Assembly (NCBI RefSeq): GCF_963675395.1
Contig: NZ_OY776222.1
Span: 1,054,001-1,118,000 of the forward strand
Direction: 5' to 3'
Origin: an uncultured Vibrio sp.
GTDB taxonomy: Bacteria; Pseudomonadota; Gammaproteobacteria; Enterobacterales; Vibrionaceae
DNA: 64,000 nucleotides
Shown: positions 1-64,000 of the stretch, one piece after another
Numbering within the stretch: the first letter of the stretch is position 1
Layout: every line of letters begins with the position of its first letter
The notes under the pieces: model-generated
What the model was told of the DNA's origin: nothing
Seen by the model: only the letters and a program-made list of their open reading frames with translations
The model's database searches: none
Program-made: the position numbers and the translations under genes

Positions 1-2
1 AT

Positions 3-644
3 GTTACTCCCAAAGGTGTATTGTCTGTCACAGCGCCTGTTTTGTTTGGCCAAAAATACATAGCTCCAATTCTGACTGAATATCTCCAGCACAACCCTGA
101 AGTAGAGGTACGGGCTACGTTCTATGATCGTGTTGGAAATCTACTAGACGAAGACTTGGATGTAGCAATCCGAATTGGGCATCTCAAAGACTCGAGCATG
201 TTTGCCGTTCAGGTCGGGAGTATCCAGCGGATTGTCTGTGGGTCGCCTGAATACTTGGACAAACATGGTACGCCGGAAAGCCCCGCAGACCTTCTAAACC
301 ACGAAATAATACTTGCATCCACAGTTGAGCCTTCAACAACTTGGCAGTTTGAATCATCCAAAGAGAAACTATCTGTGAAGGTTTTCCCTCGTCTGCATTG
401 CAACCAAAACGGAGTAGCTATTGAGGCAGCTAAGCAGGGGTTCGGCATTACACGTTTAATGTCTTACCAAGTTGGTGAGGAACTTCAAGCTGGAACTTTG
501 AAGCGAGTCTTACGCGAGTATGAATCAGAGCCACTTCCAGTAAGTATTCTTCATCTAGAAGGGCGACAGGCCAACGCCAAGGTCCGAGCATTTATTAATT
601 TGGCGGTCGAGCGTTTGAGGGGAAACCCTTTGATTAATCAGTAA
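3..644 (+). CDS. LysR-family transcriptional regulator, 5'-truncated by window edge
   Basis: The reading frame is already open at the left edge and only the C-terminal effector-binding domain is inside the window. The frame reads VTPKGVLSVTAPVLFG at its start, a typical beginning of a LysR substrate-binding domain, and continues with the RIGHLKDSSM and GSPEYLDKHGTPESPADLLNHE blocks usual for the CrgA/DsdC-like subgroup. The helix-turn-helix lies outside the window. The protein would bind DNA and a small-molecule effector; neither the target nor the effector can be deduced. Confidence 0.85.
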   Translation, partial: VTPKGVLSVTAPVLFGQKYIAPILTEYLQHNPEVEVRATFYDRVGNLLDEDLDVAIRIGHLKDSSMFAVQVGSIQRIVCGSPEYLDKHGTPESPADLLNHEIILASTVEPSTTWQFESSKEKLSVKVFPRLHCNQNGVAIEAAKQGFGITRLMSYQVGEELQAGTLKRVLREYESEPLPVSILHLEGRQANAKVRAFINLAVERLRGNPLINQ

Positions 645-1103
645 GTCCAATGATTGGATTCAGCTTTAGGAAGAAACCATAGAAACAAGCTGCAGGTTTG
701 AAATTCAAGGAATTTGGCAAAAGTCAGGTATTGCCTTAATTCTTCTTATTCGGGCAATGACAGGTTCGAAAACGTAGTGATTGATACCACCTTCACTCGA
801 GAGAAAAATGTCCAAGTAACAGGCTATGTTTGCAACTGAAACGCGCCATCCTAATGAACACCAAGTTAAGCGGCTTTCTATACCTGAAGCTATCCAAAAT
901 TTTCTGATTGAGTACAAACGCTGTCAAACTTTTGTCCATGGGAATTTCAGCACACCCTGATGCAACTTGAAATGACTATTCTGTAGAGAAACAGAGATTA
1001 TCTTTCTTCTGTAGAGAAACAGAGATTATCTTTCTTCTGGAGAATTCTGGATAAGTTCGTTACATTATTTTTTCATTCGGTATAAGGATTTACTCGAGTA
1101 TTT
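645..1103. other. Intergenic stretch with a 28-bp tandem duplication
   Basis: No convincing gene is seen here. A 70-codon frame on the minus strand (705-917) has no family resemblance or ribosome-binding site. The only clear structure is the tandem repeat at 981-1036, close to the AraC gene that starts at 1104. Confidence 0.5.
981..1036. repeat. Two perfect tandem copies of a 28-bp unit
   Basis: Positions 981-1008 and 1009-1036 are identical 28-mers starting CTGTAGAGAAAC, followed by a partial third start (CTGGAGAA). There is no spacer, so this is a slippage-type duplication rather than a CRISPR repeat. It ends 67 bp before the AraC-family start codon and could alter promoter spacing. Confidence 0.9.
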
Positions 1104-1880
1104 ATGAAGTTTTGCGACGAAACGTTGGCCCCTCCAATACTGGCATATGCACACAACTATTCTCATGGGGATGTAGAACCCCCTCATACTCATCAGTGCG
1201 CTCAGTTTCTACATGCTTTAAACGGTGTTATTCGAGTGGATACGCAATCAGAGTCATGGGTTGTGACAACCAATCAAGGACTCTGGATACCTGCTGGCAC
1301 CTCACATAGCCTTAGAATTACGGGGGACGTTCGAGTTCGTACGCTTTTTGTTGATCCTATGGCCAGAGCAGACCTTCCCAATACCTGTGTATTATCGAAA
1401 GTTTCGTCGTTGCTGACCAGTTTAATTGTTGAGGCCGTATCTCTACCTGATATTCGGATAGCAGGGACGCGAGAAGAACGAATATTTGAACTGTTACTTG
1501 ATGAATTACGTTTGCTAAACCCCATTGGTTTTTACCTCCCCAATCCAAGAACAGAGGCATTGGTCATGCTCTGCACAAACGTATCAGAGCGTCTTTCACA
1601 CCCATGGACAGCTTCAGATGCTGCCAAGTATTTGGGCCAAAGTGAAAGAACTGTTTCTCGTCGGTTTCAGCAAGAGCTAGGTCTTACGTTCACAGAATGG
1701 CTACGTCAGAAGCGATTACTACATGCGTCTGAACTTTTAGCCAGCGGGTGTAGTGTGTTAGATACTGCATTGGCGATTGGATATGACAGCCCTAGTGCAT
1801 TTAGCGCGATGTTTAAAAGTCGAACAGGGCTGTCTCCGAGGGAATATTGTCCGATGGTTAATCCATTAGAACACGATTAA
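1104..1880 (+). CDS. AraC-family transcriptional regulator with N-terminal cupin
   Basis: 258 residues. The N-terminal half carries a cupin-type effector pocket (HTHQCAQFLHALNGVIRV, then WVVTTNQGLWIPAGTSHSL at about residues 51-69). The C-terminal about 100 residues hold two helix-turn-helices (SDAAKYLGQSERTVSRRFQQELG and LDTALAIGYDSPSAFSAMFKSRTGLSPREY), the classic AraC signature. It is expected to be a cytoplasmic one-component regulator. Its stop codon overlaps the end of the leuA remnant on the other strand, so the natural target may have been lost with the neighbouring erosion. Effector unknown. Confidence 0.88.
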   Translation: MKFCDETLAPPILAYAHNYSHGDVEPPHTHQCAQFLHALNGVIRVDTQSESWVVTTNQGLWIPAGTSHSLRITGDVRVRTLFVDPMARADLPNTCVLSKVSSLLTSLIVEAVSLPDIRIAGTREERIFELLLDELRLLNPIGFYLPNPRTEALVMLCTNVSERLSHPWTASDAAKYLGQSERTVSRRFQQELGLTFTEWLRQKRLLHASELLASGCSVLDTALAIGYDSPSAFSAMFKSRTGLSPREYCPMVNPLEHD

Positions 1881-2215
1881 AGCGCTAAGTTAGTCTGTAG
1901 TAAATTAGAGTAGGCATTCAACAGTGCTTGAAGAGACGCTTTTGTTGCATCTTCTTCAATTGCGACACCAAAAAAGCTCGGGTTAGAAATCGTAGACTGT
2001 AGCTGCACATAACAGGCCGCTTTGCTTTGGGTTCGTGAACCGAGTGTATGCTCGTGATAGTCAACGATATTCACCTGCAAACCATATTGTTCCATTAACC
2101 CTTTTAGCAACGCAGACATTAGACCATTCCCAGAACCAACACATTTTATCATTTTGTTGTTGTGATGAATTTTGGCTTCAATTTTTTGGCCAAGCTCTGT
2201 TGTTTGGCTGTGCAT
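1877..2215 (-). pseudogene. Remnant of 2-isopropylmalate synthase (C-terminal regulatory domain only)
   Basis: About 105 residues match the LeuA allosteric/dimerisation domain: [49 protein letters not shown] and FFGVAIEEDATKASLQALLNAY. The whole catalytic TIM barrel (roughly 400 residues) is missing. The frame runs into the accD remnant at about 2209, so this is a deletion product and not a short gene. The family likeness is to the larger, fungal-like alpha-IPM synthases with the GNGLMSAL motif. It should be non-functional as an enzyme; expression is unlikely because its promoter is gone. Confidence 0.82.
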
Positions 2216-2703
2216 TCGAGTTTTCTTTTATGGCAGGTTCGATGGGGTCAGTTGTAGGTGCTCGTTTCGTTCAGGCAGTTGAAGCTGCTATTGATGCAAA
2301 TTGTGGATTAGTTTGCTTTTCTGCCAGTGGTGGCGCTCGTATGCAAGAATCTCTGATGTCGTTAATGCAAATGTCAAAAACGAGCGCTGCGTTAAATCGT
2401 TTATCCAGTCGAGGCTTGCCTTATATTTCTGTACTAACAGACCAAACATTGGGTGGCGTCTCGGCGAGTCTTGCCATGTTAGGGGATATTAACATTGGCG
2501 AGCCGAGGGCAATTATCGGCTTTGCTGGACGTCGCGTTATTGAACAAACCGTTCGAGAGAAATTACCCGAGGACTTTCAGCGGAGTGAGTTTCTCTTAGA
2601 GCATGGCGCGATAGACATGATTGTGGATAGGCGTGAGATGCGCAAACGAGTTGGTGGGCTAATAGCTAAAATGACAAATACAACTATTCCGTTAGGTGTA
2701 TAG
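2209..2703 (+). pseudogene. Remnant of acetyl-CoA carboxylase carboxyltransferase beta subunit (accD-like), C-terminal half
   Basis: From [16 protein letters not shown] to the stop codon about 165 residues are AccD-like, including [19 protein letters not shown], the [17 protein letters not shown] oxyanion region and [14 protein letters not shown]. The N-terminal zinc ribbon and about 130 residues are missing; upstream codons belong to the antisense of the leuA remnant. In E. coli AccD the residue after T in TDPTMGG is Met203; here it is Leu, the same change that lowers andrimid sensitivity in AdmT/AccD. The copy is presumably an extra, diverged accD. Loss of the 5' half argues that it is inactive. 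Confidence 0.82.
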
Positions 2704-2881
2704 CTTATAGGTTCTGTAACGAAACGAGCTAGCTAACTGAATCTATGACATGATCAGGAAGACCATCGTTAGGCTTGGTTAGATGGCCAACGTTGGTGTT
2801 GTTGATGTATACAGGTAACCTGATCATCGCTACACAATAGCCAGCAATGCTATTGCTGGCTATCAATTTTGTTAATAGTAA

Positions 2882-4585
2882 TTACATATTGGCATGAAGA
2901 TAGGTACGATAACCGCCTATAAGATTGCGAGCTTTGTAGCCATTGTTAACTAACTGACGATAAGCAACGTTACCACGTAACCCAACTTGACAGTAAATCA
3001 CAATCTCTTTGTCTTTTGGTAGCTCGTCCATTCGGTGACGTAATTGATCGACAGGGATGTTGATTGCACCTTCAAGATATCCTACCGACTCAAGTTCACC
3101 TGGGTTACGTACATCGAGTAACACTTGGTCATCAGTCAGTGAATCCATTTCATCATAGTGAATTGCTGTAGCATCACCTTTAATGATGTTGTTGGCGACA
3201 AACGCAGCCTGGTTGATGACGTCTTTTGCACTTCCGTAAGGAGGCGCGTAAGTCAACTCCAGATGTTGCAGTTGTTCGACCGTCATGCCAGCTCGTTGAG
3301 CCACGGCCATAACGTCGATACGTTTATCAATACCGTCTTTACCGACTGCTTGAGCACCTAAAATCTTGCCCGATGTTGGATCAAACAACATTTTAAATGA
3401 AACGACTTCTGCACCAGGGTAGTAACTCGCGTGGCTTGCTGTATGGACGTAGACTTTTTCATAGTCAATACCAGCACGATTTAGCTGTTTCTCATTTTTA
3501 CCTGTTGAAGCAACTGCCAGATCGAAGATCTTACAAATTGCCGTCCCCTGTGTACCTTGGTAAGTCTCACTGCGACCTAACATGTTATCTGCAGCCATGC
3601 GGCCTTGACGGTTTGCAGGGCCAGCTAGCGGCACCAATGTTGGCTCGCCAGTGACAAAATCTTTTTCTTCTACTGCATCACCAACTGCATAAATCGACGG
3701 ATCGCTGGTTTGCATGTATTCATTGGTAGAGATACCACCTAGGGCACCGATTTCTAAGCCAGCTTCTTGGGCAAGCTTGGTTTCAGGACGAACACCAATC
3801 GCCATGATGAGAATGTCAGTCGTTAACTTCTCACCATTATTAAGTGTTAGCTCCAGTTCACCTTCTAAGTGTTGGTGCTTTTCACTTTCACCGGAGTCAA
3901 AGCTGGCAACATGTTCGTTAGGTACGAACTGGACGGACTCAAGTGCAACGCCAAGTTTAAGGTCGATGCCTTTACTGCGGATCTCCGCGTGAGCAAATCC
4001 TGCCATTTCGCGGTCGACAGGCGTCATGACCTGATCAGCCATCTCGATAAGCGTGGTTTTGATGCCTAACTGGTGGAATGCTTCCATCATCTCTAAACCA
4101 ATGAAGCCACCACCTACAACGGTCGCATGTTCAGGTTTGTTCATTTGGATCGTCTCAATGATTCGATCCATGTCTGGGATATTGCGTAGAGAATGAGTAA
4201 GAGGGTTATCGAGTCCAGGAATTGGCGGAACGATTGGTCCTGCGCCCGGGCTAAGCAGTAAGAAGTCGTAAGACTCTGCGTACTCTGAGCCATCAAGAAG
4301 ATTCTTTACGATAACCGTCTTGTCCTGGCGGTTTACCGAGACCACTTCATTCATGACGCGAACATCAACATTAAAGCGTGCTAAGAAACTATCTGGCGTT
4401 TGTAGTAAGAGTTTGCTGCGTTCTTCGATATCGCCACCAATGTGGTAGGGCAGGCCACAGTTCGCAAATGAAACGAATGGACCACGCTCAAACATGATAA
4501 TCTCTGCGTCTTCACTTAGACGACGAGCTCGCGCTGCTGCAGATGCGCCACCAGCGACACCACCGACGATTAAAATCTTAGTCAT
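2882..4585 (-). CDS. CoA-disulfide/persulfide reductase with C-terminal rhodanese domain
   Basis: 567 residues from the ATG at 4585, preferred over an upstream TTG because GGAG lies 7 nt before it. Order of domains: FAD-binding GGVAGGASAAARARR at the N-terminus, the single redox cysteine in SFANCGLPY (about residue 43), NADH-binding VVGGGFIGLEMMEAF, the dimerisation domain, and a rhodanese domain in the last about 100 residues with catalytic Cys in YCQVGLRG. This CoADR-RHD architecture reduces CoA disulfide, CoA persulfide or polysulfide with NAD(P)H. It lies in an operon with a DUF2892 membrane protein, divergent from a persulfide-sensor ArsR, which fits a role in reactive sulfur handling in the cytoplasm. 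Confidence 0.9.
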   Translation of the reverse strand: MTKILIVGGVAGGASAAARARRLSEDAEIIMFERGPFVSFANCGLPYHIGGDIEERSKLLLQTPDSFLARFNVDVRVMNEVVSVNRQDKTVIVKNLLDGSEYAESYDFLLLSPGAGPIVPPIPGLDNPLTHSLRNIPDMDRIIETIQMNKPEHATVVGGGFIGLEMMEAFHQLGIKTTLIEMADQVMTPVDREMAGFAHAEIRSKGIDLKLGVALESVQFVPNEHVASFDSGESEKHQHLEGELELTLNNGEKLTTDILIMAIGVRPETKLAQEAGLEIGALGGISTNEYMQTSDPSIYAVGDAVEEKDFVTGEPTLVPLAGPANRQGRMAADNMLGRSETYQGTQGTAICKIFDLAVASTGKNEKQLNRAGIDYEKVYVHTASHASYYPGAEVVSFKMLFDPTSGKILGAQAVGKDGIDKRIDVMAVAQRAGMTVEQLQHLELTYAPPYGSAKDVINQAAFVANNIIKGDATAIHYDEMDSLTDDQVLLDVRNPGELESVGYLEGAINIPVDQLRHRMDELPKDKEIVIYCQVGLRGNVAYRQLVNNGYKARNLIGGYRTYLHANM

Positions 4586-4647
4586 TATTAACTCCAAGTT
4601 TTAGGATGAGCTGACATACATTGTAGTGCCAGCTCGAATCATCTAGG

Positions 4648-4833
4648 TTATCTAAAACCTAATTTTTTTAAAAAATAAGCGGCAGGACAAATTCCGGTAT
4701 ACGCACTCTGAATTAGGTTAGCGCCAATAAACACAGTGAACCAAATGAAGTTACTGTGGACGAATACGGTGAGCAATACGGAAACTAAAATCATAGTACC
4801 AGCAAATACTCTTACAGCATTTTCTAACGTCAT
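4648..4833 (-). CDS. DUF2892 / YgaP-type small inner-membrane protein
   Basis: 61 residues with two hydrophobic segments and the CPAAYFLKKLG ending typical of the membrane tail of YgaP-type rhodaneses (DUF2892). It is 62 bp upstream of the CoADR-rhodanese gene on the same strand and is preceded by GGAGAAG. In other bacteria this membrane segment is fused to a rhodanese; here the two parts are separate genes. It probably anchors or feeds sulfane sulfur to the rhodanese, which is inference. Confidence 0.8.
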   Translation of the reverse strand: MTLENAVRVFAGTMILVSVLLTVFVHSNFIWFTVFIGANLIQSAYTGICPAAYFLKKLGFR

Positions 4834-4896
4834 AACTCTTCTCCTTAAAACTGTTCAACTGAAACAGTCGTCCTTTAATAATGTCACTATAATTAC

Positions 4897-4989
4897 CTAA
4901 ATTAGAAATGTCTAATGTTAATTTGACTAAATTCATTAAATCTAATTTAGTGTTGACTAAACACTGTTGTTTAGTAATATCTAATTTAG
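4897..4989. promoter_or_regulatory. Operator cluster between the CoADR operon and arsR-type gene
   Basis: The 177-bp divergent intergenic region holds three copies of the near-palindrome CTAAWTTAG at 4897-4905, 4942-4950 and 4981-4989, plus a 7-6-7 inverted repeat ACTAAAC/GTTTAGT at 4956-4975. The last copy is 21 bp before the start codon of the regulator at 5011. Repeated AT-rich dyads of this kind are typical of BigR/SqrR-like repressors and suggest autoregulation and shared control of both directions. Confidence 0.6.
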
Positions 4990-5010
4990 TTGTTAATGTA
5001 GAGGTGAGTC

Positions 5011-5328
5011 ATGAGCTATACAGCAATGGACGTAGCGGCGATGAAAGGCAGCGCAAATGAAGCCGCAGATCTACTTAAAGTGATGGCGCATCCGGAAAGA
5101 TTGATGGTCTTGTGCCAGTTAACCCAAGGTGAGGTTGGTGTTGGGGAGTTGCAAAAACAATCATTCCTCAGTCAGTCCGCCTTCTCGCAACATTTAACGG
5201 TGTTGCGTAAACACAATTTAATCAGTGCTCGGAAGTCGTCACAACAGGTATTTTACTCGTTGTCTGAACCGAGAGTTGAGTCATTAATTAAAGCACTGCA
5301 TGGTGTATTTTGTAATCAAGAAATCTAA
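5011..5328 (+). CDS. ArsR-family repressor, probable persulfide sensor (BigR/SqrR/YgaV-like)
   Basis: 105 residues with a winged helix-turn-helix (LSQSAFSQHLTVLRKHNLISARKS). Two cysteines, Cys35 (MVLCQL) and Cys101 (GVFCNQ), are 66 residues apart, the same spacing as the sensing pair Cys41/Cys107 of SqrR. These form a tetrasulfide or disulfide when persulfides accumulate. There are no metal-binding CxC motifs of ArsR/SmtB type. The neighbours on both sides are sulfur genes, which supports the assignment. GTG AGTC upstream gives GAGGTG as the ribosome-binding site. Confidence 0.88.
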   Translation: MSYTAMDVAAMKGSANEAADLLKVMAHPERLMVLCQLTQGEVGVGELQKQSFLSQSAFSQHLTVLRKHNLISARKSSQQVFYSLSEPRVESLIKALHGVFCNQEI

Positions 5329-5391
5329 CCGCCGTGCAGTGATTAACTGTCTATAAATCAAAATGTTTTTTAATATCTATAGAGGTAAATA

Positions 5392-5811
5392 ATGTTAGAC
5401 GTCATTCCATGGGAATCGTTGTTTGGTGGCATGTTATTGGGAATTTCTGCCACGGTTTTGTTGTTAGTTAACGGTAAAATTGCCGGTATCAGTGGAATTA
5501 TGAATGGCATTATGTCACCGAAAAAAGGGGATTATTCATGGCGACTTCTGTTTGCAGTCGGCATGATCGTCGGTGGCTTTGTGAGTGTTTTATTACTCGG
5601 CGTAGCCGTGCCTAACACAGCAAACCTTTCGATAGGTTTGGTATTAGCGGCAGGCTTACTTGTTGGTATTGGAACCAGACTAGGTAACGGATGTACCAGT
5701 GGCCATGGCATTTGTGGCATGGGGCGTTTGTCTAAGCGCTCTATCGTTGCAACCTGTGTATTTATGGTCGTTGCCGGATTGACCGTTTTTGTTCGCCTTC
5801 ACCTAGTTTAA
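5392..5811 (+). CDS. YeeE/YedE (DUF395) sulfur transporter, first half
   Basis: 139 residues, hydrophobic, with four predicted membrane segments and the family motif GNGCTSGHGICGMGRLSKRS, whose cysteines relay thiosulfate or sulfane sulfur in TsuA-type channels. It is the first of two half-size genes corresponding to PmpA/PmpB-like pairs. GAGGT lies 8 nt before the start. It follows the ArsR gene by 63 bp. Confidence 0.87.
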   Translation: MLDVIPWESLFGGMLLGISATVLLLVNGKIAGISGIMNGIMSPKKGDYSWRLLFAVGMIVGGFVSVLLLGVAVPNTANLSIGLVLAAGLLVGIGTRLGNGCTSGHGICGMGRLSKRSIVATCVFMVVAGLTVFVRLHLV

Positions 5812-5821
5812 GAGAGATTCC

Positions 5822-6277
5822 ATGAACAAGACTATTTTTCGACTTACTGCGCTTGTGAGCGGTGTTTTATTTGGTATGGGTATGGCCATTTCTGGCATGA
5901 TTGATCCCGCGAAAGTTATTGGATTTTTGAATATTTCTGGAAATTGGGACCCAAGTTTGGCTTTTGTGATGGGCGGCGCACTGGCAGTGTTTATGCCAAG
6001 CTATTTTTTACTTATCAAGCCGAGAAAACAATCAGTTAGTGGTGCAGAAATGTGTACACCGACAAACACAAAGATCGATGCTCGATTATTATCTGGTGCC
6101 GCGATTTTTGGCTTAGGCTGGGGATTGGCTGGCATTTGTCCGGGTCCTGCCGTGGCGAGTTTGGCATTAGGTAACGTCAGTATTATTTTGTTCTTTGTTG
6201 CGATGCTGGCAGGCTCAATGTTTGCGAAATTGGTCATCAATGCTCGCGAAGAGAAGATGAAAACAGCCAAAGCATAA
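5822..6277 (+). CDS. YeeE/YedE (DUF6691-type) sulfur transporter, second half
   Basis: 151 residues, starting 10 bp after the previous half. It has four membrane segments, the GISGMIDPAKVIGFLN-like block near the N-terminus and LAGICPGPAVASL near residue 105, where the Cys-Pro is the conserved sulfur-relay position. Together with the upstream gene it should make one inner-membrane sulfur-species permease. Direction of transport and substrate cannot be read from sequence. Confidence 0.87.
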   Translation: MNKTIFRLTALVSGVLFGMGMAISGMIDPAKVIGFLNISGNWDPSLAFVMGGALAVFMPSYFLLIKPRKQSVSGAEMCTPTNTKIDARLLSGAAIFGLGWGLAGICPGPAVASLALGNVSIILFFVAMLAGSMFAKLVINAREEKMKTAKA

Positions 6278-6306
6278 ATTATGTAATCTAAATTGGAGGG
6301 AAAAGG

Positions 6307-9300
6307 ATGCCCGGAAATAAAAAGCGAAGCTTTGTTCAGTCTGTAATGAACAGCTTTTTCCCTCCGATCATGATCCTACTGGCCTTTATGGTCGGCGCGG
6401 CGGCGTTGTGGCTCACGCCAAAGGAAGAAGATCCTCAGATTGTGGTACCCATGGCCGACGTTTTGGTATCCGCGCCGGGGTTGAGTGCTTCACAAGTCGA
6501 AAATCAAATCACCGAACCGTTAGAGAAGCTTGTCAGCCAGATCGATGGTGTGGAATACGTTTATTCCTCGTCGATGGAAGGGGCCGCGCAAGTCATAGTT
6601 CGTTTTTATGTGGGTGAAAATCGCGAAGACGCGTTAGTTAAGCTCTACAACAAACTTTACTCCAATCAAGATAAAGTCCCATCGTCTGTAGCCAGTTGGT
6701 TAGTCAAGCCAGTCGAAATCGATGACGTGCCTATCGTCGTTGCAGCGCTTTATTCGACGGACCCTTCGACGCTCGATCGTCATCAATTAAGAAGAATCGC
6801 AGATCAAGCGACTTTGGGCATTAAATCACTTGATGCGACCAACAAAGTCGAAGTCATTGGCGGAGAACCAAGAAAAGTTCAGATTGAACTTGATACTGTC
6901 GCGATGGCGAACTTTAAAGTCACTATCGACGATCTTGAACAGGCAATCCAATACAGTAATGCGAAAACCCAGGGTAAAAATATCCAGGTTAGCGGACGTA
7001 ATTTCACTTTAGAATCCGGGCAGTTCCTCACCAGTGCGAAGGACGTTGGTGATCTCGTGATCGCGGTGCTCAATGGTAAGCCAGTGTATCTAAAAGATGT
7101 GGCAAGAATCTACGATGGAGCAGGTGAGGCAACGTCAGATACTTGGTACAGAGACAAACATAGCGATCAAGCCCTCCCTGCCGTCTTTATTTCGGTCGCC
7201 AAGCAAAAAGGTTCCAATGCGGTTCATGTAGCACAAGCGGTGAATGACAAATTAGCTCAGCTTGAATCTGATCAGTTCCCACCCCAAGTTAAGGTCGCGA
7301 TCATTCGTGACTACGGCGAAACCGCGAATGCCAAAGTGAATAACTTGGTTTCCAGTCTCGGCGTTTCCATTCTGACCGTTGTGGTTTTTGTCGGCCTGTT
7401 CCTTGACTGGCGAAGTGCATTAGTTGTCGGCATTGCGATTCCAATCAGTTACGGCGCAGCACTGGGGATGGACTTGCTTTTTGGTTACTCCATAAACCGC
7501 GTGACGTTGTTCGCGTTGATCTTAGCGCTTGGTTTGATCGTTGACGATCCAATCGCCAGTATCGACAACATCGAACGTTACTTGAAACGTAAAGATTTAG
7601 GCCGTACTAAAGCGATTGTGCTGGCGATGGCAGAAATTCGTAGCGCGTTATTGATGTCTACAGTGGCGATTGTCATTGTGTTTACACCAATGTTTTTTAT
7701 CACCGGCATGATGGGTCCCTACATGGCACCGCTCGCGTTCAACGTGCCAATTAGTGTGATGTTCAGTACCGTTGTCGCCTTTATGATCACGCCTTGGTTG
7801 GCGAAGAAAATACTTACTGGCGCTCAGGACAGCGGTCATTATGATATCCAATCGTCAACCATGTATCGTTTGTACCGTGGAGTGCTGATCCCGTTATTGG
7901 AAAGTCGTAAAAAAGCCTGGGCTTTCCTCGGGTTAGTCGCAATTTTGTTTGCACTCGCCGCGTTGTTGCCTGCATTACGTTTGGTGCCACTCAAACTGCT
8001 GCCATACGACAACAAAAATGAATTCCAGCTAGTGTTAAACCTGCCAGAGACGTCAAGCTTTGTAGATAGTTCCAATGCGTTATCCAGTTTTGCTGACTAC
8101 CTGATGACAGTTCCGGAAGTAACCAGTGTGTCTGGTTTTGCAGGGACCGCTTCACCAATGGATTTTAACGGTATGGTGCGCCACTACTTTTTGCGCAGTG
8201 AGCCATACCAAGGTGAATTACGCATTGTATTGGCAGCGAAAAAACATCGTTCAATGCAATCTCATGAAATTGTCACTAGGTTACGAAGTGATTTAGAACA
8301 GATAGCAAAACGCTTTAACGCAAACATTCAATTAGTAGAGGTACCGCCAGGTCCTCCGGTTATCTCGACCATTACGGCTGAAGTTTACGGCGACGAAACC
8401 ACCTCTTATGAGGAGTTGATGCTTCAGGCAGACAAAGTAGCGGATCGCTTGCGCAAGGAGCAATTGGTATCTGAGGTTGATACGAGTGTACAAGGCGATT
8501 TAGAAACATGGCAATTTGTGGTTGATCAGGAAAAAGCCGCACTGTCCGGGGTCTCAGTAGCGGAGGTGAATAACACGTTGATCACCGCAGCGAATGCCAA
8601 AACCCTTGGCTATATTGCTGATCGCAGGGAGTTGAACCCGCTACCGATTGAAGTTCAACTGCGTCGTGAAGACCGAGACGATTTAAACCGATTAGAACAA
8701 CTGTATGTTCGCGGCAGACCGGGCATTGCAAAAATGGAAATGGGCGGTGCCGTTGTGGATGCCCCTCAACCCATTGTTCAGCTCTCAGAAATTGGTCAAT
8801 TTGTTAAGCGCGCGGCAGATAAACCGATATTCCATAAAAACCTTAATCCGGTCGTTTATGTGTATGCAGAGGTAGTAGGGCGCGTGCCTGGTGAGATCAT
8901 CGCTGACGTCATAGCGGATCAAGATACTGATCATATAAGTGATGCAAATGTTCACTGGCAGGATCGCACTTACTTAAACAATGGTGCTGGCGTTGCTTGG
9001 AGTGTTCCGGAGAATATTACTGTTGTCTGGAGTGGTGAAGGTGAATGGAAGATTACGGTGGATGTATTCCGCGACCTTGGTATTGCTTATGGTGCTGCGT
9101 TATTAGGCGTATTCGTGGTTATGTTGATTCAGACGGGTTTGCCTGCTGTATCTGGGATCATCATGTTGGCCATTCCTTTGACGGTTATCGGTATCATGCC
9201 AGGCTTCTGGATATTGAATGTCTTAAGCAACGACATTGGCAACTACCCGAATCCTGCATTGTTTACTGCAACCGCGATGATCGGGATGATCGCACTAGCG

Positions 9301-9615
9301 GGTATCGTTGTACGTAACTCACTGGTGCTTATCGAGTTTATTCAACAATCACTGCAAGCGGGTCGTAGCTTACATGATGCATTAATTGAATCTGGTGTGG
9401 TTCGTATGAGGCCGATATTACTCACCGCAGGAACTACTCTGTTAGGAAACATCATTATTACCCTCGATCCGATTTTTAATGGGCTCGCGTGGGCTATCAT
9501 ATTTGGTATTGCTGCTTCAACGGTATTTACTCTTCTCGTCGTTCCAGTAGTGTATAACCTCGCATACCAGAATACAGAAGGACATGGATTGCCTCAGATG
9601 GAGGAAGAACAATGA
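6307..9615 (+). CDS. RND-family efflux permease (HAE1/AcrB superfamily)
   Basis: 1102 residues, somewhat longer than AcrB. A first membrane helix near residues 15-35, a large periplasmic loop, then helices with the TM4 signature LALGLIVDDPIASIDNIERY (charged DD pair of the proton relay) and a C-terminal half ending in IALAGIVVRNSLVLIEFI. The usual VVVEN after the DD pair is replaced by SIDN, seen in divergent RND pumps. Start has GGAGGG 6-11 nt upstream, 29 bp after the YeeE/YedE pair on the same strand, so it appears to be transcribed with the sulfur genes. Its membrane-fusion partner follows with a 4-bp overlap. The substrate is unknown. Confidence 0.92.
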   Translation: MPGNKKRSFVQSVMNSFFPPIMILLAFMVGAAALWLTPKEEDPQIVVPMADVLVSAPGLSASQVENQITEPLEKLVSQIDGVEYVYSSSMEGAAQVIVRFYVGENREDALVKLYNKLYSNQDKVPSSVASWLVKPVEIDDVPIVVAALYSTDPSTLDRHQLRRIADQATLGIKSLDATNKVEVIGGEPRKVQIELDTVAMANFKVTIDDLEQAIQYSNAKTQGKNIQVSGRNFTLESGQFLTSAKDVGDLVIAVLNGKPVYLKDVARIYDGAGEATSDTWYRDKHSDQALPAVFISVAKQKGSNAVHVAQAVNDKLAQLESDQFPPQVKVAIIRDYGETANAKVNNLVSSLGVSILTVVVFVGLFLDWRSALVVGIAIPISYGAALGMDLLFGYSINRVTLFALILALGLIVDDPIASIDNIERYLKRKDLGRTKAIVLAMAEIRSALLMSTVAIVIVFTPMFFITGMMGPYMAPLAFNVPISVMFSTVVAFMITPWLAKKILTGAQDSGHYDIQSSTMYRLYRGVLIPLLESRKKAWAFLGLVAILFALAALLPALRLVPLKLLPYDNKNEFQLVLNLPETSSFVDSSNALSSFADYLMTVPEVTSVSGFAGTASPMDFNGMVRHYFLRSEPYQGELRIVLAAKKHRSMQSHEIVTRLRSDLEQIAKRFNANIQLVEVPPGPPVISTITAEVYGDETTSYEELMLQADKVADRLRKEQLVSEVDTSVQGDLETWQFVVDQEKAALSGVSVAEVNNTLITAANAKTLGYIADRRELNPLPIEVQLRREDRDDLNRLEQLYVRGRPGIAKMEMGGAVVDAPQPIVQLSEIGQFVKRAADKPIFHKNLNPVVYVYAEVVGRVPGEIIADVIADQDTDHISDANVHWQDRTYLNNGAGVAWSVPENITVVWSGEGEWKITVDVFRDLGIAYGAALLGVFVVMLIQTGLPAVSGIIMLAIPLTVIGIMPGFWILNVLSNDIGNYPNPALFTATAMIGMIALAGIVVRNSLVLIEFIQQSLQAGRSLHDALIESGVVRMRPILLTAGTTLLGNIIITLDPIFNGLAWAIIFGIAASTVFTLLVVPVVYNLAYQNTEGHGLPQMEEEQ

Positions 9616-10667
9616 AATTAGATAACAAATTGCTGGGCATCATTTTAATAATCGTGCTCGCGCTTCTTTTTCTCTATATGGCTGGTTTTTTCTCCGAAAA
9701 GTTACCCACTGAGCATTCCGCGAAAACCAACGTGATTGATGTCAACTCAGTACAAACCCATGAGATGATGTTGACCAGTGAACCAGTTGTCCGGGAGTTT
9801 CCTGGCGTTGTGGTTGCCGATCAGCAAGCTGATATTGCCGCGCGACTGACGGCCTCTGTCGTTGAGGTTTTGGTTAAAGTGGGTGATAACGTTAAGCAAG
9901 GAGACGTATTAGCGCGATTAGAAAGTGATGATTTGGATGCGCGAGTCCGTCAGAGCGAGCAGGCGTTGTCGTCTGCACAAGCGCAACTTAACGCCGCTCG
10001 GAAAGAGTTCGCACGCGTTAGGACACTGTTGAACCGAAAACTGATACCCCAATCGCAGTACGATCAAGCTGAGAGTACTCTGCAAACGGCGCAAGCTAAC
10101 TTCAATCGCTCTCAAGCGGCGGTCTCTGAAGCCGAGACCACCTTTGGTTACAGCATTATCACCGCGCCATTCGACGGTTTAATCACCCAGAAACCGATCA
10201 ACAAAGGAGATACCGCAACGCCCGGGTCACTTTTGCTCTCAATGTACAACCCGGAATCACTCGAAATAGAGGTGAATTTCGCTGAATCAGTCATGCCTTA
10301 CGTAAACTACGATAAGCAGGTGAACGTGGCATTTCCTTCTTATGATGTGAGCGCTACAGCGACGATCAGAGAAGTCACCCCTTCTGCTGACGCTAATTCG
10401 CGGAGTTATACGGTCAAATTGCAATTTGAGTCTCTAACCTCCGTGTATCCAGGAACCTTTGCAAAGGTAGCGTTAACTCTAACAGACGATGTGGTGTTAC
10501 GCCTCCCGAAAGACGCCGTATATCAGGTCGGGCAACTGGACTATGTGAAGGTGTTGCAAGAAGGTGGTGAAGTAGAGACGCGATTAATTCAATTGGGGGA
10601 GTTGGATCGAGTAAGGACGGGGTTGAAGCAGGGCGATGTCGTGATACTCAATCCGAGACAGCTGTAG
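9612..10667 (+). CDS. RND efflux periplasmic adaptor (membrane fusion protein)
   Basis: 351 residues. An N-terminal membrane anchor (residues 7-26), lipoyl/barrel-sandwich halves around VVEVLVKVGDNVKQGDVLARL and FGYSIITAPFDGLITQKPINKGD, with an alpha-helical hairpin between them (about residues 108-175), then beta-barrel and membrane-proximal domains. ATGA overlaps the permease stop. The gene order permease then adaptor is the reverse of acrAB. No outer-membrane channel gene is present nearby, so a shared TolC is likely. Confidence 0.9.
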   Translation: MKLDNKLLGIILIIVLALLFLYMAGFFSEKLPTEHSAKTNVIDVNSVQTHEMMLTSEPVVREFPGVVVADQQADIAARLTASVVEVLVKVGDNVKQGDVLARLESDDLDARVRQSEQALSSAQAQLNAARKEFARVRTLLNRKLIPQSQYDQAESTLQTAQANFNRSQAAVSEAETTFGYSIITAPFDGLITQKPINKGDTATPGSLLLSMYNPESLEIEVNFAESVMPYVNYDKQVNVAFPSYDVSATATIREVTPSADANSRSYTVKLQFESLTSVYPGTFAKVALTLTDDVVLRLPKDAVYQVGQLDYVKVLQEGGEVETRLIQLGELDRVRTGLKQGDVVILNPRQL

Positions 10668-10682
10668 TTTTTGTTACAACTC

Positions 10683-10712
10683 AAACGCCCAGTATTTAGC
10701 TGGGCGTTTTTT
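10683..10712 (+). terminator. Rho-independent terminator, bidirectional
   Basis: Nine-base-pair stem AACGCCCAG/CTGGGCGTT with a 7-nt loop followed by six T. It ends the sulfur/RND transcription unit and lies just beyond the convergent EEP gene, with A residues on the other side. Confidence 0.9.
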
Positions 10713-10720
10713 CAAACCGA

Positions 10721-11593
10721 CTAATTTGTAGAAAGTTTTACCACAGTACTCACAGGGCAATGATCACTCAACTGGTAATCCAACACATCTTGAGATTTAA
10801 ATACCGTTTGTTTTGCTGGTTGCGCTGTTAGATTACCACTCACAATGATGTGGTCGATAACGGATCGGAACTGATGTGTTTTGTTTGGGTTACGATTCGA
10901 ACGAACTTTACACTCTGCTTGAGTGTCTTTTGTGACTAATTCAGCGTTGGTGCTTGATGCCATTGTCGACCATAACCAGTCACCTTGATAGGCCAGGTTG
11001 TGGTTAAAGTCTCCTAAAATGGCATATTTCTCTTGGTTCTTTTCACGCGCAACTATCCACTTTGACAGAGCTTTACCTTGCTGTTTGAGAGTATTACATT
11101 CACGACTATTTTTATAAGCGCCACTGCATCCTGCTTTCAAATGAACAGAAAGCAGGTGAATTTCATCATTCGAATTTGGGTATACGACGATATAGCTCGC
11201 CAAGCGTAACTTGTTATTGCCTTGAGTAATCGAAAAATCTAGTGGATCTGATACTGAGGTGCCTTCACGTACAGCAAAGCCTGTGTATTGGTTTGTGTCT
11301 GAGAACTGCAAGTGTTTATTACTGAACTTAGCTCTGTCAGACAAATAGATGTTGTAGCCGTCACCGACAACTTTTCTAATCGAGGCTTCACTGTCAACTT
11401 CTTGAAATGCTAATACATCTGGTTGCAAGTTATCCAGATAGTGATTGAGTTTGATAAAATCGTCATCCGTTCTCGATACTTTTCTTCCGTCTATTGCTAA
11501 CCATTCAATATTCCAACTGGTTAGGTTGGTTGAATTTTGAGCATGCAAGGAAGAACAAAAAACTAACAAAGCTGTAGCAAAAAGTGATCGCAT
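10721..11593 (-). CDS. Secreted endonuclease/exonuclease/phosphatase-family protein
   Basis: About 290 residues. A signal peptide (MRSLFATALLVFCSSLHAQ) is followed by the DNase I-like fold: TSWNIEWL, DVLAFQEVDS (metal-binding Glu), LLSVHLKAGC, AILGDFNHN and a final DHIIVSG...LSDHCPVS with the catalytic His. This order is that of EEP nucleases and phosphodiesterases. The GTG at 11608 overlaps its own AGGAG, so the ATG at 11593 is preferred, although spacing is long. A role in extracellular DNA degradation and phosphate scavenging is plausible but not shown. Confidence 0.8.
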   Translation of the reverse strand: MRSLFATALLVFCSSLHAQNSTNLTSWNIEWLAIDGRKVSRTDDDFIKLNHYLDNLQPDVLAFQEVDSEASIRKVVGDGYNIYLSDRAKFSNKHLQFSDTNQYTGFAVREGTSVSDPLDFSITQGNNKLRLASYIVVYPNSNDEIHLLSVHLKAGCSGAYKNSRECNTLKQQGKALSKWIVAREKNQEKYAILGDFNHNLAYQGDWLWSTMASSTNAELVTKDTQAECKVRSNRNPNKTHQFRSVIDHIIVSGNLTAQPAKQTVFKSQDVLDYQLSDHCPVSTVVKLSTN

Positions 11594-11766
11594 GTTGGCT
11601 TGTTTCACTCCTATTTGAGTAAGTGTTCCTTTGTAACCTTTATCCTATAAGACCTCTAAAAAAAGCAAGTAGATTACGTCCAAATTTTGATATTTTCATC
11701 GATTGCTTTGCAATTAAGTGCCTCAGCATTAAGATCGATTTGTTCTTATCCGCTACCCAGTTTTTG

Positions 11767-11780
11767 TTGATCAAAATCAA
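11767..11780. promoter_or_regulatory. FNR-binding site upstream of nrdD
   Basis: TTGATCAAAATCAA matches the FNR consensus TTGAT-N4-ATCAA exactly, 122 bp before the nrdD start. It fits oxygen control of the anaerobic ribonucleotide reductase. Confidence 0.75.
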
Positions 11781-11811
11781 TGTTTTCGAGTGGTGCTTCT
11801 CGTTAAATACG

Positions 11812-11827
11812 TCACAATATATTGTGT
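11812..11827. promoter_or_regulatory. NrdR box 1
   Basis: TCACAATATATTGTGT matches 15 of 16 positions of the NrdR box consensus acaCwAtATaTwGtgt. Confidence 0.8.
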
Positions 11828-11844
11828 CTAAAGAATAAAAAATA

Positions 11845-11860
11845 ACTCCATATAGTGTGT
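11845..11860. promoter_or_regulatory. NrdR box 2
   Basis: ACTCCATATAGTGTGT shares 13-14 of 16 positions with the NrdR consensus and is centred 33 bp from box 1, close to the three-helical-turn spacing of paired NrdR boxes. Confidence 0.7.
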
Positions 11861-11861
11861 T

Positions 11862-11870
11862 TGTGGATAA
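11862..11870 (-). promoter_or_regulatory. DnaA box in the nrdD leader
   Basis: TGTGGATAA is the exact complement of the consensus DnaA box TTATCCACA. It lies between NrdR box 2 and the nrdD ribosome-binding site. Confidence 0.5.
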
Positions 11871-11902
11871 CTCTGTGGGTATGCTGGGGTAAGGAGAAGA
11901 AA

Positions 11903-14023
11903 GTGAAACCAATCGTAATCAAGCGTGACGGCTCAAGAGCTCCGTTCAACAGGGATCGTATTCAAGCAGCAGTTGAAGCCGCGGCGGAAAAGAAAGATAA
12001 AGATGTCGCCATTCATGCTCTCAATGTCGCTCTTGCTGTCGAGTTACAGCTAAAAGATCACGATGAAGTTCACATTCATGAGATTCAGGACTTAGTTGAA
12101 AACGAGCTTATGCAAGGTCCTTACAAATCTCTGGCGCGCTCTTACATCGAGTACCGCCATGATCGCGATATCGCCCGTGAGAAACAAAGCTTTCTAACGC
12201 GTGAAATAGAAGGTCTGATTGAAGAAAGCAATCTAGACCTGATTAATGAAAACGCGAACAAAGATGGCAAAGTTATCCCAACGCAACGCGACTTACTTGC
12301 TGGGATCGTAGCGAAGCACTACGCGAAAACTCACATTCTTCCCCGCGATATCGTTCAAGCGCACGAAGTGGGTGACATTCATTACCACGACTTAGATTAC
12401 GCGCCATTCTTCCCGATGTTTAACTGTATGCTGATCGACCTAAAGGGCATGCTGACACACGGTTTTAAAATGGGTAATGCGGAAATTGACACACCAAAAT
12501 CGATTTCGACAGCAACCGCAGTCACAGCGCAGATCATTGCACAAGTCGCAAGCCATATTTACGGTGGCACAACGATTAACCGTATTGATGAAGTACTCGC
12601 GCCGTACGTAATGACAAGTTACGAGAAACATCTGAAAATTGCCAAAGAGTGGGACATCGCTGAGCCTGAAGAGTTTGCAGAAGCGCGTACAGAGAAAGAG
12701 TGTTATGACGCGTTCCAATCGCTTGAGTACGAAGTAAACACCCTGCATACTGCAAACGGACAAACCCCATTTGTGACTTTTGGCTTCGGCTTAGGCACAA
12801 GCTGGGCATCTCGTCTGATCCAGAAGTCGATTCTCAAAAACCGTATTGCGGGGCTTGGTAAAAATCGTAAAACTGCCGTGTTTCCAAAACTGGTATTCGG
12901 CATTAAAGATGGCCTGAACCACAAGTCTGAAGATCCAAACTACGACATTAAACAACTTGCGCTTGAGTGTGCGTCTAAACGTATGTATCCAGACATTCTC
13001 AACTACGACAAAGTGGTTGAAGTAACGGGCTCATTCAAAACACCGATGGGATGCAGAAGCTTCTTAGGTACTTACGAAGAAGAAGGCGAGCTTATCCATG
13101 AAGGTCGTAATAACCTTGGTGTTGTGAGCTTAAACCTACCTCGTATCGCGATTCGTGCCAAAGGGAGCGAGAAGAAATTCTATGAGCTACTTGATGATCG
13201 CCTTCGTTTGGCGCGCAGAGCGTTAGAAACTCGTATTACCCGCCTGGAAAATGTCAAAGCACGAGTAGCACCAATTCTTTATATGGAAGGAGCGTGTGGT
13301 GTTCGTCTGAAAGCCGACGACTCTATAGCCGAGATCTTCAAAAATGGTCGTGCGTCGATTTCACTGGGTTACATCGGTGTTCATGAAACGATCAACGCAT
13401 TGTTTGGCAATGAAGCGCATGTGTATGACGATGCGGTTTTACGTGAAAAAGCGGTTGAGGTGATCAAACACCTAAAAGACACAGTAAACCAGTGGGCAGA
13501 GGAAACAGGTTATGGTTTCAGTTTGTATGCGACACCAAGTGAAAACTTATGCAGCCGTTTCTGCCGTATCGATACTACAGAATTCGGTGTGATCGAAGGA
13601 GTGACGGATAAAGGTTACTACACCAACAGCTTCCACTTAGATGTAGAGAAAAAGGTAAACCCGTACGATAAGATTGACTTTGAAATGCCGTACCCAGAAA
13701 TCTCAAGCGGCGGCTTTATCTGTTACGGTGAATTCCCGAACATGCAGCGTAACGTTGAAGCGTTAGAAAACGTGTGGGACTACAGTTACACCCGAGTTCC
13801 GTACTACGGTACTAATACGCCAATTGATGAGTGTTACGAGTGTGGTTACACGGGGGAGTTTGAATGTGCCAGCAAAGGTTTCACCTGCCCAAGCTGTGGT
13901 AACCACGATTCAACCAAAGTATCGGTAACCCGCCGTGTTTGTGGTTACCTTGGCAGCCCTGATGCACGTCCGTTTAACTTCGGTAAACAGGAAGAAGTGA
14001 AACGCCGAGTGAAACACCTCTGA
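11903..14023 (+). CDS. nrdD: Anaerobic ribonucleoside-triphosphate reductase
   Basis: 706 residues from GTG 11903, chosen because AAGGAGAAG stands 4-12 nt upstream; an upstream ATG at 11855 would put the leader sites inside the gene. An N-terminal ATP-cone (IVIKRDGSRAPFNRDRIQAAV) comes first, then the catalytic barrel, then a zinc site CYECGY...CPSCGN. The glycyl-radical motif RVCGYLG places the radical Gly at residue 681, the same number as in E. coli NrdD. The enzyme makes deoxynucleotides without oxygen. Upstream FNR, paired NrdR and DnaA sites suggest control by oxygen, dNTP status and the cell cycle. Confidence 0.97.
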   Translation: MKPIVIKRDGSRAPFNRDRIQAAVEAAAEKKDKDVAIHALNVALAVELQLKDHDEVHIHEIQDLVENELMQGPYKSLARSYIEYRHDRDIAREKQSFLTREIEGLIEESNLDLINENANKDGKVIPTQRDLLAGIVAKHYAKTHILPRDIVQAHEVGDIHYHDLDYAPFFPMFNCMLIDLKGMLTHGFKMGNAEIDTPKSISTATAVTAQIIAQVASHIYGGTTINRIDEVLAPYVMTSYEKHLKIAKEWDIAEPEEFAEARTEKECYDAFQSLEYEVNTLHTANGQTPFVTFGFGLGTSWASRLIQKSILKNRIAGLGKNRKTAVFPKLVFGIKDGLNHKSEDPNYDIKQLALECASKRMYPDILNYDKVVEVTGSFKTPMGCRSFLGTYEEEGELIHEGRNNLGVVSLNLPRIAIRAKGSEKKFYELLDDRLRLARRALETRITRLENVKARVAPILYMEGACGVRLKADDSIAEIFKNGRASISLGYIGVHETINALFGNEAHVYDDAVLREKAVEVIKHLKDTVNQWAEETGYGFSLYATPSENLCSRFCRIDTTEFGVIEGVTDKGYYTNSFHLDVEKKVNPYDKIDFEMPYPEISSGGFICYGEFPNMQRNVEALENVWDYSYTRVPYYGTNTPIDECYECGYTGEFECASKGFTCPSCGNHDSTKVSVTRRVCGYLGSPDARPFNFGKQEEVKRRVKHL

Positions 14024-14045
14024 TCAATACTCAAATTGGGATTTT

Positions 14046-14078
14046 GAAAATCAACCTATAACGGGTTGATTTTCTTTT
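14046..14078 (+). terminator. Hairpin with T-rich tail between nrdD and nrdG
   Basis: GAAAATCAACC pairs with GGTTGATTTTC over a short loop and is followed by TTTTCT. It may reduce transcription of nrdG relative to nrdD. Confidence 0.65.
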
Positions 14079-14103
14079 CTCGCAAACACAATGAGACACG
14101 ACG

Positions 14104-14574
14104 ATGAACTATCACCAATACTATCCAATCGATGTTGTAAACGGACCCGGTACGCGTTGTACGCTGTTTGTTTCAGGTTGTGTTCACCAGTGCCGGGGTT
14201 GTTATAACCAATCGACTTGGCGTGTTGATTCTGGACATGTATTTACGCAAGACTTAGAAGATAAGATCATTGCTGATCTTAATGACATGCGAATTAAGCG
14301 TCGAGGATTATCGTTGTCGGGGGGAGATCCGCTTCATCCGGCAAACGTGCCGCATATCCTCAAATTGGTTAAGCGCGTAAGAGAAGAGTGTTCAGGTAAA
14401 GATATTTGGGTTTGGACAGGTTACACCTTGGCTGAACTTGACGACGCCCAAAGAGAAATAACAAAATACATCGATGTGCTTATCGATGGTAAGTTTGAGC
14501 AAGGTAAGAAAGACCTGAATTTGGAATGGCGTGGTAGCTCCAACCAAGTGATACATCGCTTTCATCATGTTTAA
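14104..14574 (+). CDS. nrdG: Anaerobic ribonucleotide reductase activating protein (radical SAM)
   Basis: 156 residues. The radical-SAM iron-sulfur motif is in FVSGCVHQCRGCYNQSTW (CxxxCxxC, around residues 26-33), with the GGDP motif of the SAM-binding loop (LSGGDPLHPANV). It generates the glycyl radical on NrdD using S-adenosylmethionine and reduced flavodoxin. It is 80 bp downstream of nrdD behind a hairpin. Confidence 0.96.
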   Translation: MNYHQYYPIDVVNGPGTRCTLFVSGCVHQCRGCYNQSTWRVDSGHVFTQDLEDKIIADLNDMRIKRRGLSLSGGDPLHPANVPHILKLVKRVREECSGKDIWVWTGYTLAELDDAQREITKYIDVLIDGKFEQGKKDLNLEWRGSSNQVIHRFHHV

Positions 14575-14587
14575 CTGACCGGATATA

Positions 14588-14622
14588 AAAAGGCACATTC
14601 ATGAGTCGAAAATGTGCCTTTT
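14588..14622 (+). terminator. Rho-independent terminator after nrdG
   Basis: AAAAGGCACATT/AATGTGCCTTTT stem with an 11-nt loop. Confidence 0.75.
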
Positions 14623-14657
14623 GGGGTGAGTTCTATGTTGTATGATTTAGTTTAAAG

Positions 14658-16043
14658 TTACGCTGTCACTACCCCCTCGTCATCAACCATGTTGTTTATC
14701 CAGCGCTTCGACTGAATACGATGAGTCGTCAGTAACCCTTTCACCAGTTCTTCGATAATCAGTGACATCAGCACGTAATGTAAGGGTAACCCTAAAACCA
14801 TGCCCGTGTAATAGGTCAGAGGGATGCCAATCGCCCACTGCCCAAAGGTGTCGATAAAAATACTGTAGCGAATATCAGCGCCGCTTTTCAAAACGCCACC
14901 AATTCCAACCATATTAAATACGCGCAAAATCAGTCCTAGTGCCATCACTAGACAAACGTTAAACGCCATTTCTCTATCTGCAAGTGGCGTGAACTCCAAC
15001 AGTCTGTATATCCATGGTGAACAGCTCCAGATTAACACGAACAATACTAACGCTAACACTGAACTGGTTATTACATACCACCAAGCGGTTTTCTCTACTC
15101 TGTCGTACTGTTTTGCACCAATGTCGTTACCAAGAAGCACCGAGGCAGCGACCGCGAACCCCATAAACGTGGATAGTAGTACTCCCTCAATAGGTGATAG
15201 GAATGAAATAATCGCCAGCTCAGACACCCCTAGTTTACCATACAGCATGCTATAGATAATTAGACCACCAGTCCAAAGTCCATCATGGAGGAGCGTAGGC
15301 ATTGATATTTGGAAATACTTTTTACGATGCTGTTTAAGTACGCCTTGAGCCAAATCGAACTTAGTCGGAAGGAAGTGAGCATAACGTTTGCGAAAAAAGT
15401 AAACCAAAACAGCGGTCTGAACAAACCGGGAAATAAACGTTCCCACAGCAGCACCAAATACGCCCCATTGAGGGAATCCCCACAAACCAAAAATTAATAC
15501 GGTATTGAGCGCAATATTGACGATGATGGCTAATATGCTGACATTTGTCGCGAGCTTTGCTTTTCCAACCGAGCGAAGTACGGATTCTATAGGGACAACA
15601 ACAGCGGTGGCTATCAGGCTTAATCCATTAACCACAAGGTAGTCGCGAGCGTAGTTAACATACTCAGGGTCTTTAGCCATAAACGAAACAATTTCTTGGT
15701 CAAATATCAGATAAATGACGATAAATGGCACCGTAACGAGAATAGAGAACCCCCACGATTGTGCTAACGTTCGGCGTATTCCGTTAATGTTGCCTGAACC
15801 ATTATACTGAGAGGCTAAAATTGTTACCGCACCACATAGACCCATTATCACCGCTAGGTTAAAGAAAGTGATGCGGTTACCAACACCAACGGCTGCAGTA
15901 GCTGTTTCACCTAATTGACTCACCATAAAAATATCGACAACACCCAACAAAGCAAACAATGTGTATTGCAGCGAAACAGGTAGCGCAATAACGATCAGCT
16001 TATTCCAAAATGCTTTGTCTATGTATTCATTTGTTAACAGCAT
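14658..16043 (-). CDS. MATE-family multidrug/Na+ antiporter
   Basis: 461 residues from the ATG at 16043, which has CTGGAGAA upstream; an ATG 42 bp earlier lacks a site. About twelve membrane helices and the MatE repeats (ALPVSLQYTLFALLGVVDIFMVSQLGETATAAVGVGNR; second repeat around residues 250-290). It is likely an inner-membrane cation antiporter exporting drugs or metabolites. The divergent AraC-family gene begins 159 bp away and may regulate it. Confidence 0.9.
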   Translation of the reverse strand: MLLTNEYIDKAFWNKLIVIALPVSLQYTLFALLGVVDIFMVSQLGETATAAVGVGNRITFFNLAVIMGLCGAVTILASQYNGSGNINGIRRTLAQSWGFSILVTVPFIVIYLIFDQEIVSFMAKDPEYVNYARDYLVVNGLSLIATAVVVPIESVLRSVGKAKLATNVSILAIIVNIALNTVLIFGLWGFPQWGVFGAAVGTFISRFVQTAVLVYFFRKRYAHFLPTKFDLAQGVLKQHRKKYFQISMPTLLHDGLWTGGLIIYSMLYGKLGVSELAIISFLSPIEGVLLSTFMGFAVAASVLLGNDIGAKQYDRVEKTAWWYVITSSVLALVLFVLIWSCSPWIYRLLEFTPLADREMAFNVCLVMALGLILRVFNMVGIGGVLKSGADIRYSIFIDTFGQWAIGIPLTYYTGMVLGLPLHYVLMSLIIEELVKGLLTTHRIQSKRWINNMVDDEGVVTA

Positions 16044-16201
16044 CGCATTTCTCCAGTAAGAACCATGCGAGTAGTTTATCCTCATGATTCCGCGTTGTAT
16101 TTTTCAAAAGCATCCAGTTCTTTTGCAGAACTCTCAATTGATATGAGCCGTTAAATCTAATGTTGCCAAGACGCGGTAAAGACAGTGTGGGACATCGAAA
16201 T

Positions 16202-17041
16202 ATGGAAGAAAAACAGGAGTGTTACTCCATTTCCGAAAAAACCTATCAGGAAATGATCGACCACACCCGTGTTATGGCTTTGGAAGAGCGGGGGATCGTT
16301 CAATGCGGAATTGCAACCTGCAGAGACTTTTTTTCGGTGTACCGGAAAAACCAAAAAAAGCACATGCTGCTGTATACCGTGAGAGGAAAGGGTTGGCTGG
16401 AAAGTCATTCGACTCGCTATGAATTGGAGCCGGGGTCTTTAATCATTGTTCCCGCAGGTATTGAAAATGGATTTGGTATGGGAGATGAAACGTGGCAGAT
16501 AGCATGGGTATTTCTTTCACCAAGCACAGAGTGGTCAATAATAAAAGAGGGGATCAGTTACCAAGTATCCTCCACACCAGAAGTGATGTATTCCTGTATT
16601 CAAACCCTTCTGCGTAGTATAAATCTACCGGTAAACTATGGCGGGGCCGTGGGTGAACACAGTGTTGCTCAACTTGAATTGATGCTCAACATGCCTCAAT
16701 CAGAATCCATTTCCCGTCATCAGTTAAAGCTGCGTCGCGTATTTGATCTTGTTCAAAGGCAGTTACATAAAGAGTGGACTGTGGAACAGTTAGCTGCGCT
16801 ATATCCTTGTTCAGAAGCTCATTTGTTTCGACTGAGTCAGCAGCAGTTTGGACAAAGCCCAATGGCACATTTAACGCGTATGAGAATGGAATACGCAGCA
16901 AGATTGTTACGCTCCACCGAATGGCCAATTCAGCACATAGGTGAAATTGTTGGTTATCCAACCAGTGCAAACTTCAGTACCCGGTTTCGCTCTTGGTCTG
17001 GTATGACACCTAGAATGTTCAGACAAAATGGCCGCCTTTAG
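16202..17041 (+). CDS. AraC-family transcriptional regulator
   Basis: 279 residues from ATG 16202; an ATG at 16160 would add 14 residues and neither has a strong ribosome-binding site. Cupin-like N-terminal domain (MLLYTVRGKGWLESHSTRYELEPGSLIIVPAG) and C-terminal double helix-turn-helix (TVEQLAALYPCSEAHLFRLSQQQFG, HIGEIVGYPTSANFSTRFRSWSGMTPRMFR). It resembles sugar-responsive members such as AraC/RhaS. Divergent from the MATE gene. Effector unknown. Confidence 0.88.
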   Translation: MEEKQECYSISEKTYQEMIDHTRVMALEERGIVQCGIATCRDFFSVYRKNQKKHMLLYTVRGKGWLESHSTRYELEPGSLIIVPAGIENGFGMGDETWQIAWVFLSPSTEWSIIKEGISYQVSSTPEVMYSCIQTLLRSINLPVNYGGAVGEHSVAQLELMLNMPQSESISRHQLKLRRVFDLVQRQLHKEWTVEQLAALYPCSEAHLFRLSQQQFGQSPMAHLTRMRMEYAARLLRSTEWPIQHIGEIVGYPTSANFSTRFRSWSGMTPRMFRQNGRL

Positions 17042-17221
17042 GCCTTTAGATCGATATCGAGTAGTGATTTGTTTTCTTTGTAACCAACGAGGTTCACAAA
17101 GCGTCATTGCATGCAGAATTTTGTCCTATAATTGGCGAAATTCGTGAAAAATCATTTCGTCATTTTAAATGATAGTGTTAACGTGAAGTCTGTACTTGAA
17201 TTTCAAAGGGTTGTGACTTTC

Positions 17222-18409
17222 ATGTTTTCTAATCTACCAACTCCCGTATTAGATCCTATTTTATCTTTATCCGTTGCATACCGTAACGATGCGCGTCCTA
17301 ACAAGGTTGATCTTGGCATTGGCGTTTATAAAAACAGCGCAGGCGAAACGCCAATCATGAAAGCCATTCAGATGGCGCAAGATGTTGTTGTTAAAACTCA
17401 AAAAACCAAAGCTTACGTCGGCCTTGCAGGTTGCGAAGAGTTTAACCAAAGCATGGTTGATCTCTTATTATCAGGAACTTCCGCAATGGATCGTGTTGCG
17501 GCAATTCAAACCCCAGGGGCGAGTGGTGCCTTGCGCATGTTGGGTGACTTAATGAAAGTCGCGCAACCGGATACCACCGTATGGATTTCTAATCCAAGTT
17601 ATGTGAACCACAAGCCGGTGATGGAAGCCGCGGGTCTGAAAGTAAGGTTCTACCATTACTTCTCTCCAGAAACCAAACAAGTTGATTCGGCGAAAATGAT
17701 CGACGATTTGTCAAAAGCCGGTCCTTCTGATGTCGTGCTACTTCACGGTTGTTGCCACAACCCAACGGGTGCTGACATCGACTTCGCTGCTTGGCAAGCG
17801 ATTACAGAGCTATCTCAGAAGAATGGTTTCACACCTTTTGTTGATATCGCCTATCAAGGTTTTGGTGACGGTCTGGAAGCAGACGCGAAAGGCCTTCGCT
17901 TTATGGCTGATAACGTCGAGGAGATGCTCATCACAACATCTTGCTCGAAGAATTTTGGCCTTTATCGTGAGCGTACTGGTGCTGCGATCGTCGTCGGTAA
18001 AAATACGCAAGACGTCACTAACGCAAAAGGTAAGCTATTAACCTTGGCTCGTTCTACTTACACGATGCCGCCAGATCATGGCGCTGCATTGGTCAAAACG
18101 ATCCTTCAAGACACAAATCTGACATCTGTTTGGAAACAAGAACTGAGCGAAATGCAGCAGCGTTTAGTAAGTCTTCGTCAAAACTTGTGTAACGAATTGA
18201 GAAATAACCACAATACAGATCAATTCGACTTCATTGAGAGTCACAAAGGTATGTTTACTGTGCTAGGCTTTACTGAAAAGCAAATGGCGCACCTGCGTGA
18301 AGATTATGGCATTTATGGTGTCGGTGATGGTCGAATTAATATCGCAGGCCTAACCGAAACACATATTCCTTACGTAGCTGACGCGATCAATAAAGTATCT
18401 CAACTTTAA
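17222..18409 (+). CDS. tyrB: Aromatic amino acid / aspartate aminotransferase (class I PLP)
   Basis: 395 residues from MFSNLPTPVLDPIL; the frame is open for another 30 codons upstream but this start matches the family length. PLP-lysine lies in TTSCSKNFGLYRERTGA, the Asp-binding NPTGADIDF block and the substrate Arg near GRINIAGLTETHIPY are present. It interconverts aromatic amino acids and 2-oxoacids with glutamate. The gene symbol follows the closest family; aspC-like activity cannot be excluded. Confidence 0.88.
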   Translation: MFSNLPTPVLDPILSLSVAYRNDARPNKVDLGIGVYKNSAGETPIMKAIQMAQDVVVKTQKTKAYVGLAGCEEFNQSMVDLLLSGTSAMDRVAAIQTPGASGALRMLGDLMKVAQPDTTVWISNPSYVNHKPVMEAAGLKVRFYHYFSPETKQVDSAKMIDDLSKAGPSDVVLLHGCCHNPTGADIDFAAWQAITELSQKNGFTPFVDIAYQGFGDGLEADAKGLRFMADNVEEMLITTSCSKNFGLYRERTGAAIVVGKNTQDVTNAKGKLLTLARSTYTMPPDHGAALVKTILQDTNLTSVWKQELSEMQQRLVSLRQNLCNELRNNHNTDQFDFIESHKGMFTVLGFTEKQMAHLREDYGIYGVGDGRINIAGLTETHIPYVADAINKVSQL

Positions 18410-18421
18410 TTCGGAGTGTGG

Positions 18422-19096
18422 ATGAAAAACTGGAAACTGATTCTACCGCTTATGATGAGTGGTAGTTTAATTGCTTGTACGTCAACGCAAACGACGACAG
18501 AGCCTGTTGAGCCAGAAACGCCAAAAGTAGAACAACCTGTTGTGGTAGAGCCAGAAGTTAAACCAGAGGTTGAGCCTAAGCCAGAAGTAAAACCTAAACC
18601 GCAACCAGAGCCAGAAAAGAAACCTGAACCTAAACCAGAAAAGCCAGTTAAGGTACAAAAAACGCCTGACGGAATGCTTATTCTTGGCTCAGAAGAGTGG
18701 GTTTACGTACCGGGCATTGATGAAACGTTTAAAGCGCGTGTAGATACAGGTGCAACGACATCGTCAATCAGTGCGCTCGATATCGTGCCGTTTGAACGTG
18801 ATGGCAAAGATTGGGTACAGTTTAAAATTGACCTCGGTGACAAGGCGAGCAAAGAATTTAAACTGCCCGTAGAGCGTTGGGCCAAGGTAAAACAGTCATC
18901 ATCAGATGAGGTAAATAAACGTGCTGTTGTGATGGCCTACATTCAAGTCGGTGATTACAAAGAAAAGACGGAGTTTACCTTGGCTGAAAGAGGCCATATG
19001 AAGTTCCCAATGTTATTGGGACGTAGCTTCTTCAGAGATATTGCTGTCGTGGACGTATCGAAAAAATACATCCAAGATAAACCGAGTAAAAAGTAG
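18422..19096 (+). CDS. Lipoprotein with retropepsin-like domain (RimB/DUF785, so-called ATP-dependent zinc protease)
   Basis: 224 residues from ATG 18422 with CGGAG 5-9 nt upstream. A lipoprotein signal ends in SGSLIAC, followed by a Pro/Glu/Lys-rich spacer of about 50 residues (PEVKPEVEPKPEVKPKPQPE) suited to crossing toward peptidoglycan. The globular part carries VDTGATTSS, the Asp-Thr-Gly hallmark of retropepsins, and a second hydrophobic-hydrophobic-Gly element MLLGRSFF near the end. The database label of zinc protease is not supported by a zinc motif. Starts 12 bp after the aminotransferase. Confidence 0.85.
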   Translation: MKNWKLILPLMMSGSLIACTSTQTTTEPVEPETPKVEQPVVVEPEVKPEVEPKPEVKPKPQPEPEKKPEPKPEKPVKVQKTPDGMLILGSEEWVYVPGIDETFKARVDTGATTSSISALDIVPFERDGKDWVQFKIDLGDKASKEFKLPVERWAKVKQSSSDEVNKRAVVMAYIQVGDYKEKTEFTLAERGHMKFPMLLGRSFFRDIAVVDVSKKYIQDKPSKK

Positions 19097-19113
19097 CAAC
19101 ACGTTCAAAACTG

Positions 19114-19146
19114 AAATGGCCTCCATAATTGGAAGCCATTTTTTAT
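19114..19146 (+). terminator. Rho-independent terminator
   Basis: AAATGGC/GCCATTT stem with an inner CTCC...GGAA extension and a T tail, between convergent genes. Confidence 0.75.
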
Positions 19147-19163
19147 TTAAACTTTTTGGTCAT

Positions 19164-19700
19164 TCAGAACCCAAATCGGGCAGACATTACGAGCTGCTGT
19201 CCGTAAACACCGTTGTTTTTTAAATCAGCGCCAAGTGACAACTGCTGAGTAGAATGAAATCGCGCCCCGAAGTTGTAAACAGTGTGGGAATCGTCACTGT
19301 TCATCAACTGGCCTAAACGAGCATGAAGCTCTACATTTTGCGTAAACCAGATACGAGTACCAAGATTGACTTCTGCGTGCCACTCATCACCTACCTTATC
19401 GCTACTGTTTTGCTTAATATTATGCAGCAACATCTGGCCATAAATATCAGCGAATTGCCCCGCAGGGCCATTAAAGCCGATACCACCGGCCACATCCCAA
19501 TCACCACTAAATTCACTATCAGCCCGACCAATAACGTGGGTGTTCTCAGTAAAGTAGCTTGTAATCTCGCCACCAAATGTTGCTGGACTGGTACCCATAC
19601 GGACTTCCAACGTATTGTAGTTAAAATTATTGGCATAAGAGGAAAGTGGCAGTATCGCGCACAAACCAAAGGCTGTAACCTTTAGCGCTTTACCTATCAT
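19164..19700 (-). CDS. Putative outer-membrane beta-barrel protein
   Basis: 178 residues from ATG 19700, which has GGAGAC upstream. A signal peptide ends at SSYANN. The rest alternates hydrophobic and polar residues in beta-strand patterns, and the chain ends in RFGF with a terminal Phe, the BamA recognition feature. No family is recognised. About eight strands would fit the length, as in small OmpX/OmpW-size barrels. Function unknown. Confidence 0.7.
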   Translation of the reverse strand: MIGKALKVTAFGLCAILPLSSYANNFNYNTLEVRMGTSPATFGGEITSYFTENTHVIGRADSEFSGDWDVAGGIGFNGPAGQFADIYGQMLLHNIKQNSSDKVGDEWHAEVNLGTRIWFTQNVELHARLGQLMNSDDSHTVYNFGARFHSTQQLSLGADLKNNGVYGQQLVMSARFGF

Positions 19701-19940
19701 GGTGTCTCCAGACAAGATCATTAAAATTTACAGGACAATAGCAAAAATCAGGCCACAAATGACAATGGTGTCATTTTTTACAAATGTCGCTTCTTCTAAC
19801 CCGTTAATGAAGACTTAGAGCCTGATGGCCTAATAGGCAAAGTGGCACAATTGTGACGATTCACTTTGATATTCAGTTCATTTGCTTGAGTAACGTGCAA
19901 CGATAACGTTATGATTGCTCATCTATTTTGTCTCTAACGA

Positions 19941-21398
19941 ATGCTCATGAAATCAGCGATTCCTTCTTTAATGGTTCAAGGCACCACATCGGATGCCGGA
20001 AAAAGTGTACTGGTGGCAGGTTTATGCCGTGTGTTAGCTCGAAGAGGGATTAAAGTTGCCCCATTTAAGCCACAAAATATGGCGCTCAATAGCGCGGTAA
20101 CCAAAGATGGTGGCGAGATTGGACGAGCTCAGGAAGTTCAGGCTCAAGCCTGCAATATAGAATCCACTGTTCATATGAACCCGGTACTTATCAAGCCGAA
20201 CAGCGATACAGGTGCACAGATCATTCTGCAAGGCAAAGCATTGTCTGATATGGATGCTGCGGGTTTCCATGATTACAAAAAAATCGCGATGAATACCGTA
20301 CTGGACTCCTTTTCTCGTCTTACTCAAGAGTTTGAATCAATCATGATTGAAGGCGCAGGTAGTCCGGCAGAAATAAACCTTCGAGAAGGGGATATTGCCA
20401 ATATGGGCTTTGCAGAAGCCGCTGACGTTCCAGTCATTATTGTCGCAGATATCGACCGAGGTGGTGTTTTTGCTCATCTATATGGCACCTTAGCATTACT
20501 TTCAGAATCAGAACAAGCTCGTGTGAAAGGCTTTGTCATTAATCGGTTCCGGGGCGATATTCGTTTGTTGCAATCAGGCTTGGACTGGCTTGAAGAAACA
20601 ACAGGTAAGCCAGTTTTAGGCGTATTGCCGTACCTTCATGGCTTCAACCTTGAAGCAGAAGACGCGATTACTGACCAGCAAGAATTAAACTCTGAAGTAA
20701 AGCTCAATGTTGTGGTGCCCGTGTTAACTCGCATCAGTAACCATACCGATTTTGATGCGTTACGCCTCAATCCAGACATTAACTTACGTTATGTGGGTAA
20801 AGGTGAAAAAATCGACAAGGCTGATTTGGTTATTCTACCCGGTACAAAATCTGTCAGAGACGATTTAGCGTACTTAAGAAGCCAGGGCTGGGACAAAGAT
20901 ATATTGCGCCATATTCGTCTGGGTGGAAAAGTAATGGGCATCTGTGGCGGTTATCAGATGCTTGGTAAAACAATTAATGATCCAGATGGCGTGGAGAGTG
21001 CGTCAGGAATGAGTGAAGGCTTAGGGCTGCTCGACGTACATACAGTGCTGACTGGCAGTAAGCAACTGACAAAGACACAAGCCATGGTGAGTCTTAATGG
21101 GAAAACAGCTAGGGCAAAAGGCTACGAGATTCATGTTGGCCGAAGCGAAGTGTCCGGGGAGCAACCACTTGAACTCGCCAATGGAGCTTTGGACGGTGCG
21201 CTAAGTCAATGCGGTCAGATTATGGGAACCTATTTACACGGTTTCTTTGACGAGGTAGAGGTTCTCAATCTTATTGCTGAATGGGTAAATGGCTCTCAAA
21301 TAAAGCAGCAAAATTTCGAAGAGCTTAAAGAGCTTGGTATTAATCGTATTGCCGATGCGATAGAACAACACGTGAACTTAGATTTTTTGTTTAAATAG
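19941..21398 (+). CDS. cobQ: Cobyric acid synthase
   Basis: 485 residues. An N-terminal P-loop-like [35 protein letters not shown], and a class-I-like glutamine amidotransferase half with [12 protein letters not shown] (nucleophile Cys) and a His in YLHGFFD. It amidates four carboxylates of adenosylcobyrinic diamide using glutamine and ATP in cobalamin synthesis. It stands alone here without other cob genes, and no cobalamin riboswitch was found in its 240-bp leader, suggesting salvage of corrinoids. Start may be ATG 19941 or 19947. Confidence 0.95.
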
Positions 21399-21457
21399 TA
21401 CGTTAACGCTATGAACTGAAGATCATTTTTTAGCCTGTCTGGTAAAGGAATCTATTA

Positions 21458-22225
21458 ATGAGAGCGTGGAAAACACATGCCTGCCTATCGGCAATGTTAA
21501 GCGTTGCATTTTCAGCAAATGCAGAAACAGCTATCAAAGTTTACGCAGCGTCTTCAATGACCAATGCGATTGATGAAATCGTACAAAATTTTGAAGACAA
21601 GTTCGACGTTGCGGTTACGCCTGTTTACGGTGGCTCCTCGTCTATCGCTCGTCAAATACTAAACGGCGCGCCCGCTGATGTTTTTATCTCGGCGAATACC
21701 AAATGGATGGATTATTTGGTCGATGAAGGCGTAATTTCCAGTGACAATGTCACAAGCTTAGTTGGCAATAGCTTAGTTTTAATCGCTCCGAAAGCATCGA
21801 ACTCCAGCGCCTTTAATTTTAACGACAGTAAAGCGTGGCAAGCCGCGCTAAATGACGGACGTCTTGCACTCGGTAATCCGACATCGGTACCTGTGGGTAT
21901 GTACGCCAAAGAATCACTGACTACACTGGGTGTATGGAAAGATATCAAATATAAAGTCGCACCAACAAAAAATGTTCGCCTTGCGTTAGCTCTGGTAGAG
22001 CGCGGCGAAGCACCATTAGGTGTTGTGTATAAAACGGACGCGTTATTGACGGATAAAGTTAAAATCGTATCGGAATTCGCAAGTGATACACACTCAGCAA
22101 TCGTTTATCCGGCAGCGATTGTTAATGACTCAACGGAATCGGAGCAGTTTTTCCGCTACCTGAGTACAGAAGATGCCAAAGATGTCTTTGTCAAATATGG
22201 TTTCAGTAATAAGGATCAAGAGTGA
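21458..22225 (+). CDS. modA: Molybdate ABC transporter, periplasmic binding protein
   Basis: 255 residues. Signal peptide MRAWKTHACLSAMLSVAFSANA, then IKVYAASSMTNAIDEI and VYGGSSSIARQI, which supply the oxyanion-binding Ser residues. Delivers molybdate or tungstate to ModBC. AAAGGAA is 8 nt upstream. A matS site lies inside the gene at 21741. Confidence 0.95.
   Translation: MRAWKTHACLSAMLSVAFSANAETAIKVYAASSMTNAIDEIVQNFEDKFDVAVTPVYGGSSSIARQILNGAPADVFISANTKWMDYLVDEGVISSDNVTSLVGNSLVLIAPKASNSSAFNFNDSKAWQAALNDGRLALGNPTSVPVGMYAKESLTTLGVWKDIKYKVAPTKNVRLALALVERGEAPLGVVYKTDALLTDKVKIVSEFASDTHSAIVYPAAIVNDSTESEQFFRYLSTEDAKDVFVKYGFSNKDQE
21741..21753. promoter_or_regulatory. matS site (MatP binding)
   Basis: GTGACAATGTCAC, a perfect consensus match within modA, 17.7 kb left of dif. 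Confidence 0.85.
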
Positions 22226-22908
22226 CAGAACTTGAATACCAAGCTTTAATCTTAAGCCTGAAAGTCGGTACATACGCGGTACTTTGGCTTATCCCTTTAG
22301 GGGTTTTATTAGCTTGGTTACTTTCCCGTAAAAAGTTCTTTGGTAAATCAGTCCTTGATAGCCTCATTCACCTGCCGTTGGTATTACCTCCTGTCGTTAT
22401 CGGTTATTTGCTGTTGGTTTTTCTTGGACGGCAAGGGTTCCTCGGCAGTTGGCTATATGAACATTTTGGTGTGGTATTTAGCTTTAATTGGAAAGGAGCG
22501 GTTGTCGCTTGTATTGTCGTCGCACTGCCACTTATGGTTCGTTCGGTCCGTTTAAGTTTAGAAAGTGTCGACCCTAAACTTGAACATGCAGCCTCAACAC
22601 TCGGTGCTTCTCGGTTAAAAGTGTTTATGACGATTACACTGCCGTTGACTATCCCTGGCATTATTACTGGAACCATGCTGTCCTTCGCGCGTAGCCTGGG
22701 CGAATTTGGCGCTACAATTAGTTTTGTGTCTAATATTCCGGGAGAGACACAAACGATACCTCTTGCTATGTACAACTTTATCGAAACGCCCGGGGCAGAG
22801 ATGGAAGCGGCGCGCCTTTGTATTATTTCAATCGCACTGGCGTTATCCACATTAATGGCATCTGAATGGCTGAATCGAAGAGCTTCAAGCCGGTTGGGAG
22901 CCAAATGA
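22222..22908 (+). CDS. modB: Molybdate ABC transporter permease
   Basis: 228 residues, five to six membrane helices, EAA loop [29 protein letters not shown]. The GTG start overlaps the modA stop (GTGA), with AAGGA upstream. Inner membrane. Confidence 0.95.
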
Positions 22909-24023
22909 TGAGCATTAAAGTACAATTTAAACAGTCACTTGGTGAAACTGACTTTGATGTCAACCTTGAGTTACCCTGTAACGGAATAAGTGCGCTGTTT
23001 GGTCGTTCTGGCGCAGGTAAAACAACGTTGATCAATGTTATCAGTGGATTGGTTACGCCGACACAAGGTAAAGTCACCATTGGTGAACACGTTTTGTATG
23101 ATAGTGATAGGTCGATAAACTTACCGACTCACAAGCGGAAGATTGGCTATGTTTTTCAGGACTCTCGTTTATTCCCACACTATTCAGTAAAAGGGAACTT
23201 GATGTATGGCGTAAAAGAGAAAGACAGCGCTTACTTTGATGCGGTGACAGAGCTGCTCTCGATAAAGCCGCTACTGAAGCGTTTCCCAGCGTCGCTTTCT
23301 GGTGGCGAAAGACAACGAGTGGCCATCGCGCGCGCATTGTTGTCTAAACCAAACTTATTGTTAATGGATGAGCCATTAGCATCCTTAGATATGCCCAGAA
23401 AGCGAGAAGTGATGCCTTTTCTCGAAGAACTGTCTGAAAAAGTCAATATTCCCATCGTTTATGTGACACATAGCCTACAAGAAATCATCAGACTGGCTCA
23501 GAACTTGGCTATTATCGAACACGGTCAAATTGTGACCTCAGGGAAGCTGGAAGATGTCTGGGCTTCTCACGCAATGAGGCCATGGCAGTCGTTTTCTGAA
23601 CACAGTAGCTTGTTTGAAGGAAAGATCGCGACTCATCACAGTCACTATGCGCTAACTTCTGTAAAGCTTGGTCAGAGTGCATCACTTTGGGTACAAAAGA
23701 TTGAGGGTGAACCGGGTACATCGATTCGACTTCAGGTGCGAGCTAGCGATGTCTCTATCGCACTCGAGCGTCCCGTTGGCACATCGATTCGAAACGTTTT
23801 GCCTGCGACGGTACAGTCTATAGAGCAAGTGAATGTCGGAGACGATAAGCAGAGCATAACGGTGTCTTTGCAGTTGGATGAGGGGTGCTGTTTGTGGGCA
23901 AAAATTACTCCTTGGGCACTTGATGACCTCAATTTAAAGCCAGGTGACTCCGTCTATGCGCAAGTGAAGGGGGTGAGTGTGACTCAACGTGACATTGCGT
24001 TTTCACCACATTCTTATCACTGA
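22905..24023 (+). CDS. modC: Molybdate ABC transporter ATPase with C-terminal MOP domain
   Basis: 372 residues starting at ATG 22905, which overlaps the modB stop. Walker [12 protein letters not shown], signature [15 protein letters not shown], Walker [14 protein letters not shown]-loop YVTHS. A TOBE/MOP molybdate-binding domain lies in the last about 70 residues and gives feedback inhibition. The overlaps imply translational coupling of modABC. Confidence 0.95.
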
Positions 24024-24075
24024 TGATCTATACAGCTACACAGATACTTGTGAGTTACATTCCTACCAATACAAC

Positions 24076-24103
24076 AAAGGGCCGCGCATGCAGCCCTTTC
24101 TTC
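24076..24103. terminator. Bidirectional terminator between modC and the DUF3069-type gene
   Basis: AAAGGGC/GCCCTTT stem with a 10-nt loop and a TTC-rich tail on the plus strand. Confidence 0.6.
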
Positions 24104-24139
24104 ACTTTACCACTGAGTGTAAATGAACCCGAGTTCAGG

Positions 24140-24577
24140 TTACTTAGCAAACACTTCTTTGAATTCACGTTTTAGCAGAGGATCACGGCGAGCTTTTTTC
24201 ATTTGCTTAACCATGTCTTTCACGCAGTTGTGAAGGACATTGTCTAGCAACTGAGCTCGGTACTCTTCTTTATCTTCATCGGTCATGTTTTCTGGCAGGT
24301 TAAGGGTTGGAAATTCTTCCATCACGTTAATGCCAGCAAATGCTTGGCCTACCGAAACTAGAGCATGGAACTGTTCAAAGTTATCCAGAATGTTTTGTGC
24401 GCTTGCTGGCATTTCGTCCCAAGACGCGCGAACAGCTTCTTCTGACACTTCATGGATAGAGGTAACCATTTCGAACATTTCCTCTGGAACTTCGTCGAAT
24501 TCAATAACTTTACGTAGCTCTGGAGAAATGGTTTCTAGATCGATTTTTTTGCTTTCGGTGTTAGTTGCTTCTGACAT
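24140..24577 (-). CDS. Conserved acidic protein, probable DUF3069 family
   Basis: 145 residues from the ATG at 24577 (MSEATNTESKKI), with GAGAGA upstream. Largely alpha-helical and acidic, ending in a basic segment KQMKKARRDPLLKREFKEVFAK. No signal peptide or membrane helix, so cytoplasmic. I recognise the pattern from Vibrio and related gammaproteobacteria, where it is annotated only as a domain of unknown function. No function can be inferred from its convergent neighbour modC. Confidence 0.7.
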   Translation of the reverse strand: MSEATNTESKKIDLETISPELRKVIEFDEVPEEMFEMVTSIHEVSEEAVRASWDEMPASAQNILDNFEQFHALVSVGQAFAGINVMEEFPTLNLPENMTDEDKEEYRAQLLDNVLHNCVKDMVKQMKKARRDPLLKREFKEVFAK

Positions 24578-24782
24578 GCTGTGTCTCTCATTACAAAAAG
24601 GCGGGAATAGTAATATCAAATGGTTCAAATATCTACCATTATAGTCCTTTGATTACGGGTCAATTAAACAAAAATATAGCGGTTAAATTATAGTGAGATG
24701 TACCAAGTCGTTGAATATGATATATGGTTAATTAAGACATAAAAAGATAATGGAACACTTTATGCGACCTAAAGGGACATCA

Positions 24783-25721
24783 ATGCGGATTCTACTGGTT
24801 GATGATGTTCAATTAGACAGAATGCAATTGGCTATTCGTCTTAAACAACTGGGGCATATCGTCAAAACAGTAGGCAGCGGTGCTGAAGCGCTAAACATTT
24901 ATGAGAGTTTCGATCCCGAGCTGGTTTTGCTCGATATCACTATGCCTGAAATGGATGGCTTTGAGCTTTCATTATCCATCAGAGAAGCTTGTACCGAGTG
25001 GATTCCTATCATTTTCCTTAGTAGTCATGAAGAGCCAGAGATCATCGCTAAAGCGATAGAAGTGGGCGGTGATGATTACCTTATCAAACCTGTAGATAAA
25101 CTCGTCCTCAATTCCAAACTCATCGCTATGCAGCGTATTGCTCGCATGAGGTGCGAGTTAAAACAAGCGACAGCACAACTCGAAAAAGTAAATCGGCTTT
25201 TAACCCAGCAGGCGAATGAGGATGGATTAACAAAGCTTTATAACCGCAGATACATTGATCAGAAGCTTGAATCAATGGTTGCGTGGCACGGCCGCCGTTG
25301 CATGCCGATGGCAATGATTTTGTTAGATGTCGACTTTTTTAAGGCGTTTAACGATAACTATGGTCACATAGAAGGGGATAGGTGCTTGCAGGCGATTGCA
25401 AGTCAACTCAAAGCGACTTTTTGCCGCTCGGGTGAGTACGTTGGGCGTTATGGTGGAGAAGAGTTTGTCGTATTGCTTAGTGGCACCGATGAACAAATGG
25501 CAGAAAGAGAGGCCGCTCGTATTCAAGAGGCGATTGCTTTCCTTAACTATCCTCATGAGTATTCGAGTATTACAAATAGAGTTACAGTGTCACAGGGCGT
25601 ACTTGCCTTTCAAGCTACCGGAAAAGAAAATAAAGCCGATTTGTATGCGATGGTCGATAGAGCGCTCTACACATCGAAATCACAAGGTCGTGATACTCAT
25701 ACATTGGTAAATAGAAATTGA
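24783..25721 (+). CDS. Response regulator with GGDEF domain (diguanylate cyclase)
   Basis: 312 residues from ATG 24783, preferred over ATG 24750 because AGGG precedes it and the receiver then starts at residue 1. Receiver domain with acidic pocket LLVDDV, phosphoacceptor in LVLLDITMPEMDG and K in YLIKPVDK. A coiled linker leads to a GGDEF domain with intact RYGGEEF. The inhibitory site RxxD is RSGE here, so product inhibition may be weak. PleD/WspR-like phosphorylation-controlled cyclic-di-GMP synthesis is expected. No histidine kinase is adjacent. Confidence 0.92.
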   Translation: MRILLVDDVQLDRMQLAIRLKQLGHIVKTVGSGAEALNIYESFDPELVLLDITMPEMDGFELSLSIREACTEWIPIIFLSSHEEPEIIAKAIEVGGDDYLIKPVDKLVLNSKLIAMQRIARMRCELKQATAQLEKVNRLLTQQANEDGLTKLYNRRYIDQKLESMVAWHGRRCMPMAMILLDVDFFKAFNDNYGHIEGDRCLQAIASQLKATFCRSGEYVGRYGGEEFVVLLSGTDEQMAEREAARIQEAIAFLNYPHEYSSITNRVTVSQGVLAFQATGKENKADLYAMVDRALYTSKSQGRDTHTLVNRN

Positions 25722-25746
25722 TTCTTAACCAATCTCCGCGATATTG

Positions 25747-25759
25747 GTGACGGCGTCAC
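25747..25759. promoter_or_regulatory. matS site (MatP binding)
   Basis: GTGACGGCGTCAC matches the matS consensus GTGACRNYGTCAC at all positions; located between two convergent GGDEF genes. Confidence 0.85.
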
Positions 25760-25855
25760 TAAATACCAAGTCGTGTTTTTAGAGGTTGTATTGTATGTAG
25801 TAAAGCTGACGATGGAAATGTATTTAAATATAAGAGTAAATGGTGTCGTTTATTA

Positions 25856-27121
25856 TCAGGAAAGACGTGACCTGAATCCACCGTTGGAACACTTAATACA
25901 ATTTCGGCCAGAACTTTTTGCTTGATATAAAGCCTCATCCGCAAATGAGAGGACGTCTTCCGGATCCAACGCATTTCGGCTGTCTGCAACACCGATACTC
26001 ACCGTTACTGATACTGAGTTTCTTTCCACCTTTTCATTTCCGCGCTTCATTTGTCCTTGTTGATGATCGTCTAGGCGAGATGCTGAATCACGTAAGACCA
26101 TTTTATAATTTGCAATCAATTTATGGACTTCTTCGACGTGTTTTAAACAATCTTCAGAGTATTTACCTTTAAATAAAATAGTGAACTCTTCACCACCAAA
26201 ACGATAAACTTTCGCACCACCACGCGTTTTCATTAACAATGCTGCGACGAGTTTAAGTACATCGTCACCTGTATCATGTCCGTAGGTGTCGTTAAAGTTT
26301 TTAAAACGATCCACGTCTAACATGACGACGGTGTATTTACCATCTAGATCTTTAAAATCAAGATCAAGCGATCTACGGCTAGGAATCTGAGTTAAACTGT
26401 CTGTAAAAGCAAGATGATGGCTAGCCATTGTTGAATACACAATCATAAGTAAACCTGCCAAAGTAAACATGGTGCTTGATATGTATTGAACTTCGAAAAA
26501 AATAAACGTAATGGAGGTTAGAGCCATCGCAGAGTATGTCATCGCATGGATGATTTTGTTCGTTACTAAGACCAAAATGCCTAAGATTCCAACAATGCCA
26601 ATACAGTATAAGACGAGGATGAAGGGAAGTTTGGAGATACTTGGTACGATGAACAAAATACCGTTTGTCCAGTTTTCGACTTGACCATTAATCTGAAACT
26701 TCAGGGTAATGTATGACCACAGAAAAAATGTCGCCAACATAAAAACATAGACAAACATGGCTTTTGAGTTTGCGCCATCTTTTCTGAATAGATACACGGC
26801 CAAAAAAGAAATCGGCAGCAGTGTTGCAAGCATCGTTAATTCGACCTGCACCGTATCGCTATTAACAGGCACCTGAAGACGATGTTGGATAATAAAGTAA
26901 GCAAGTAGCATCGAGAGGCATACCATAGACTCTCGTCCCTGCTTAAATGAGTAGCAAAACAAAAGTGCGCAACCCAGCAGTATATAGGGCAAATTTGCGG
27001 CAATTCCCCAGTTTGACTTAGTCAGCTGAATAATGCTATTCATGCCTGATATCGCTAAACCCAATAGAACTATTGGGAACACGAACTTGAAGCCTGATGA
27101 TGTCGTTAAGGAATAGGACAT
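25856..27121 (-). CDS. Membrane-bound diguanylate cyclase
   Basis: 421 residues. The N-terminal about 240 residues contain seven to eight hydrophobic helices resembling a MASE-type integral sensor. The C-terminal GGDEF domain has YRFGGEEFTILFKG with intact catalytic residues; the RxxD inhibitory site is not kept. It synthesises cyclic di-GMP in response to a signal in or near the inner membrane. It converges with the response-regulator cyclase across a matS site. Confidence 0.9.
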   Translation of the reverse strand: MSYSLTTSSGFKFVFPIVLLGLAISGMNSIIQLTKSNWGIAANLPYILLGCALLFCYSFKQGRESMVCLSMLLAYFIIQHRLQVPVNSDTVQVELTMLATLLPISFLAVYLFRKDGANSKAMFVYVFMLATFFLWSYITLKFQINGQVENWTNGILFIVPSISKLPFILVLYCIGIVGILGILVLVTNKIIHAMTYSAMALTSITFIFFEVQYISSTMFTLAGLLMIVYSTMASHHLAFTDSLTQIPSRRSLDLDFKDLDGKYTVVMLDVDRFKNFNDTYGHDTGDDVLKLVAALLMKTRGGAKVYRFGGEEFTILFKGKYSEDCLKHVEEVHKLIANYKMVLRDSASRLDDHQQGQMKRGNEKVERNSVSVTVSIGVADSRNALDPEDVLSFADEALYQAKSSGRNCIKCSNGGFRSRLS

Positions 27122-27464
27122 TTGGAAAATTGCCTACAAAATTAGTTGAATACACAAATACATCACAATACACACAAGATGATATTATCATTGTAGACTA
27201 TATGCTTTCGGTACCTTATCTATTTCCACAATAAATACACCCCTGCTGTCATCTAAGTGGTTAACTACCTACGTAGCAGCACAACAACGGCAATAGAAGC
27301 AACAATCACAACAACAATGTGCCTGTTATTTTTTCACATACCCGTTATGATGAACATAAAGCGCTGGATTGGTACGAAAAACCAATTCTTAAGTAACATC
27401 GATCATGAATGTTCAACACTGTATCTGTTTGCGTATAGAGGTTGTGTTGGCCCAAGGAGGTATT
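27122..27464. other. Intergenic stretch without a clear gene
   Basis: Reading frames here, including one at 27257-27499, lack ribosome-binding sites and protein-like composition. The region must hold the divergent promoters of the cyclase and the HlyU-family gene; no operator was recognised. Confidence 0.4.
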
Positions 27465-27746
27465 GTGGGATTCTTTTCTCGTTTATTTGGTGGCAGTGAG
27501 AAATCTGTCGAAGTGAAAACCGTAGAGCCAGTCGAATACAAAGGCTTCCAGATATACAAGGAAAGCATTGCAGAGGGTGGCCAATTTCGAATTGCAGGTC
27601 GAATAGAAAAAGAGTTTGATGGCGAGCTAAAGACGCATCGTTTCATTCGTTCAGACTTATTGGGTTCAGAAGAAGATGCTAACGAGCTGATGCTGAAAAA
27701 ATCGCAACTGTTCATTGATCAAATGGGTGACAAGATCTTCGATTAA
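27465..27746 (+). CDS. HlyU-family (PF10115-type) small protein
   Basis: 93 residues from GTG 27465, chosen because AAGGAGGT ends 3 nt before it and MGFFSRLFGG is the usual N-terminus; the frame is open further upstream. Body EPVEYKGFQIYKESIAEGGQFRIAGRIEKEFDGE matches the family that databases call HlyU. It lacks the winged helix of the true ArsR-type HlyU of V. cholerae, so the regulator label is uncertain. Short spacing to the ribosome-binding site is unusual. Confidence 0.75.
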   Translation: MGFFSRLFGGSEKSVEVKTVEPVEYKGFQIYKESIAEGGQFRIAGRIEKEFDGELKTHRFIRSDLLGSEEDANELMLKKSQLFIDQMGDKIFD

Positions 27747-27780
27747 CAAATCACTGTAATTTGATGCGAATCATCTTAAT

Positions 27781-27820
27781 AAGAGCCATTAGTATATATG
27801 CTGATGGCTCTTTCTTTTTT
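27781..27820 (+). terminator. Rho-independent terminator
   Basis: AAGAGCCAT/ATGGCTCTT stem, 14-nt loop and a T-rich tail after the HlyU-family gene. Confidence 0.8.
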
Positions 27821-28183
27821 TAAGGCATAAACAACTGTTAATTAAGGAGTTAGTGAGGCTCTGGTTGGACCTCCTGTCTTGGGGCAATGTTTTCCGAGCT
27901 TATCGAGTTCAAATAGAGGAAATTTGATTACTTAAGGTTATATGTAATGAAATTTTGTGTTTATATAACAAAACACTTGCAGTCACGGCACTCCTTAGAT
28001 ACAAAAAGAATATAACAGGGCTGTTGATCAGGGTATGACAGTGCAAATCGGTGGGCCCAGACATCGGTGTTTTATTTGCATTTATCTTGTGTAGTTAAAC
28101 AGAAAGAAATAAAAAAGAATTAGAGTAGAGCACGGCTCTTAATTGGGACTAGTTAATAGATATGTATACAAGGAGTATGCGTT
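27821..28183. other. Leader region of pntAB
   Basis: No gene seen. An AAGGAG at 28170-28175 serves the TTG start of pntA. No operator or riboswitch was recognised. Confidence 0.4.
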
Positions 28184-29740
28184 TTGCAAATCGGTGTACC
28201 TAGAGAGATACTCGCGGGTGAATCGCGAGTAGCTGCATCACCAAAGTCGGTTGAGCAGTTAATTAAGTTGGGGTTCGATGTCGCAATCGAATCTCAGGCG
28301 GGGGTGCTAGCGAGTTTCGATGATGCCGCTTATGAAGCTGCAGGGGCGAAAATCGTTTCTAGTGACGAAGTTTGGACATCAGGTCTTATTCTGAAAGTAA
28401 ATGCGCCACTCGTAGATGAGGAAAAAGGCATCGACGAAATTGCATTACTACAAGATGGTGCAACTCTGATTAGCTTTATTTGGCCTGCGCAAAATGCAGA
28501 GCTAATGGAGCAGCTTTCAAGTAAGAACATTAACGTTCTAGCGATGGATTCCGTTCCTCGTATTTCTCGTGCTCAAGCATTAGATGCACTTTCTTCAATG
28601 GCTAATATTGCGGGCTACCGTGCAGTGGTTGAGGCTGCTCACGAGTTTGGCCGTTTCTTCACAGGTCAAATTACAGCAGCAGGTAAAGTTCCACCTGCTA
28701 AAGTTCTCGTTGCTGGTGCTGGTGTTGCGGGTTTGGCCGCGATTGGTGCAGCGGGTAGTCTTGGGGCGATTGTACGTTCATTTGACGTTCGTCCTGAAGT
28801 AAAAGAGCAAGTTGAATCGATGGGCGCTGAATTCTTGACAGTCGACTATCAAGAGAATTCAGGCTCAGGCGACGGCTACGCAAAAGAAATGTCAGATGAA
28901 TTCAACAAGAAGGCGGCTGAGCTATATGCTGAGCAAGCAAAAGACGTTGATATCATTATCACCACGGCATTGATTCCTGGCAAACCAGCACCGAAGCTGA
29001 TCACCAAAGAAATGGTCGACAGCATGAAAGCGGGTAGCGTAATTGTTGATTTAGCGGCAGCAAACGGCGGTAACTGCGAATACACAGTAAAAGACCAAGT
29101 GATTACCACAAGCAACGGCGTAAAAATTGTTGGTTACACTGACATGGTAGGTCGTTTGCCAACGCAATCTTCTCAGCTTTACGCAACAAACCTTGTGAAC
29201 CTTCTTAAACTTCTTTGCAAAGAGAAAGACGGCAACATTGATATCGATTTTGAAGACGTGGTACTTCGCGGTGTAACTGTTGTTAAAGAAGGCGAAATCA
29301 CTTGGCCTGCGCCACCTATTCAAGTCTCTGCTCAACCTCAGGTTAAGCAAGAGCCTGTGGCTAAAAAAGAACCAAAAGTTGAAGAGCCAACTTCTCCTAC
29401 GAAAAAGCTGGTGGGTTTAGCCGTTGGTGTTGGTGCTTTTGCATGGATTGCGTCGGTTGCGCCTGCTGCGTTCCTTTCGCACTTTACGGTATTCGTTTTA
29501 GCGTGTGTTGTAGGTTACTACGTTGTTTGGAACGTGACGCATGCGCTGCACACGCCGCTGATGTCGGTAACTAACGCTATCTCGGGCATTATTGTTGTGG
29601 GTGCGTTACTGCAAATTGGACAAGGTAATGGCGTTGTATCCTTCCTTTCGTTCATCGCCGTGTTGATCGCAAGTATCAACATATTCGGTGGTTTCACCGT
29701 CACCAAGCGTATGCTTGAAATGTTCCGTAAAGATAAATAA
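28184..29740 (+). CDS. pntA: NAD(P) transhydrogenase, alpha subunit
   Basis: 518 residues from a TTG start ([22 protein letters not shown]) with AAGGAG 8-9 nt upstream. NAD(H)-binding domain I with the [26 protein letters not shown]ossmann motif at about residue 175, then four membrane helices from about residue 405. Uses the proton gradient to drive hydride transfer from NADH to NADP. A rare-start codon may limit expression. Confidence 0.97.
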
Positions 29741-29749
29741 GGGGTTACA

Positions 29750-31126
29750 ATGTCTGCAGGATTAGTACAAGCAGCTTACATTGTTGCTGCATTATTTTTC
29801 ATCATGAGTTTAGCGGGGCTTTCTAAGCAAGAGTCTGCGCGAAATGGTAACTACTACGGCATCGCAGGTATGACGATCGCGCTGATCGCAACGATCTTTA
29901 GCCCGGATGCTCAAGGTTTTGGCTGGATCATTATCGCGATGGCGATCGGTGGTGCGATCGGTATTTTCTACGCTAAGAAAGTAGAAATGACCGAAATGCC
30001 AGAACTGGTTGCGATTCTTCATAGCTTCGTAGGTCTGGCTGCGGTTTTGGTTGGTTATAACAGCTACCTGGACGCACCTGAAGCGGCAACGCACGCTGAA
30101 CACGTTATTCACCTTGTGGAAGTATTCCTTGGTGTGTTTATCGGTGCAGTGACGTTTACTGGTTCTATCGTTGCATTTGGTAAGTTACGTGGTGTGATTT
30201 CTTCTTCGCCGCTTAACCTTCCTCATAAGCATAAAATGAACCTGGCTGCGATTGTTGTGTCTACGCTTCTTATGCTCTACTTCGTAAAAGCAGACGGCAG
30301 TATGTTCGCGCTTATCGTAATGACGCTGATTGCATTCGCATTTGGTTACCATTTGGTAGCATCAATCGGTGGTGCGGATATGCCAGTCGTTGTTTCAATG
30401 TTGAACTCCTACTCTGGTTGGGCAGCAGCAGCAGCAGGTTTCATGCTAGCAAACGACCTATTGATTGTAACTGGTGCGTTGGTTGGTTCTTCAGGTGCTA
30501 TTCTGTCTTACATCATGTGTAAAGCGATGAACCGCTCTTTCATCAGTGTAATTGCTGGTGGATTTGGTCAGGAGATCGTTATTTCTAGTGATGCAGAACA
30601 GGGCGAGCACCGTGAAACTAATGCGGAAGAAGTGGCTGAAATGCTGAAAAACTCAAAATCAGTCATTATCACTCCGGGATACGGTATGGCGGTAGCGCAA
30701 GCTCAATACCCTGTTCATGAAATCACAGATGCACTTCGCTCACAAGGCATTGAAGTCCGTTTTGGCATTCACCCTGTCGCGGGTCGACTTCCTGGTCATA
30801 TGAACGTGTTGCTGGCCGAAGCAAAAGTTCCTTATGATATCGTTCTTGAAATGGACGAAATTAATGATGACTTTGCTGAAACCGATACGGTACTTGTTAT
30901 TGGTGCTAACGATACGGTTAACCCAGCAGCTCTAGAAGATCCGAATAGTCCAATTGCAGGTATGCCTGTACTGGAAGTTTGGAACGCTAAAAACGTAGTT
31001 GTATTTAAGCGTTCAATGAATACCGGTTACGCTGGTGTACAAAACCCATTGTTCTTTAAAGAAAACACGTCAATGCTATTTGGCGATGCTAAAGAAAGCG
31101 TGGAGAACATTTTTAAAGCGTTGTAA
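29750..31126 (+). CDS. pntB: NAD(P) transhydrogenase, beta subunit
   Basis: 458 residues, 9 bp after pntA. Eight to nine membrane helices with the conserved His and Asn of the proton channel, then the NADP(H)-binding domain III with [19 protein letters not shown] at about residue 310 and [28 protein letters not shown] near the end. Forms the tetrameric complex with PntA in the inner membrane. Confidence 0.97.
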
Positions 31127-31150
31127 TCACAAACTGCTTTAAAGTTACTC

Positions 31151-31177
31151 AGGGTCAGCAATTGCTGGCCCTTTTTT
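31151..31177 (+). terminator. Rho-independent terminator after pntB
   Basis: AGGGTCAGCA/TGCTGGCCCT stem with a G-T wobble, very short loop and six T. Confidence 0.85.
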
Positions 31178-31282
31178 GTTCTGGTTCAATGTTATAGTAA
31201 TGCAAATCCTGAAGTTACCTAATGTCAATTGATTCTAGATTGTTGTATAGTTTGGCGTAATTTAATAAGTAACGGTAACAGT

Positions 31283-32737
31283 TTGATTAACAAGATTTTG
31301 CTCGGTTTAGCTACTATCCTGCCGGTTTTTTCGGCAACGGCAGCAGCCGATTCATTACCAGAGAGAATAGATACGTTTACAGAGCTGTTTAACTATGAAG
31401 TAGCTCTTAAGTCGTATGATATTCGTATTCTGCAATCAAACTATCCAACCAAGTTACTTGCGCCTGACTCATTACTTCCGCAAACGTCAGACTACCCGCT
31501 AAAAGACATACAACAACTTTATAATTTAGATAAGACTTGTCGTGGTAAATTGCCTCTCAGCCCTTTGATTACTGAGCCACTCGTATTCACTCGGGCTATT
31601 TGTAAGGGCACTGAGCTTACACCGCGATGGTTTTCTCGTAGTGGGCTCATCCATCCAGGAGGGGGGACCTACGCTGCTCGATATGTAGATAAGCATCCAG
31701 AACTTAGACCGAAGCTCGCTCAATACATGCATATTAAAGAGCGTGGCAACGAAGAGGGCGATGAGTTACTCGAAAGCTTACAAAATATGAACGACGACGC
31801 CATAAATGCGCTGATCGCCGGAGCGAGTATGTTCATTGAAGGGAGTGAACTTTGGTTACGCCGAGGGGATCGCTATTTTGTGTTTGAAAAAGAATTATGG
31901 CAAGAAAACGTCGCGAATGCCGGTTTGTCCTATTCATTGGCGTCAGAAAATAAAAGCTGTTTCGTAAAACGAGGCAATATTTGCTGGGATGTAGAAGATC
32001 ATTCACAAATTCTTCGTATCAGCATGATTGTTCTGGTCATCGCGAACATACTTCTTGTTATCGGCTGGGCGGTGTATCGTTGGAACAGTAAACGTGAAGA
32101 ATTACGTAGCCGTATGCTGGTACTGCAAATTTTGACTCATGAATTGAGAACGCCAATAGCGTCCCTGTCCATGACCGTTGAAGGGTTTCGTCGAGAGTTT
32201 GAGCACTTACCAGAAAGTGTATATGACGAATTCCGTAGGCTGTGCGAAGATACACGAAGATTACGTCAGTTGGCGGAGGCAAGTAAGGATTATTTGCAGT
32301 CTGATAACCAAATGCTTGCAACAGACTGGGTTCCATCTGTTGTTGAATGGCTAGAATTTAAGATTGAAGAAGAATTTGATAACGCTGTACTTCTCAACAT
32401 AAACGAAGATGTGGCTGCTAAAGTTAACGTGTATTGGCTTGGAACTTGTATTGATAACTTGCTTCGTAATGCACTTAAGTATGGCGTTCCACCGGTTGAG
32501 CTGAACGTTCAAACGAGTGAAGATAAAATCGTTTTCCAAGTCCGTGATGCCGGTGACTTAACCGCAAAAGACTGGACAAATTTGAAGAAACCGTTCGTAA
32601 GTAAGAGCGGTTTAGGGCTTGGACTAACAATCGTTGAATCTATGGTAGGCCGCATGGGCGGAAAAATGTCCCTTATAGGACCACCTACAACCTTTATATT
32701 GGAGATACCTTGTGAAACAGACACTGCTTCTCGTTGA
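31283..32737 (+). CDS. vxrA: Sensor histidine kinase VxrA (WigK)
   Basis: About 484 residues from a TTG at 31283, with an alternative TTG at 31229; neither has a strong ribosome-binding site. A signal peptide (INKILLGLATILPVFSATAAA) leads to a periplasmic DUF3404 sensor of about 220 residues, one membrane helix (ISMIVLVIANILLVIGWAVY), a DHp with phospho-His in LTHELRTPIASLS, and an HATPase domain with DNLLRNALKYG and SGLGLGLTIVES. In V. cholerae it senses cell-wall damage and controls cell-wall synthesis, T6SS, biofilm and other functions through VxrB. It overlaps vxrB by 26 bp. Confidence 0.93.
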   Translation: MINKILLGLATILPVFSATAAADSLPERIDTFTELFNYEVALKSYDIRILQSNYPTKLLAPDSLLPQTSDYPLKDIQQLYNLDKTCRGKLPLSPLITEPLVFTRAICKGTELTPRWFSRSGLIHPGGGTYAARYVDKHPELRPKLAQYMHIKERGNEEGDELLESLQNMNDDAINALIAGASMFIEGSELWLRRGDRYFVFEKELWQENVANAGLSYSLASENKSCFVKRGNICWDVEDHSQILRISMIVLVIANILLVIGWAVYRWNSKREELRSRMLVLQILTHELRTPIASLSMTVEGFRREFEHLPESVYDEFRRLCEDTRRLRQLAEASKDYLQSDNQMLATDWVPSVVEWLEFKIEEEFDNAVLLNINEDVAAKVNVYWLGTCIDNLLRNALKYGVPPVELNVQTSEDKIVFQVRDAGDLTAKDWTNLKKPFVSKSGLGLGLTIVESMVGRMGGKMSLIGPPTTFILEIPCETDTASR

Positions 32738-33380
32738 GGACGATAAAAACTTGGCTGATGGCCTGTTAGTAAGCCTGGAACAAGCAGGATATGAGTGTTT
32801 ACATGTGGAGCGTATTGCGGACGTTGAATCGCAATGGAAGAAAGCCGATTTAGTGATTCTCGATCGCCAGTTACCTGACGGTGACTCTGTACAACATCTT
32901 CCTGAATGGAAAAATATCAAGGATGTTCCAGTAATTCTGCTGACGGCCCTTGTGACAGTAAAAGACAAAGTGGCGGGATTGGATTCAGGTGCAAACGACT
33001 ACTTGACTAAACCTTTTGCAGAGGCAGAGTTGTTTGCGCGTATTCGTGCACAATTGCGTGCTCCAGATTCCGCAGAACAAGATGGTGCAAGTTCAGACAA
33101 AGTAATCACCAAGGATTTGGAAATTGACCGCGCGACTCGTGAAGTCCTGTTCAAAGACGAGTTGATTACTCTAACGCGAACAGAGTTCGATCTACTACTG
33201 TTCTTAGCATCTAATCTAGGTCGCGTATTTACTCGAGATGAGTTACTTGATCATGTTTGGGGTTACAATCACTTCCCAACGACACGAACTGTCGACACTC
33301 ACGTACTTCAGCTACGCCAGAAACTACCTGGTTTAGAAATAGAGACACTTCGTGGTGTCGGTTACAAAATGAAAGCCTAA
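32712..33380 (+). CDS. vxrB: Response regulator VxrB (WigR), OmpR family
   Basis: 222 residues from GTG 32712, with GGAG 7 nt upstream inside vxrA. Receiver domain with DD pair (LLVEDDKN), phospho-Asp in VILDRQLPDGD and Lys in YLTKPFAE, then a winged helix of the OmpR/PhoB type (TRTEFDLLLFLASNLGRVFTRDELLDHVWGY...TRTVDTHVLQLRQKL). It activates cell-wall and virulence genes in V. cholerae. Confidence 0.95.
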   Translation: MKQTLLLVEDDKNLADGLLVSLEQAGYECLHVERIADVESQWKKADLVILDRQLPDGDSVQHLPEWKNIKDVPVILLTALVTVKDKVAGLDSGANDYLTKPFAEAELFARIRAQLRAPDSAEQDGASSDKVITKDLEIDRATREVLFKDELITLTRTEFDLLLFLASNLGRVFTRDELLDHVWGYNHFPTTRTVDTHVLQLRQKLPGLEIETLRGVGYKMKA

Positions 33381-33385
33381 GAATA

Positions 33386-34267
33386 ATGAAAATACTACTC
33401 CCTGTAGTTTTGTCATTAGTGTTAGTGAAACCAGTCCAAGCGATGGACTGGTTTCGAACTAATACGCCTCTGACTCAGGCTCATCAACACCTGCTTGAAG
33501 ATGATCTTTCAGGGATGTTCAATACATTAGTTGAACTATGGCAGACAGAACCCAGCCGTGATTTAACCTCACACTTAAACGATCTGCTTGGTCAGTCTCT
33601 GACTAAGGATTGCGGAAAGTCGCTGACGACCGTCACTTTGCCAGCCTGGATAAGTGGTGTTAACGTCATACGCCAAACAATTCAAAGTCCTGGGCGGGAT
33701 ACGTTCCGTTTAGTTGTTAAGGTAAGAGCAACCACTGAAGTGGAACAGATCACATTCAAACGTTGGGTAGATAGCTCGATTTCGGCAGACAGTTCATTTG
33801 CGATAGAAGAAACATCGCAGGGAGCTGAAATCGCGAATGAGCGTAGTTTTCTCAAACGCTATAACTTAACTGGTCAGCTGGAATCTGGATTATATCATTT
33901 AACGGTAGTCGCCAAAGATAAATCTACATATCGGACTTGGGTTATCTTGGGAGACTCCAACTCAAGTCAGTACGTTCGCTGGACTTCTAAAGAAAATTGG
34001 AAAGTTGAAAAGAGCGCACTGAGAAATCCGCATTGTCCATTGCCTCAGCTTGAAGTAGGGCTTTATGACTACATCGAAGGTCAGTATGAACAAATGTGGA
34101 AAAAAACCTATGAGTCGAATTATCCTGAGTCACTAGAACTCGCTGGTGTACCAAATGATCGTTACGTTCTCGCAGTCAGTATCAACAGTCGCCGTTGGCA
34201 AGGTGACATCATTGTTGAGCAAGCTCAAACAATAAGTCGTACTTATGACCTGTCGCAAGAAGAATAA
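33386..34267 (+). CDS. vxrC: VxrC, periplasmic DUF2861-family protein
   Basis: 293 residues from MKILLPVVLSLVLVKPVQA, a signal peptide, 5 bp after vxrB. The mature part begins MDWFRTNTPLTQAHQHLLEDD, characteristic of DUF2861 proteins that follow VxrB in Vibrio. Beta-rich C-terminal half. Function unknown; presumed to modulate signalling in the periplasm. Confidence 0.88.
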   Translation: MKILLPVVLSLVLVKPVQAMDWFRTNTPLTQAHQHLLEDDLSGMFNTLVELWQTEPSRDLTSHLNDLLGQSLTKDCGKSLTTVTLPAWISGVNVIRQTIQSPGRDTFRLVVKVRATTEVEQITFKRWVDSSISADSSFAIEETSQGAEIANERSFLKRYNLTGQLESGLYHLTVVAKDKSTYRTWVILGDSNSSQYVRWTSKENWKVEKSALRNPHCPLPQLEVGLYDYIEGQYEQMWKKTYESNYPESLELAGVPNDRYVLAVSINSRRWQGDIIVEQAQTISRTYDLSQEE

Positions 34268-34326
34268 CTAAAGAAATTACATTTGTGCCGATATAAGTTC
34301 AGGAAGAACAAAATCACAAGTGTAGT

Positions 34327-35454
34327 ATGAAAACTCAATCCAGAATATTATCAACCGTTATTACCGCATCTCTGTTTTCCAATGTAGCTTCTGCTGCCAC
34401 TTACGCTATTGAAGCTCGTAGTGATGCGATGGGCGGTGTTGGCACCGTATCTGCCAGTTACCTTACCGCGCCATTTTTTAACCCAGCTTTAGCTGCAATT
34501 TATCGCCGCAATGATGATGCGGGTATAATTGTGCCTAGCTTTGGGTTTAGCTTTGATGATCAATACGAGCTGATTGATGAAATTGACCGAATCAGTAAGC
34601 TCAATGATAGTACTGAAATTGAAAATGCGTTGGACGCTCTTGCCGTTGATAATCAAAAATTAAACTTCGATCTTGGCGGTGTCGTTGCTGTTGGTATCCC
34701 CAACAAATTTCTATCAGCAACGGTTTACGGAAAATTATACACAGAATCTTTCGTCCAACCACATATCGATACGTCTGGAGCAGAGCCGCTAGATAAAAGT
34801 TATGTGCAAGGTGTAAGTATTGGCGTCGCAGAAGCTGGTGTTTCATTAGCCAAATACACCAACTACATGGGGCAACACCTTTCTGTAGGTATCACACCGA
34901 AACTACAACGTATTTATACCTATTCATACGCGACGAGCTTTAACAACTTTGATGCAGCTGAATTACGTGAAAATGAAACAGCGGAAACCATGTTCAACTT
35001 GGATGCGGGCGGACTTTGGTTTTTTGGACCGTACCGTTTAGGCATTGCGGCAAAAAACTTAATCGGAAGAGATGTAGATACTAAATCGTTCCAGTATGAC
35101 GGTGATCCTATCCAGTCTTATGAATATAGCATGAGACCGATTTACACCATTGGTGCAGGCATCGTTGCAGATTATTTTACTATGAGTGTCGACTACGACT
35201 TAAATGAAGAAAAACGCTTTTCAGCATTTGATGACAACACGCAAATGATTCGCGCAGGGGTTGAATTTGATATTTTACGGCAAATGGCGCTTAGAGCGGG
35301 GTATATGAAGAACTTAGCTCGAAGTAATGACGACGGAACGATCACAGCGGGAGTAGGGCTGTCGCCACTAAACTTATTTGAACTCGATGTCGCTGCTCGT
35401 TATACCAATGAAAACGCAATGGGAGCGTCAATTAATTTCCTTGCGACCTATTAA
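34327..35454 (+). CDS. vxrD: VxrD, TraF-like outer-membrane/beta-barrel protein
   Basis: 375 residues. Signal peptide ends SNVASAATYA. The ARSDAMGGVGTVSASYLTAPFFNPALA block, followed by repeated beta strands (GIAAKNLIG, MALRAGYMKNLARS, GASINFLATY), is typical of the family annotated as conjugal transfer TraF in Vibrio and of FadL/PorV-like barrels. It is the fourth gene of the vxr operon in V. cholerae order. Conjugation is not implied. Confidence 0.85.
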   Translation: MKTQSRILSTVITASLFSNVASAATYAIEARSDAMGGVGTVSASYLTAPFFNPALAAIYRRNDDAGIIVPSFGFSFDDQYELIDEIDRISKLNDSTEIENALDALAVDNQKLNFDLGGVVAVGIPNKFLSATVYGKLYTESFVQPHIDTSGAEPLDKSYVQGVSIGVAEAGVSLAKYTNYMGQHLSVGITPKLQRIYTYSYATSFNNFDAAELRENETAETMFNLDAGGLWFFGPYRLGIAAKNLIGRDVDTKSFQYDGDPIQSYEYSMRPIYTIGAGIVADYFTMSVDYDLNEEKRFSAFDDNTQMIRAGVEFDILRQMALRAGYMKNLARSNDDGTITAGVGLSPLNLFELDVAARYTNENAMGASINFLATY

Positions 35455-35470
35455 GCGAATGGTTATAGTC

Positions 35471-35497
35471 AGCTCCTCAAAATGAGGAGCTTTTTTT
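35471..35497 (+). terminator. Intrinsic terminator abutting and masking the vxrE start
   Basis: A 9-bp perfect stem AGCTCCTCA/TGAGGAGCT with a 3-nt loop is followed by T up to 35497, and the ATG of the next gene is at 35498. The 3' arm contains GAGGAG (35484-35489), the only ribosome-binding site for that gene, so the hairpin would both terminate transcription and hide the site. Confidence 0.88.
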
Positions 35498-35656
35498 ATG
35501 TTTGATGATCTACCCCCTCTATCCCATGAAGCACAACAGCAAGCCGTAGAAAAGATTCAAGAGTTAATGTCCCACGGCACAAGTACGGCTGAAGCAATAA
35601 AAATTGTTGCTGAGCAGATCCGCGCTGAATACGCAGAGAAACAGCAACAAAGCTAA
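35498..35656 (+). CDS. vxrE: VxrE, YoaH/UPF0181 family small protein
   Basis: 52 residues, [27 protein letters not shown] followed by [17 protein letters not shown]. This is the YoaH family, found as the last gene of the vxr operon. Its start codon directly follows the terminator T-run and its ribosome-binding site lies in the hairpin. Cytoplasmic; role unknown. The gene is below common length cut-offs, so it is easily missed. Confidence 0.9.
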
Positions 35657-35680
35657 CAATCAAGTAAAAGAGAAACCAAG

Positions 35681-35711
35681 AAGCAGGGCACTGAAATGCT
35701 CTGCTTTTTTT
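35681..35711 (+). terminator. Rho-independent terminator after vxrE
   Basis: AAGCAG/CTGCTT outer stem with an inner GCA/TGC pairing and seven T. Confidence 0.75.
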
Positions 35712-35752
35712 GTGCCTGGCGTATTAGCAAGACGCTAGGGCGCGAAAGATTC

Positions 35753-35765
35753 GTGACATTGTCAC
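35753..35765. promoter_or_regulatory. matS site (MatP binding)
   Basis: GTGACATTGTCAC is a perfect matS consensus match in the intergenic region after vxrE, 3.7 kb left of dif. Confidence 0.88.
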
Positions 35766-35921
35766 TCAGAATAAACCACAAATGAGCAGATAACATAAAA
35801 CCCAAAGCTATAAATGTCAGGTAAAATTTTACCAATCTAATTTTAATAAGGATGTCTAGGAAGTAAATAAGCCAATGACTAGCCAGTAAATATAAAATAT
35901 AATGTTTATTTACAATGAGTT

Positions 35922-36188
35922 ATGTTAGATGATTTATCTTTCGTGATCAAATTTTCTGATCTTGATGTAATTAACTTACACCAAGAAGAAAGCGACGATA
36001 ACCGAATAGTCATTTATGCTAAAATAATTATTTTGCTACGTTGTCACATTATTTTTGTCAGATTGAATGAGCGTAACTACAAAAGGTTTGTTAACAGTAA
36101 GCACTTGCTCTTTTTAGTGTGCCTAGCTTTCAATGAGGGGGACGTTCAAGTTGAAAAGATTAATGAAGATTTCGATATTTTGGAGTAA
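35922..36188 (+). CDS. Possible hypothetical protein
   Basis: An 88-codon frame begins ATG TTA GAT GAT with no good ribosome-binding site. Its composition (LDDLSFVIKFSDLDVINLH, then an Ile/Leu-rich stretch) is not clearly that of a known family. It fills an otherwise empty 600-bp gap between vxrE and the stress protein. It may be spurious. Confidence 0.3.
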   Translation: MLDDLSFVIKFSDLDVINLHQEESDDNRIVIYAKIIILLRCHIIFVRLNERNYKRFVNSKHLLFLVCLAFNEGDVQVEKINEDFDILE

Positions 36189-36216
36189 TGACTACTTTGA
36201 ATTGGCTTGATTGAAC

Positions 36217-36235
36217 TAGACTTAATCTAAGTCTA
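36217..36235. promoter_or_regulatory. Perfect inverted repeat upstream of the stress-protein gene
   Basis: TAGACTTA and TAAGTCTA are perfect complements separated by ATC. The dyad ends 24 bp before the start codon at 36260, the position expected for an operator. The protein that binds it is unknown. Confidence 0.55.
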
Positions 36236-36259
36236 TGAAAACTAATCGGGAGAAAAGTA

Positions 36260-36652
36260 ATGAGCTATAAGCATATATTAGTCGCGGTTGATTTATCTGA
36301 TTCTAGCAAAATGGTTATCGATAAAGCGATTAGTCAGGCAACAGATCCCAGCTGCAAGCTCTCTTTTGTGTACGTAGATGTCGATAGAGTTGTATTAGAA
36401 CCGAAAGAAGAACAGGAATACAACAGAAAGATAAAAGCGCTTGCATCGGAATGTAAGTATCCTGTTTCTGATACGATGGTTGTCATTGGTGATCTTCACA
36501 TTAAACTGAAAGGTATAGTCAAACAGGAGGGCATTGATTTAGTTGTTTGCGGTCATCATCACAACTTATTGAGTCGTTTTTTTTCCTCAGTGCCAAAACT
36601 CGCCAATGCAGTAGAAGCCGATTTATTGGTTGTGTACCTTCATGACCAATAA
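36260..36652 (+). CDS. Universal stress protein (UspA family)
   Basis: 130 residues. N-terminal HILVAVDLSDSSKMVIDKA and the ATP-type loop in the GHHHNLLSRFFSSVPKLANAVEADLLVV region. The G-x2-G-x9-G(S/T) loop is imperfect (GHHHNLLSRFFSS), suggesting UspA-like rather than strong ATP-binding function. GGGAG precedes the start. Its last codons are partly duplicated at 37232-37273. Confidence 0.88.
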   Translation: MSYKHILVAVDLSDSSKMVIDKAISQATDPSCKLSFVYVDVDRVVLEPKEEQEYNRKIKALASECKYPVSDTMVVIGDLHIKLKGIVKQEGIDLVVCGHHHNLLSRFFSSVPKLANAVEADLLVVYLHDQ

Positions 36653-36665
36653 CAAAGTCATAAAC

Positions 36666-36690
36666 GCCGAGCTAGGTAAGCTCGGCTCTT
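36666..36690 (+). terminator. Terminator hairpin after the stress-protein gene
   Basis: GCCGAGCT/AGCTCGGC stem with a 5-nt loop; the T tail is weak. Confidence 0.6.
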
Positions 36691-36727
36691 AAGTACTCGT
36701 ATTATAATTGCTTTCGCTATGGCGGAG

Positions 36728-36949
36728 CTAGCGAGAAATACTTGGTTTAATTCTGGTCTTTTTAGTTAAGATATCAGCCGATTCCGCATTTGACTCCATA
36801 TCAAAATGTACGTTGACTTGAACGCCTTCTCGTTCAAATGTCACATCATCAAAATCGGTCATCGCGATCTTAAATCCGTTTCTAGCAAAAAGGCCTGTAA
36901 CCATGGTCCGTTGTTTTATTTGTAGAGCTGACACTAATAGTTCATCCAT
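36728..36949 (-). CDS. Small protein of unknown function, copy A
   Basis: 73 residues: MDELLVSALQIKQRTMVTG, then RNGFKIAMTDFDDVTFEREG, then VQVNVHFDMESNAESADIL. AAGGAG lies 5-10 nt before the ATG, so it is a real gene. 57 of its first 61 residues equal those of copy B at 37339-37548; the C-termini differ. No family was recognised. No signal peptide. It is convergent with the stress-protein gene and close to dif. Confidence 0.72.
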   Translation of the reverse strand: MDELLVSALQIKQRTMVTGLFARNGFKIAMTDFDDVTFEREGVQVNVHFDMESNAESADILTKKTRIKPSISR

Positions 36950-37231
36950 GGTAATTCTCCTTATGAGTTGTGGGGGAATCCAACAAACATAGCTCTTATT
37001 TAATATGAAAGCAATTTAATAAATTTCTATGACAAACCGGTTTCGAGCGCATACTCTTCAAGTATCTTCGAGCGTCTTAAAACGACCCTTTATTTATTAA
37101 TAGCTTAATAGTATATGGCATTTTATGTGACATAAACCAAGCTATCGCTCGTGTCGGATCTTAGGATAGACATTAATTGTTACAAATTGTCGAACTTTGC
37201 ATGACGCAATAAACAAGAAACTGACAAAGGA
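36950..37231. other. Intergenic segment between duplicated modules
   Basis: AT-rich sequence with no gene seen. The unit following it begins at 37232 with a remnant of the stress-protein 3' end. Confidence 0.4.
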
Positions 37232-37273
37232 GTAGAAGCCGATTTATTGGTTTTGTACCTTTATGACGACTAG
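37232..37273 (+). pseudogene. Duplicated 3' end of the universal stress protein gene
   Basis: Thirteen codons and a stop read VEADLLVLYLYDD, matching the end of the intact protein, VEADLLVVYLHDQ. Nothing upstream continues the homology. This shows that the left boundary of a segmental duplication falls inside the stress-protein gene. Confidence 0.85.
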
Positions 37274-37278
37274 GATCC

Positions 37279-37312
37279 AAAAAGCCGAACTCGTGGAGAG
37301 CGGCTTTTTTGG
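37279..37312 (+). terminator. Duplicated terminator-like hairpin
   Basis: AAAAGCCG/CGGCTTTT stem over a 13-nt loop with a run of T. It occupies the place equivalent to the hairpin after the intact stress-protein gene. Confidence 0.65.
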
Positions 37313-37338
37313 TTTTATCTTTAGACTAGTAGAGGGAG

Positions 37339-37548
37339 CTAACGAGAAAGACTTGGTATATGGTTCAAAACATCAGCCGATTCCGCATTCGACTCCATAT
37401 CAAAATGTACGTTGACTTGAACGCCTTCTCGTTCAAATGTCACATCATCAAAATCGGTCATCGCAATCTTAAATCCGTTTCTCGCGAAAAATCCAGTTAC
37501 CATTGTTCTCTGTTTTATTTGTAATGCAGATTCAAGTAGCTTATCCAT
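37339..37548 (-). CDS. Small protein of unknown function, copy B
   Basis: 69 residues, paralogue of the gene at 36728-36949 with changes at four of the first 61 positions and a different tail (NHIPSLSR). AAGGA precedes the ATG. Protein-level conservation against a more diverged flank suggests that both copies are kept by selection. Confidence 0.7.
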   Translation of the reverse strand: MDKLLESALQIKQRTMVTGFFARNGFKIAMTDFDDVTFEREGVQVNVHFDMESNAESADVLNHIPSLSR

Positions 37549-37893
37549 AGTACTAATCCTTATTATTTATAGGGGAATAGAGTAAAGGTAGTACTTCAGA
37601 GTGATAAGTTCAATTGATGATGGTTCCAAAAACCGAAACACTCATTTGGACTATTTCTCAGATCGTCCTTGCTAATGCTTATCCGGCCAGATTTTGTAGT
37701 CTTTAACGGGTTGATAAACACGAGACTTTGTAGGAGAAAAATAACTGTGGTTTTATCGAATGATCTCTAGGACTGTCGCCTTAAATTGGCTTGGATAACA
37801 TCGGTTGATGTCCTCAAACGAATTGGTTTCCATAAGTATAAGAGGACATTTTAAAATAGCTCATACCGTACAATTCTAAATAGCTCTTACACC
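37549..37893. other. Gene-free stretch between copy B and the IS
   Basis: No gene seen. Near its right end, AGGACATTTT occurs at 37842-37851 and again inside the direct repeat, and resembles the IS tip; it could be a trace of earlier insertions. Confidence 0.4.
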
Positions 37894-37928
37894 TTAGGAC
37901 ATTTTCGCTTTGTGCTTACACCCTTTGT
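37894..37928 (+). repeat. Left copy of 35-bp direct repeat flanking the IS
   Basis: Perfectly identical to 39413-39447 and begins TTAGGACATTTTCGC. It immediately precedes the left inverted repeat of the IS. It is compatible with a long target-site duplication, as made by IS1202-type elements (reported about 24-29 bp). Confidence 0.88.
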
Positions 37929-39412
37929 TATTCCCACTTTAAAATGTCCTATTGTCAGCAAAGTAGAAATGTCCGGTTAGATAAGTTGAGCAAGTAGGAG
38001 AGTCAACGTTTATTGGTACTGGCTTTGAAGGTCTCAGGGTTGATTAATACCGGGTTGATGATTCGCAACTGCTCCTGGATCGCCCGTTGTTGAGCCCGTC
38101 GTTTTGGGGCACTTTTGCTGCGTGTACGTTTCTGTTGTTGCTCGAATTCTTCTTGTTGCTGTTGGGCAAATTTTAAAACTTGTCCTAACCGTTTGTTGTC
38201 GACGATTTGAGTCTGTTGAACGTGCTCAAGCTTATCAAAGGTTTTGAAACGTAGCTTGCGGTGGCCGTAAAGAATGGCGATGTCGCCGTTTGGGTAGTCC
38301 AATACTTTGACGTTCTCATGCACCAGTCGGGCGTTTTCTTCCGTATTTTCAATTAAGTAAACCACTTTATCGTACTGAAAGGTCAACGCGTTGGAGAGCT
38401 TACGAGTTTCCTGCCAACTAAAGATATCGTTGAGTTCTTCGGGGGTTTCCCGAACTTTGCGGTGCATGTCTTTTGGATAGTGCGCCGGTTTGGCGAAGCG
38501 TCGGTTAAAATCAGCGATGAAGTAGGGAAGCCAGACATTGGCTTGTTCCATATTATCAATACCTTGCAGACGCATTTCTTTCACTAAGCGATCCTGTAAC
38601 GTTTGATTGGCTCGCTCGACACGGCCTTTGGCCTGCGAGCTGTTGGCACAAATCAGCTCTATACCCAGTTCGCGTAATATACGCCCATACTGAGTCTGGC
38701 CAACTTGCTTGTGTTTTTCTTGGTTGACCCGAAATATCGAGTGCTTATCACTATAGAACGCCACCGGTTTCCCATGCTCATTGAGGTATTCTCGCGTTGC
38801 AATCATATAGTCGAAGGCGGATTCGGTCTCGCTAAAACGCAGGTTCATCAGCCGACCGGTCGCATCATAGATAAAAACCAGCAGGCAGCACTTGTCGCTG
38901 CGTCCTTCAAACCAGTCATGATGAGAGCCATCAATTTGGATGAGTTCGCCCAGGCAGTCACGGCGATAACGAGGCTGATACACACGGGGCTTACGCTGTG
39001 AATGTGGCACCCAGAGACCATCAGCAATCATCCATTGACGGAGGGTTTCAAGCGATACATTGATGTGATGTTGTTCTGTTAACTTTTCATGCGCGAACGT
39101 GGGACCAAAGTCTGGATACCGCTCAGAAAGGATGTTCAACGCCTGGGCTTTTACTTTGTCATCGATTCGATTGGATGAAGGTTTGCCTCGGTTACCGTGT
39201 GCCAAAGAAGCCGCACCGAACCTGACAAAAGATTTTATCAGCCGGGAAAGTTGCCGATAACTAATACCAAGAATTCGCGACGCATCTTGACGAGAAAGAT
39301 TACAGTGCAAGACATTTTGGATGACAGAAAATCGTTGTAGTTCGCGATCATTCATGGCTATTAGCATCCTTAAAACCTCCAAGCGAATATAGGACAAATT
39401 CACTTGGTAATA
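37929..39412 (-). mobile_element. IS1202/ISNCY-type insertion sequence inserted beside dif
   Basis: About 1484 bp between two perfect 35-bp direct repeats. The ends form imperfect inverted repeats: left TATTCCCACTTTAAAATG, right complement TATTACCAAGTGAATTTG, then TGTCCTAT in both (20 of 28 matching without gaps). One transposase fills it. An alternative reading puts the tips at TGTCC (37945 and 39420), which would leave a 27-bp direct repeat but unequal flanks. The insertion preserves an intact dif immediately to the right. Confidence 0.82.
38003..39367 (-). CDS. IS1202-group (ISNCY) transposase
   Basis: 454 residues from ATG 39367, which has GGAGG 8 nt upstream; the frame is open to a GTG inside the inverted repeat. 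N-terminal helix-turn-helix (LSRQDASRILGISYRQLSRLI). DDE residues: LIQIDGSHHDWFE, FYSDKHSIFR and AKGRVERANQTLQDRLVKE. C-terminal Gln/Lys-rich basic tail. The frame is intact, so the element may be active. Confidence 0.92.
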   Translation of the reverse strand: MLIAMNDRELQRFSVIQNVLHCNLSRQDASRILGISYRQLSRLIKSFVRFGAASLAHGNRGKPSSNRIDDKVKAQALNILSERYPDFGPTFAHEKLTEQHHINVSLETLRQWMIADGLWVPHSQRKPRVYQPRYRRDCLGELIQIDGSHHDWFEGRSDKCCLLVFIYDATGRLMNLRFSETESAFDYMIATREYLNEHGKPVAFYSDKHSIFRVNQEKHKQVGQTQYGRILRELGIELICANSSQAKGRVERANQTLQDRLVKEMRLQGIDNMEQANVWLPYFIADFNRRFAKPAHYPKDMHRKVRETPEELNDIFSWQETRKLSNALTFQYDKVVYLIENTEENARLVHENVKVLDYPNGDIAILYGHRKLRFKTFDKLEHVQQTQIVDNKRLGQVLKFAQQQQEEFEQQQKRTRSKSAPKRRAQQRAIQEQLRIINPVLINPETFKASTNKR

Positions 39413-39447
39413 TTAGGACATTTTCGCTTTGTGCTTACACCCTTTGT
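39413..39447 (+). repeat. Right copy of 35-bp direct repeat, overlapping dif
   Basis: Identical to 37894-37928. Its last three bases (39445-39447) are the first three of the dif XerC arm. Confidence 0.88.
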
Positions 39448-39472
39448 GCGCATTATATGTGTTATGTTAAAT
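39445..39472. other. dif: dif site (XerC/XerD chromosome dimer resolution)
   Basis: XerC arm TGTGCGCATTA, 6-bp centre TATGTG, XerD arm TTATGTTAAAT. The XerD arm equals that of E. coli and V. cholerae, and the XerC arm differs from V. cholerae dif only at the first base. This is where XerCD, activated by FtsK, resolve chromosome dimers. Gene context fits the dif of chromosome 2. Marks the replication terminus. Confidence 0.93.
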
Positions 39473-39740
39473 ATGTTGGGTTTTAAGCTAAGTTCATAAC
39501 TATGCCTAAATCAACTACTTACCTTCGACTTTGACCACTTGCTTATTCATAGTGATGGGTTTCAGATAACTTCATAAGTTAACAGTTATGAGTTTTTGTT
39601 AAGTTCATAAGTAATGTGCATTTAACAATATTTCATTTACCATAAAATAGCTAATATCGATCTATCAATCTGCGATTGCTCAATCTTCAATTAGCTGATA
39701 GTAAAAACCTGATTACAGTACGACGGTTGTAAAATAGAGA
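39473..39740. other. Intergenic region right of dif with AAGTTCATAA repeats
   Basis: No gene seen. AAGTTCATAA occurs at about 39490 and 39601, and an inverted version AACTTCATAAGTT at about 39569. Possible terminus-linked binding sites or chance in AT-rich DNA. Confidence 0.35.
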
Positions 39741-39770
39741 TAAAAAAAGCGTCTGTATCGACGCTTTTAT
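39741..39770 (-). terminator. Terminator for the yciH operon (bidirectional)
   Basis: AAAAGCGTC/GACGCTTTT stem with 6-nt loop, flanked by A7 on the left, giving T7 on the minus strand. Confidence 0.85.
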
Positions 39771-39783
39771 TCGTTCTGTTTGC

Positions 39784-40095
39784 TTATCCGCCAGCCAGCT
39801 TAACGGTCAAGCCTTTGTTCTCCAGGTGTGCTTTTATCTTATCTCGAGCATCACCTTGAATTTCTATGTTGCCGTCTTTCACTGAACCGCCGCAGCCACA
39901 AACTTTCTTGAGTTCTGCTGCAAGCAGTTTTAGTGGTGCGTCTTCGAGATCTAATCCAGTGACGATACAAACGCCTTTGCCTTTACGGCCTTTAGTTTGG
40001 CGTTGAACACGCACGATGCCGTCACCCTTAGGACGAGCAATTTTCTCTTCTTCCGGTTTTATTCGGCCGGTTTCCGTTGAATATACTAAGGTCAT
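39784..40095 (-). CDS. yciH: SUI1/YciH-family translation factor
   Basis: 103 residues. The eIF1/SUI1 fold is seen in VRVQRQTKGRKGKGVCIVTGLDL, KKVCGCGGSVKDGNIEIQGD and IKAHLENKGLTVKLAGG. It is thought to affect start-codon fidelity. It begins 4 bp after the upstream gene's stop and lacks its own clear ribosome-binding site, implying translational coupling. Confidence 0.93.
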   Translation of the reverse strand: MTLVYSTETGRIKPEEEKIARPKGDGIVRVQRQTKGRKGKGVCIVTGLDLEDAPLKLLAAELKKVCGCGGSVKDGNIEIQGDARDKIKAHLENKGLTVKLAGG

Positions 40096-40099
40096 ACTG

Positions 40100-40480
40100 T
40101 TATTTCTTGTGTTGTTGGGTTTGCAACGCTTTTTTCTTCGCGACTAAATAAGCTTCGATATGACGCTGAATAGCCGTTTTACTGCCTTTAAGTAGCTTAC
40201 CATTAAACATGCAATACCACGTATTTGGCTCGCCAGAGTCATTCTTTAAAGTATAGCCGTTAAAATCAACTGACTGTCTTCCCGCTGTGCTAGGCCTCGT
40301 CTGTGCGAGAGATGCAAACTCTTTCGGATCGATGATTGAGGCGGTATCGCACCACCAATCAATACTCTTTTTGACTGAGGTTAGATTACCTTGCAAAACG
40401 TGGCTTTTGATCTTTACTTTCCAAAGGCTCCCATCCAAACTGGATTTTAAGTTAAAGCCTCTATACGTCGCAACTGCCAT
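40100..40480 (-). CDS. Conserved hypothetical protein (DUF3319-like)
   Basis: 126 residues from MAVATYRGFNLKSSLDGSLWKVKIKSHVLQG. It contains two related segments: YRGFNLKSSLDGSLWKVKI (N-half) and FNGYTLKNDSGEPNTWYCMF (C-half), each followed by KG[NS]xTxxxxxI, so it looks like an internal duplication of about 60 residues. Basic C-terminus. Annotated as DUF3319 in Vibrio as far as I recall. Function unknown; coupled to yciH. Confidence 0.72.
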   Translation of the reverse strand: MAVATYRGFNLKSSLDGSLWKVKIKSHVLQGNLTSVKKSIDWWCDTASIIDPKEFASLAQTRPSTAGRQSVDFNGYTLKNDSGEPNTWYCMFNGKLLKGSKTAIQRHIEAYLVAKKKALQTQQHKK

Positions 40481-40596
40481 ACCAATGCCCCATTTTTGTA
40501 TCAATTTCAGTGGACTCAGAATGTTTAATGAGCATCCTTAGCATCAGATGCTCTGCATAAGTACTTCTAACATAATCTGTTGTTAAGTAACGTTAA

Positions 40597-41586
40597 TTAC
40601 ACTGCACTATTGATACAGCCTTCAAGAAACTCGTGGAATTTGTGGCCATTGTTTTGAAGCATTTTCGGGAACATGGAGATTGGTGTCATACCTGGGAACG
40701 TGTTCACTTCATTTAGGTAAATCTCACCATCTTCGGTCAAGAAGAAATCAATGCGAGACAAATGACGAAGATTCATCTGTTTAAATACGGTTTCTGACTC
40801 TCGCTTGATCGTCTCTATCTGCTCTGGAGTAAGGCCCTTCGCTTCAACTTCTGTCAATGAATGGCTGGCGCTGCTGTATTTCTCATCGTAAGAATAGAAA
40901 GTACCGTCAGGTGCGATCACCTCTCCTGGTTTACTAACATAGAGCTCGCCGTTCATTTCATATGCAGCAACTTCCAGTTCTCTAGGCTTAACTGACTTTT
41001 CGACTAGCACTTGGTCAGAGAAGCCAAAAGCAGCGTTAACCGCATCAGAAAGAGCTTCTTTTTCCATGACACTGTAACATCCTACTGAAGAACCTTGCCT
41101 TGCGGCTTTGACGAACACTTTTCCCCATTTATTAAACGCTTGTTGCGCTTGAAAATGAGCCTGTTCATTATTTTTGGTTAGGAATAAGTATGGTGTATTT
41201 GGTATACCGAGCGCGTCGTACCAAAGCTTTGATGTGATTTTGTTGAAGCTGTTGCTGCTCGCTTCTGGTCCACAGCCGAGATAAGGAATACCTGAAATTT
41301 CAAACAGTGATTGAATGTCACCCGTTTCACCAGGAAAACCATGAATGCAAGGTACGATAAAGTCGATTACCAGATTAGACTCGTTAGAGCATAAGCTTTT
41401 GGTATTGAGATCCAAGTAAACCAATTCGCCTTGGTCGGTCAACCAACCTTCATTTTTGATTTCTACGCGCGTTACCTTGATGTTCTCAATGAGATTCAGC
41501 TGTTGTTCGACAAAATTAGCAGACAGCAATGATATCTCGTGCTCTGAAGAGCCACCACCGCATAATAGAAGAATATTTTTAATCAT
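40597..41586 (-). CDS. ddl: D-alanine--D-alanine ligase
   Basis: 329 residues. ATP-grasp fold with LLCGGGSSEHEISLLSA (N-terminal D-Ala site), CIHGFPGETGDIQSLFEISGIPYLGC, the flexible KAARQGSSVGCYSV loop and metal-binding YLNEVNTFPGMTPISMFP. It joins two D-Ala for peptidoglycan. The EVNTxPGMT motif is that of D-Ala-D-Ala ligases. It stands outside the dcw cluster, as the single ddl commonly does in Vibrio. Confidence 0.95.
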   Translation of the reverse strand: MIKNILLLCGGGSSEHEISLLSANFVEQQLNLIENIKVTRVEIKNEGWLTDQGELVYLDLNTKSLCSNESNLVIDFIVPCIHGFPGETGDIQSLFEISGIPYLGCGPEASSNSFNKITSKLWYDALGIPNTPYLFLTKNNEQAHFQAQQAFNKWGKVFVKAARQGSSVGCYSVMEKEALSDAVNAAFGFSDQVLVEKSVKPRELEVAAYEMNGELYVSKPGEVIAPDGTFYSYDEKYSSASHSLTEVEAKGLTPEQIETIKRESETVFKQMNLRHLSRIDFFLTEDGEIYLNEVNTFPGMTPISMFPKMLQNNGHKFHEFLEGCINSAV

Positions 41587-41735
41587 GAATCAATCTTTCC
41601 GTGACCTACAAAAGATACTTGTTGTTATGATAACTCTTTGAGTATTGAGGTACAGTTATTTTACTGTGAGGCGTATCGTTCGGGTACGATTTGAACAAAA
41701 TAAAAAGGGAGCAATAAGCCCCCTCGTTGGTTTGG

Positions 41736-42305
41736 TCAGTTTAGCTTTTTAAGCGTTGGATATGCCGAATTTTTAATCGCGTCAATGCTTTTAACAAAAG
41801 GTTTTAGATGGCGAAATTGAGCTGGAAGTGATGAGATCGCATGTTTTGCTTCGGCACTCGTTGCGTAATCTCCGTACAAAATTGAGTACCATTTTGTACC
41901 ATTAACGACTTTGTAGTTGGCCCAAATCGGCTGCTCACTTTGCGGCAATTTGTTGGCAAACTGAGTTACTTTATCTTCACTGCCAACGGCGACAACTTGA
42001 ATGGTGTATCCGAAACGTTGAATGGCTGATTGCTCATTACTTGGTGGGATAATCTTAACTGGTTTTACCTGATCGTTTGGAGTCAGTTTTACGACCTTCT
42101 TCTCTGCTGGCTTCGATGCCGTCTTAACCACGGTTGGTGTTACGTCTTTCTCAACGACTGAATTTTTAGACGCCATAATGGGTTTTGATATGACATCTGA
42201 AGAATAATCCTCTTGAAAACTCTCTGAGGTAACATCGGTAGTGTAAGTTTCAGATGCACAAGCGGAAAGCAGAAGGGTTAAGCCGATGATTGCGGTCTTT
42301 TTCAT
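41736..42305 (-). CDS. SPOR-domain lipoprotein
   Basis: 189 residues from MKKTAIIGLTLLLSACAS, where LSAC is the lipobox. A low-complexity linker precedes a C-terminal SPOR domain (YTIQVVAVGSEDKVTQFANKLPQSEQPIWANYKVVNGTKWYSILYGDYATSAEAKHAI). SPOR domains bind denuded peptidoglycan at the division site. It may be linked to ddl on the same strand, 149 bp downstream, although no strong hairpin separates them. Confidence 0.87.
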   Translation of the reverse strand: MKKTAIIGLTLLLSACASETYTTDVTSESFQEDYSSDVISKPIMASKNSVVEKDVTPTVVKTASKPAEKKVVKLTPNDQVKPVKIIPPSNEQSAIQRFGYTIQVVAVGSEDKVTQFANKLPQSEQPIWANYKVVNGTKWYSILYGDYATSAEAKHAISSLPAQFRHLKPFVKSIDAIKNSAYPTLKKLN

Positions 42306-42549
42306 GAATAACAAACGCTCTGAATAAATATTACGATAAATCATGCCGATAGGAGGCTCGATTATCAAGCATCAAATACAATAATCTGTCTATTTGGTGT
42401 GATGAGTGACACAAACTCTACAAGCTTTGTACAGTTTTTCTCCGTTGTTTATCGCTGACATGTTTTCTCTAAGACGTATTCGTTTATGATTGTTGATATC
42501 CATACAGTAAGGCTCTCAACAATTATTGTGTTAAAGGCAAGGAATCTGC

Positions 42550-45183
42550 ATGAATAAACTACATAAGCTTTTTAAACCTGATTCGGTTGCGGTAATTGGC
42601 GCATCACCGAGAGAGTTACGCGCTGGACATGTGGTCATGCGTAACCTCCTTCAAAGTGGCTTTGGTGGTGCAATTATGCCAGTAACACCAAAGCACAAAA
42701 CTGTATTGGGCGTTATTGCATACCCAAACATCACCTCCCTGCCCTTAACCCCTGATATTGCGATTCTTTGTACTAATGCTTCTCGCAACGAAAGTCTACT
42801 AAAGGAACTGGACAAACGTGGTACTCAGTTTGCCATCGTGATCTCCGATGACGCCCAAATCATCGATGTGTCTTCACTGAATATTCGGGTGCTGGGCTCC
42901 AACAGCCTAGGAATTATTCTTCCTTGGCACAACTTTAACTGTACGTTTTCTCCCGTTGCAGCCAAGCCTGGTAAAATTGCTTTTATTTCTCAGTCCGCTG
43001 CCGTTTGCACTACTGTGTTAGATTGGGCGAACGACAAAAATATCGGCTTTTCTTCATTTATTTCCATTGGTCGAGGTCAAGATATTGACTTCGCTGATCT
43101 GCTTGATCACTTAAGCATGGACGGTCATACCGAAGCTATCTTGCTCTATGTCGATTCCATACAAGATGCTCGCCGATTCTTGTCTGCGGCTCGGGCAGCC
43201 TCGCGAAATCGCCGAATTCTGGTGCTAAAAGCAGGACGCTCGAAAGAGATGAATACGCTTGAGCAGCAAGATGGTGACACCTTAGACATCATTTACGATT
43301 CCGCAATCCGTAGAACCGGTATGTTGAGGGTGAGTAATACTCATGAGTTATTTGCTGCTGTAGAAACCCTAACACACTCTGTTCCCCTTCGCGGAGAACG
43401 GTTAGCGATAATCACAAATGGTGGTGGACCTGCTGTGATGGCGGTGGATACGCTCTTCGAACGTGGTGGAAATTTGGCGACTCTTGATGAAACCTCGACC
43501 GAGCAGTTGAGCGCCGTTCTACCACCAAACTGGCGCCAAGCGAATCCGATTGACCTTTCTGGTGATTCGACAAAAAAACGCTATGTCGATACGGTCAATG
43601 CACTTATGAATAACGATTGTGCAGACGCAATATTGATCATGCACAGTCCGTCTGCGGTATCTGACCCACTCGATACTGCGTATGATGTCATTGAAGCGAT
43701 CAAGTCTCACCCAAGACATAAGCATTTTAATATCCTGACTAACTGGTCGGGAGAACAAACGTCTCGTGAGGCGCGTCTGGCGTTTACTCAGGCAGGAATT
43801 CCGACTTATCGAACACCTGAAAGTGCAGTCGTCGCGTACATGCACCTTGTGGAATACAGAAGAAACCAAAAACAATTGATGGAAACGCCAACAACGGCAG
43901 AACCGTTGCACTCGGGAAGCATCAATTCTGCAACGGAATGGGTAAACGAACGACTACTGGATAAAAACACAGTAACACTGGACACACACCAAACTAGTCC
44001 ACTTTTTAAACTGTTTGGCTTCAATGTGCTGCCGACCTGGATCGCATCTGATGCGATAGAAGCGGTACATATGGCGGAAAATATCGGTTATCCGGTCGCG
44101 GTGAAACTTCGTTCTCCAGATATCCCACACAAATCAGACGTTCATGGTGTTGCACTTAACCTAAGAAACAGCAATGAAGTCGCGAGTGCGTCAAATTCTA
44201 TCTTAGATGCAGTTAAACTCAGCTACCCATCCGCTAACGTTCACGGTCTTCTGGTACAAGGGATGGCTAAACTCGGTAGTGCTGAAGAAATACGAATCAG
44301 TATTGCTGTGGACAAAGTGTTTGGGCCGGTGATTTTACTTGGTCAGGGCGGATCTGAATGGAATATTGCTCAAGATGCCGTGGCAGCGCTGCCTCCATTG
44401 AACATGACCCTGGCGCGTTATCTCGTCGTTGTCGCTTTGAAATCAGGTAAGATCCGCTTACAAAAGCATAAAGACGCGTTGGACATTACTGAATTGTCGA
44501 AATTCTTAGTCCGTATCTCTCAGATGGCGGTTGAGTTACCTCAAGTCCATAGACTGGATATCCATCCAGTCTTGGTGTCTGGAAACGATCTGACTATCAT
44601 TGATGCCGATTTAACCCTGACAAAATACGAAGGCGATGCGCAAACGCGTCTTGCTATCCGTCCTTTCCCTGCAGAGTTTGTTGAAACTGTCACTCTACGA
44701 GATGGTCAACCTGTCTTACTTCGCCCAATCTTACCCGAAGATGAACCGCTACATGCTCAGTTCATCAATAGTGTCTCCAGAGAAGACCTCTATAAGCGAT
44801 TTTTCTCCGAAGTTGGTGAGTTCAACCACGAGGCGTTGGCCAACTTTACTCAAATTGATTACGACAGAGAAATGGCATTTGTTGCTGTTACATTCGATAA
44901 AAGTGGCCCATCAATTATCGGCGTCGCACGCGCCCTAATCACACCCGATAATAGCGATGCTGAGTTTGCGATTTTGATTCGCTCTGATCTAAAAGGAAAA
45001 GGGCTCGGTAAGGTGCTGATGCAAAAGATAATTAGCTATTGCCAAGTCAAAGGTACCAAGCAAATATCAGGAATGACGATGCCAACTAATCGAGGAATGT
45101 TGATGTTGGCTCAAAGCCTCGGGTTTGATATTGATGTTCAGTTTGAGGATGGCATTGCGGATATGGTCTTGCCTTTAAACTAG
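42550..45183 (+). CDS. Pat-type protein lysine acetyltransferase (acyl-CoA synthetase-like plus GNAT)
   Basis: 877 residues. N-terminal CoA-binding and succinyl-CoA-ligase-like domains (SVAVIGASPRELRAGHVVMRNLL, FISQSAAVCTTVLDWANDKNIGFSSFISIG), an ATP-grasp segment (YPVAVKLRSPDIPHKSDVHGVAL) and a GNAT domain from about residue 715 (VGVARALITPD, LIRSDLKGKGLGKVLMQKII). This is the YfiQ/PatZ layout that acetylates metabolic enzymes. AAGGAA precedes the start. Confidence 0.92.
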   Translation: MNKLHKLFKPDSVAVIGASPRELRAGHVVMRNLLQSGFGGAIMPVTPKHKTVLGVIAYPNITSLPLTPDIAILCTNASRNESLLKELDKRGTQFAIVISDDAQIIDVSSLNIRVLGSNSLGIILPWHNFNCTFSPVAAKPGKIAFISQSAAVCTTVLDWANDKNIGFSSFISIGRGQDIDFADLLDHLSMDGHTEAILLYVDSIQDARRFLSAARAASRNRRILVLKAGRSKEMNTLEQQDGDTLDIIYDSAIRRTGMLRVSNTHELFAAVETLTHSVPLRGERLAIITNGGGPAVMAVDTLFERGGNLATLDETSTEQLSAVLPPNWRQANPIDLSGDSTKKRYVDTVNALMNNDCADAILIMHSPSAVSDPLDTAYDVIEAIKSHPRHKHFNILTNWSGEQTSREARLAFTQAGIPTYRTPESAVVAYMHLVEYRRNQKQLMETPTTAEPLHSGSINSATEWVNERLLDKNTVTLDTHQTSPLFKLFGFNVLPTWIASDAIEAVHMAENIGYPVAVKLRSPDIPHKSDVHGVALNLRNSNEVASASNSILDAVKLSYPSANVHGLLVQGMAKLGSAEEIRISIAVDKVFGPVILLGQGGSEWNIAQDAVAALPPLNMTLARYLVVVALKSGKIRLQKHKDALDITELSKFLVRISQMAVELPQVHRLDIHPVLVSGNDLTIIDADLTLTKYEGDAQTRLAIRPFPAEFVETVTLRDGQPVLLRPILPEDEPLHAQFINSVSREDLYKRFFSEVGEFNHEALANFTQIDYDREMAFVAVTFDKSGPSIIGVARALITPDNSDAEFAILIRSDLKGKGLGKVLMQKIISYCQVKGTKQISGMTMPTNRGMLMLAQSLGFDIDVQFEDGIADMVLPLN
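42737..42744 (-). promoter_or_regulatory. Candidate KOPS (FtsK-orienting) octamer
   Basis: CCCTGCCC on the plus strand is GGGCAGGG on the minus strand, matching GGGNAGGG. It points toward dif from the right, as expected. Only one clear octamer was noticed by eye, so this could be chance. Confidence 0.35.
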
Positions 45184-45185
45184 TA

Positions 45186-45244
45186 AGAAAGCCCAGTAGT
45201 GTACGGCCTCTATGTTAAGTAGAGCCGATACCTGCTGGGCTTTA
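45186..45244. terminator. Long hairpin terminator between convergent genes
   Basis: AAAGCCCAG at 45187 pairs with CTGGGCTTT near 45243, with an inner CTCTA/TAGAG stem. It serves both flanking genes. Confidence 0.7.
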
Positions 45245-45276
45245 TTCGCTTGGGTAATGTAAAATCGGCCTTCAGA

Positions 45277-45289
45277 GTGACAGCGTCAC
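45277..45289. promoter_or_regulatory. matS site (MatP binding)
   Basis: GTGACAGCGTCAC, a perfect consensus match overlapping the stop codon region of the LysR gene, 5.8 kb right of dif. Confidence 0.85.
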
Positions 45290-46176
45290 TTTAACGCCCA
45301 ATTTTTCTTCAAATATTGGATACACCAGGACTTAGCCTCTCCCATTGTGTTTCGGCGCCACGCGAGAATGATGTCCATTGGTAATGGCTCCGTACCCTTG
45401 ATTAGCTTGAGTTCGCCACTATCAATCAGTGGCAGAGCGATTTGGCTTGGTAGTGTTCCGATTCCTAACCCAGCTATGAGTGCATCAACCTTCGCTGTAA
45501 AATTGGTGACCGTTAGTCTTGGTTGCTTTTGTATAATATTCATCGATAGTGCTGGTTGTTCGCGCGCAGTGTCTGCGATCGCAATAATGCGGTACTTTTC
45601 TCTTGCTTCTTCATCAAAATCACCACCACTGCGTTTATGCACATAGTGACTCGCCGCGGCAACCCAGAGCATGGTCATCTTACCGATTTTTTCTGATTTT
45701 ACTTCTTGCGGTAGTGTGTCCAGTGATGGGCAAATGAGTAGATCGGATCGTCCAGTGTTGAGTGATTCCCAACTTCCTGCCAGAATTTCTTCTTGCAGTC
45801 TGACTCGGGTCGAACTGACTTCAGAGAGTGCATCTACCATCGGGAAAAAATTAGAAACGGGAATAATCCCATCGAATGCGACAGTGATATCTAATTCCCA
45901 TCCATTGGCTAAGACCGTCGCATCGTTTACTAGTTTCTCACTGGCTTTTAAAATATCGCGCCCACGTTCAAGGATAAGCTTCCCGGCTTCGGTAAAGTGA
46001 GCCTTGTGACCAGAACGGTCGAAAATAATGATATCTAAGTCTTGCTCAAGTTTTTGAATTTGGTAGCTAAGTGACGAAGGTGCTCTGTCTAATTCATTCG
46101 CTGCTGCAGCAAAACTGCCTCGTCGGTCTATTGCATCCAGGATATGGAGTGCTTCTAAAGTAATCGGACTGTGCAC
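45286..46176 (-). CDS. LysR-family transcriptional regulator
   Basis: 296 residues from GTG 46176 with GGAAGG upstream. N-terminal winged helix-turn-helix (EALHILDAIDRRGSFAAAANELDRAPSSLSYQIQKLEQDL), effector domain following. Close in style to AllS/PunR-type regulators. No divergent operon partner nearby; target unknown. Confidence 0.88.
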   Translation of the reverse strand: MHSPITLEALHILDAIDRRGSFAAAANELDRAPSSLSYQIQKLEQDLDIIIFDRSGHKAHFTEAGKLILERGRDILKASEKLVNDATVLANGWELDITVAFDGIIPVSNFFPMVDALSEVSSTRVRLQEEILAGSWESLNTGRSDLLICPSLDTLPQEVKSEKIGKMTMLWVAAASHYVHKRSGGDFDEEAREKYRIIAIADTAREQPALSMNIIQKQPRLTVTNFTAKVDALIAGLGIGTLPSQIALPLIDSGELKLIKGTEPLPMDIILAWRRNTMGEAKSWCIQYLKKNWALK

Positions 46177-46502
46177 GTTACCTTCCCTTACATGAAATCA
46201 TCACATTAATGGTGCCTAAACAGACAGTTAAGGAATCAAGAAACAACAATATAGCATATTGACTAATAAAGACGAGATAAGCTTGTTTTGTAATACGGAT
46301 CTCAGCGTGCAACCGCAATTTTGGCGTATATAGCACGATTACATGAGGGACAAAGAAAACAAATGCGTGGGATTCGTTTGTTCCCTTTTTCTTGAGCAGA
46401 AAATGACTATTTTAGTACTAGATACAACAAAGCCAGCTTAAAGCTGGCTTTTTACACAGTTTTCAGTTCTAAAAGGTAAAGAAAAGTTTGGGAAAAGAAA
46501 AC
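46177..46502. other. Intergenic stretch
   Basis: Holds the LysR promoter and a hairpin at 46429-46453. No other gene seen. Confidence 0.4.
46429..46453. terminator. Hairpin terminator
   Basis: AAAGCCAGCTT/AAGCTGGCTTT stem, almost no loop, T5 on the plus strand. It may serve the small minus-strand gene at 46503. Confidence 0.6.
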
Positions 46503-46577
46503 TTACTGTTGTGCCATCTCTTTTTTCACCATTACAGCTGCTGCTACGATGAAAGCGATGATTAGACCGAGTTCCAT
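46503..46577 (-). CDS. Putative 24-residue single-span membrane protein
   Basis: The frame ATG GAA CTC GGT ... CAG TAA translates as MELGLIIAFIVAAAVM followed by VKKEMAQQ: a short hydrophobic helix then a basic tail, as in small inner-membrane peptides of enterobacteria. AGGG lies 9 nt upstream. It sits alone between two hairpins. No conservation test was possible, so the call is tentative. Confidence 0.5.
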   Translation of the reverse strand: MELGLIIAFIVAAAVMVKKEMAQQ

Positions 46578-46700
46578 GAACTACTACCCTAGTGATTATG
46601 AGAAATAAAAGGACAAAACTTAAAATCGCGCATAGTTTAACACGTCTAAGGTTCGTTGCTACCTTTTAACCTCAAATTTACGATTTTTACGATTAAGATC

Positions 46701-46729
46701 AAAAAAGGCGCAAGAACGCGCCTTTTTTG
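46701..46729 (-). terminator. Bidirectional terminator after galE
   Basis: AAAAAAGGCGC/GCGCCTTTTTT stem with a 6-nt loop. Confidence 0.9.
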
Positions 46730-46749
46730 TTGTTAATTTGTTAATTCGA

Positions 46750-47769
46750 CTAGTTCGAATCAGGGTAACCTTGTGGGTTGTTTGATTGCCATCTCCAAGT
46801 ATCACTCGTCATTTCTTCAAGCGTGCGGGATGCTTTCCAGCCTAATTCTGTGGCCGCTTTACAAGGATCTGCCCAACACTCAGCAATATCACCAGGGCGA
46901 CGTTCAACCAATTTGTATGGTACTTCTTTACCGCTTGCTGCTTGGAAAGCCTTAACCATTTCTAGAACGCTATACCCTTTGCCTGTCCCCAAATTGTATA
47001 TATGCAATCCTGGTTTGTGGCCTACTTTATCTAACGCAGCTACATGTCCATCAGATAAGTCCATGACGTGAATATAGTCGCGAACACCGGTGCCATCCGG
47101 AGTTGGATAGTCGTTTCCAAATACCGATAGGAAGTCTCGACGACCAACAGCAACTTGTGAGATAAATGGCATTAGGTTGTTTGGAATTCCCTGAGGATCT
47201 TCGCCAAGCTCTCCTGTCGGGTGAGAGCCAACCGGATTGAAATAGCGTAATAGAGTGATGCTCCAATCAGGGTTCGCTTGTTGGAAGTCTGTCAGACACT
47301 CTTCGACCATCAATTTACTGCGTCCGTATGGGTTGGTAGCACTTGTTGGAAAGTCTTCGGTAATTGGCACTGAAGCAGGATCACCATAAACCGTCGCTGA
47401 AGAACTAAATACTAATGACTTAACTCCGGCTTCTCGCATTGCATCAACCAACACCAATGTGCCGTTTACGTTATTGTCATAGTATTCTAACGGTTTAGCG
47501 ACAGACTCTCCCACAGCTTTTAAGCCAGCGAAATGAATAACCGCTTCTATGTTATTGGTTTTAAGTGCATCAACTAGCGCTGCTTTATTGCGAATATCAG
47601 CCCTAATGAACTTTGGGCTTACACCACAAACTTTTTCGATACGGTGTAATACGGCAGGATTACTGTTGTATAGGTTGTCTAAAATCACTGGTGTCATACC
47701 AGCTTCAATCATCTGAATACAAGTATGACTACCGATATAGCCCATACCGCCTGTAACAAGTACTTTCAT
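46750..47769 (-). CDS. galE: UDP-glucose 4-epimerase
   Basis: 339 residues. NAD-binding VTGGMGYIGSHTCIQMIEAG, catalytic Ser/Tyr/Lys in SSSATVYGDP and NPYGRSKLMVEE, and the C-terminal RDYIHVMDLSDGHVAAL. Interconverts UDP-glucose and UDP-galactose for the Leloir pathway and surface polysaccharides. AAGGAA precedes the ATG. No galT/galK is nearby. Confidence 0.96.
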   Translation of the reverse strand: MKVLVTGGMGYIGSHTCIQMIEAGMTPVILDNLYNSNPAVLHRIEKVCGVSPKFIRADIRNKAALVDALKTNNIEAVIHFAGLKAVGESVAKPLEYYDNNVNGTLVLVDAMREAGVKSLVFSSSATVYGDPASVPITEDFPTSATNPYGRSKLMVEECLTDFQQANPDWSITLLRYFNPVGSHPTGELGEDPQGIPNNLMPFISQVAVGRRDFLSVFGNDYPTPDGTGVRDYIHVMDLSDGHVAALDKVGHKPGLHIYNLGTGKGYSVLEMVKAFQAASGKEVPYKLVERRPGDIAECWADPCKAATELGWKASRTLEEMTSDTWRWQSNNPQGYPDSN

Positions 47770-47834
47770 TTTATGTTCCTTCTGACGCGAATAAACATAG
47801 TCTAAAACTTTAACGCTACAATTTAAACTGTCTC

Positions 47835-47936
47835 TTACAACTCATATCCCATTAATATTACTCGCCCTTTTTCAGCTTTTTTAGCTTGGTACATCGCGGT
47901 ATCTGCACTTTTTTGATTCGATTTTCTACTTGTCGT
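47835..47936 (-). pseudogene. Remnant of a GGDEF-domain gene (last about 25 codons)
   Basis: The open frame ends ADTAMYQAKKAEKGRVILM-GYEL and a stop. The A-D-x-A-(M/L)-Y-x-A-K-K block is the last helix of GGDEF domains. An in-frame stop lies upstream at 47937 and no GGDEF core is seen. It appears to be a vestige of a lost diguanylate cyclase upstream of galE. Confidence 0.7.
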
Positions 47937-48172
47937 TTACCCTAAGCACATCTTTAATTGAATGTAAGGCTGTGAATAAAGTCATCGACAACGAGTAAAA
48001 AATGGATTGAAATTGAATGAATTACGTTAATATTCGAAACGATGCAAATAATCTGCACAGTTATTGCTGTAACGAGCCTAGCCTCGTTTAAATGTTAAAT
48101 CATGAACGAAATCACTGAAGCCAGGCTTATCTTCCTGAATCGTCAGTTGATTGCTTGGATAAAATTGAACCT
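47937..48172. other. Gene-free stretch before pxpA
   Basis: Nothing recognisable beyond the GGDEF trace; the pxpABC promoter should lie here. Confidence 0.35.
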
Positions 48173-48928
48173 ATGACATTGAATAAACAACAACTCACAT
48201 TGAATTGCGATATGGGCGAGAGCTTTGGTTCTTGGAAAATGGGGGCTGACGAAGAGGTGATGCCTCATGTTGATATGGCCAATATCGCTTGTGGATTTCA
48301 CGCATCCGATCCAAACGTGATGCATGAAACGATCACTCTCGCCAATATGAATGATGTAGAAATTGGTGCCCATCCTGGCTATCCGGATATACAGGGGTTT
48401 GGCCGACGTTCACTGAGTATGACTGGCGATGAGATCACTAATATGGTTGTTTATCAGGTTGGAGCGTTGCAAGCACTTTGCCGAGCACAGCATACTGATA
48501 TTGGTTATATCAAACCCCATGGCGCGTTGTATAACGACATGATGAAAAACGATGGGATCTTTAGAGCCGTGGTGAAAGCTGCCACCCTTTTCAAAGTCCC
48601 GTTGATGATTCTCGCTTCACAAGAGAATGAAAAATATTTAGAAATTGCCGATGATTTTGATGTTCCTCTGCTGTTCGAAGCATTTGCAGATAGACTGTAT
48701 CAAGATGATGGTATGCTCACGCCAAGAACTCAGCCAAATGCGGTATTAAAAACTGAACACGCAATTTTGGAACAAGTTCGTATGCTCGGAGAGTCTGGCC
48801 GTGTAAAAACCGCATCGGGTAATTACATTCTTCTCGAAGCAGATACCATTTGTGTACACGGGGATAACGAAGAATCCATTGCTTTGATAAAGAAAATTCG
48901 TCAGAGCCTGTATGCTGGAGGGAGTTAA
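48173..48928 (+). CDS. pxpA: 5-oxoprolinase subunit A (LamB/YcsF family)
   Basis: 251 residues from ATG 48173; a TTG 18 bp upstream is also possible. LTLNCDMGESFGSWKMG, IACGFHASDPNVM, GAHPGYPD and YIKPHGALYNDM are the YcsF signature. With PxpB and PxpC it hydrolyses 5-oxoproline to glutamate using ATP. The order pxpA-pxpB-pxpC differs from E. coli pxpBCA. Confidence 0.95.
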   Translation: MTLNKQQLTLNCDMGESFGSWKMGADEEVMPHVDMANIACGFHASDPNVMHETITLANMNDVEIGAHPGYPDIQGFGRRSLSMTGDEITNMVVYQVGALQALCRAQHTDIGYIKPHGALYNDMMKNDGIFRAVVKAATLFKVPLMILASQENEKYLEIADDFDVPLLFEAFADRLYQDDGMLTPRTQPNAVLKTEHAILEQVRMLGESGRVKTASGNYILLEADTICVHGDNEESIALIKKIRQSLYAGGS

Positions 48929-49611
48929 TGCAACAGCAAACATTTAGTATTTCGGCTGTCTCAGAGTGCAGTATCCTGATCAGATTCGAGGAGACTATTC
49001 TTGAGGGTTACGTTGGAGAACTCGCACGCCAAATAAGGGAACAACTGGCGAGTGTTATCATGAATGTTGTTCCTTCCTATCGAACCATCTTAATTGACTA
49101 CCTGCCCTTTAGAGCCAGTGAAAGCACACTGTTCGACAAAGTAAACCAAGTTATTCGTCAGTTCGATCCTGAAGTGTATGACCGTCGGCAGCCAAACGAT
49201 ATTTCGATCCCTGTTTATTACTCAGAAGAAACCGCCTTGGATTTAGCTCGATTTAACGATTGTGGGTTATCTTTGCAAGACGTAATCGATTTGCATACTC
49301 AAACGGATTACAGTGTTTCAGCTATCGGATTTGCACCAGGCTTTGCCTTTCTTTCGGATGTTTGTGACAAGCTCATCATGCCAAGACTTACCACCCCAAG
49401 AACTCACGTTCCTGCCGGTAGCGTAGGCATTGCAGACAGTAAAACAGCCGTTTATCCAGCGGATAGTCCGGGCGGATGGAATATTGTTGGCCGAAGCCCG
49501 ATTGTTTTGTTTTCTGATACTCCCCCTTTTATTCCGTTTGATGTTGGTGACAGGGTGACGTTTACTTCCATTACTAAACAAGAATTTATCGAGTTAGGAG
49601 GGATTTTATGA
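48928..49611 (+). CDS. pxpB: 5-oxoprolinase subunit B
   Basis: 227 residues. ATG overlaps the pxpA stop (TAATG), with GGAGGGAG upstream. SAIGFAPGFAFLSDV and TPRTHVPAGSVGIADSKTAVYP are the KipI/allophanate hydrolase subunit 1 motifs. Kinase half of the 5-oxoproline kinase complex. Confidence 0.94.
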   Translation: MQQQTFSISAVSECSILIRFEETILEGYVGELARQIREQLASVIMNVVPSYRTILIDYLPFRASESTLFDKVNQVIRQFDPEVYDRRQPNDISIPVYYSEETALDLARFNDCGLSLQDVIDLHTQTDYSVSAIGFAPGFAFLSDVCDKLIMPRLTTPRTHVPAGSVGIADSKTAVYPADSPGGWNIVGRSPIVLFSDTPPFIPFDVGDRVTFTSITKQEFIELGGIL

Positions 49612-50543
49612 GTGACGCTGGATTGTTGGTAGAAAAACCTGGACCTCTGTCATTGATTCAAGACTTTGGTCGTTTTGGTTTAGCGCATATCGGCATTACC
49701 CAAGGTGGTCCTGTCGATGATTACGCATATAGTTGGGCAAACTACCTACTCGGAAACCCGGTGAATTGTTCTGCAGTCGAAATAACATTAGGAAATGCGA
49801 CATTTGTTGCGTTACATAACTGCCATCTCGCTATCTGTGGTGGCGACTTAAACGCGAAAGTTGACGGCGTCCCCATTTCGAATTGGTCTGACTTTATACT
49901 AAAGACGGGACAAAAACTGCATTTCGGTATGCCCAAAAATGGATTGCGTGCTTATCTGGCGGTAAAAGACGGGTTCAATATTGGTGAGCATCTTGGTAGC
50001 TCATCAACCGTGAGTAGAGAATCACTTGGCGGACTGGATGCTAAAGGTAGTGCTTTAAAAGCAGGAGATGTATTACCCTTTACCTCACATCGATTACCCA
50101 AACATAAACCGAAACAAATGACCTTCCGCTTTAAGCCCGATTACAACTTACCCGTTAAGTTACGTGTGATAGAAAGCTACCAAAACGATGACTTCGATAA
50201 CGAGGCTTTAAATACGTTTTACTCAAGTGAGTTTACGATCTCACCAGACTCTAATCGCATGGGTTACCGGCTTCAGGGTAATACGATTGAACCACCTTTC
50301 GATGGAATACTCTCTGAAGGCATCGCCCTTGGCTCAATACAGGTTCCAAATGATGGCAACCCGATTGTCCTGCTCAACGATCATCAAACAATCGGTGGCT
50401 ACCCCAAACTAGGATGTGTCGCAAGAATAGACCTACCTAGGCTCGCGCAAGCAAAGCCAGGTCAAAAGGTCAGTTTTGTAAAAGGTGATAGATTGAAATT
50501 GCAGGACTTGTGGTGCCAATGGGCTCAGTTTTTCGGGTACTAA
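49608..50543 (+). CDS. pxpC: 5-oxoprolinase subunit C
   Basis: 311 residues, start overlapping the pxpB stop by 4 bp. LIQDFGRFGLAHIGITQGGPVDDYA, GDLNAKVDGVPI and DSNRMGYRLQG are the KipA/biotin-dependent carboxyltransferase-like family features. Completes PxpABC. Confidence 0.94.
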   Translation: MSDAGLLVEKPGPLSLIQDFGRFGLAHIGITQGGPVDDYAYSWANYLLGNPVNCSAVEITLGNATFVALHNCHLAICGGDLNAKVDGVPISNWSDFILKTGQKLHFGMPKNGLRAYLAVKDGFNIGEHLGSSSTVSRESLGGLDAKGSALKAGDVLPFTSHRLPKHKPKQMTFRFKPDYNLPVKLRVIESYQNDDFDNEALNTFYSSEFTISPDSNRMGYRLQGNTIEPPFDGILSEGIALGSIQVPNDGNPIVLLNDHQTIGGYPKLGCVARIDLPRLAQAKPGQKVSFVKGDRLKLQDLWCQWAQFFGY

Positions 50544-50579
50544 GCCCTAGACTCAATGACAAGCACGAAACAAAAAAAG

Positions 50580-52013
50580 TTACATGCCGTAACGTTCAGC
50601 CAACGACTTAGGATAATCTCGCTCTTGCGTCAGCTGTATTGCGTACTGCTCGACCTCTTGTTCACTCCAATGTATCGCGACTGGGTGTTGTAGTTCGACA
50701 TCTTGTTGCGGTTCAATATCAAACCAGTGATGCAGTATCTTTTGTGCCGCTAACAAGGTAGAAGACGCTTTTACGATTTCAACGCGCGCGTAGTTATTTT
50801 GCTCAAACGTCACGTCCGCCGCTCTTAATACCGGGTCCGTTCCCGGTATCTGCTGAGCACCAAATAACGCTCTACCGCCTTTAACCGCCGTGTGGTACGC
50901 AGGAATAAACTGCGCCATATGTTGAATGGCGTTGTTGGTTCTCGCCTCTAACGTCTTTTCTTGCCAGCCCTGACGAATTTTAGATAGGAGAAGATTTGGA
51001 AGTTCAGGTTGAGCAGAAGTACTTGTGCTTGCAACTAAACCATCATCAAACAACGTAATCCCTTTTGTCATCCCGTGCAGTTGGAAATAACCATCGCCAT
51101 ATGGCGTCAACTGCGCCATTCCTTTATCAGTACCGCGCGGTCCATGAAAAATAACTTCAGGCCATTGCTGATGACATGCTTGCCATTGAGTAATGTATGC
51201 GGCTTTAAACTCAACTAATCGATCACGTTTCGCACCGACAGCGTTGTCGACTGAACCCGTTTCAAAACCACACGCATTCACCAGATAGTCACAACATAAC
51301 TCATAGTTCGAGTCATTATGCTCATAGTTCAATTGCCAATGCTCTCCCACCCACTTTGCACGTTTAAGCTCAGCTTGAGTGATAACATTAGCATTCGGTA
51401 GCTCTTGTAACGTTAGGGATGCAATTGCAGCAAGTCGGAAAACACTCCAGCCATATTCTTGGACAGAGACAACCGGGTATTTTAATGCGTCTAAATCGGC
51501 GTGTTGAGCAAATGGGATAGCCCAGTCATCGAAGCTAACAGGCTTAGCTGGTTGAGTGCGCTTAGAAATTTCAATTAACTCTTCTTTCGAATACAATTTG
51601 TAGTATTCGTCTGGCTCGCCAAGTACCTTATTGCGCTCATCTATATCGACTAATGTGTGGTATGCATTTTTGATCACTTCAAGACGTGGGATCAGTGTCG
51701 AAGGGTCACCACCATCAGAATGTGGTACTGCAATAATGGTTGGGCGAATATTCAGTGATAGCGGATACAGCCGAACCGTATCAATCGATTGAGAAAGCAA
51801 GTCTAAACACTGTTGCTCAGAAATCTCTCGATACAAGTTCCCACCTGCGTGCAAATGACAGATTGGTGGCCCATTGACTAAAGACGCACCCTTTTCAATC
51901 ACAGATACTTTGAACCCTAGCTCTGCAAAATGAATGGCGGCTGTAGCTCCGGCGACTCCACCACCAACAACAACAATGTGTTTTTCTTTATAACTTGGAA
52001 ACTCAGACTTCAT
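50580..52013 (-). CDS. FAD-dependent oxidoreductase (DAO-like)
   Basis: 477 residues. Dinucleotide-binding IVVVGGGVAGATAAIHFAELGFKVSVIEKG at residues 12-42 and a second FAD contact DYLVNACGFETGSVDN. The C-terminal half has RALFGAQQIPGTDPVLRAAD. It resembles glycine oxidase or D-amino-acid oxidase-type proteins but the substrate is unknown. It converges with pxpABC (36-bp gap, no terminator seen), which may hint at amino-acid use. Confidence 0.75.
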   Translation of the reverse strand: MKSEFPSYKEKHIVVVGGGVAGATAAIHFAELGFKVSVIEKGASLVNGPPICHLHAGGNLYREISEQQCLDLLSQSIDTVRLYPLSLNIRPTIIAVPHSDGGDPSTLIPRLEVIKNAYHTLVDIDERNKVLGEPDEYYKLYSKEELIEISKRTQPAKPVSFDDWAIPFAQHADLDALKYPVVSVQEYGWSVFRLAAIASLTLQELPNANVITQAELKRAKWVGEHWQLNYEHNDSNYELCCDYLVNACGFETGSVDNAVGAKRDRLVEFKAAYITQWQACHQQWPEVIFHGPRGTDKGMAQLTPYGDGYFQLHGMTKGITLFDDGLVASTSTSAQPELPNLLLSKIRQGWQEKTLEARTNNAIQHMAQFIPAYHTAVKGGRALFGAQQIPGTDPVLRAADVTFEQNNYARVEIVKASSTLLAAQKILHHWFDIEPQQDVELQHPVAIHWSEQEVEQYAIQLTQERDYPKSLAERYGM

Positions 52014-52354
52014 TGCTTCACTGAATATTTTATAAGGGAAATTCTTTACTTGTGGTTAATTCTACTCGTCTTTAAGCATGATTAAAATCACAAAAAGTTC
52101 ATGGGTTTGCATAAACCTCAAAACCCATTTTTAAAAAGAAAAAAGTGCGAAAAAGTGCTTGACTGCGTTCTTTGTAACAGCAATTTTTAGCTAGGTGTGA
52201 ATAAGATATTTACCACAACACCCACGGCGTAAAGCCTGTCGAAATACCTTACGTTTTGCACTCCTCAGTTATCCCAAAAGTTATCCACTGTTTTTGTGGA
52301 TAACTACAATAAAAGTGTCATGGATGAGTTATCACTGTATTAGTGCTTGACCAA
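52014..52354. other. Intergenic region with an inverted pair of DnaA-like boxes
   Basis: No gene seen. It contains the FAD oxidoreductase promoter side and the AGTTATCCAC/GTGGATAACT inverted repeat at 52279-52305, which may also end the ybbAP operon. Confidence 0.45.
52279..52305. other. Inverted repeat containing DnaA-like boxes
   Basis: A 10-7-10 perfect dyad: AGTTATCCAC, spacer, GTGGATAACT. The right half contains TGTGGATAA (52295-52303), an exact DnaA box complement; the left has TTATCCACT (52281-52289), 8 of 9. As RNA from the minus strand it would be a hairpin followed by only four T. Confidence 0.5.
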
Positions 52355-54811
52355 TTAAGTGTTTATTGGTGTTAGCAATCTTTTCAATAAACTCATGACT
52401 ACCAATGCTAACGTCACGAAGGTTGCCAGCGGCAAAGCTATCCACAGCTCGGGGTGTATCTGGGCATTAAGTTCAAGCCCATACGTCATCACTGCAGCAA
52501 CACAAAGTTCCGCTGCAAAGACAGCCACACTACTCGCGATTAGCGCCATGATCCCATACTCAGCCCACAAAGTCGTACTGATGCGTTTTTTGCTCGAGCC
52601 TAACGTTCGATACAAACGAATTTCCTGCTGACGCTGTGATAAACTTAAACGCAACAACGTAAAAATAAGTAGTAAACCCGCTACGACGCCCAGTAAGGCG
52701 AGAATCGTAATCGCAGATACGATTTGCTGAATCAATGCTTGAATTTTTTCCCCCATCGTACGGATATCCAAAACAGAAACCGTCGGATGTGAACGAGACA
52801 TCGACGTTAATAGCGCTTGGTTTTCTTCTGTAATTCGATAGCTGATGAGGTATGAGCCTGGCAAGCTTTCCATCACATCAGAAGAGAATATGAAATAAAA
52901 GTTAGGCTTCATATCTCTCCATTCGACATGTCGTATCGTATCAACGGTTACATCAAAATTTTGACTGTTGATAACAAAGCGTAATTTGTCACCTAATTCA
53001 AGGCCAAGCTCATTTGCTACGTCAGCTTCTACTGACACGCTCGCCTTATTCGTCCATTTCCCAGAAAGTACTTCATTGTATTCTGGCAGGCTGTCTCCCC
53101 AAGTAAGATTCAGTTCACGCCTGATCGCATCAGACTCTTCCTCCTCATACTCAATTTCCTTGACGTTTTGGCCATTAATTTCGGCTAAACGTCCTCGAAT
53201 AATAGGAAAAGCCTGTGACCGCGTAACGCCATTACTATCCAGTGTTTCCAGATAGGCAGGAAGTTCATATTCAGCAATATTTAAAGCAAATACATTTGGT
53301 GCATCGGCTGGTAGTGTCCTTTCCCAATCCGCCAATATATCGCTACGAACAAGCCAGATAATGGATAAAAGCATCAGCGACAAAGCCAGAGCACCAAATT
53401 GTAATCCACTGGTAACGGGGGTTCGGTTGATTCGGCTCAGCGCTAGTTTCATTGCTGGTTGTGTCGAAAATCTTGCAACCAACTTAGTCAGCGAGACACT
53501 GACTAATGCCAGAACAACAAACAGCGCGGCAATTCCAATGAGAACAATCCACACGAGTGTGTTGTTTGCGTATAACGCTAATAACGGGACAATGGGCACT
53601 AAAACTAACAACATTGTTTTCCAGGAACGCTGCGCTTTACCTTGCTGAAGTACCTCTAAAGCGGGCGTTCTAATTAGCCCTAGCAGCGGAATCCCCAGTG
53701 CCGGTACAGTGATCAATACTGCTGATATGACCGCAACCAAAAATGGTGTGACACCGTAACCAGGTAATGGATCAGGTAACAAATCTTTCAATGGAATACG
53801 TAACAGGTACTCCAGTCCACTTCCCAACAACAAACCGACAAGACTAGCGCTAACTAATAAAATCGCGACTTGAATAAATAGCCATTTTTCGATCCAACGT
53901 CGACTAGCACCTAGGCTCTTTAACATAGCGATAGTTTGAGTTCGGCTATTCACATAATTCTGGCAGGTCAGAACCAATGTAGTGGATGCCATGATGATCA
54001 CAATCGCGACAGTGAGTGATAAATACTGCGTTGTTCTTTCGAAGATTTCGTTACTCCGACTTGAACTGTCCTGAGTTCGCCATCGATCACTCGGTGATAA
54101 TTCAGTGGTATCTTGTAGTTTCTGGAGTGTGTTGTCGTCCGCTTTGATAAACAGACGATATTGCACTCGACTACCGACTTGTATCGCGCCCGTTTTTGCG
54201 ACATCACTTTGATGTATATATGCGGAAGGCATTTGCTGAAACGGATTAAAACTTAAACCAGGTTCCATCAAAACAGCACCTGAAACCGTAAAGTCCGCAT
54301 CGCCAATAGTGACATTGTCACCTTTACTGACATCCAACTGTGCCATGATACGTTCATCAAGCCAGAGCTCTCCCGCTTTTAAACGGCCAGAAGGATTGTT
54401 ATCTAGAACTAAGTCACCCATTAATGGGTATTGCTCATCGACTGCACGTACGGAGATCAATTGCATGCCTTTATCACTAAAAGCCATGGTTGGAAATCGC
54501 GTCATTTGTGACGTTTCGAGAGTTTCAGTCGAGCTTAGAATCGATTCAGTGAGAGGATTAGCAGACACAAATACGGCATCTGCGGTTAACGCGTCTTTTC
54601 CCTGTTTTACAATAACCTGCTCCATTCTTGAAGCTAAAGCAGAGAGAGCAAAGATACTGGCTATAACGAGAACAAGAGCCACGCTTATTGGCCAAAGGCT
54701 ACCTTGTTTTATTTCCCCTAAACTCCAACGAATTAAGCTTTTGGTTGAAGAGTGTTTCTGTGTTACGCCCTGCTCTGTCGAGTTCTGGTCACTTGAAGAT
54801 ACTGCAGACAT
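52355..54811 (-). CDS. ybbP: ABC transporter permease, FtsX/MacB type (YbbP)
   Basis: 818 residues. One N-terminal helix, a large extracytoplasmic domain, then clusters of helices and two FtsX domains (around residues 260-380 and 690-815). It is the permease of a YbbAP-type transporter thought to extract hydrophobic compounds. The start overlaps the ybbA stop (TAATG). A matS site lies inside the gene at 54309. Confidence 0.9.
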   Translation of the reverse strand: MSAVSSSDQNSTEQGVTQKHSSTKSLIRWSLGEIKQGSLWPISVALVLVIASIFALSALASRMEQVIVKQGKDALTADAVFVSANPLTESILSSTETLETSQMTRFPTMAFSDKGMQLISVRAVDEQYPLMGDLVLDNNPSGRLKAGELWLDERIMAQLDVSKGDNVTIGDADFTVSGAVLMEPGLSFNPFQQMPSAYIHQSDVAKTGAIQVGSRVQYRLFIKADDNTLQKLQDTTELSPSDRWRTQDSSSRSNEIFERTTQYLSLTVAIVIIMASTTLVLTCQNYVNSRTQTIAMLKSLGASRRWIEKWLFIQVAILLVSASLVGLLLGSGLEYLLRIPLKDLLPDPLPGYGVTPFLVAVISAVLITVPALGIPLLGLIRTPALEVLQQGKAQRSWKTMLLVLVPIVPLLALYANNTLVWIVLIGIAALFVVLALVSVSLTKLVARFSTQPAMKLALSRINRTPVTSGLQFGALALSLMLLSIIWLVRSDILADWERTLPADAPNVFALNIAEYELPAYLETLDSNGVTRSQAFPIIRGRLAEINGQNVKEIEYEEEESDAIRRELNLTWGDSLPEYNEVLSGKWTNKASVSVEADVANELGLELGDKLRFVINSQNFDVTVDTIRHVEWRDMKPNFYFIFSSDVMESLPGSYLISYRITEENQALLTSMSRSHPTVSVLDIRTMGEKIQALIQQIVSAITILALLGVVAGLLLIFTLLRLSLSQRQQEIRLYRTLGSSKKRISTTLWAEYGIMALIASSVAVFAAELCVAAVMTYGLELNAQIHPELWIALPLATFVTLALVVMSLLKRLLTPINT
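54309..54321. promoter_or_regulatory. matS site (MatP binding)
   Basis: GTGACATTGTCAC, perfect consensus, within the permease coding region. Confidence 0.85.
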
Positions 54812-55503
54812 TACACTGCCTCCTTAAGCTCACCCGCCTCCATGCGATAAATACGATCACATCGATCGGCTAAATGACTATCGTGCGTAACCAAAATGAG
54901 TGTCGTGCCATGCTGTTCGTTGAGATCAAACAAAAGCTCAATCACTTTGTCTGCCGTCTGGTGATCGAGATTGCCGGTAGGTTCATCTGCAAATAGGAGT
55001 TCCGGCTGCGTCATAAATGCACGTGCAAGCGCAACTCGTTGCTGTTCCCCGCCAGAAAGCTGGCTTGGTAAATGATCAAGACGTTTTTCTAACCCAACCG
55101 CTTTTAGTAGTTCTGACGCTCTAGATTCGTCTTCCGCGTCCCCACGAAGTAAACATGGCAGAGTCACATTGTGTAACGCGGTCAGGCTTGGAATCAATAA
55201 GAAGCTTTGAAAAACAAAGCCTAGTGAATCTGCTCGAATTTTTGCTCGCGCTTCATCATCTAACTTGGAAAGTTCATTACCCAATAAGATGATTTCTCCA
55301 GACGTTGGCGTATCTAGGCCAGCTAATAATGTCATTAACGTTGATTTACCTGCACCTGAGGTTCCGACGATCGCTATTTTTTCCCCTTTTCTGATGTCAA
55401 TATTTACATTTTTAAGGATTGTTAATCGTTCGTTATTAGTAGAGACTTGTTTGGAAACTAAATTCGCTTGAACAATAGGTGCTTTAAGTACAGGTGTTTG
55501 CAT
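54811..55503 (-). CDS. ybbA: ABC transporter ATPase (YbbA)
   Basis: 230 residues from ATG 55503 ([20 protein letters not shown]). Walker [19 protein letters not shown], signature [15 protein letters not shown], Walker [16 protein letters not shown]. LolD/MacB-like. The start codon shares two bases with the opposite-strand tesA start (CATG), so the 5' region of each gene lies inside the other; the frame is open 17 codons further. Confidence 0.92.
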
Positions 55504-56110
55504 GATTCGATTACTTTCCTTAGTTCTCTTTTTCTGTTTTTCCGTTACGGCCATCGCGAACGAAAAACTGCTTGTTTTGGGTGACAGCCTAAGTGCTGGT
55601 TACAATATGCCGATTGAGAAAAGTTGGCCTAGCTTACTCCCTAACGTTTTGTTAGAACATGGCCAAAATGTAACAGTCGTTAATGGCAGCATCTCTGGCG
55701 ATACCACAGGTAACGGCCTGGCCCGCCTTCCGCAGCTTCTGGAACAACATTCACCCTCCATTGTATTAATCGAATTGGGTGCCAATGATGGCCTTCGCGG
55801 CTTTCCTCCTAATCTTATTACGTCAAATCTTTCCAAAATGATTACTATGATCAAAGATTTTGGAGCGGAAGTCATCATGATGCAAATCCGTGTACCGCCT
55901 AACTACGGTAAACGTTACAGTGACATGTTTTACGATATTTATCCAAAATTGGCAGAACATCAGCAAGTACAATTAATGCCGTTCTTTCTGGAGCACGTCA
56001 TTACAAAGCCAGATTGGATGATGGACGATGGCTTGCATCCCAAACCGGAAGCTCAGCCATGGATCGCTGATTTCGTTGCTCAAGAATTGATTAAACATCT
56101 CTACTTTTAA
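55502..56110 (+). CDS. tesA: Multifunctional thioesterase/arylesterase/protease I
   Basis: 202 residues. Signal peptide [20 protein letters not shown] for the periplasm. SGNH hydrolase blocks LLVLGDSLSAGYNMP, NGSISGDTTGNG, ELGANDGLRGFPP and DDGLHPKPEAQ (catalytic Asp-x2-His). AGG at 55493 gives a weak ribosome-binding site that lies inside ybbA. Confidence 0.95.
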   Translation: MIRLLSLVLFFCFSVTAIANEKLLVLGDSLSAGYNMPIEKSWPSLLPNVLLEHGQNVTVVNGSISGDTTGNGLARLPQLLEQHSPSIVLIELGANDGLRGFPPNLITSNLSKMITMIKDFGAEVIMMQIRVPPNYGKRYSDMFYDIYPKLAEHQQVQLMPFFLEHVITKPDWMMDDGLHPKPEAQPWIADFVAQELIKHLYF

Positions 56111-56186
56111 TGGTCTAGCTCAATAAGTGTTATTTAACTTTAGGTTATGCTGAACAAGATTTCATTCATCGAGGTTAGATAACAAC

Positions 56187-57386
56187 ATGCGAATAGAACC
56201 TTTAATTCAAGGTGTTGTTGCTCGTTCTGCACATCCATACGGGTGCCATGCATCAATAAAAGAGCAAATAGATTACGTAAAACAAGCACCGCAAATTAAA
56301 AACGGACCTAAACGGGTTTTGATTATTGGTGCCTCTTCTGGTTTCGGGCTTGCCGCTCGCATTGCCCTTACTTTTGGTGGTGCAGAAGCCGATACCATTG
56401 GCGTCTCGTTTGAACACGGTCCATCAGAGAAAGGCGTAGGTAGCGCAGGTTGGTATAACAATGTCTTTTTCAAACAAGAGGCAAACGATGCTGGCCGCAC
56501 GGCGATCAATATTATAGGCGATGCATTTTCAGACTCTGTACGCAACGAAGTCATTGAAGCTATAGAAACCTATTTCGAAGGCGAAGTAGACTTGGTGATT
56601 TACAGTTTGGCGACTGGCGTTCGTCCAAATCCAAACAGTGACGAGCTCTGGCGTAGTGTCATTAAGCCGATTGGTGTTCCAGTCACCGGCGCTTCCATCA
56701 TGCTGGAGAATGATCAGTGGGTTGAGACCACTCTGCAACCAGCAACAGAGCAAGAAGCAGAAGCAACCATCAAGGTGATGGGGGGCGAAGACTGGGAAAG
56801 CTGGATTGACGCGTTAATCAATGCAGAATCCCTTGCTGAGGGCTGCCAGACTATTGCTTTCTCCTACGTGGGGCCAGAACTGACACATCCTATTTATTTA
56901 GATGGGACATTAGGTCGTGCGAAAGTCGATCTGCACCAGACCAGTCATGCATTAAACCTTAAGCTGGCTAACTTTGGTGGCGGTGCTTATGCTTCCGTCT
57001 GCAAAGCATTGGTAACAAAAGCGAGTGTTTTCATACCGGCAATGTCGCCTTATCTGCTCGCACTTTATCGTGTGATGAAAGAAAAAGGCACGCACGAGAG
57101 GTGCATTGAGCAGATGCAACGCTTGTTCACCACCAAGCTATTTAGTCACACCCCCGTCCCTGTAGATGGCGAAAGATTGATCAGAATCGACGATTTTGAA
57201 TTAGACCCGCAAGTACAACAAGAAGTAAAACAACTTGTTGAACAGATGAACGGTGACAACTTCATGCAAATTGGTGACTATCAAGGTTTTAAAGATGAAT
57301 TCATGAAACTGAATGGTTTCAACTTTGAAGACATCGATTATTCCCAAGACATATCGAGCCAAGAGTTAGCGTCACTTAAACCTTAA
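56187..57386 (+). CDS. fabV: Enoyl-ACP/trans-2-enoyl-CoA reductase
   Basis: 399 residues. NADH-binding KRVLIIGASSGFGLAARIAL and the FabV Y-x8-K catalytic pair in IYLDGTLGRAKVDL. Last step of fatty-acid elongation; the enzyme is naturally resistant to triclosan. GAGG precedes the start. Confidence 0.96.
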   Translation: MRIEPLIQGVVARSAHPYGCHASIKEQIDYVKQAPQIKNGPKRVLIIGASSGFGLAARIALTFGGAEADTIGVSFEHGPSEKGVGSAGWYNNVFFKQEANDAGRTAINIIGDAFSDSVRNEVIEAIETYFEGEVDLVIYSLATGVRPNPNSDELWRSVIKPIGVPVTGASIMLENDQWVETTLQPATEQEAEATIKVMGGEDWESWIDALINAESLAEGCQTIAFSYVGPELTHPIYLDGTLGRAKVDLHQTSHALNLKLANFGGGAYASVCKALVTKASVFIPAMSPYLLALYRVMKEKGTHERCIEQMQRLFTTKLFSHTPVPVDGERLIRIDDFELDPQVQQEVKQLVEQMNGDNFMQIGDYQGFKDEFMKLNGFNFEDIDYSQDISSQELASLKP

Positions 57387-57433
57387 AGCCCGCCTCACAC
57401 GTATCACATTTGAGACAGTTAACAACTATTAAG

Positions 57434-57463
57434 AGTCCTGAGCCATTTTCAGGACTTTTTTAT
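57434..57463 (+). terminator. Rho-independent terminator after fabV
   Basis: AGTCCTGA/TCAGGACT stem with a 7-nt loop and six T. Confidence 0.9.
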
Positions 57464-57574
57464 ATTTCGCAGTGACCCACCTCTATACTTAATGAGTATA
57501 AGCAGTGATATAACAACGCAAGCCACAATAGGGTTCAATTCACAGGGTGTGATTCGAAGGTAAAGGACAACAAT

Positions 57575-59497
57575 ATGAGGAGAATTCAAACATTAAGCTA
57601 CACTATACCAGATTCCATGCAGAAAAGTTGGCAGGAAATAGTGAACCTGTTGGCTCAAATTGGCGAAGTGCCAACCACACTCATAATGCGTGCCCACCAA
57701 GATTACCTTGAAGTAAACACCTCTAGTCATACGCCAGGAAATCCCTATAAGCCCGGAGACAAAGAATCATATGGTAGCGGGCTATATTGCGAATATGTGA
57801 TTAATAACCAGCAAGCCCTTATTGTCTCCAATGCCCCTGAAGACGAAGAGTGGTGCAACAACCCCGATATAGACCTTGGGATGATATCCTACTCTGGTCT
57901 GCCCTTGCTCTGGCCTAACGGCGAAGTATTTGGCACGCTCTGTATGCTTGACTCCAAAGTTAATCACTTCAGTGAAACATATCTTCAGCTAATGAGCACC
58001 TTCAAAGACTCCATTGAGGCTCAGCTCGCCGTTGTATTTCAACAGCACAAGTTATTACGGCTAAACCATGAACTACAGAATCGTGTAGAGAACAGGACCA
58101 CAGACCTTGCTCAACTTAGTTATTCACTGACCAAAGAGATCGATCGGCGTAAAGCGGCTGAGAAACAAGTGAGCTATCAAAAAACACATGACCAAGGAAC
58201 AGGGCTATTAAACCGCTCTGCGTTAGAGAAAGCAGTTGCCAAATTTCTTCAAGCGCTTGAAGACGATGAACAATCTCTCGTTATCATTAATATTGGGTTT
58301 AGTAACGCGAGAAGTATACAAACACGATATGGATTCGAAGCCTTTGATGAAATACTTAAAGAATTTCACTCCCGGCTAACCAAGCGTGAATCCAGTTTTG
58401 TTTCAGGAAGACCGAGTTCAAATGATTTGGTACTGTTAATTTCCGGAGATTATGTCGAGACAAAACTCAATCAATTGCTGGAAGAAATTTCCAATGTAAG
58501 CGTAGGCAATTTCTATAATAATGAGACCGAAGTGCATTTACATACCTACATCGGTGTCGTAAGGGCGCAAAAAAATAGCAATGCCAAGCAGCTACTACAA
58601 AATGCCAGCTACGCGATGCTGTTATGCAAAGAGTCTGGAGAAGCGTACAGATACTTTAGCGAAAGTCACTCAAACGACCTTAACAACCATAGCCAATTGG
58701 AAAGCTACTTGTTACAAGCCGTGCGTAGTGATGACCTGATGCTTTATTTTCAACCAAAGGTTAACCCAAACACTCACGAATGGATTGGAGCCGAAGCTTT
58801 ATTGCGCTGGCGTCATCCAGTGTTAGGTGATGTATCCAATGAAGCCTTGATCCGAATGGCAGAGCAGAACGGCTTAATATTTGAAGTCGGATTATTTGTT
58901 CTCCGCACGGCAGTCGCAAAAGCCAAACAATGGTCAGAATTGACGGATGACTTTAAAATTGCAGTAAATGTCTCTCCTATACAGTTACAAAACGTTAATT
59001 TTGCCGATCAGATTGAGCACCTACTTGAAGCATTTCATCTGCCAGCCCAGTTTGTCGAGCTGGAAGTCACTGAAAGTGCTCTGATCGCAGATGAAACGAT
59101 TGCGGTTACAACACTCAACAAATTACATCAGTTGGGTGTGACATTGTCACTCGATGACTTTGGTACCGGATTTGCCTCCTTTAGTTATTTGAAGAAATAC
59201 CCGTTTGATACCATAAAAATTGATAAGAGCTTTGTGCAGCAAATGGAGAAGTCGGACAACGATCGGGCCATTATTCGCTCCATTATCCACATCGCAAAAA
59301 AGTTAGATCTTCAAGTGGTAGTTGAAGGCGTTGAGTCAACAAACCAAGAGAAATTTCTGATTGAGGAAGGCTGTGACATCGTACAGGGTTTTCTCTACGG
59401 CAAGCCGATGCCTTGCAATGAATTTGAGCAAGGCTTACTCAGTCAACATCCATTCGATGAGCGGCCTTCCTGTTCCTCCGAGTTTGCCCCTAAATAA
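57575..59497 (+). CDS. GAF-GGDEF-EAL protein, probable cyclic-di-GMP phosphodiesterase
   Basis: 640 residues. GAF-type sensor at about residues 20-160, coiled coil to about 205, then a GGDEF domain whose active-site stretch reads SGRPSSNDLVLLIS, lacking GG(D/E)EF. The EAL domain is intact: GAEALLRWRHP, VTESALIADE, LDDFGTGFASFSYLKKYPFD and VVEGVES. It therefore should degrade cyclic di-GMP and not make it. The degenerate GGDEF may bind GTP as a regulatory site. A matS site lies within at 59138. Confidence 0.92.
   Translation: MRRIQTLSYTIPDSMQKSWQEIVNLLAQIGEVPTTLIMRAHQDYLEVNTSSHTPGNPYKPGDKESYGSGLYCEYVINNQQALIVSNAPEDEEWCNNPDIDLGMISYSGLPLLWPNGEVFGTLCMLDSKVNHFSETYLQLMSTFKDSIEAQLAVVFQQHKLLRLNHELQNRVENRTTDLAQLSYSLTKEIDRRKAAEKQVSYQKTHDQGTGLLNRSALEKAVAKFLQALEDDEQSLVIINIGFSNARSIQTRYGFEAFDEILKEFHSRLTKRESSFVSGRPSSNDLVLLISGDYVETKLNQLLEEISNVSVGNFYNNETEVHLHTYIGVVRAQKNSNAKQLLQNASYAMLLCKESGEAYRYFSESHSNDLNNHSQLESYLLQAVRSDDLMLYFQPKVNPNTHEWIGAEALLRWRHPVLGDVSNEALIRMAEQNGLIFEVGLFVLRTAVAKAKQWSELTDDFKIAVNVSPIQLQNVNFADQIEHLLEAFHLPAQFVELEVTESALIADETIAVTTLNKLHQLGVTLSLDDFGTGFASFSYLKKYPFDTIKIDKSFVQQMEKSDNDRAIIRSIIHIAKKLDLQVVVEGVESTNQEKFLIEEGCDIVQGFLYGKPMPCNEFEQGLLSQHPFDERPSCSSEFAPK
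59138..59150. promoter_or_regulatory. matS site (MatP binding)
   Basis: GTGACATTGTCAC, perfect consensus, inside the EAL coding region. Confidence 0.85.
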
Positions 59498-59609
59498 AAT
59501 ACGAACCACTGTTACCTGTATATTGCTGTCAGCGCGGTATACTGCTTTACTCTATTGCCTGTGGTTCCTATAATCGCCGCCCGCTTCTAATAAAAAGGCC
59601 AATATTTTC

Positions 59610-61265
59610 ATGGATCAGTTGACTGCCACACTTAAGAAAATTGAAAAGCAGAACTACCGTGCTTACCAGCAAATCAAAGGTCAATATGACTTTGCTGATT
59701 TCACTTTGTTTATCGACCATGTTCAGGGCGACCCTTATGCTTCGGCGTCTCGTGTGCGCGCAACTCGTGAGTGGTCTTTGACAGGCCTTGAGTGGCTGAG
59801 AAATGAATCAGTGGCTTTCCAACGAGCGGCAAGAGATTTTATTGCACGCAGCTTTGATCTTTTTGCAAAACAAGAAAACTCGGTTTCCATCGCTTTGAAC
59901 GGCCAAACGGTGCTCGACAATACCGCCGTTCTATTTACTGAAGAAGGGATTGAGCTGCGTTTTCGCGTTAATCTTCCTGCTGAAGGCCGCTCAGTACTAG
60001 GTAAAAAGGCCAATAACGTTCTTACTTTCCATTTACCTAAATTTATTCGACGTGCAACGCTCGAGCGCGAGTTGGATAAAGATGCTCTGATGAAGCACTG
60101 CCAGGTAGTGGAAGATCAAGAAGCGCTTAGAGAGCAATTAGAAGCGCATAATCTAGTCGCGTTTGTTGCTAACGGCAGCATTCTTCCGCGTGTGGCAGGA
60201 AACTGTGATTTGCCAATGAAAGATGCTATTGAATTTAAAGCGCCAGAATCACTGCAAGTCACGTTACATGCGCCAAATAAAGGTTATGTTACGGGCTTAG
60301 GCATTCCTAAGGGCATCTCTCTGATTGTAGGTGGTGGTTTTCATGGTAAATCAACCTTGTTGAATGCGATTGAACGCTCTATTTATGACCACATTCCAGA
60401 AGATGGTCGTGAGTACGTTGTCACTGATAATAAGTCAATGAAGATTCGAGCTGAGGATGGACGCTGTGTTCATCATTTAAATCTATCGAACTATATTAAT
60501 CATCTACCAATGGGAAAAGATACTGCAGATTTTGCTACCCAAGATGCGTCAGGTTCAACGTCTCAGGCTGCATGGCTGCAAGAGTCCATCGAAGCGGGTG
60601 CAACCTCTCTACTTATTGATGAAGATACATCGGCTACAAACTTTATGATTCGCGATGAACGCATGCAGGCGTTAGTGGCAAAAGGCGATGAGCCAATTAC
60701 ACCACTTGTCGATCGTATTGGACAACTTAGAGATGAGCTCGATATTTCCACGATTATCGTTATGGGTGGCTCTGGTGACTATTTAGATGTGGCTGATACC
60801 GTCATTCAGATGCATGACTATCAAGCGGTCGACGTAACTGAAAAAGCGAAACAGGTTATCGCTCAGCATCCTACCCAGCGCCACAACGAATCGGAAGAAG
60901 CTTTGAAAACGTTCCGTCCACGGGCGTTAAATCGTGTAGCGTTAATGAACATACTGACCGATGGTAAGTTCCGTATCAATGCCAAAGGCAAAGATTCACT
61001 TCGCTTCGGTAAAGAGTTTACCGATCTAAGTGCTTTGGAACAGTTGGAATCCGCTGACGAAGTAAACACGATAGGCTGGTTGTGGTTCCAATTAGCACAG
61101 CTTCCTGGCTGGTGTGACAATCCAGCTAAAGAAATCGAAGAAATGTTGTCAGAGAACTGGCATACATCATTACCAAAACAAGGTGATTTAGCGAAACCTC
61201 GCACATTAGATGTGATGGCAGCTTTGAACCGTATGCGCAAATCGCAATTTAAGCCATCACGCTAA
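59610..61265 (+). CDS. ABC-class ATPase (PF09818-type) of unknown role
   Basis: 551 residues. P-loop IVGGGFHGKSTLLNAIERSIYDH at about residue 239, LINLS-type signature replaced by SGSTSQAAWLQESIEAGATSLLIDEDTSATNFMIRD (Walker B-like LLIDED). No membrane segments. This is the conserved bacterial family listed as isopentenyl/ABC-class ATPase without known function. AAGG is upstream. Confidence 0.85.
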   Translation: MDQLTATLKKIEKQNYRAYQQIKGQYDFADFTLFIDHVQGDPYASASRVRATREWSLTGLEWLRNESVAFQRAARDFIARSFDLFAKQENSVSIALNGQTVLDNTAVLFTEEGIELRFRVNLPAEGRSVLGKKANNVLTFHLPKFIRRATLERELDKDALMKHCQVVEDQEALREQLEAHNLVAFVANGSILPRVAGNCDLPMKDAIEFKAPESLQVTLHAPNKGYVTGLGIPKGISLIVGGGFHGKSTLLNAIERSIYDHIPEDGREYVVTDNKSMKIRAEDGRCVHHLNLSNYINHLPMGKDTADFATQDASGSTSQAAWLQESIEAGATSLLIDEDTSATNFMIRDERMQALVAKGDEPITPLVDRIGQLRDELDISTIIVMGGSGDYLDVADTVIQMHDYQAVDVTEKAKQVIAQHPTQRHNESEEALKTFRPRALNRVALMNILTDGKFRINAKGKDSLRFGKEFTDLSALEQLESADEVNTIGWLWFQLAQLPGWCDNPAKEIEEMLSENWHTSLPKQGDLAKPRTLDVMAALNRMRKSQFKPSR

Positions 61266-61315
61266 CCAGTAGTAATAGTTTAGGAGTAGAGGCAGCGGCT
61301 GTTTCGTTGCCTCAG

Positions 61316-61930
61316 TTATTCCGATCTAAGTACGTTCCACGCCTCACATAACGCTTTAAAACGTTCAGCGTTACCACTCTCACGATCAGGATGCCAACGA
61401 AAAGCCAATTTACGCCACTGTTTTCTAATATCTGCACGAGTGGCAGAGCTATCTAACTCAAATAAAGAGAGTGCCTTAGTTCTATCCATATCAGTGACAC
61501 AGTTTCCTCCAATATATCTTTGATAGGACTGCCAGAACTCGTTGAGTAGGCCGCGGACCTCGTCCTCACTTGCTTCGTAATGCTCCCAGTTCAGATAATA
61601 GTTGAGTAACGGATCAATCTGATCCATTGAGGTCTGTGTTGCCTTGGCTGTACAGGTAAGCTCAATATTCATCGCCTGGACATTTAGCCATTGCTCTGGA
61701 TACAGTATTTCTTGCAGTTGATATAACGCGTTCATGATAAGGAAGTTCTTTTTAAACAAATCCTTATCTTGAGATGAGTCAAGCTGGTGAAGACACCCTC
61801 TCGCACTCAACTGACTGGCTAATGTGTGTACTTTCCAGCCTAAAGGGTGTTCTCTAAGGAGATCGAGTATTGGCCACAACAACGGATTCTCCATTTCAGA
61901 ATATTGGCGCTTCTCGCTTTGCAATGCCAT
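61316..61930 (-). CDS. J-domain protein with C-terminal DnaJ module
   Basis: 204 residues from MALQSEKRQYSEMENPLLWP, which has GGAAGGAAAT just upstream; an earlier ATG adds 14 residues. A helical N-terminal domain (LATxL-like, DNAJ-related) and a C-terminal J domain with ALSLFELDSSATRADIRKQWRKLAFRWHPDRESG (HPD motif intact). It should stimulate a DnaK-type chaperone. In most J proteins the J domain is N-terminal. Confidence 0.88.
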   Translation of the reverse strand: MALQSEKRQYSEMENPLLWPILDLLREHPLGWKVHTLASQLSARGCLHQLDSSQDKDLFKKNFLIMNALYQLQEILYPEQWLNVQAMNIELTCTAKATQTSMDQIDPLLNYYLNWEHYEASEDEVRGLLNEFWQSYQRYIGGNCVTDMDRTKALSLFELDSSATRADIRKQWRKLAFRWHPDRESGNAERFKALCEAWNVLRSE

Positions 61931-62005
61931 ATTTCCTTCCTCAAAAATACCGAACAAAAAGGCCGATAGCATGCAGCCACCAGCCTTAGTACTCAGCGAT
62001 TGGTT

Positions 62006-62845
62006 TTAAATTACGCCAAGTTCGCGTAAGCGTTCCATCAGGTAGCTATGCGCGGTGTAACGTTCTGAAAGTACCACATCTGGTTTCGGGTGTAAGAACA
62101 GCGGCAATGAAATGCGCGACTTATCTTGACGTCCACCAGTCGGGTTGATAACGCGATGCGTGGTTGATGGGAAGTATCCTCCCGATGCTTCTTGAAGCAT
62201 GTCACCAATATTGATGATCAAGTTACCGAAGTCGCAAGGAACGTCGATCCAATCACCTTCTCTGCTCTTTACTTGCAAGCCCGGCTCGTTCGCTGCGGGC
62301 AATACAGTCAGTAAGTTAATATCTTCATGTGCGGCAGCACGAATCGCGCCAGGCTCTTCTTCCCCAGTCATCGGTGGGTAATGCAATACTCGAAGCAATG
62401 TTTTTTCGCTGTTATTGATCATTTCTGACAGCGCAATTGAAAACCGCTCCTGAACCTCTTTCGGTGCATACAGTTCAACCCAACCCAAAAGTTCTTGGGC
62501 AAATGTATCTGCACGCTGGTAATACTCAAGAATCTCGGCTTTCAGCTGCTCAGGAATCTGGCCCCAAGGGTAAACATGAAAATACTCTTTAATATCCTTT
62601 ACTGAGTGCCCTTTCGCTACTTCAGAAACAGAAGGTGGGAAATAGCCATCTTGTGTATCAAGGTTAAAGTGAAAGTCATTTTTTTGTTCAGAGCTAAAAA
62701 ATGCTTGCCAGTTATTATAAATTGATTCCACCAATTCTTGAGGGATAGGATGGTTCTTTAGCACACCAAACCCAGTTTCGCGCAACGATGCAACAAATTG
62801 CTGAGCGGCATCATCAGCAAGATAATCGACAGTTTCCAGTTTCAT
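62006..62845 (-). CDS. 2-oxoglutarate/Fe(II) dioxygenase (isopenicillin-N-synthase family)
   Basis: 279 residues. Facial triad in AAHEDINLLTVL (His-x-Asp/Glu) and STTHRVINP (His), and the 2-oxoglutarate Arg in SRISLPLFLHP. N-terminal DIOX_N region with VASLRETGFGVLKNHPI. Substrate unknown. It may oxidise a small metabolite; the IPNS name reflects fold and not antibiotic synthesis. Confidence 0.9.
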   Translation of the reverse strand: MKLETVDYLADDAAQQFVASLRETGFGVLKNHPIPQELVESIYNNWQAFFSSEQKNDFHFNLDTQDGYFPPSVSEVAKGHSVKDIKEYFHVYPWGQIPEQLKAEILEYYQRADTFAQELLGWVELYAPKEVQERFSIALSEMINNSEKTLLRVLHYPPMTGEEEPGAIRAAAHEDINLLTVLPAANEPGLQVKSREGDWIDVPCDFGNLIINIGDMLQEASGGYFPSTTHRVINPTGGRQDKSRISLPLFLHPKPDVVLSERYTAHSYLMERLRELGVI

Positions 62846-63107
62846 GACTTTACTTCTTTTCTTATTAGATTGAGTCGAGAATTCTATGTACGGATATGCT
62901 GCAAATCAAACTTTAATGAAATGCGCATGCTCATTAGATTCATTGTTGAGCGCTCTGTATGCTATCCAACAGTTATCGTTATTAAATATAGGCGAAAACA
63001 AACAATTGCACACCGTTCAATTAAATGTAATTATTGACTCGCGGATTGAGCAAAACTCACTTCGTTCGACTTGTCGTAAAAAACCAAGTGAAGGATCGAA
63101 TAAACTT

Positions 63108-63704
63108 ATGAAAAGTACTTCTACATTGTTGGGACTAACGATTATCTATGCCGTCGTGTTTTTGTTTTCAGCATTAGAGCCTAACTCACGGGCAGTTTGG
63201 TTTGCTGAAATTTTTCCGGCGATTGGTATCTTGATAGCAATATGGGTCATATCAATTCGATACCAATTTAGTAACACGGCTTATGTCTTGATGTTCGTCT
63301 GGTTGTGTCTCCATACAGTTGGCGCAAAATATACGTTTGCAGAAGTCCCTTTCGATTGGTTTAACAACTTGATTGGATCAGAGAGAAACAATTTTGATCG
63401 TGTCGCTCACTTCTCTATCGGATTGTACGCCTACCCGATCGCAGAATATTTGATCTACAAAAAGAAGATCAATATTAAGTTCTCTTGTTGGTTTGCACTA
63501 TTTGCCATAATGTCTTTAGCGGCAGGTTACGAAATCATTGAATGGTGGTATGCCGCTATTGCTGGTGGTAATAAGGGAATCGCATTTCTGGGCTCACAAG
63601 GCGATGTATGGGATGCCCAGAAAGACATCCTATGTGACACTGTAGGTGCGCTCATCGCCTTAATATTAATGTCGGCTCAGCGTCGACTCTCGAAGCCACT
63701 CTAA
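63108..63704 (+). CDS. DUF2238/YjdF-like inner-membrane protein
   Basis: 198 residues from MKSTSTLLGLTIIYAVVFLFSALEP. Five to six membrane helices; the core EVPFDWFNNLIGSERNNFDRVAHFSIG, AGYEIIEWW and GSQGDVWDAQKDILCDTVGALIA is the YjdF/DUF2238 signature. AAGGA is upstream. Its last 39 bp overlap the 3' end of cutA on the other strand. Confidence 0.88.
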   Translation: MKSTSTLLGLTIIYAVVFLFSALEPNSRAVWFAEIFPAIGILIAIWVISIRYQFSNTAYVLMFVWLCLHTVGAKYTFAEVPFDWFNNLIGSERNNFDRVAHFSIGLYAYPIAEYLIYKKKINIKFSCWFALFAIMSLAAGYEIIEWWYAAIAGGNKGIAFLGSQGDVWDAQKDILCDTVGALIALILMSAQRRLSKPL

Positions 63705-63998
63705 ATACGGATTAAAACCGTCAACAATAGGAACTTGTACGATCTGGGCAACTTCATATTCGTGCAAGTTCTCAATTTTTTCCTCAACGAGTTCGTATAA
63801 TTCACGCCGAGTTTTAATCACTAGCAGCCATTCAGTATCGTTACAAATTTCGCCTTTCCATACATAATGACTTTCGATCGGCATCGTTTGAATACACGCA
63901 GCCAACTCTGCTTCTAACAGACCTTTAATGATTTGATCCCGGTTCTGTTCGTTAGCTGTGGTACTTAATACGATACAGTAATCATGCTCTACGGACAT
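63666..63998 (-). CDS. cutA: CutA1 divalent-cation tolerance protein
   Basis: 110 residues, complete; the ATG is 3 nt from the window end. CIVLSTTANEQNRDQIIKGLLEAELAACIQ, SHYVWKGEIC and the EVAQIVQVPIVDGFNPYLEWL block are the CutA signature. Forms a trimer; linked to copper tolerance in E. coli. Tail-to-tail overlap of 39 bp with the YjdF-like gene. In gammaproteobacteria cutA often precedes dsbD, which would lie beyond the window. Confidence 0.95.
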   Translation of the reverse strand: MSVEHDYCIVLSTTANEQNRDQIIKGLLEAELAACIQTMPIESHYVWKGEICNDTEWLLVIKTRRELYELVEEKIENLHEYEVAQIVQVPIVDGFNPYLEWLRESTLSRH

Positions 63999-64000
63999 TA

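What the first reader, a model, noticed from the sequence alone, without database searches (positions are those of the whole stretch)
39445..39472. Replication terminus: a canonical dif site inside the window
The XerC arm (TGTGCGCATTA), 6-bp centre and XerD arm (TTATGTTAAAT) fit the Vibrio dif pattern. Surrounding gene content (vxr, nrdDG, pntAB, mod) matches chromosome 2 of V. cholerae, so this is probably dif2. It identifies the window as a terminus, which conditions the interpretation of every nearby insertion and duplication.
Basis: partly seen in the sequence, partly recalled or inferred. Interest (0 to 1): 0.8.

Follow-up and report, generated by a model that had tools for sequence, protein, structure and literature searches.

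The report
Chromosome-2 dif site stacked with jumping genes
The window does hold the terminus site where copies of the smaller chromosome of a Vibrio are separated, and right beside it lie three layers of jumping genes of a kind that homes to this exact spot, apparently one landing after another.

Summary
The dif site is real, at exactly 39445-39472: the only dif on the 1.57-Mb chromosome, where GC skew and KOPS polarity switch. Five bp from the XerC arm sits an intact 1514-bp IS1202-family (ISAjo2-type) insertion sequence with a perfect 5-bp duplication; behind it lie a 27-bp stub of the same IS and a relic of a divergent one. A near-identical copy sits 5 bp from the other chromosome's dif; no other full-length copy was found. 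Dif-hunting by this family is published for Acinetobacter and enterobacteria. Not found in my searches: Vibrio dif-hunters, stacking of different ISs at one slot (so apparently no target immunity), and displacement by dif-integrating phages (8 of 8 displaced copies have phage genes between). A published 'filamentous-phage transposase' of V. cyclitrophicus is probably such a relic. Guidance by XerC/XerD remains inference.

The parts
39445..39472 (+). dif2: XerC arm TGTGCGCATTA, centre TATGTG, XerD arm TTATGTTAAAT
   Evidence: skew and KOPS switch
39440..39444 (+). 5-bp target duplication CCCTT, dif-proximal copy, between the IS and the XerC arm
37926..39439 (-). Layer 1: intact 1514-bp IS1202-family (ISAjo2-type) insertion sequence, ends TGT...ACA, imperfect terminal repeat 17 of 26 (counted by hand)
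38003..39355 (-). Transposase gene, 450 aa; D142, D203, E247 and Q254 (E+7) invariant in an alignment of 13; predicted fold closest to IstA and TnsB
   Evidence: NF033594 transpos_ISNCY_2 E 1.5e-149
37921..37925 (+). 5-bp target duplication CCCTT, distal copy
37894..37920 (-). Layer 2: 27-bp stub, identical to the dif-proximal end of the layer-1 IS
37892..37896 (+). CCTTA (TAAGG on the IS strand), apparent 5-bp slot of layer 3, overlapping the stub-2 end at a presumed deletion junction; the same 5 bp separate dif2 from a similar IS end in genome G183
37730..37891 (-). Layer 3: relic of a divergent ISAjo2-type element, TGT end at 37891; 91% to L243 (Vibrionaceae MAG) over 37730-37888
37643..37729 (-). 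Possible continuation of layer 3: stop-ridden frame with RVYQP- and GRSEK-like segments seen by eye; similarity to the flank in G097 chromosome 2 ends at 37642
   Evidence: inference
42737..42744 (-). KOPS motif, reverse orientation, the only one in the window, on the XerD side of dif
21741..59150 (.). Six matS-like motifs (GTGACRNYGTCAC) starting at 21741, 25747, 35753, 45277, 54309, 59138
   Evidence: motif recalled, not from a call
39784..40095 (-). SUI1-family gene, first gene on the XerD side of dif

Best explanation
39445-39472 is dif2, the dimer-resolution site of the secondary chromosome. Its XerC-side flank is the landing slot of ISAjo2-type (IS1202-family) insertion sequences: a TnsB/IstA-like DDE transposase inserts the element, with the end nearest the transposase start facing dif, 5 bp from the XerC arm and duplicates those 5 bp. 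SHOWN: the site, the intact IS with perfect 5-bp duplication, two older layers behind it, and the same IS at dif1. Also shown: in related genomes the full-length copies found sit on dif, dif-like or phage-hybrid dif sites, and different ISs lie one behind another at one slot. INFERRED: insertion leaves dif intact and a fresh slot next to it, so new copies land between dif and the previous copy (no target immunity); older copies are pushed outward and decay from their distal end; phages that integrate at dif push earlier copies outward in the same way. INFERRED, weaker: the transposase recognises XerC, or XerCD, bound at the site rather than naked sequence.
For: dif. IS identity: (NF033594, 498 bits, cut-off 250), invariant D142/D203/E247 and Q254, IstA and TnsB as top fold matches. 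Only two full-length copies in the genome, one per dif, both 5 bp from the XerC arm; a third match is a 33%-identical, different transposase. Census: the search listed 39 full-length or nearly full-length copies in 19 of 227 genomes (two have an internal stop), and all 39 were fetched. 25 are at an 18/18 dif at exactly 5 bp and 1 at 6 bp; 1 is the second layer of a stack; 7 are at prophage-hybrid sites; 5 at degenerate dif-like sites. 20 of 39 have a 5/5 duplication. Fixed-offset pattern: IS end 5 bp from dif 103 times (68 exact) in 76 of 227 genomes, reversed-pattern control 0; about 485 dif cores in all, hand-summed; exact matches expected by chance 1.6e-4. Stacks: 13 of 56 dif-plus-transposase places (one contig counted twice); dif-proximal unit full or nearly full length in 13 of 13, second unit starts at aa 1 in 13 of 13 and is truncated in 11. 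Displaced copies: 8 of 8 on the XerC side facing dif, 8 of 8 with phage genes between (5 filamentous, 3 with a phrog_8536 major head protein).
Against: Duplications are imperfect at many sites: of the 25 copies at perfect dif, 14 have 5/5, 1 has 4/5, 8 have 2-3/5 and 2 had no readable distal end; the script took the best-matching candidate distal end, which leans towards a match. The dif1 copy in this genome has GAGCC/GAGAT (3/5). Flank rearrangement or exchange between copies must then be invoked. The spacing is not always 5: L147 and L264 have 6 bp, L131 4 bp from a site with a 7-bp centre. Stub 2 is only 27 bp. Layer-3 junction bases (TAAGG) differ from AAGGG in layers 1-2, so an unbroken history in this window is not proven. 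The census search scored at most 7 candidates per genome (13 of the 45 genomes with matches had more) and used E 1e-60, so unlisted copies could lie elsewhere. Transposition and XerCD dependence are not shown by sequence. Transposase model confidence is moderate (pLDDT 73, pTM 0.50).
Confidence: 0.87

Rival explanations
1. The IS is not hunting dif itself but is carried there by dif-integrating phages: it inserts beside the phage attP, is delivered with the phage, and remains when the phage is lost.
For: 18 Vibrio phage records (the 17 shown are all from V. cyclitrophicus) match an IS1202-type transposase, in the rows shown at one end of the record. IS copies often sit at the outer end of a prophage. 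The four records inspected have three different 5-bp slots (GAGCT, TAGGC twice, GAGTA), more than two dif sites of one unchanged host relic would give.
Against: The same IS end (95-98% identical over 1010 bp) borders phages of two unrelated realms whose adjacent 1.3 kb is 26-27% identical ungapped, i.e. random; a shared truncated IS is hard to explain as cargo of both. 25 of 39 full copies sit directly at an ordinary dif. Five copies lie on degenerate dif-like sites with perfect 5-bp duplications, 86 kb or more from a listed dif in four cases (the fifth, L163, was matched to its own degenerate site).
Confidence: 0.1
2. The repeated ends and layers are tandem duplications or unequal crossing-over of one insertion, not repeated insertions.
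For: In L152 two identical full copies share TGGAG at every junction; in the window layers 1 and 2 are the same IS with the same AAGGG.
Against: Several stacks combine clearly different elements: L146-L148 (99% to the G088 type over 70-80% to the window type), L153, L216, L220, L239. In G115 the same two-layer order occurs on three replicons with replicon-specific junctions CAATT and AAAAA (5/5) and GATTT (read by eye; irregular, the script scored it 2/5). Layer 3 in the window is a divergent element.
Confidence: 0.12
3. The transposase recognises dif-like DNA sequence directly, with no role for bound XerC/XerD.
For: Off-target copies sit on sequences that resemble dif (13-15 of 18 positions) away from the terminus; P of 13 or more at random positions 0.00016, n=6250.
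Against: Those five sites keep the XerD arm best (8-11 of 11) although the IS lands on the XerC side, where the XerC core is at 4-5 of 7; and 7 of 8 prophage-hybrid sites with an altered XerD arm or longer centre keep the 5-bp spacing from an intact XerC core. Both are easier to see as recognition of a protein complex. Neither is decisive, because hybrid sites may have formed after the insertion.
Confidence: 0.35
4. An ordinary dif site with an IS nearby by chance.
For: PMC2731167 reports 14.2% of 161 dif sites associated with insertion sequences, transposases or integrases (passage).
Against: 5-bp offset and one orientation at 103 places with reversed control 0; both dif sites of this genome hit and no other full-length copy.
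Confidence: 0.01

Closest known systems
ISAjo2-type insertion sequences of the IS1202 family (Harmer, Pong and Hall 2023, PMC10132070; abstract and sections 11, 14-17, 19, 20 read)
   Different: The two Vibrio members listed there (ISVbsp4, ISVisp7) are 16-bp-duplication elements, a group for which no dif targeting was found. Here: Vibrio and Photobacterium members at both chromosomal dif sites and plasmid dif sites, stacked layers, prophage displacement, genus-wide relics. In the sections read and the term search of its main text ('tandem' 0, 'remnant' 0) I saw no stacking described.
Vibrio cholerae dif2 (sequence from PMC2731167, passages; biology from PMC5357621, passages)
   Same: Secondary-chromosome terminus, 11+6+11 layout, identical XerD arm, KOPS-directed.
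   Different: Centre TATGTG instead of CGTGCG; first two XerC-arm bases differ; XerC flank made of ISs.
Xer-exploiting phages at Vibrio dif: filamentous and tailless prophages (PMC5357621, PMC11630473; passages)
   Same: Share the same dock and, with the ISs, build layered arrays on the XerC side.
   Different: Filamentous phages use host Xer recombinases; the IS carries its own DDE transposase.
Tn7/CAST TnsB and IS21 IstA transposases
   Different: The IS has one sense ORF only, no TnsA, TnsC, TnsD or IstB; stacking argues against Tn7-like target immunity (that immunity is recalled, not from a call).

Membership tests
Chromosomal dif site | 28-bp 11+6+11 site with conserved XerD arm | tested here: met
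   XerD arm identical to V. cholerae dif1/dif2
Chromosomal dif site | One site per chromosome | tested here: met
   one on each contig with up to 3 mismatches; a weak further match with a shorter pattern at C1:444868
Chromosomal dif site | At the GC-skew inversion, with converging KOPS | tested here: met
   (51% sample of C1)
Chromosomal dif site | XerCD/FtsK recombination | not testable with these tools
   no assay
IS1202 family, ISAjo2 type | Transposase of the family with DDE and Q at E+7 | tested here: met
   NF033594; alignment
IS1202 family, ISAjo2 type | Ends 5'-TGT/ACA-3', imperfect TIR, subterminal repeat | tested here: met
   sequence; TIR 17 of 26 and subterminal TGTCC repeats by eye
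IS1202 family, ISAjo2 type | 5-bp target duplication | tested here: met
   AAGGG/AAGGG in the window; the dif1 copy 3/5 only
[quoted passage not shown]
IS1202 family, ISAjo2 type | TnsB-like fold | tested here: inconclusive
   moderate-confidence model; IstA and TnsB tie at the top
IS1202 family, ISAjo2 type | Active transposition | not testable with these tools
   two near-identical copies on different replicons suggest recent activity only

The most novel reading that the evidence does not exclude
A single-gene transposon uses a host recombinase complex (XerC, or XerC/XerD, bound at dif) as its guide, with no TnsC/TnsD-like partner and no target immunity. The dock is therefore re-used again and again: each dif in the cell, on chromosomes and megaplasmids, can become a stratified record in which successive ISs and dif-integrating phages are layered newest-next-to-dif, while dif itself stays intact. 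Near-identical ISs at dif1 and dif2 would also give homologous recombination a terminus-to-terminus route for chromosome fusion.
Probability: 0.45. Interest if true: 0.72.

Novelty: new variant of a known kind. Interest (0 to 1): 0.55.

Why it matters
The dif site itself is ordinary. Its XerC flank shows that dif-hunting ISs are at home in Vibrio, can occupy every dif in a cell, and can land repeatedly in one slot. That makes how they recognise dif directly testable, offers a relative-dating method for phage and IS invasions at chromosome termini, and bears on prophage boundaries: a 'phage transposase' in published V. cyclitrophicus prophages is probably a dif-side IS relic. It also warns that gene gain beside dif can be targeted, not random.

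Tried and rejected
Rejected: chance IS near dif; a second better dif; phage cargo as the general explanation; tandem duplication as the general explanation. Led nowhere: phmmer of the transposase against PDB sequences, 0 matches; exact dif+IS pattern in viral contigs, 0 matches; the first end-finding script had a wrong spacer and read no ends, corrected. A possible older IS behind the dif1 copy (GAGAT then TGTAAAGTATG) was looked at and left undecided. In one search I compared 50 typed transposase rows (of 76) with 62 typed dif rows; the dif rows left out were 3-mismatch ones. In one search, of 125 copies with an N-terminus, 100 had a readable end: 45 perfect dif, 1 near-perfect, 12 stacked, 18 with intact XerC core but altered XerD arm or centre, 24 labelled weak. 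The weak class includes misread second layers, 6-bp offsets and 7-bp centres. Two contigs occur twice in that set (L134=L222, L135=L218). In one search, 63 copies of 71 named loci were scored: 20 had an 18/18 dif, 16 of them Photobacterium and 4 Vibrio; Pantoea latae scored 17. The Morganella, Photorhabdus, Xenorhabdus, Paracoccus and Croceibacterium copies scored 14 or less with this Vibrio-type pattern, so nothing is claimed for them. 16 of 1260 control windows from the same loci also reached 18, presumably by overlapping the dif itself. Not in print as far as searched: stacking, Vibrio dif-hunters and prophage displacement, searches in an open-access library only. No long-read or population data were examined.

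Full report
WHAT IS THERE. The 28-mer TGTGCGCATTA-TATGTG-TTATGTTAAAT is at 39445-39472. The window is C1:1054001-1118000 of a two-contig genome (C1 1,572,029 bp, C2 3,193,355 bp). The only other dif found with up to three mismatches is on C2 at 295156-295183. GC skew in 40 samples of C1 turns from positive to negative between 1.10 and 1.12 Mb (dif at 1.093 Mb), and in 20 samples of C2 between 260 and 285 kb (dif at 295 kb). Within the window cumulative G-C peaks at 38530. KOPS run 8:0 on one arm and 3:15 on the other. Six matS-like motifs lie in the window; in 40 C1 samples such motifs occur in 6, all between 0.92 and 1.22 Mb (motif recalled). pntA, pntB, vxrA and nrdD are present. The dif2 reading holds.

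WHAT TOUCHES IT. ORF 38003-39355 (minus strand, 450 aa) is an ISNCY/IS1202-type transposase (NF033594). Reading both ends gives an IS of 1514 bp, 37926-39439, beginning TGT and ending ACA. It is flanked by CCCTT on both sides and separated from the XerC arm by exactly those 5 bp. The 35-bp direct repeat that one search reported (37894-37928 and 39413-39447) is explained: the distal copy is the dif-proximal end of an older, identical IS (27 bp, 37894-37920) plus the duplicated 5 bp and the TGT of the next end. Behind it, 37730-37891 is a relic of a divergent element, 91% identical to a Vibrionaceae MAG locus (L243) over 159 bp. Similarity to the flank in G097 chromosome 2 ends at 37642. So at least 1.7 kb of the XerC flank is IS-derived, in three layers.

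THE OTHER CHROMOSOME. The genome search listed two full-length copies: this one and C2:295273-296610; a third match is a different, 33%-identical transposase. The C2 copy is 98-99% identical at the protein level and sits 5 bp from the dif of the large chromosome in the same orientation. Its distal 5 bp match only 3 of 5.

CENSUS. In 227 genomes of the genus, 45 have transposase matches at E 1e-60 or better (76 matches), 39 of the matches full or nearly full length, in 19 genomes. That search scored at most 7 candidates per genome, and 13 of the 45 genomes had more. I fetched all 39 (and the window). Twenty-five are at a perfect (18/18) dif at exactly 5 bp; one (L147) is at 6 bp. One is the second full copy of a stack (L152), seven are at the outer end of a prophage integrated at dif, and five are at degenerate dif-like sites, all five with perfect duplications (L141, L143, L144, L145, L163). 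Twenty of 39 have a 5/5 duplication. Relics are commoner than intact copies: the IS end is found 5 bp from dif 103 times (68 exact, 35 with 1-3 mismatches, a few of the latter possibly chance) in 76 of 227 genomes, with none for the reversed pattern. This compares with about 485 dif cores (hand sum) and a chance expectation of 1.6e-4 exact matches. In a second set of 71 loci with record titles, 20 of 63 scored copies have a perfect dif beside them, 16 in Photobacterium and 4 in Vibrio. Copies from Morganella, Photorhabdus, Xenorhabdus and alphaproteobacteria did not fit the Vibrio-type pattern.

STACKS. Of 56 dif sites with a transposase within 7 kb on the XerC side (one contig counted twice), 13 have a second unit beginning at residue 1, 1594-1688 bp from dif. 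The dif-proximal unit is full or nearly full length in all 13; the second is truncated at its distal end in 11 and full in L152 and L216. The window is not among the 13, because its stubs are too short for a protein search. In L152 dif, two full copies and a third stub are all separated by TGGAG. In G115, whose third contig matches V. pelagius plasmid NZ_AP025505.1 in length and IS coordinates, both chromosomes and the 395-kb plasmid carry the same two-layer order. The junctions are replicon-specific: CAATT and AAAAA are exact, GATTT on chromosome 2 is irregular and read by eye. That is most simply six insertions in two waves.

PROPHAGE DISPLACEMENT. Eight copies (seven full, one fragment) lie 8-20 kb from a dif. 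All eight are on the XerC side and face it. Seven of eight keep an intact XerC core at the 5-bp offset beside an altered XerD arm or longer centre; the eighth (L131) has a 7-bp centre and a 4-bp offset. All eight intervals hold phage genes: filamentous in five (L131, L135, L139, L155, and L164 for the copy in L126), and a phrog_8536 major head protein, which I take to be PM2-like, in three (L132, L140, L156). This is the geometry expected if Xer-integrating phages enter between dif and an earlier IS. In G039 chromosome 2 a new IS appears then to have landed at the re-formed dif.

A PUBLISHED READING TO RE-EXAMINE. PMC11630473 (passages) describes tailless phages integrated into a filamentous prophage of V. 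[quoted passage not shown] Deposited records carry an IS1202-type transposase at one end. In the tailless record of strain 10N.261.45.F7 and two filamentous records this end is 95-98% identical over 1010 bp, while the adjacent 1.3 kb is random (26-27%). In the four records inspected the IS starts 5 bp from an XerC arm. I read it as a dif-side IS relic, not a phage gene. Against a single shared relic: the four records show three different 5-bp slots. Four of 18 matching Vibrio records were inspected.

MECHANISM. The transposase has invariant D142, D203, E247 and Q254, and its model matches IstA and TnsB best, tied (pLDDT 73). Harmer et al. propose direct contact with XerC. My data fit but do not prove it: the 5-bp ruler is mostly kept from the XerC arm even where the XerD arm or centre has changed, and the five pseudo-sites keep the XerD arm better than the XerC core, as if XerD must load the complex. 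Repeated insertion in one slot argues against target immunity.

NOVELTY. dif-hunting by this family is known (PMC10132070). The Vibrio/Photobacterium members, occupation of all dif sites of a cell, stacking and prophage displacement were not found in searches, which cover an open-access library only.

Noticed in passing
L289, L290, L291, L292 (PQ189321, PQ189311, PQ189326, PQ189335): Deposited V. cyclitrophicus filamentous and tailless prophage records end in an IS1202-type transposase annotated 'hypothetical protein'; probably a dif-side IS relic inside the drawn phage border.
   Followed up: partly
G015, G039, G043, G046, G081, G140, G193, G206, G208, G212 (listing): A dif-like sequence GCGAATTATATGTTTAATGTTAATT recurs 10-14 kb from a dif (37 kb in G015), in the opposite orientation to it; possibly just part of a conserved gene.
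   Followed up: no
G015, G039, G081, G140, G193, G206, G212: GCTCGTTAACTCNNTTATGTTAACT, another recurrent dif-like sequence away from dif.
   Followed up: no
G140 C1 (3.57 Mb) and C2 (1.87 Mb): The dif centres look swapped: TGTACG on the large contig and TGTATA on the small one, the reverse of G039, G046, G193 and others; both carry the IS. Possible exchange between termini.
   Followed up: no
G212 C3 and C4; G021 C3, C4: Extra dif-core matches on further contigs (G212 has 10 in all), reminiscent of plasmid dif modules.
   Followed up: no
L156 (G039 C2), second IS copy: Its proximal 5 bp (TAGGA) equal those of the IS at the dif of C1 while its distal 5 bp differ: possible exchange between the ISs at dif1 and dif2.
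   Followed up: no
L196 (G183 C2): IS fragment beside a hybrid site, about 3.7 kb of other DNA, IS stub, then dif2: another mixed stack.
   Followed up: partly
window 36604-37596: Direct repeats of 230 and 48 nt at a spacing of about 600-620 bp, at and beyond the universal-stress-protein gene at 36260-36649: looks like a tandem gene duplication next to the IS stack.
   Followed up: no
G088 C3 (V. maritimus 374-kb plasmid NZ_CP090440.1 by length and coordinates): Four transposase matches on one plasmid: one at its dif, one on a degenerate dif-like site (L141), two fragments.
   Followed up: partly
plasmids collection: 4835 plasmid records, mostly Klebsiella and Escherichia, encode relatives at E 1e-60; their distance to dif-like sites was not examined.
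   Followed up: no
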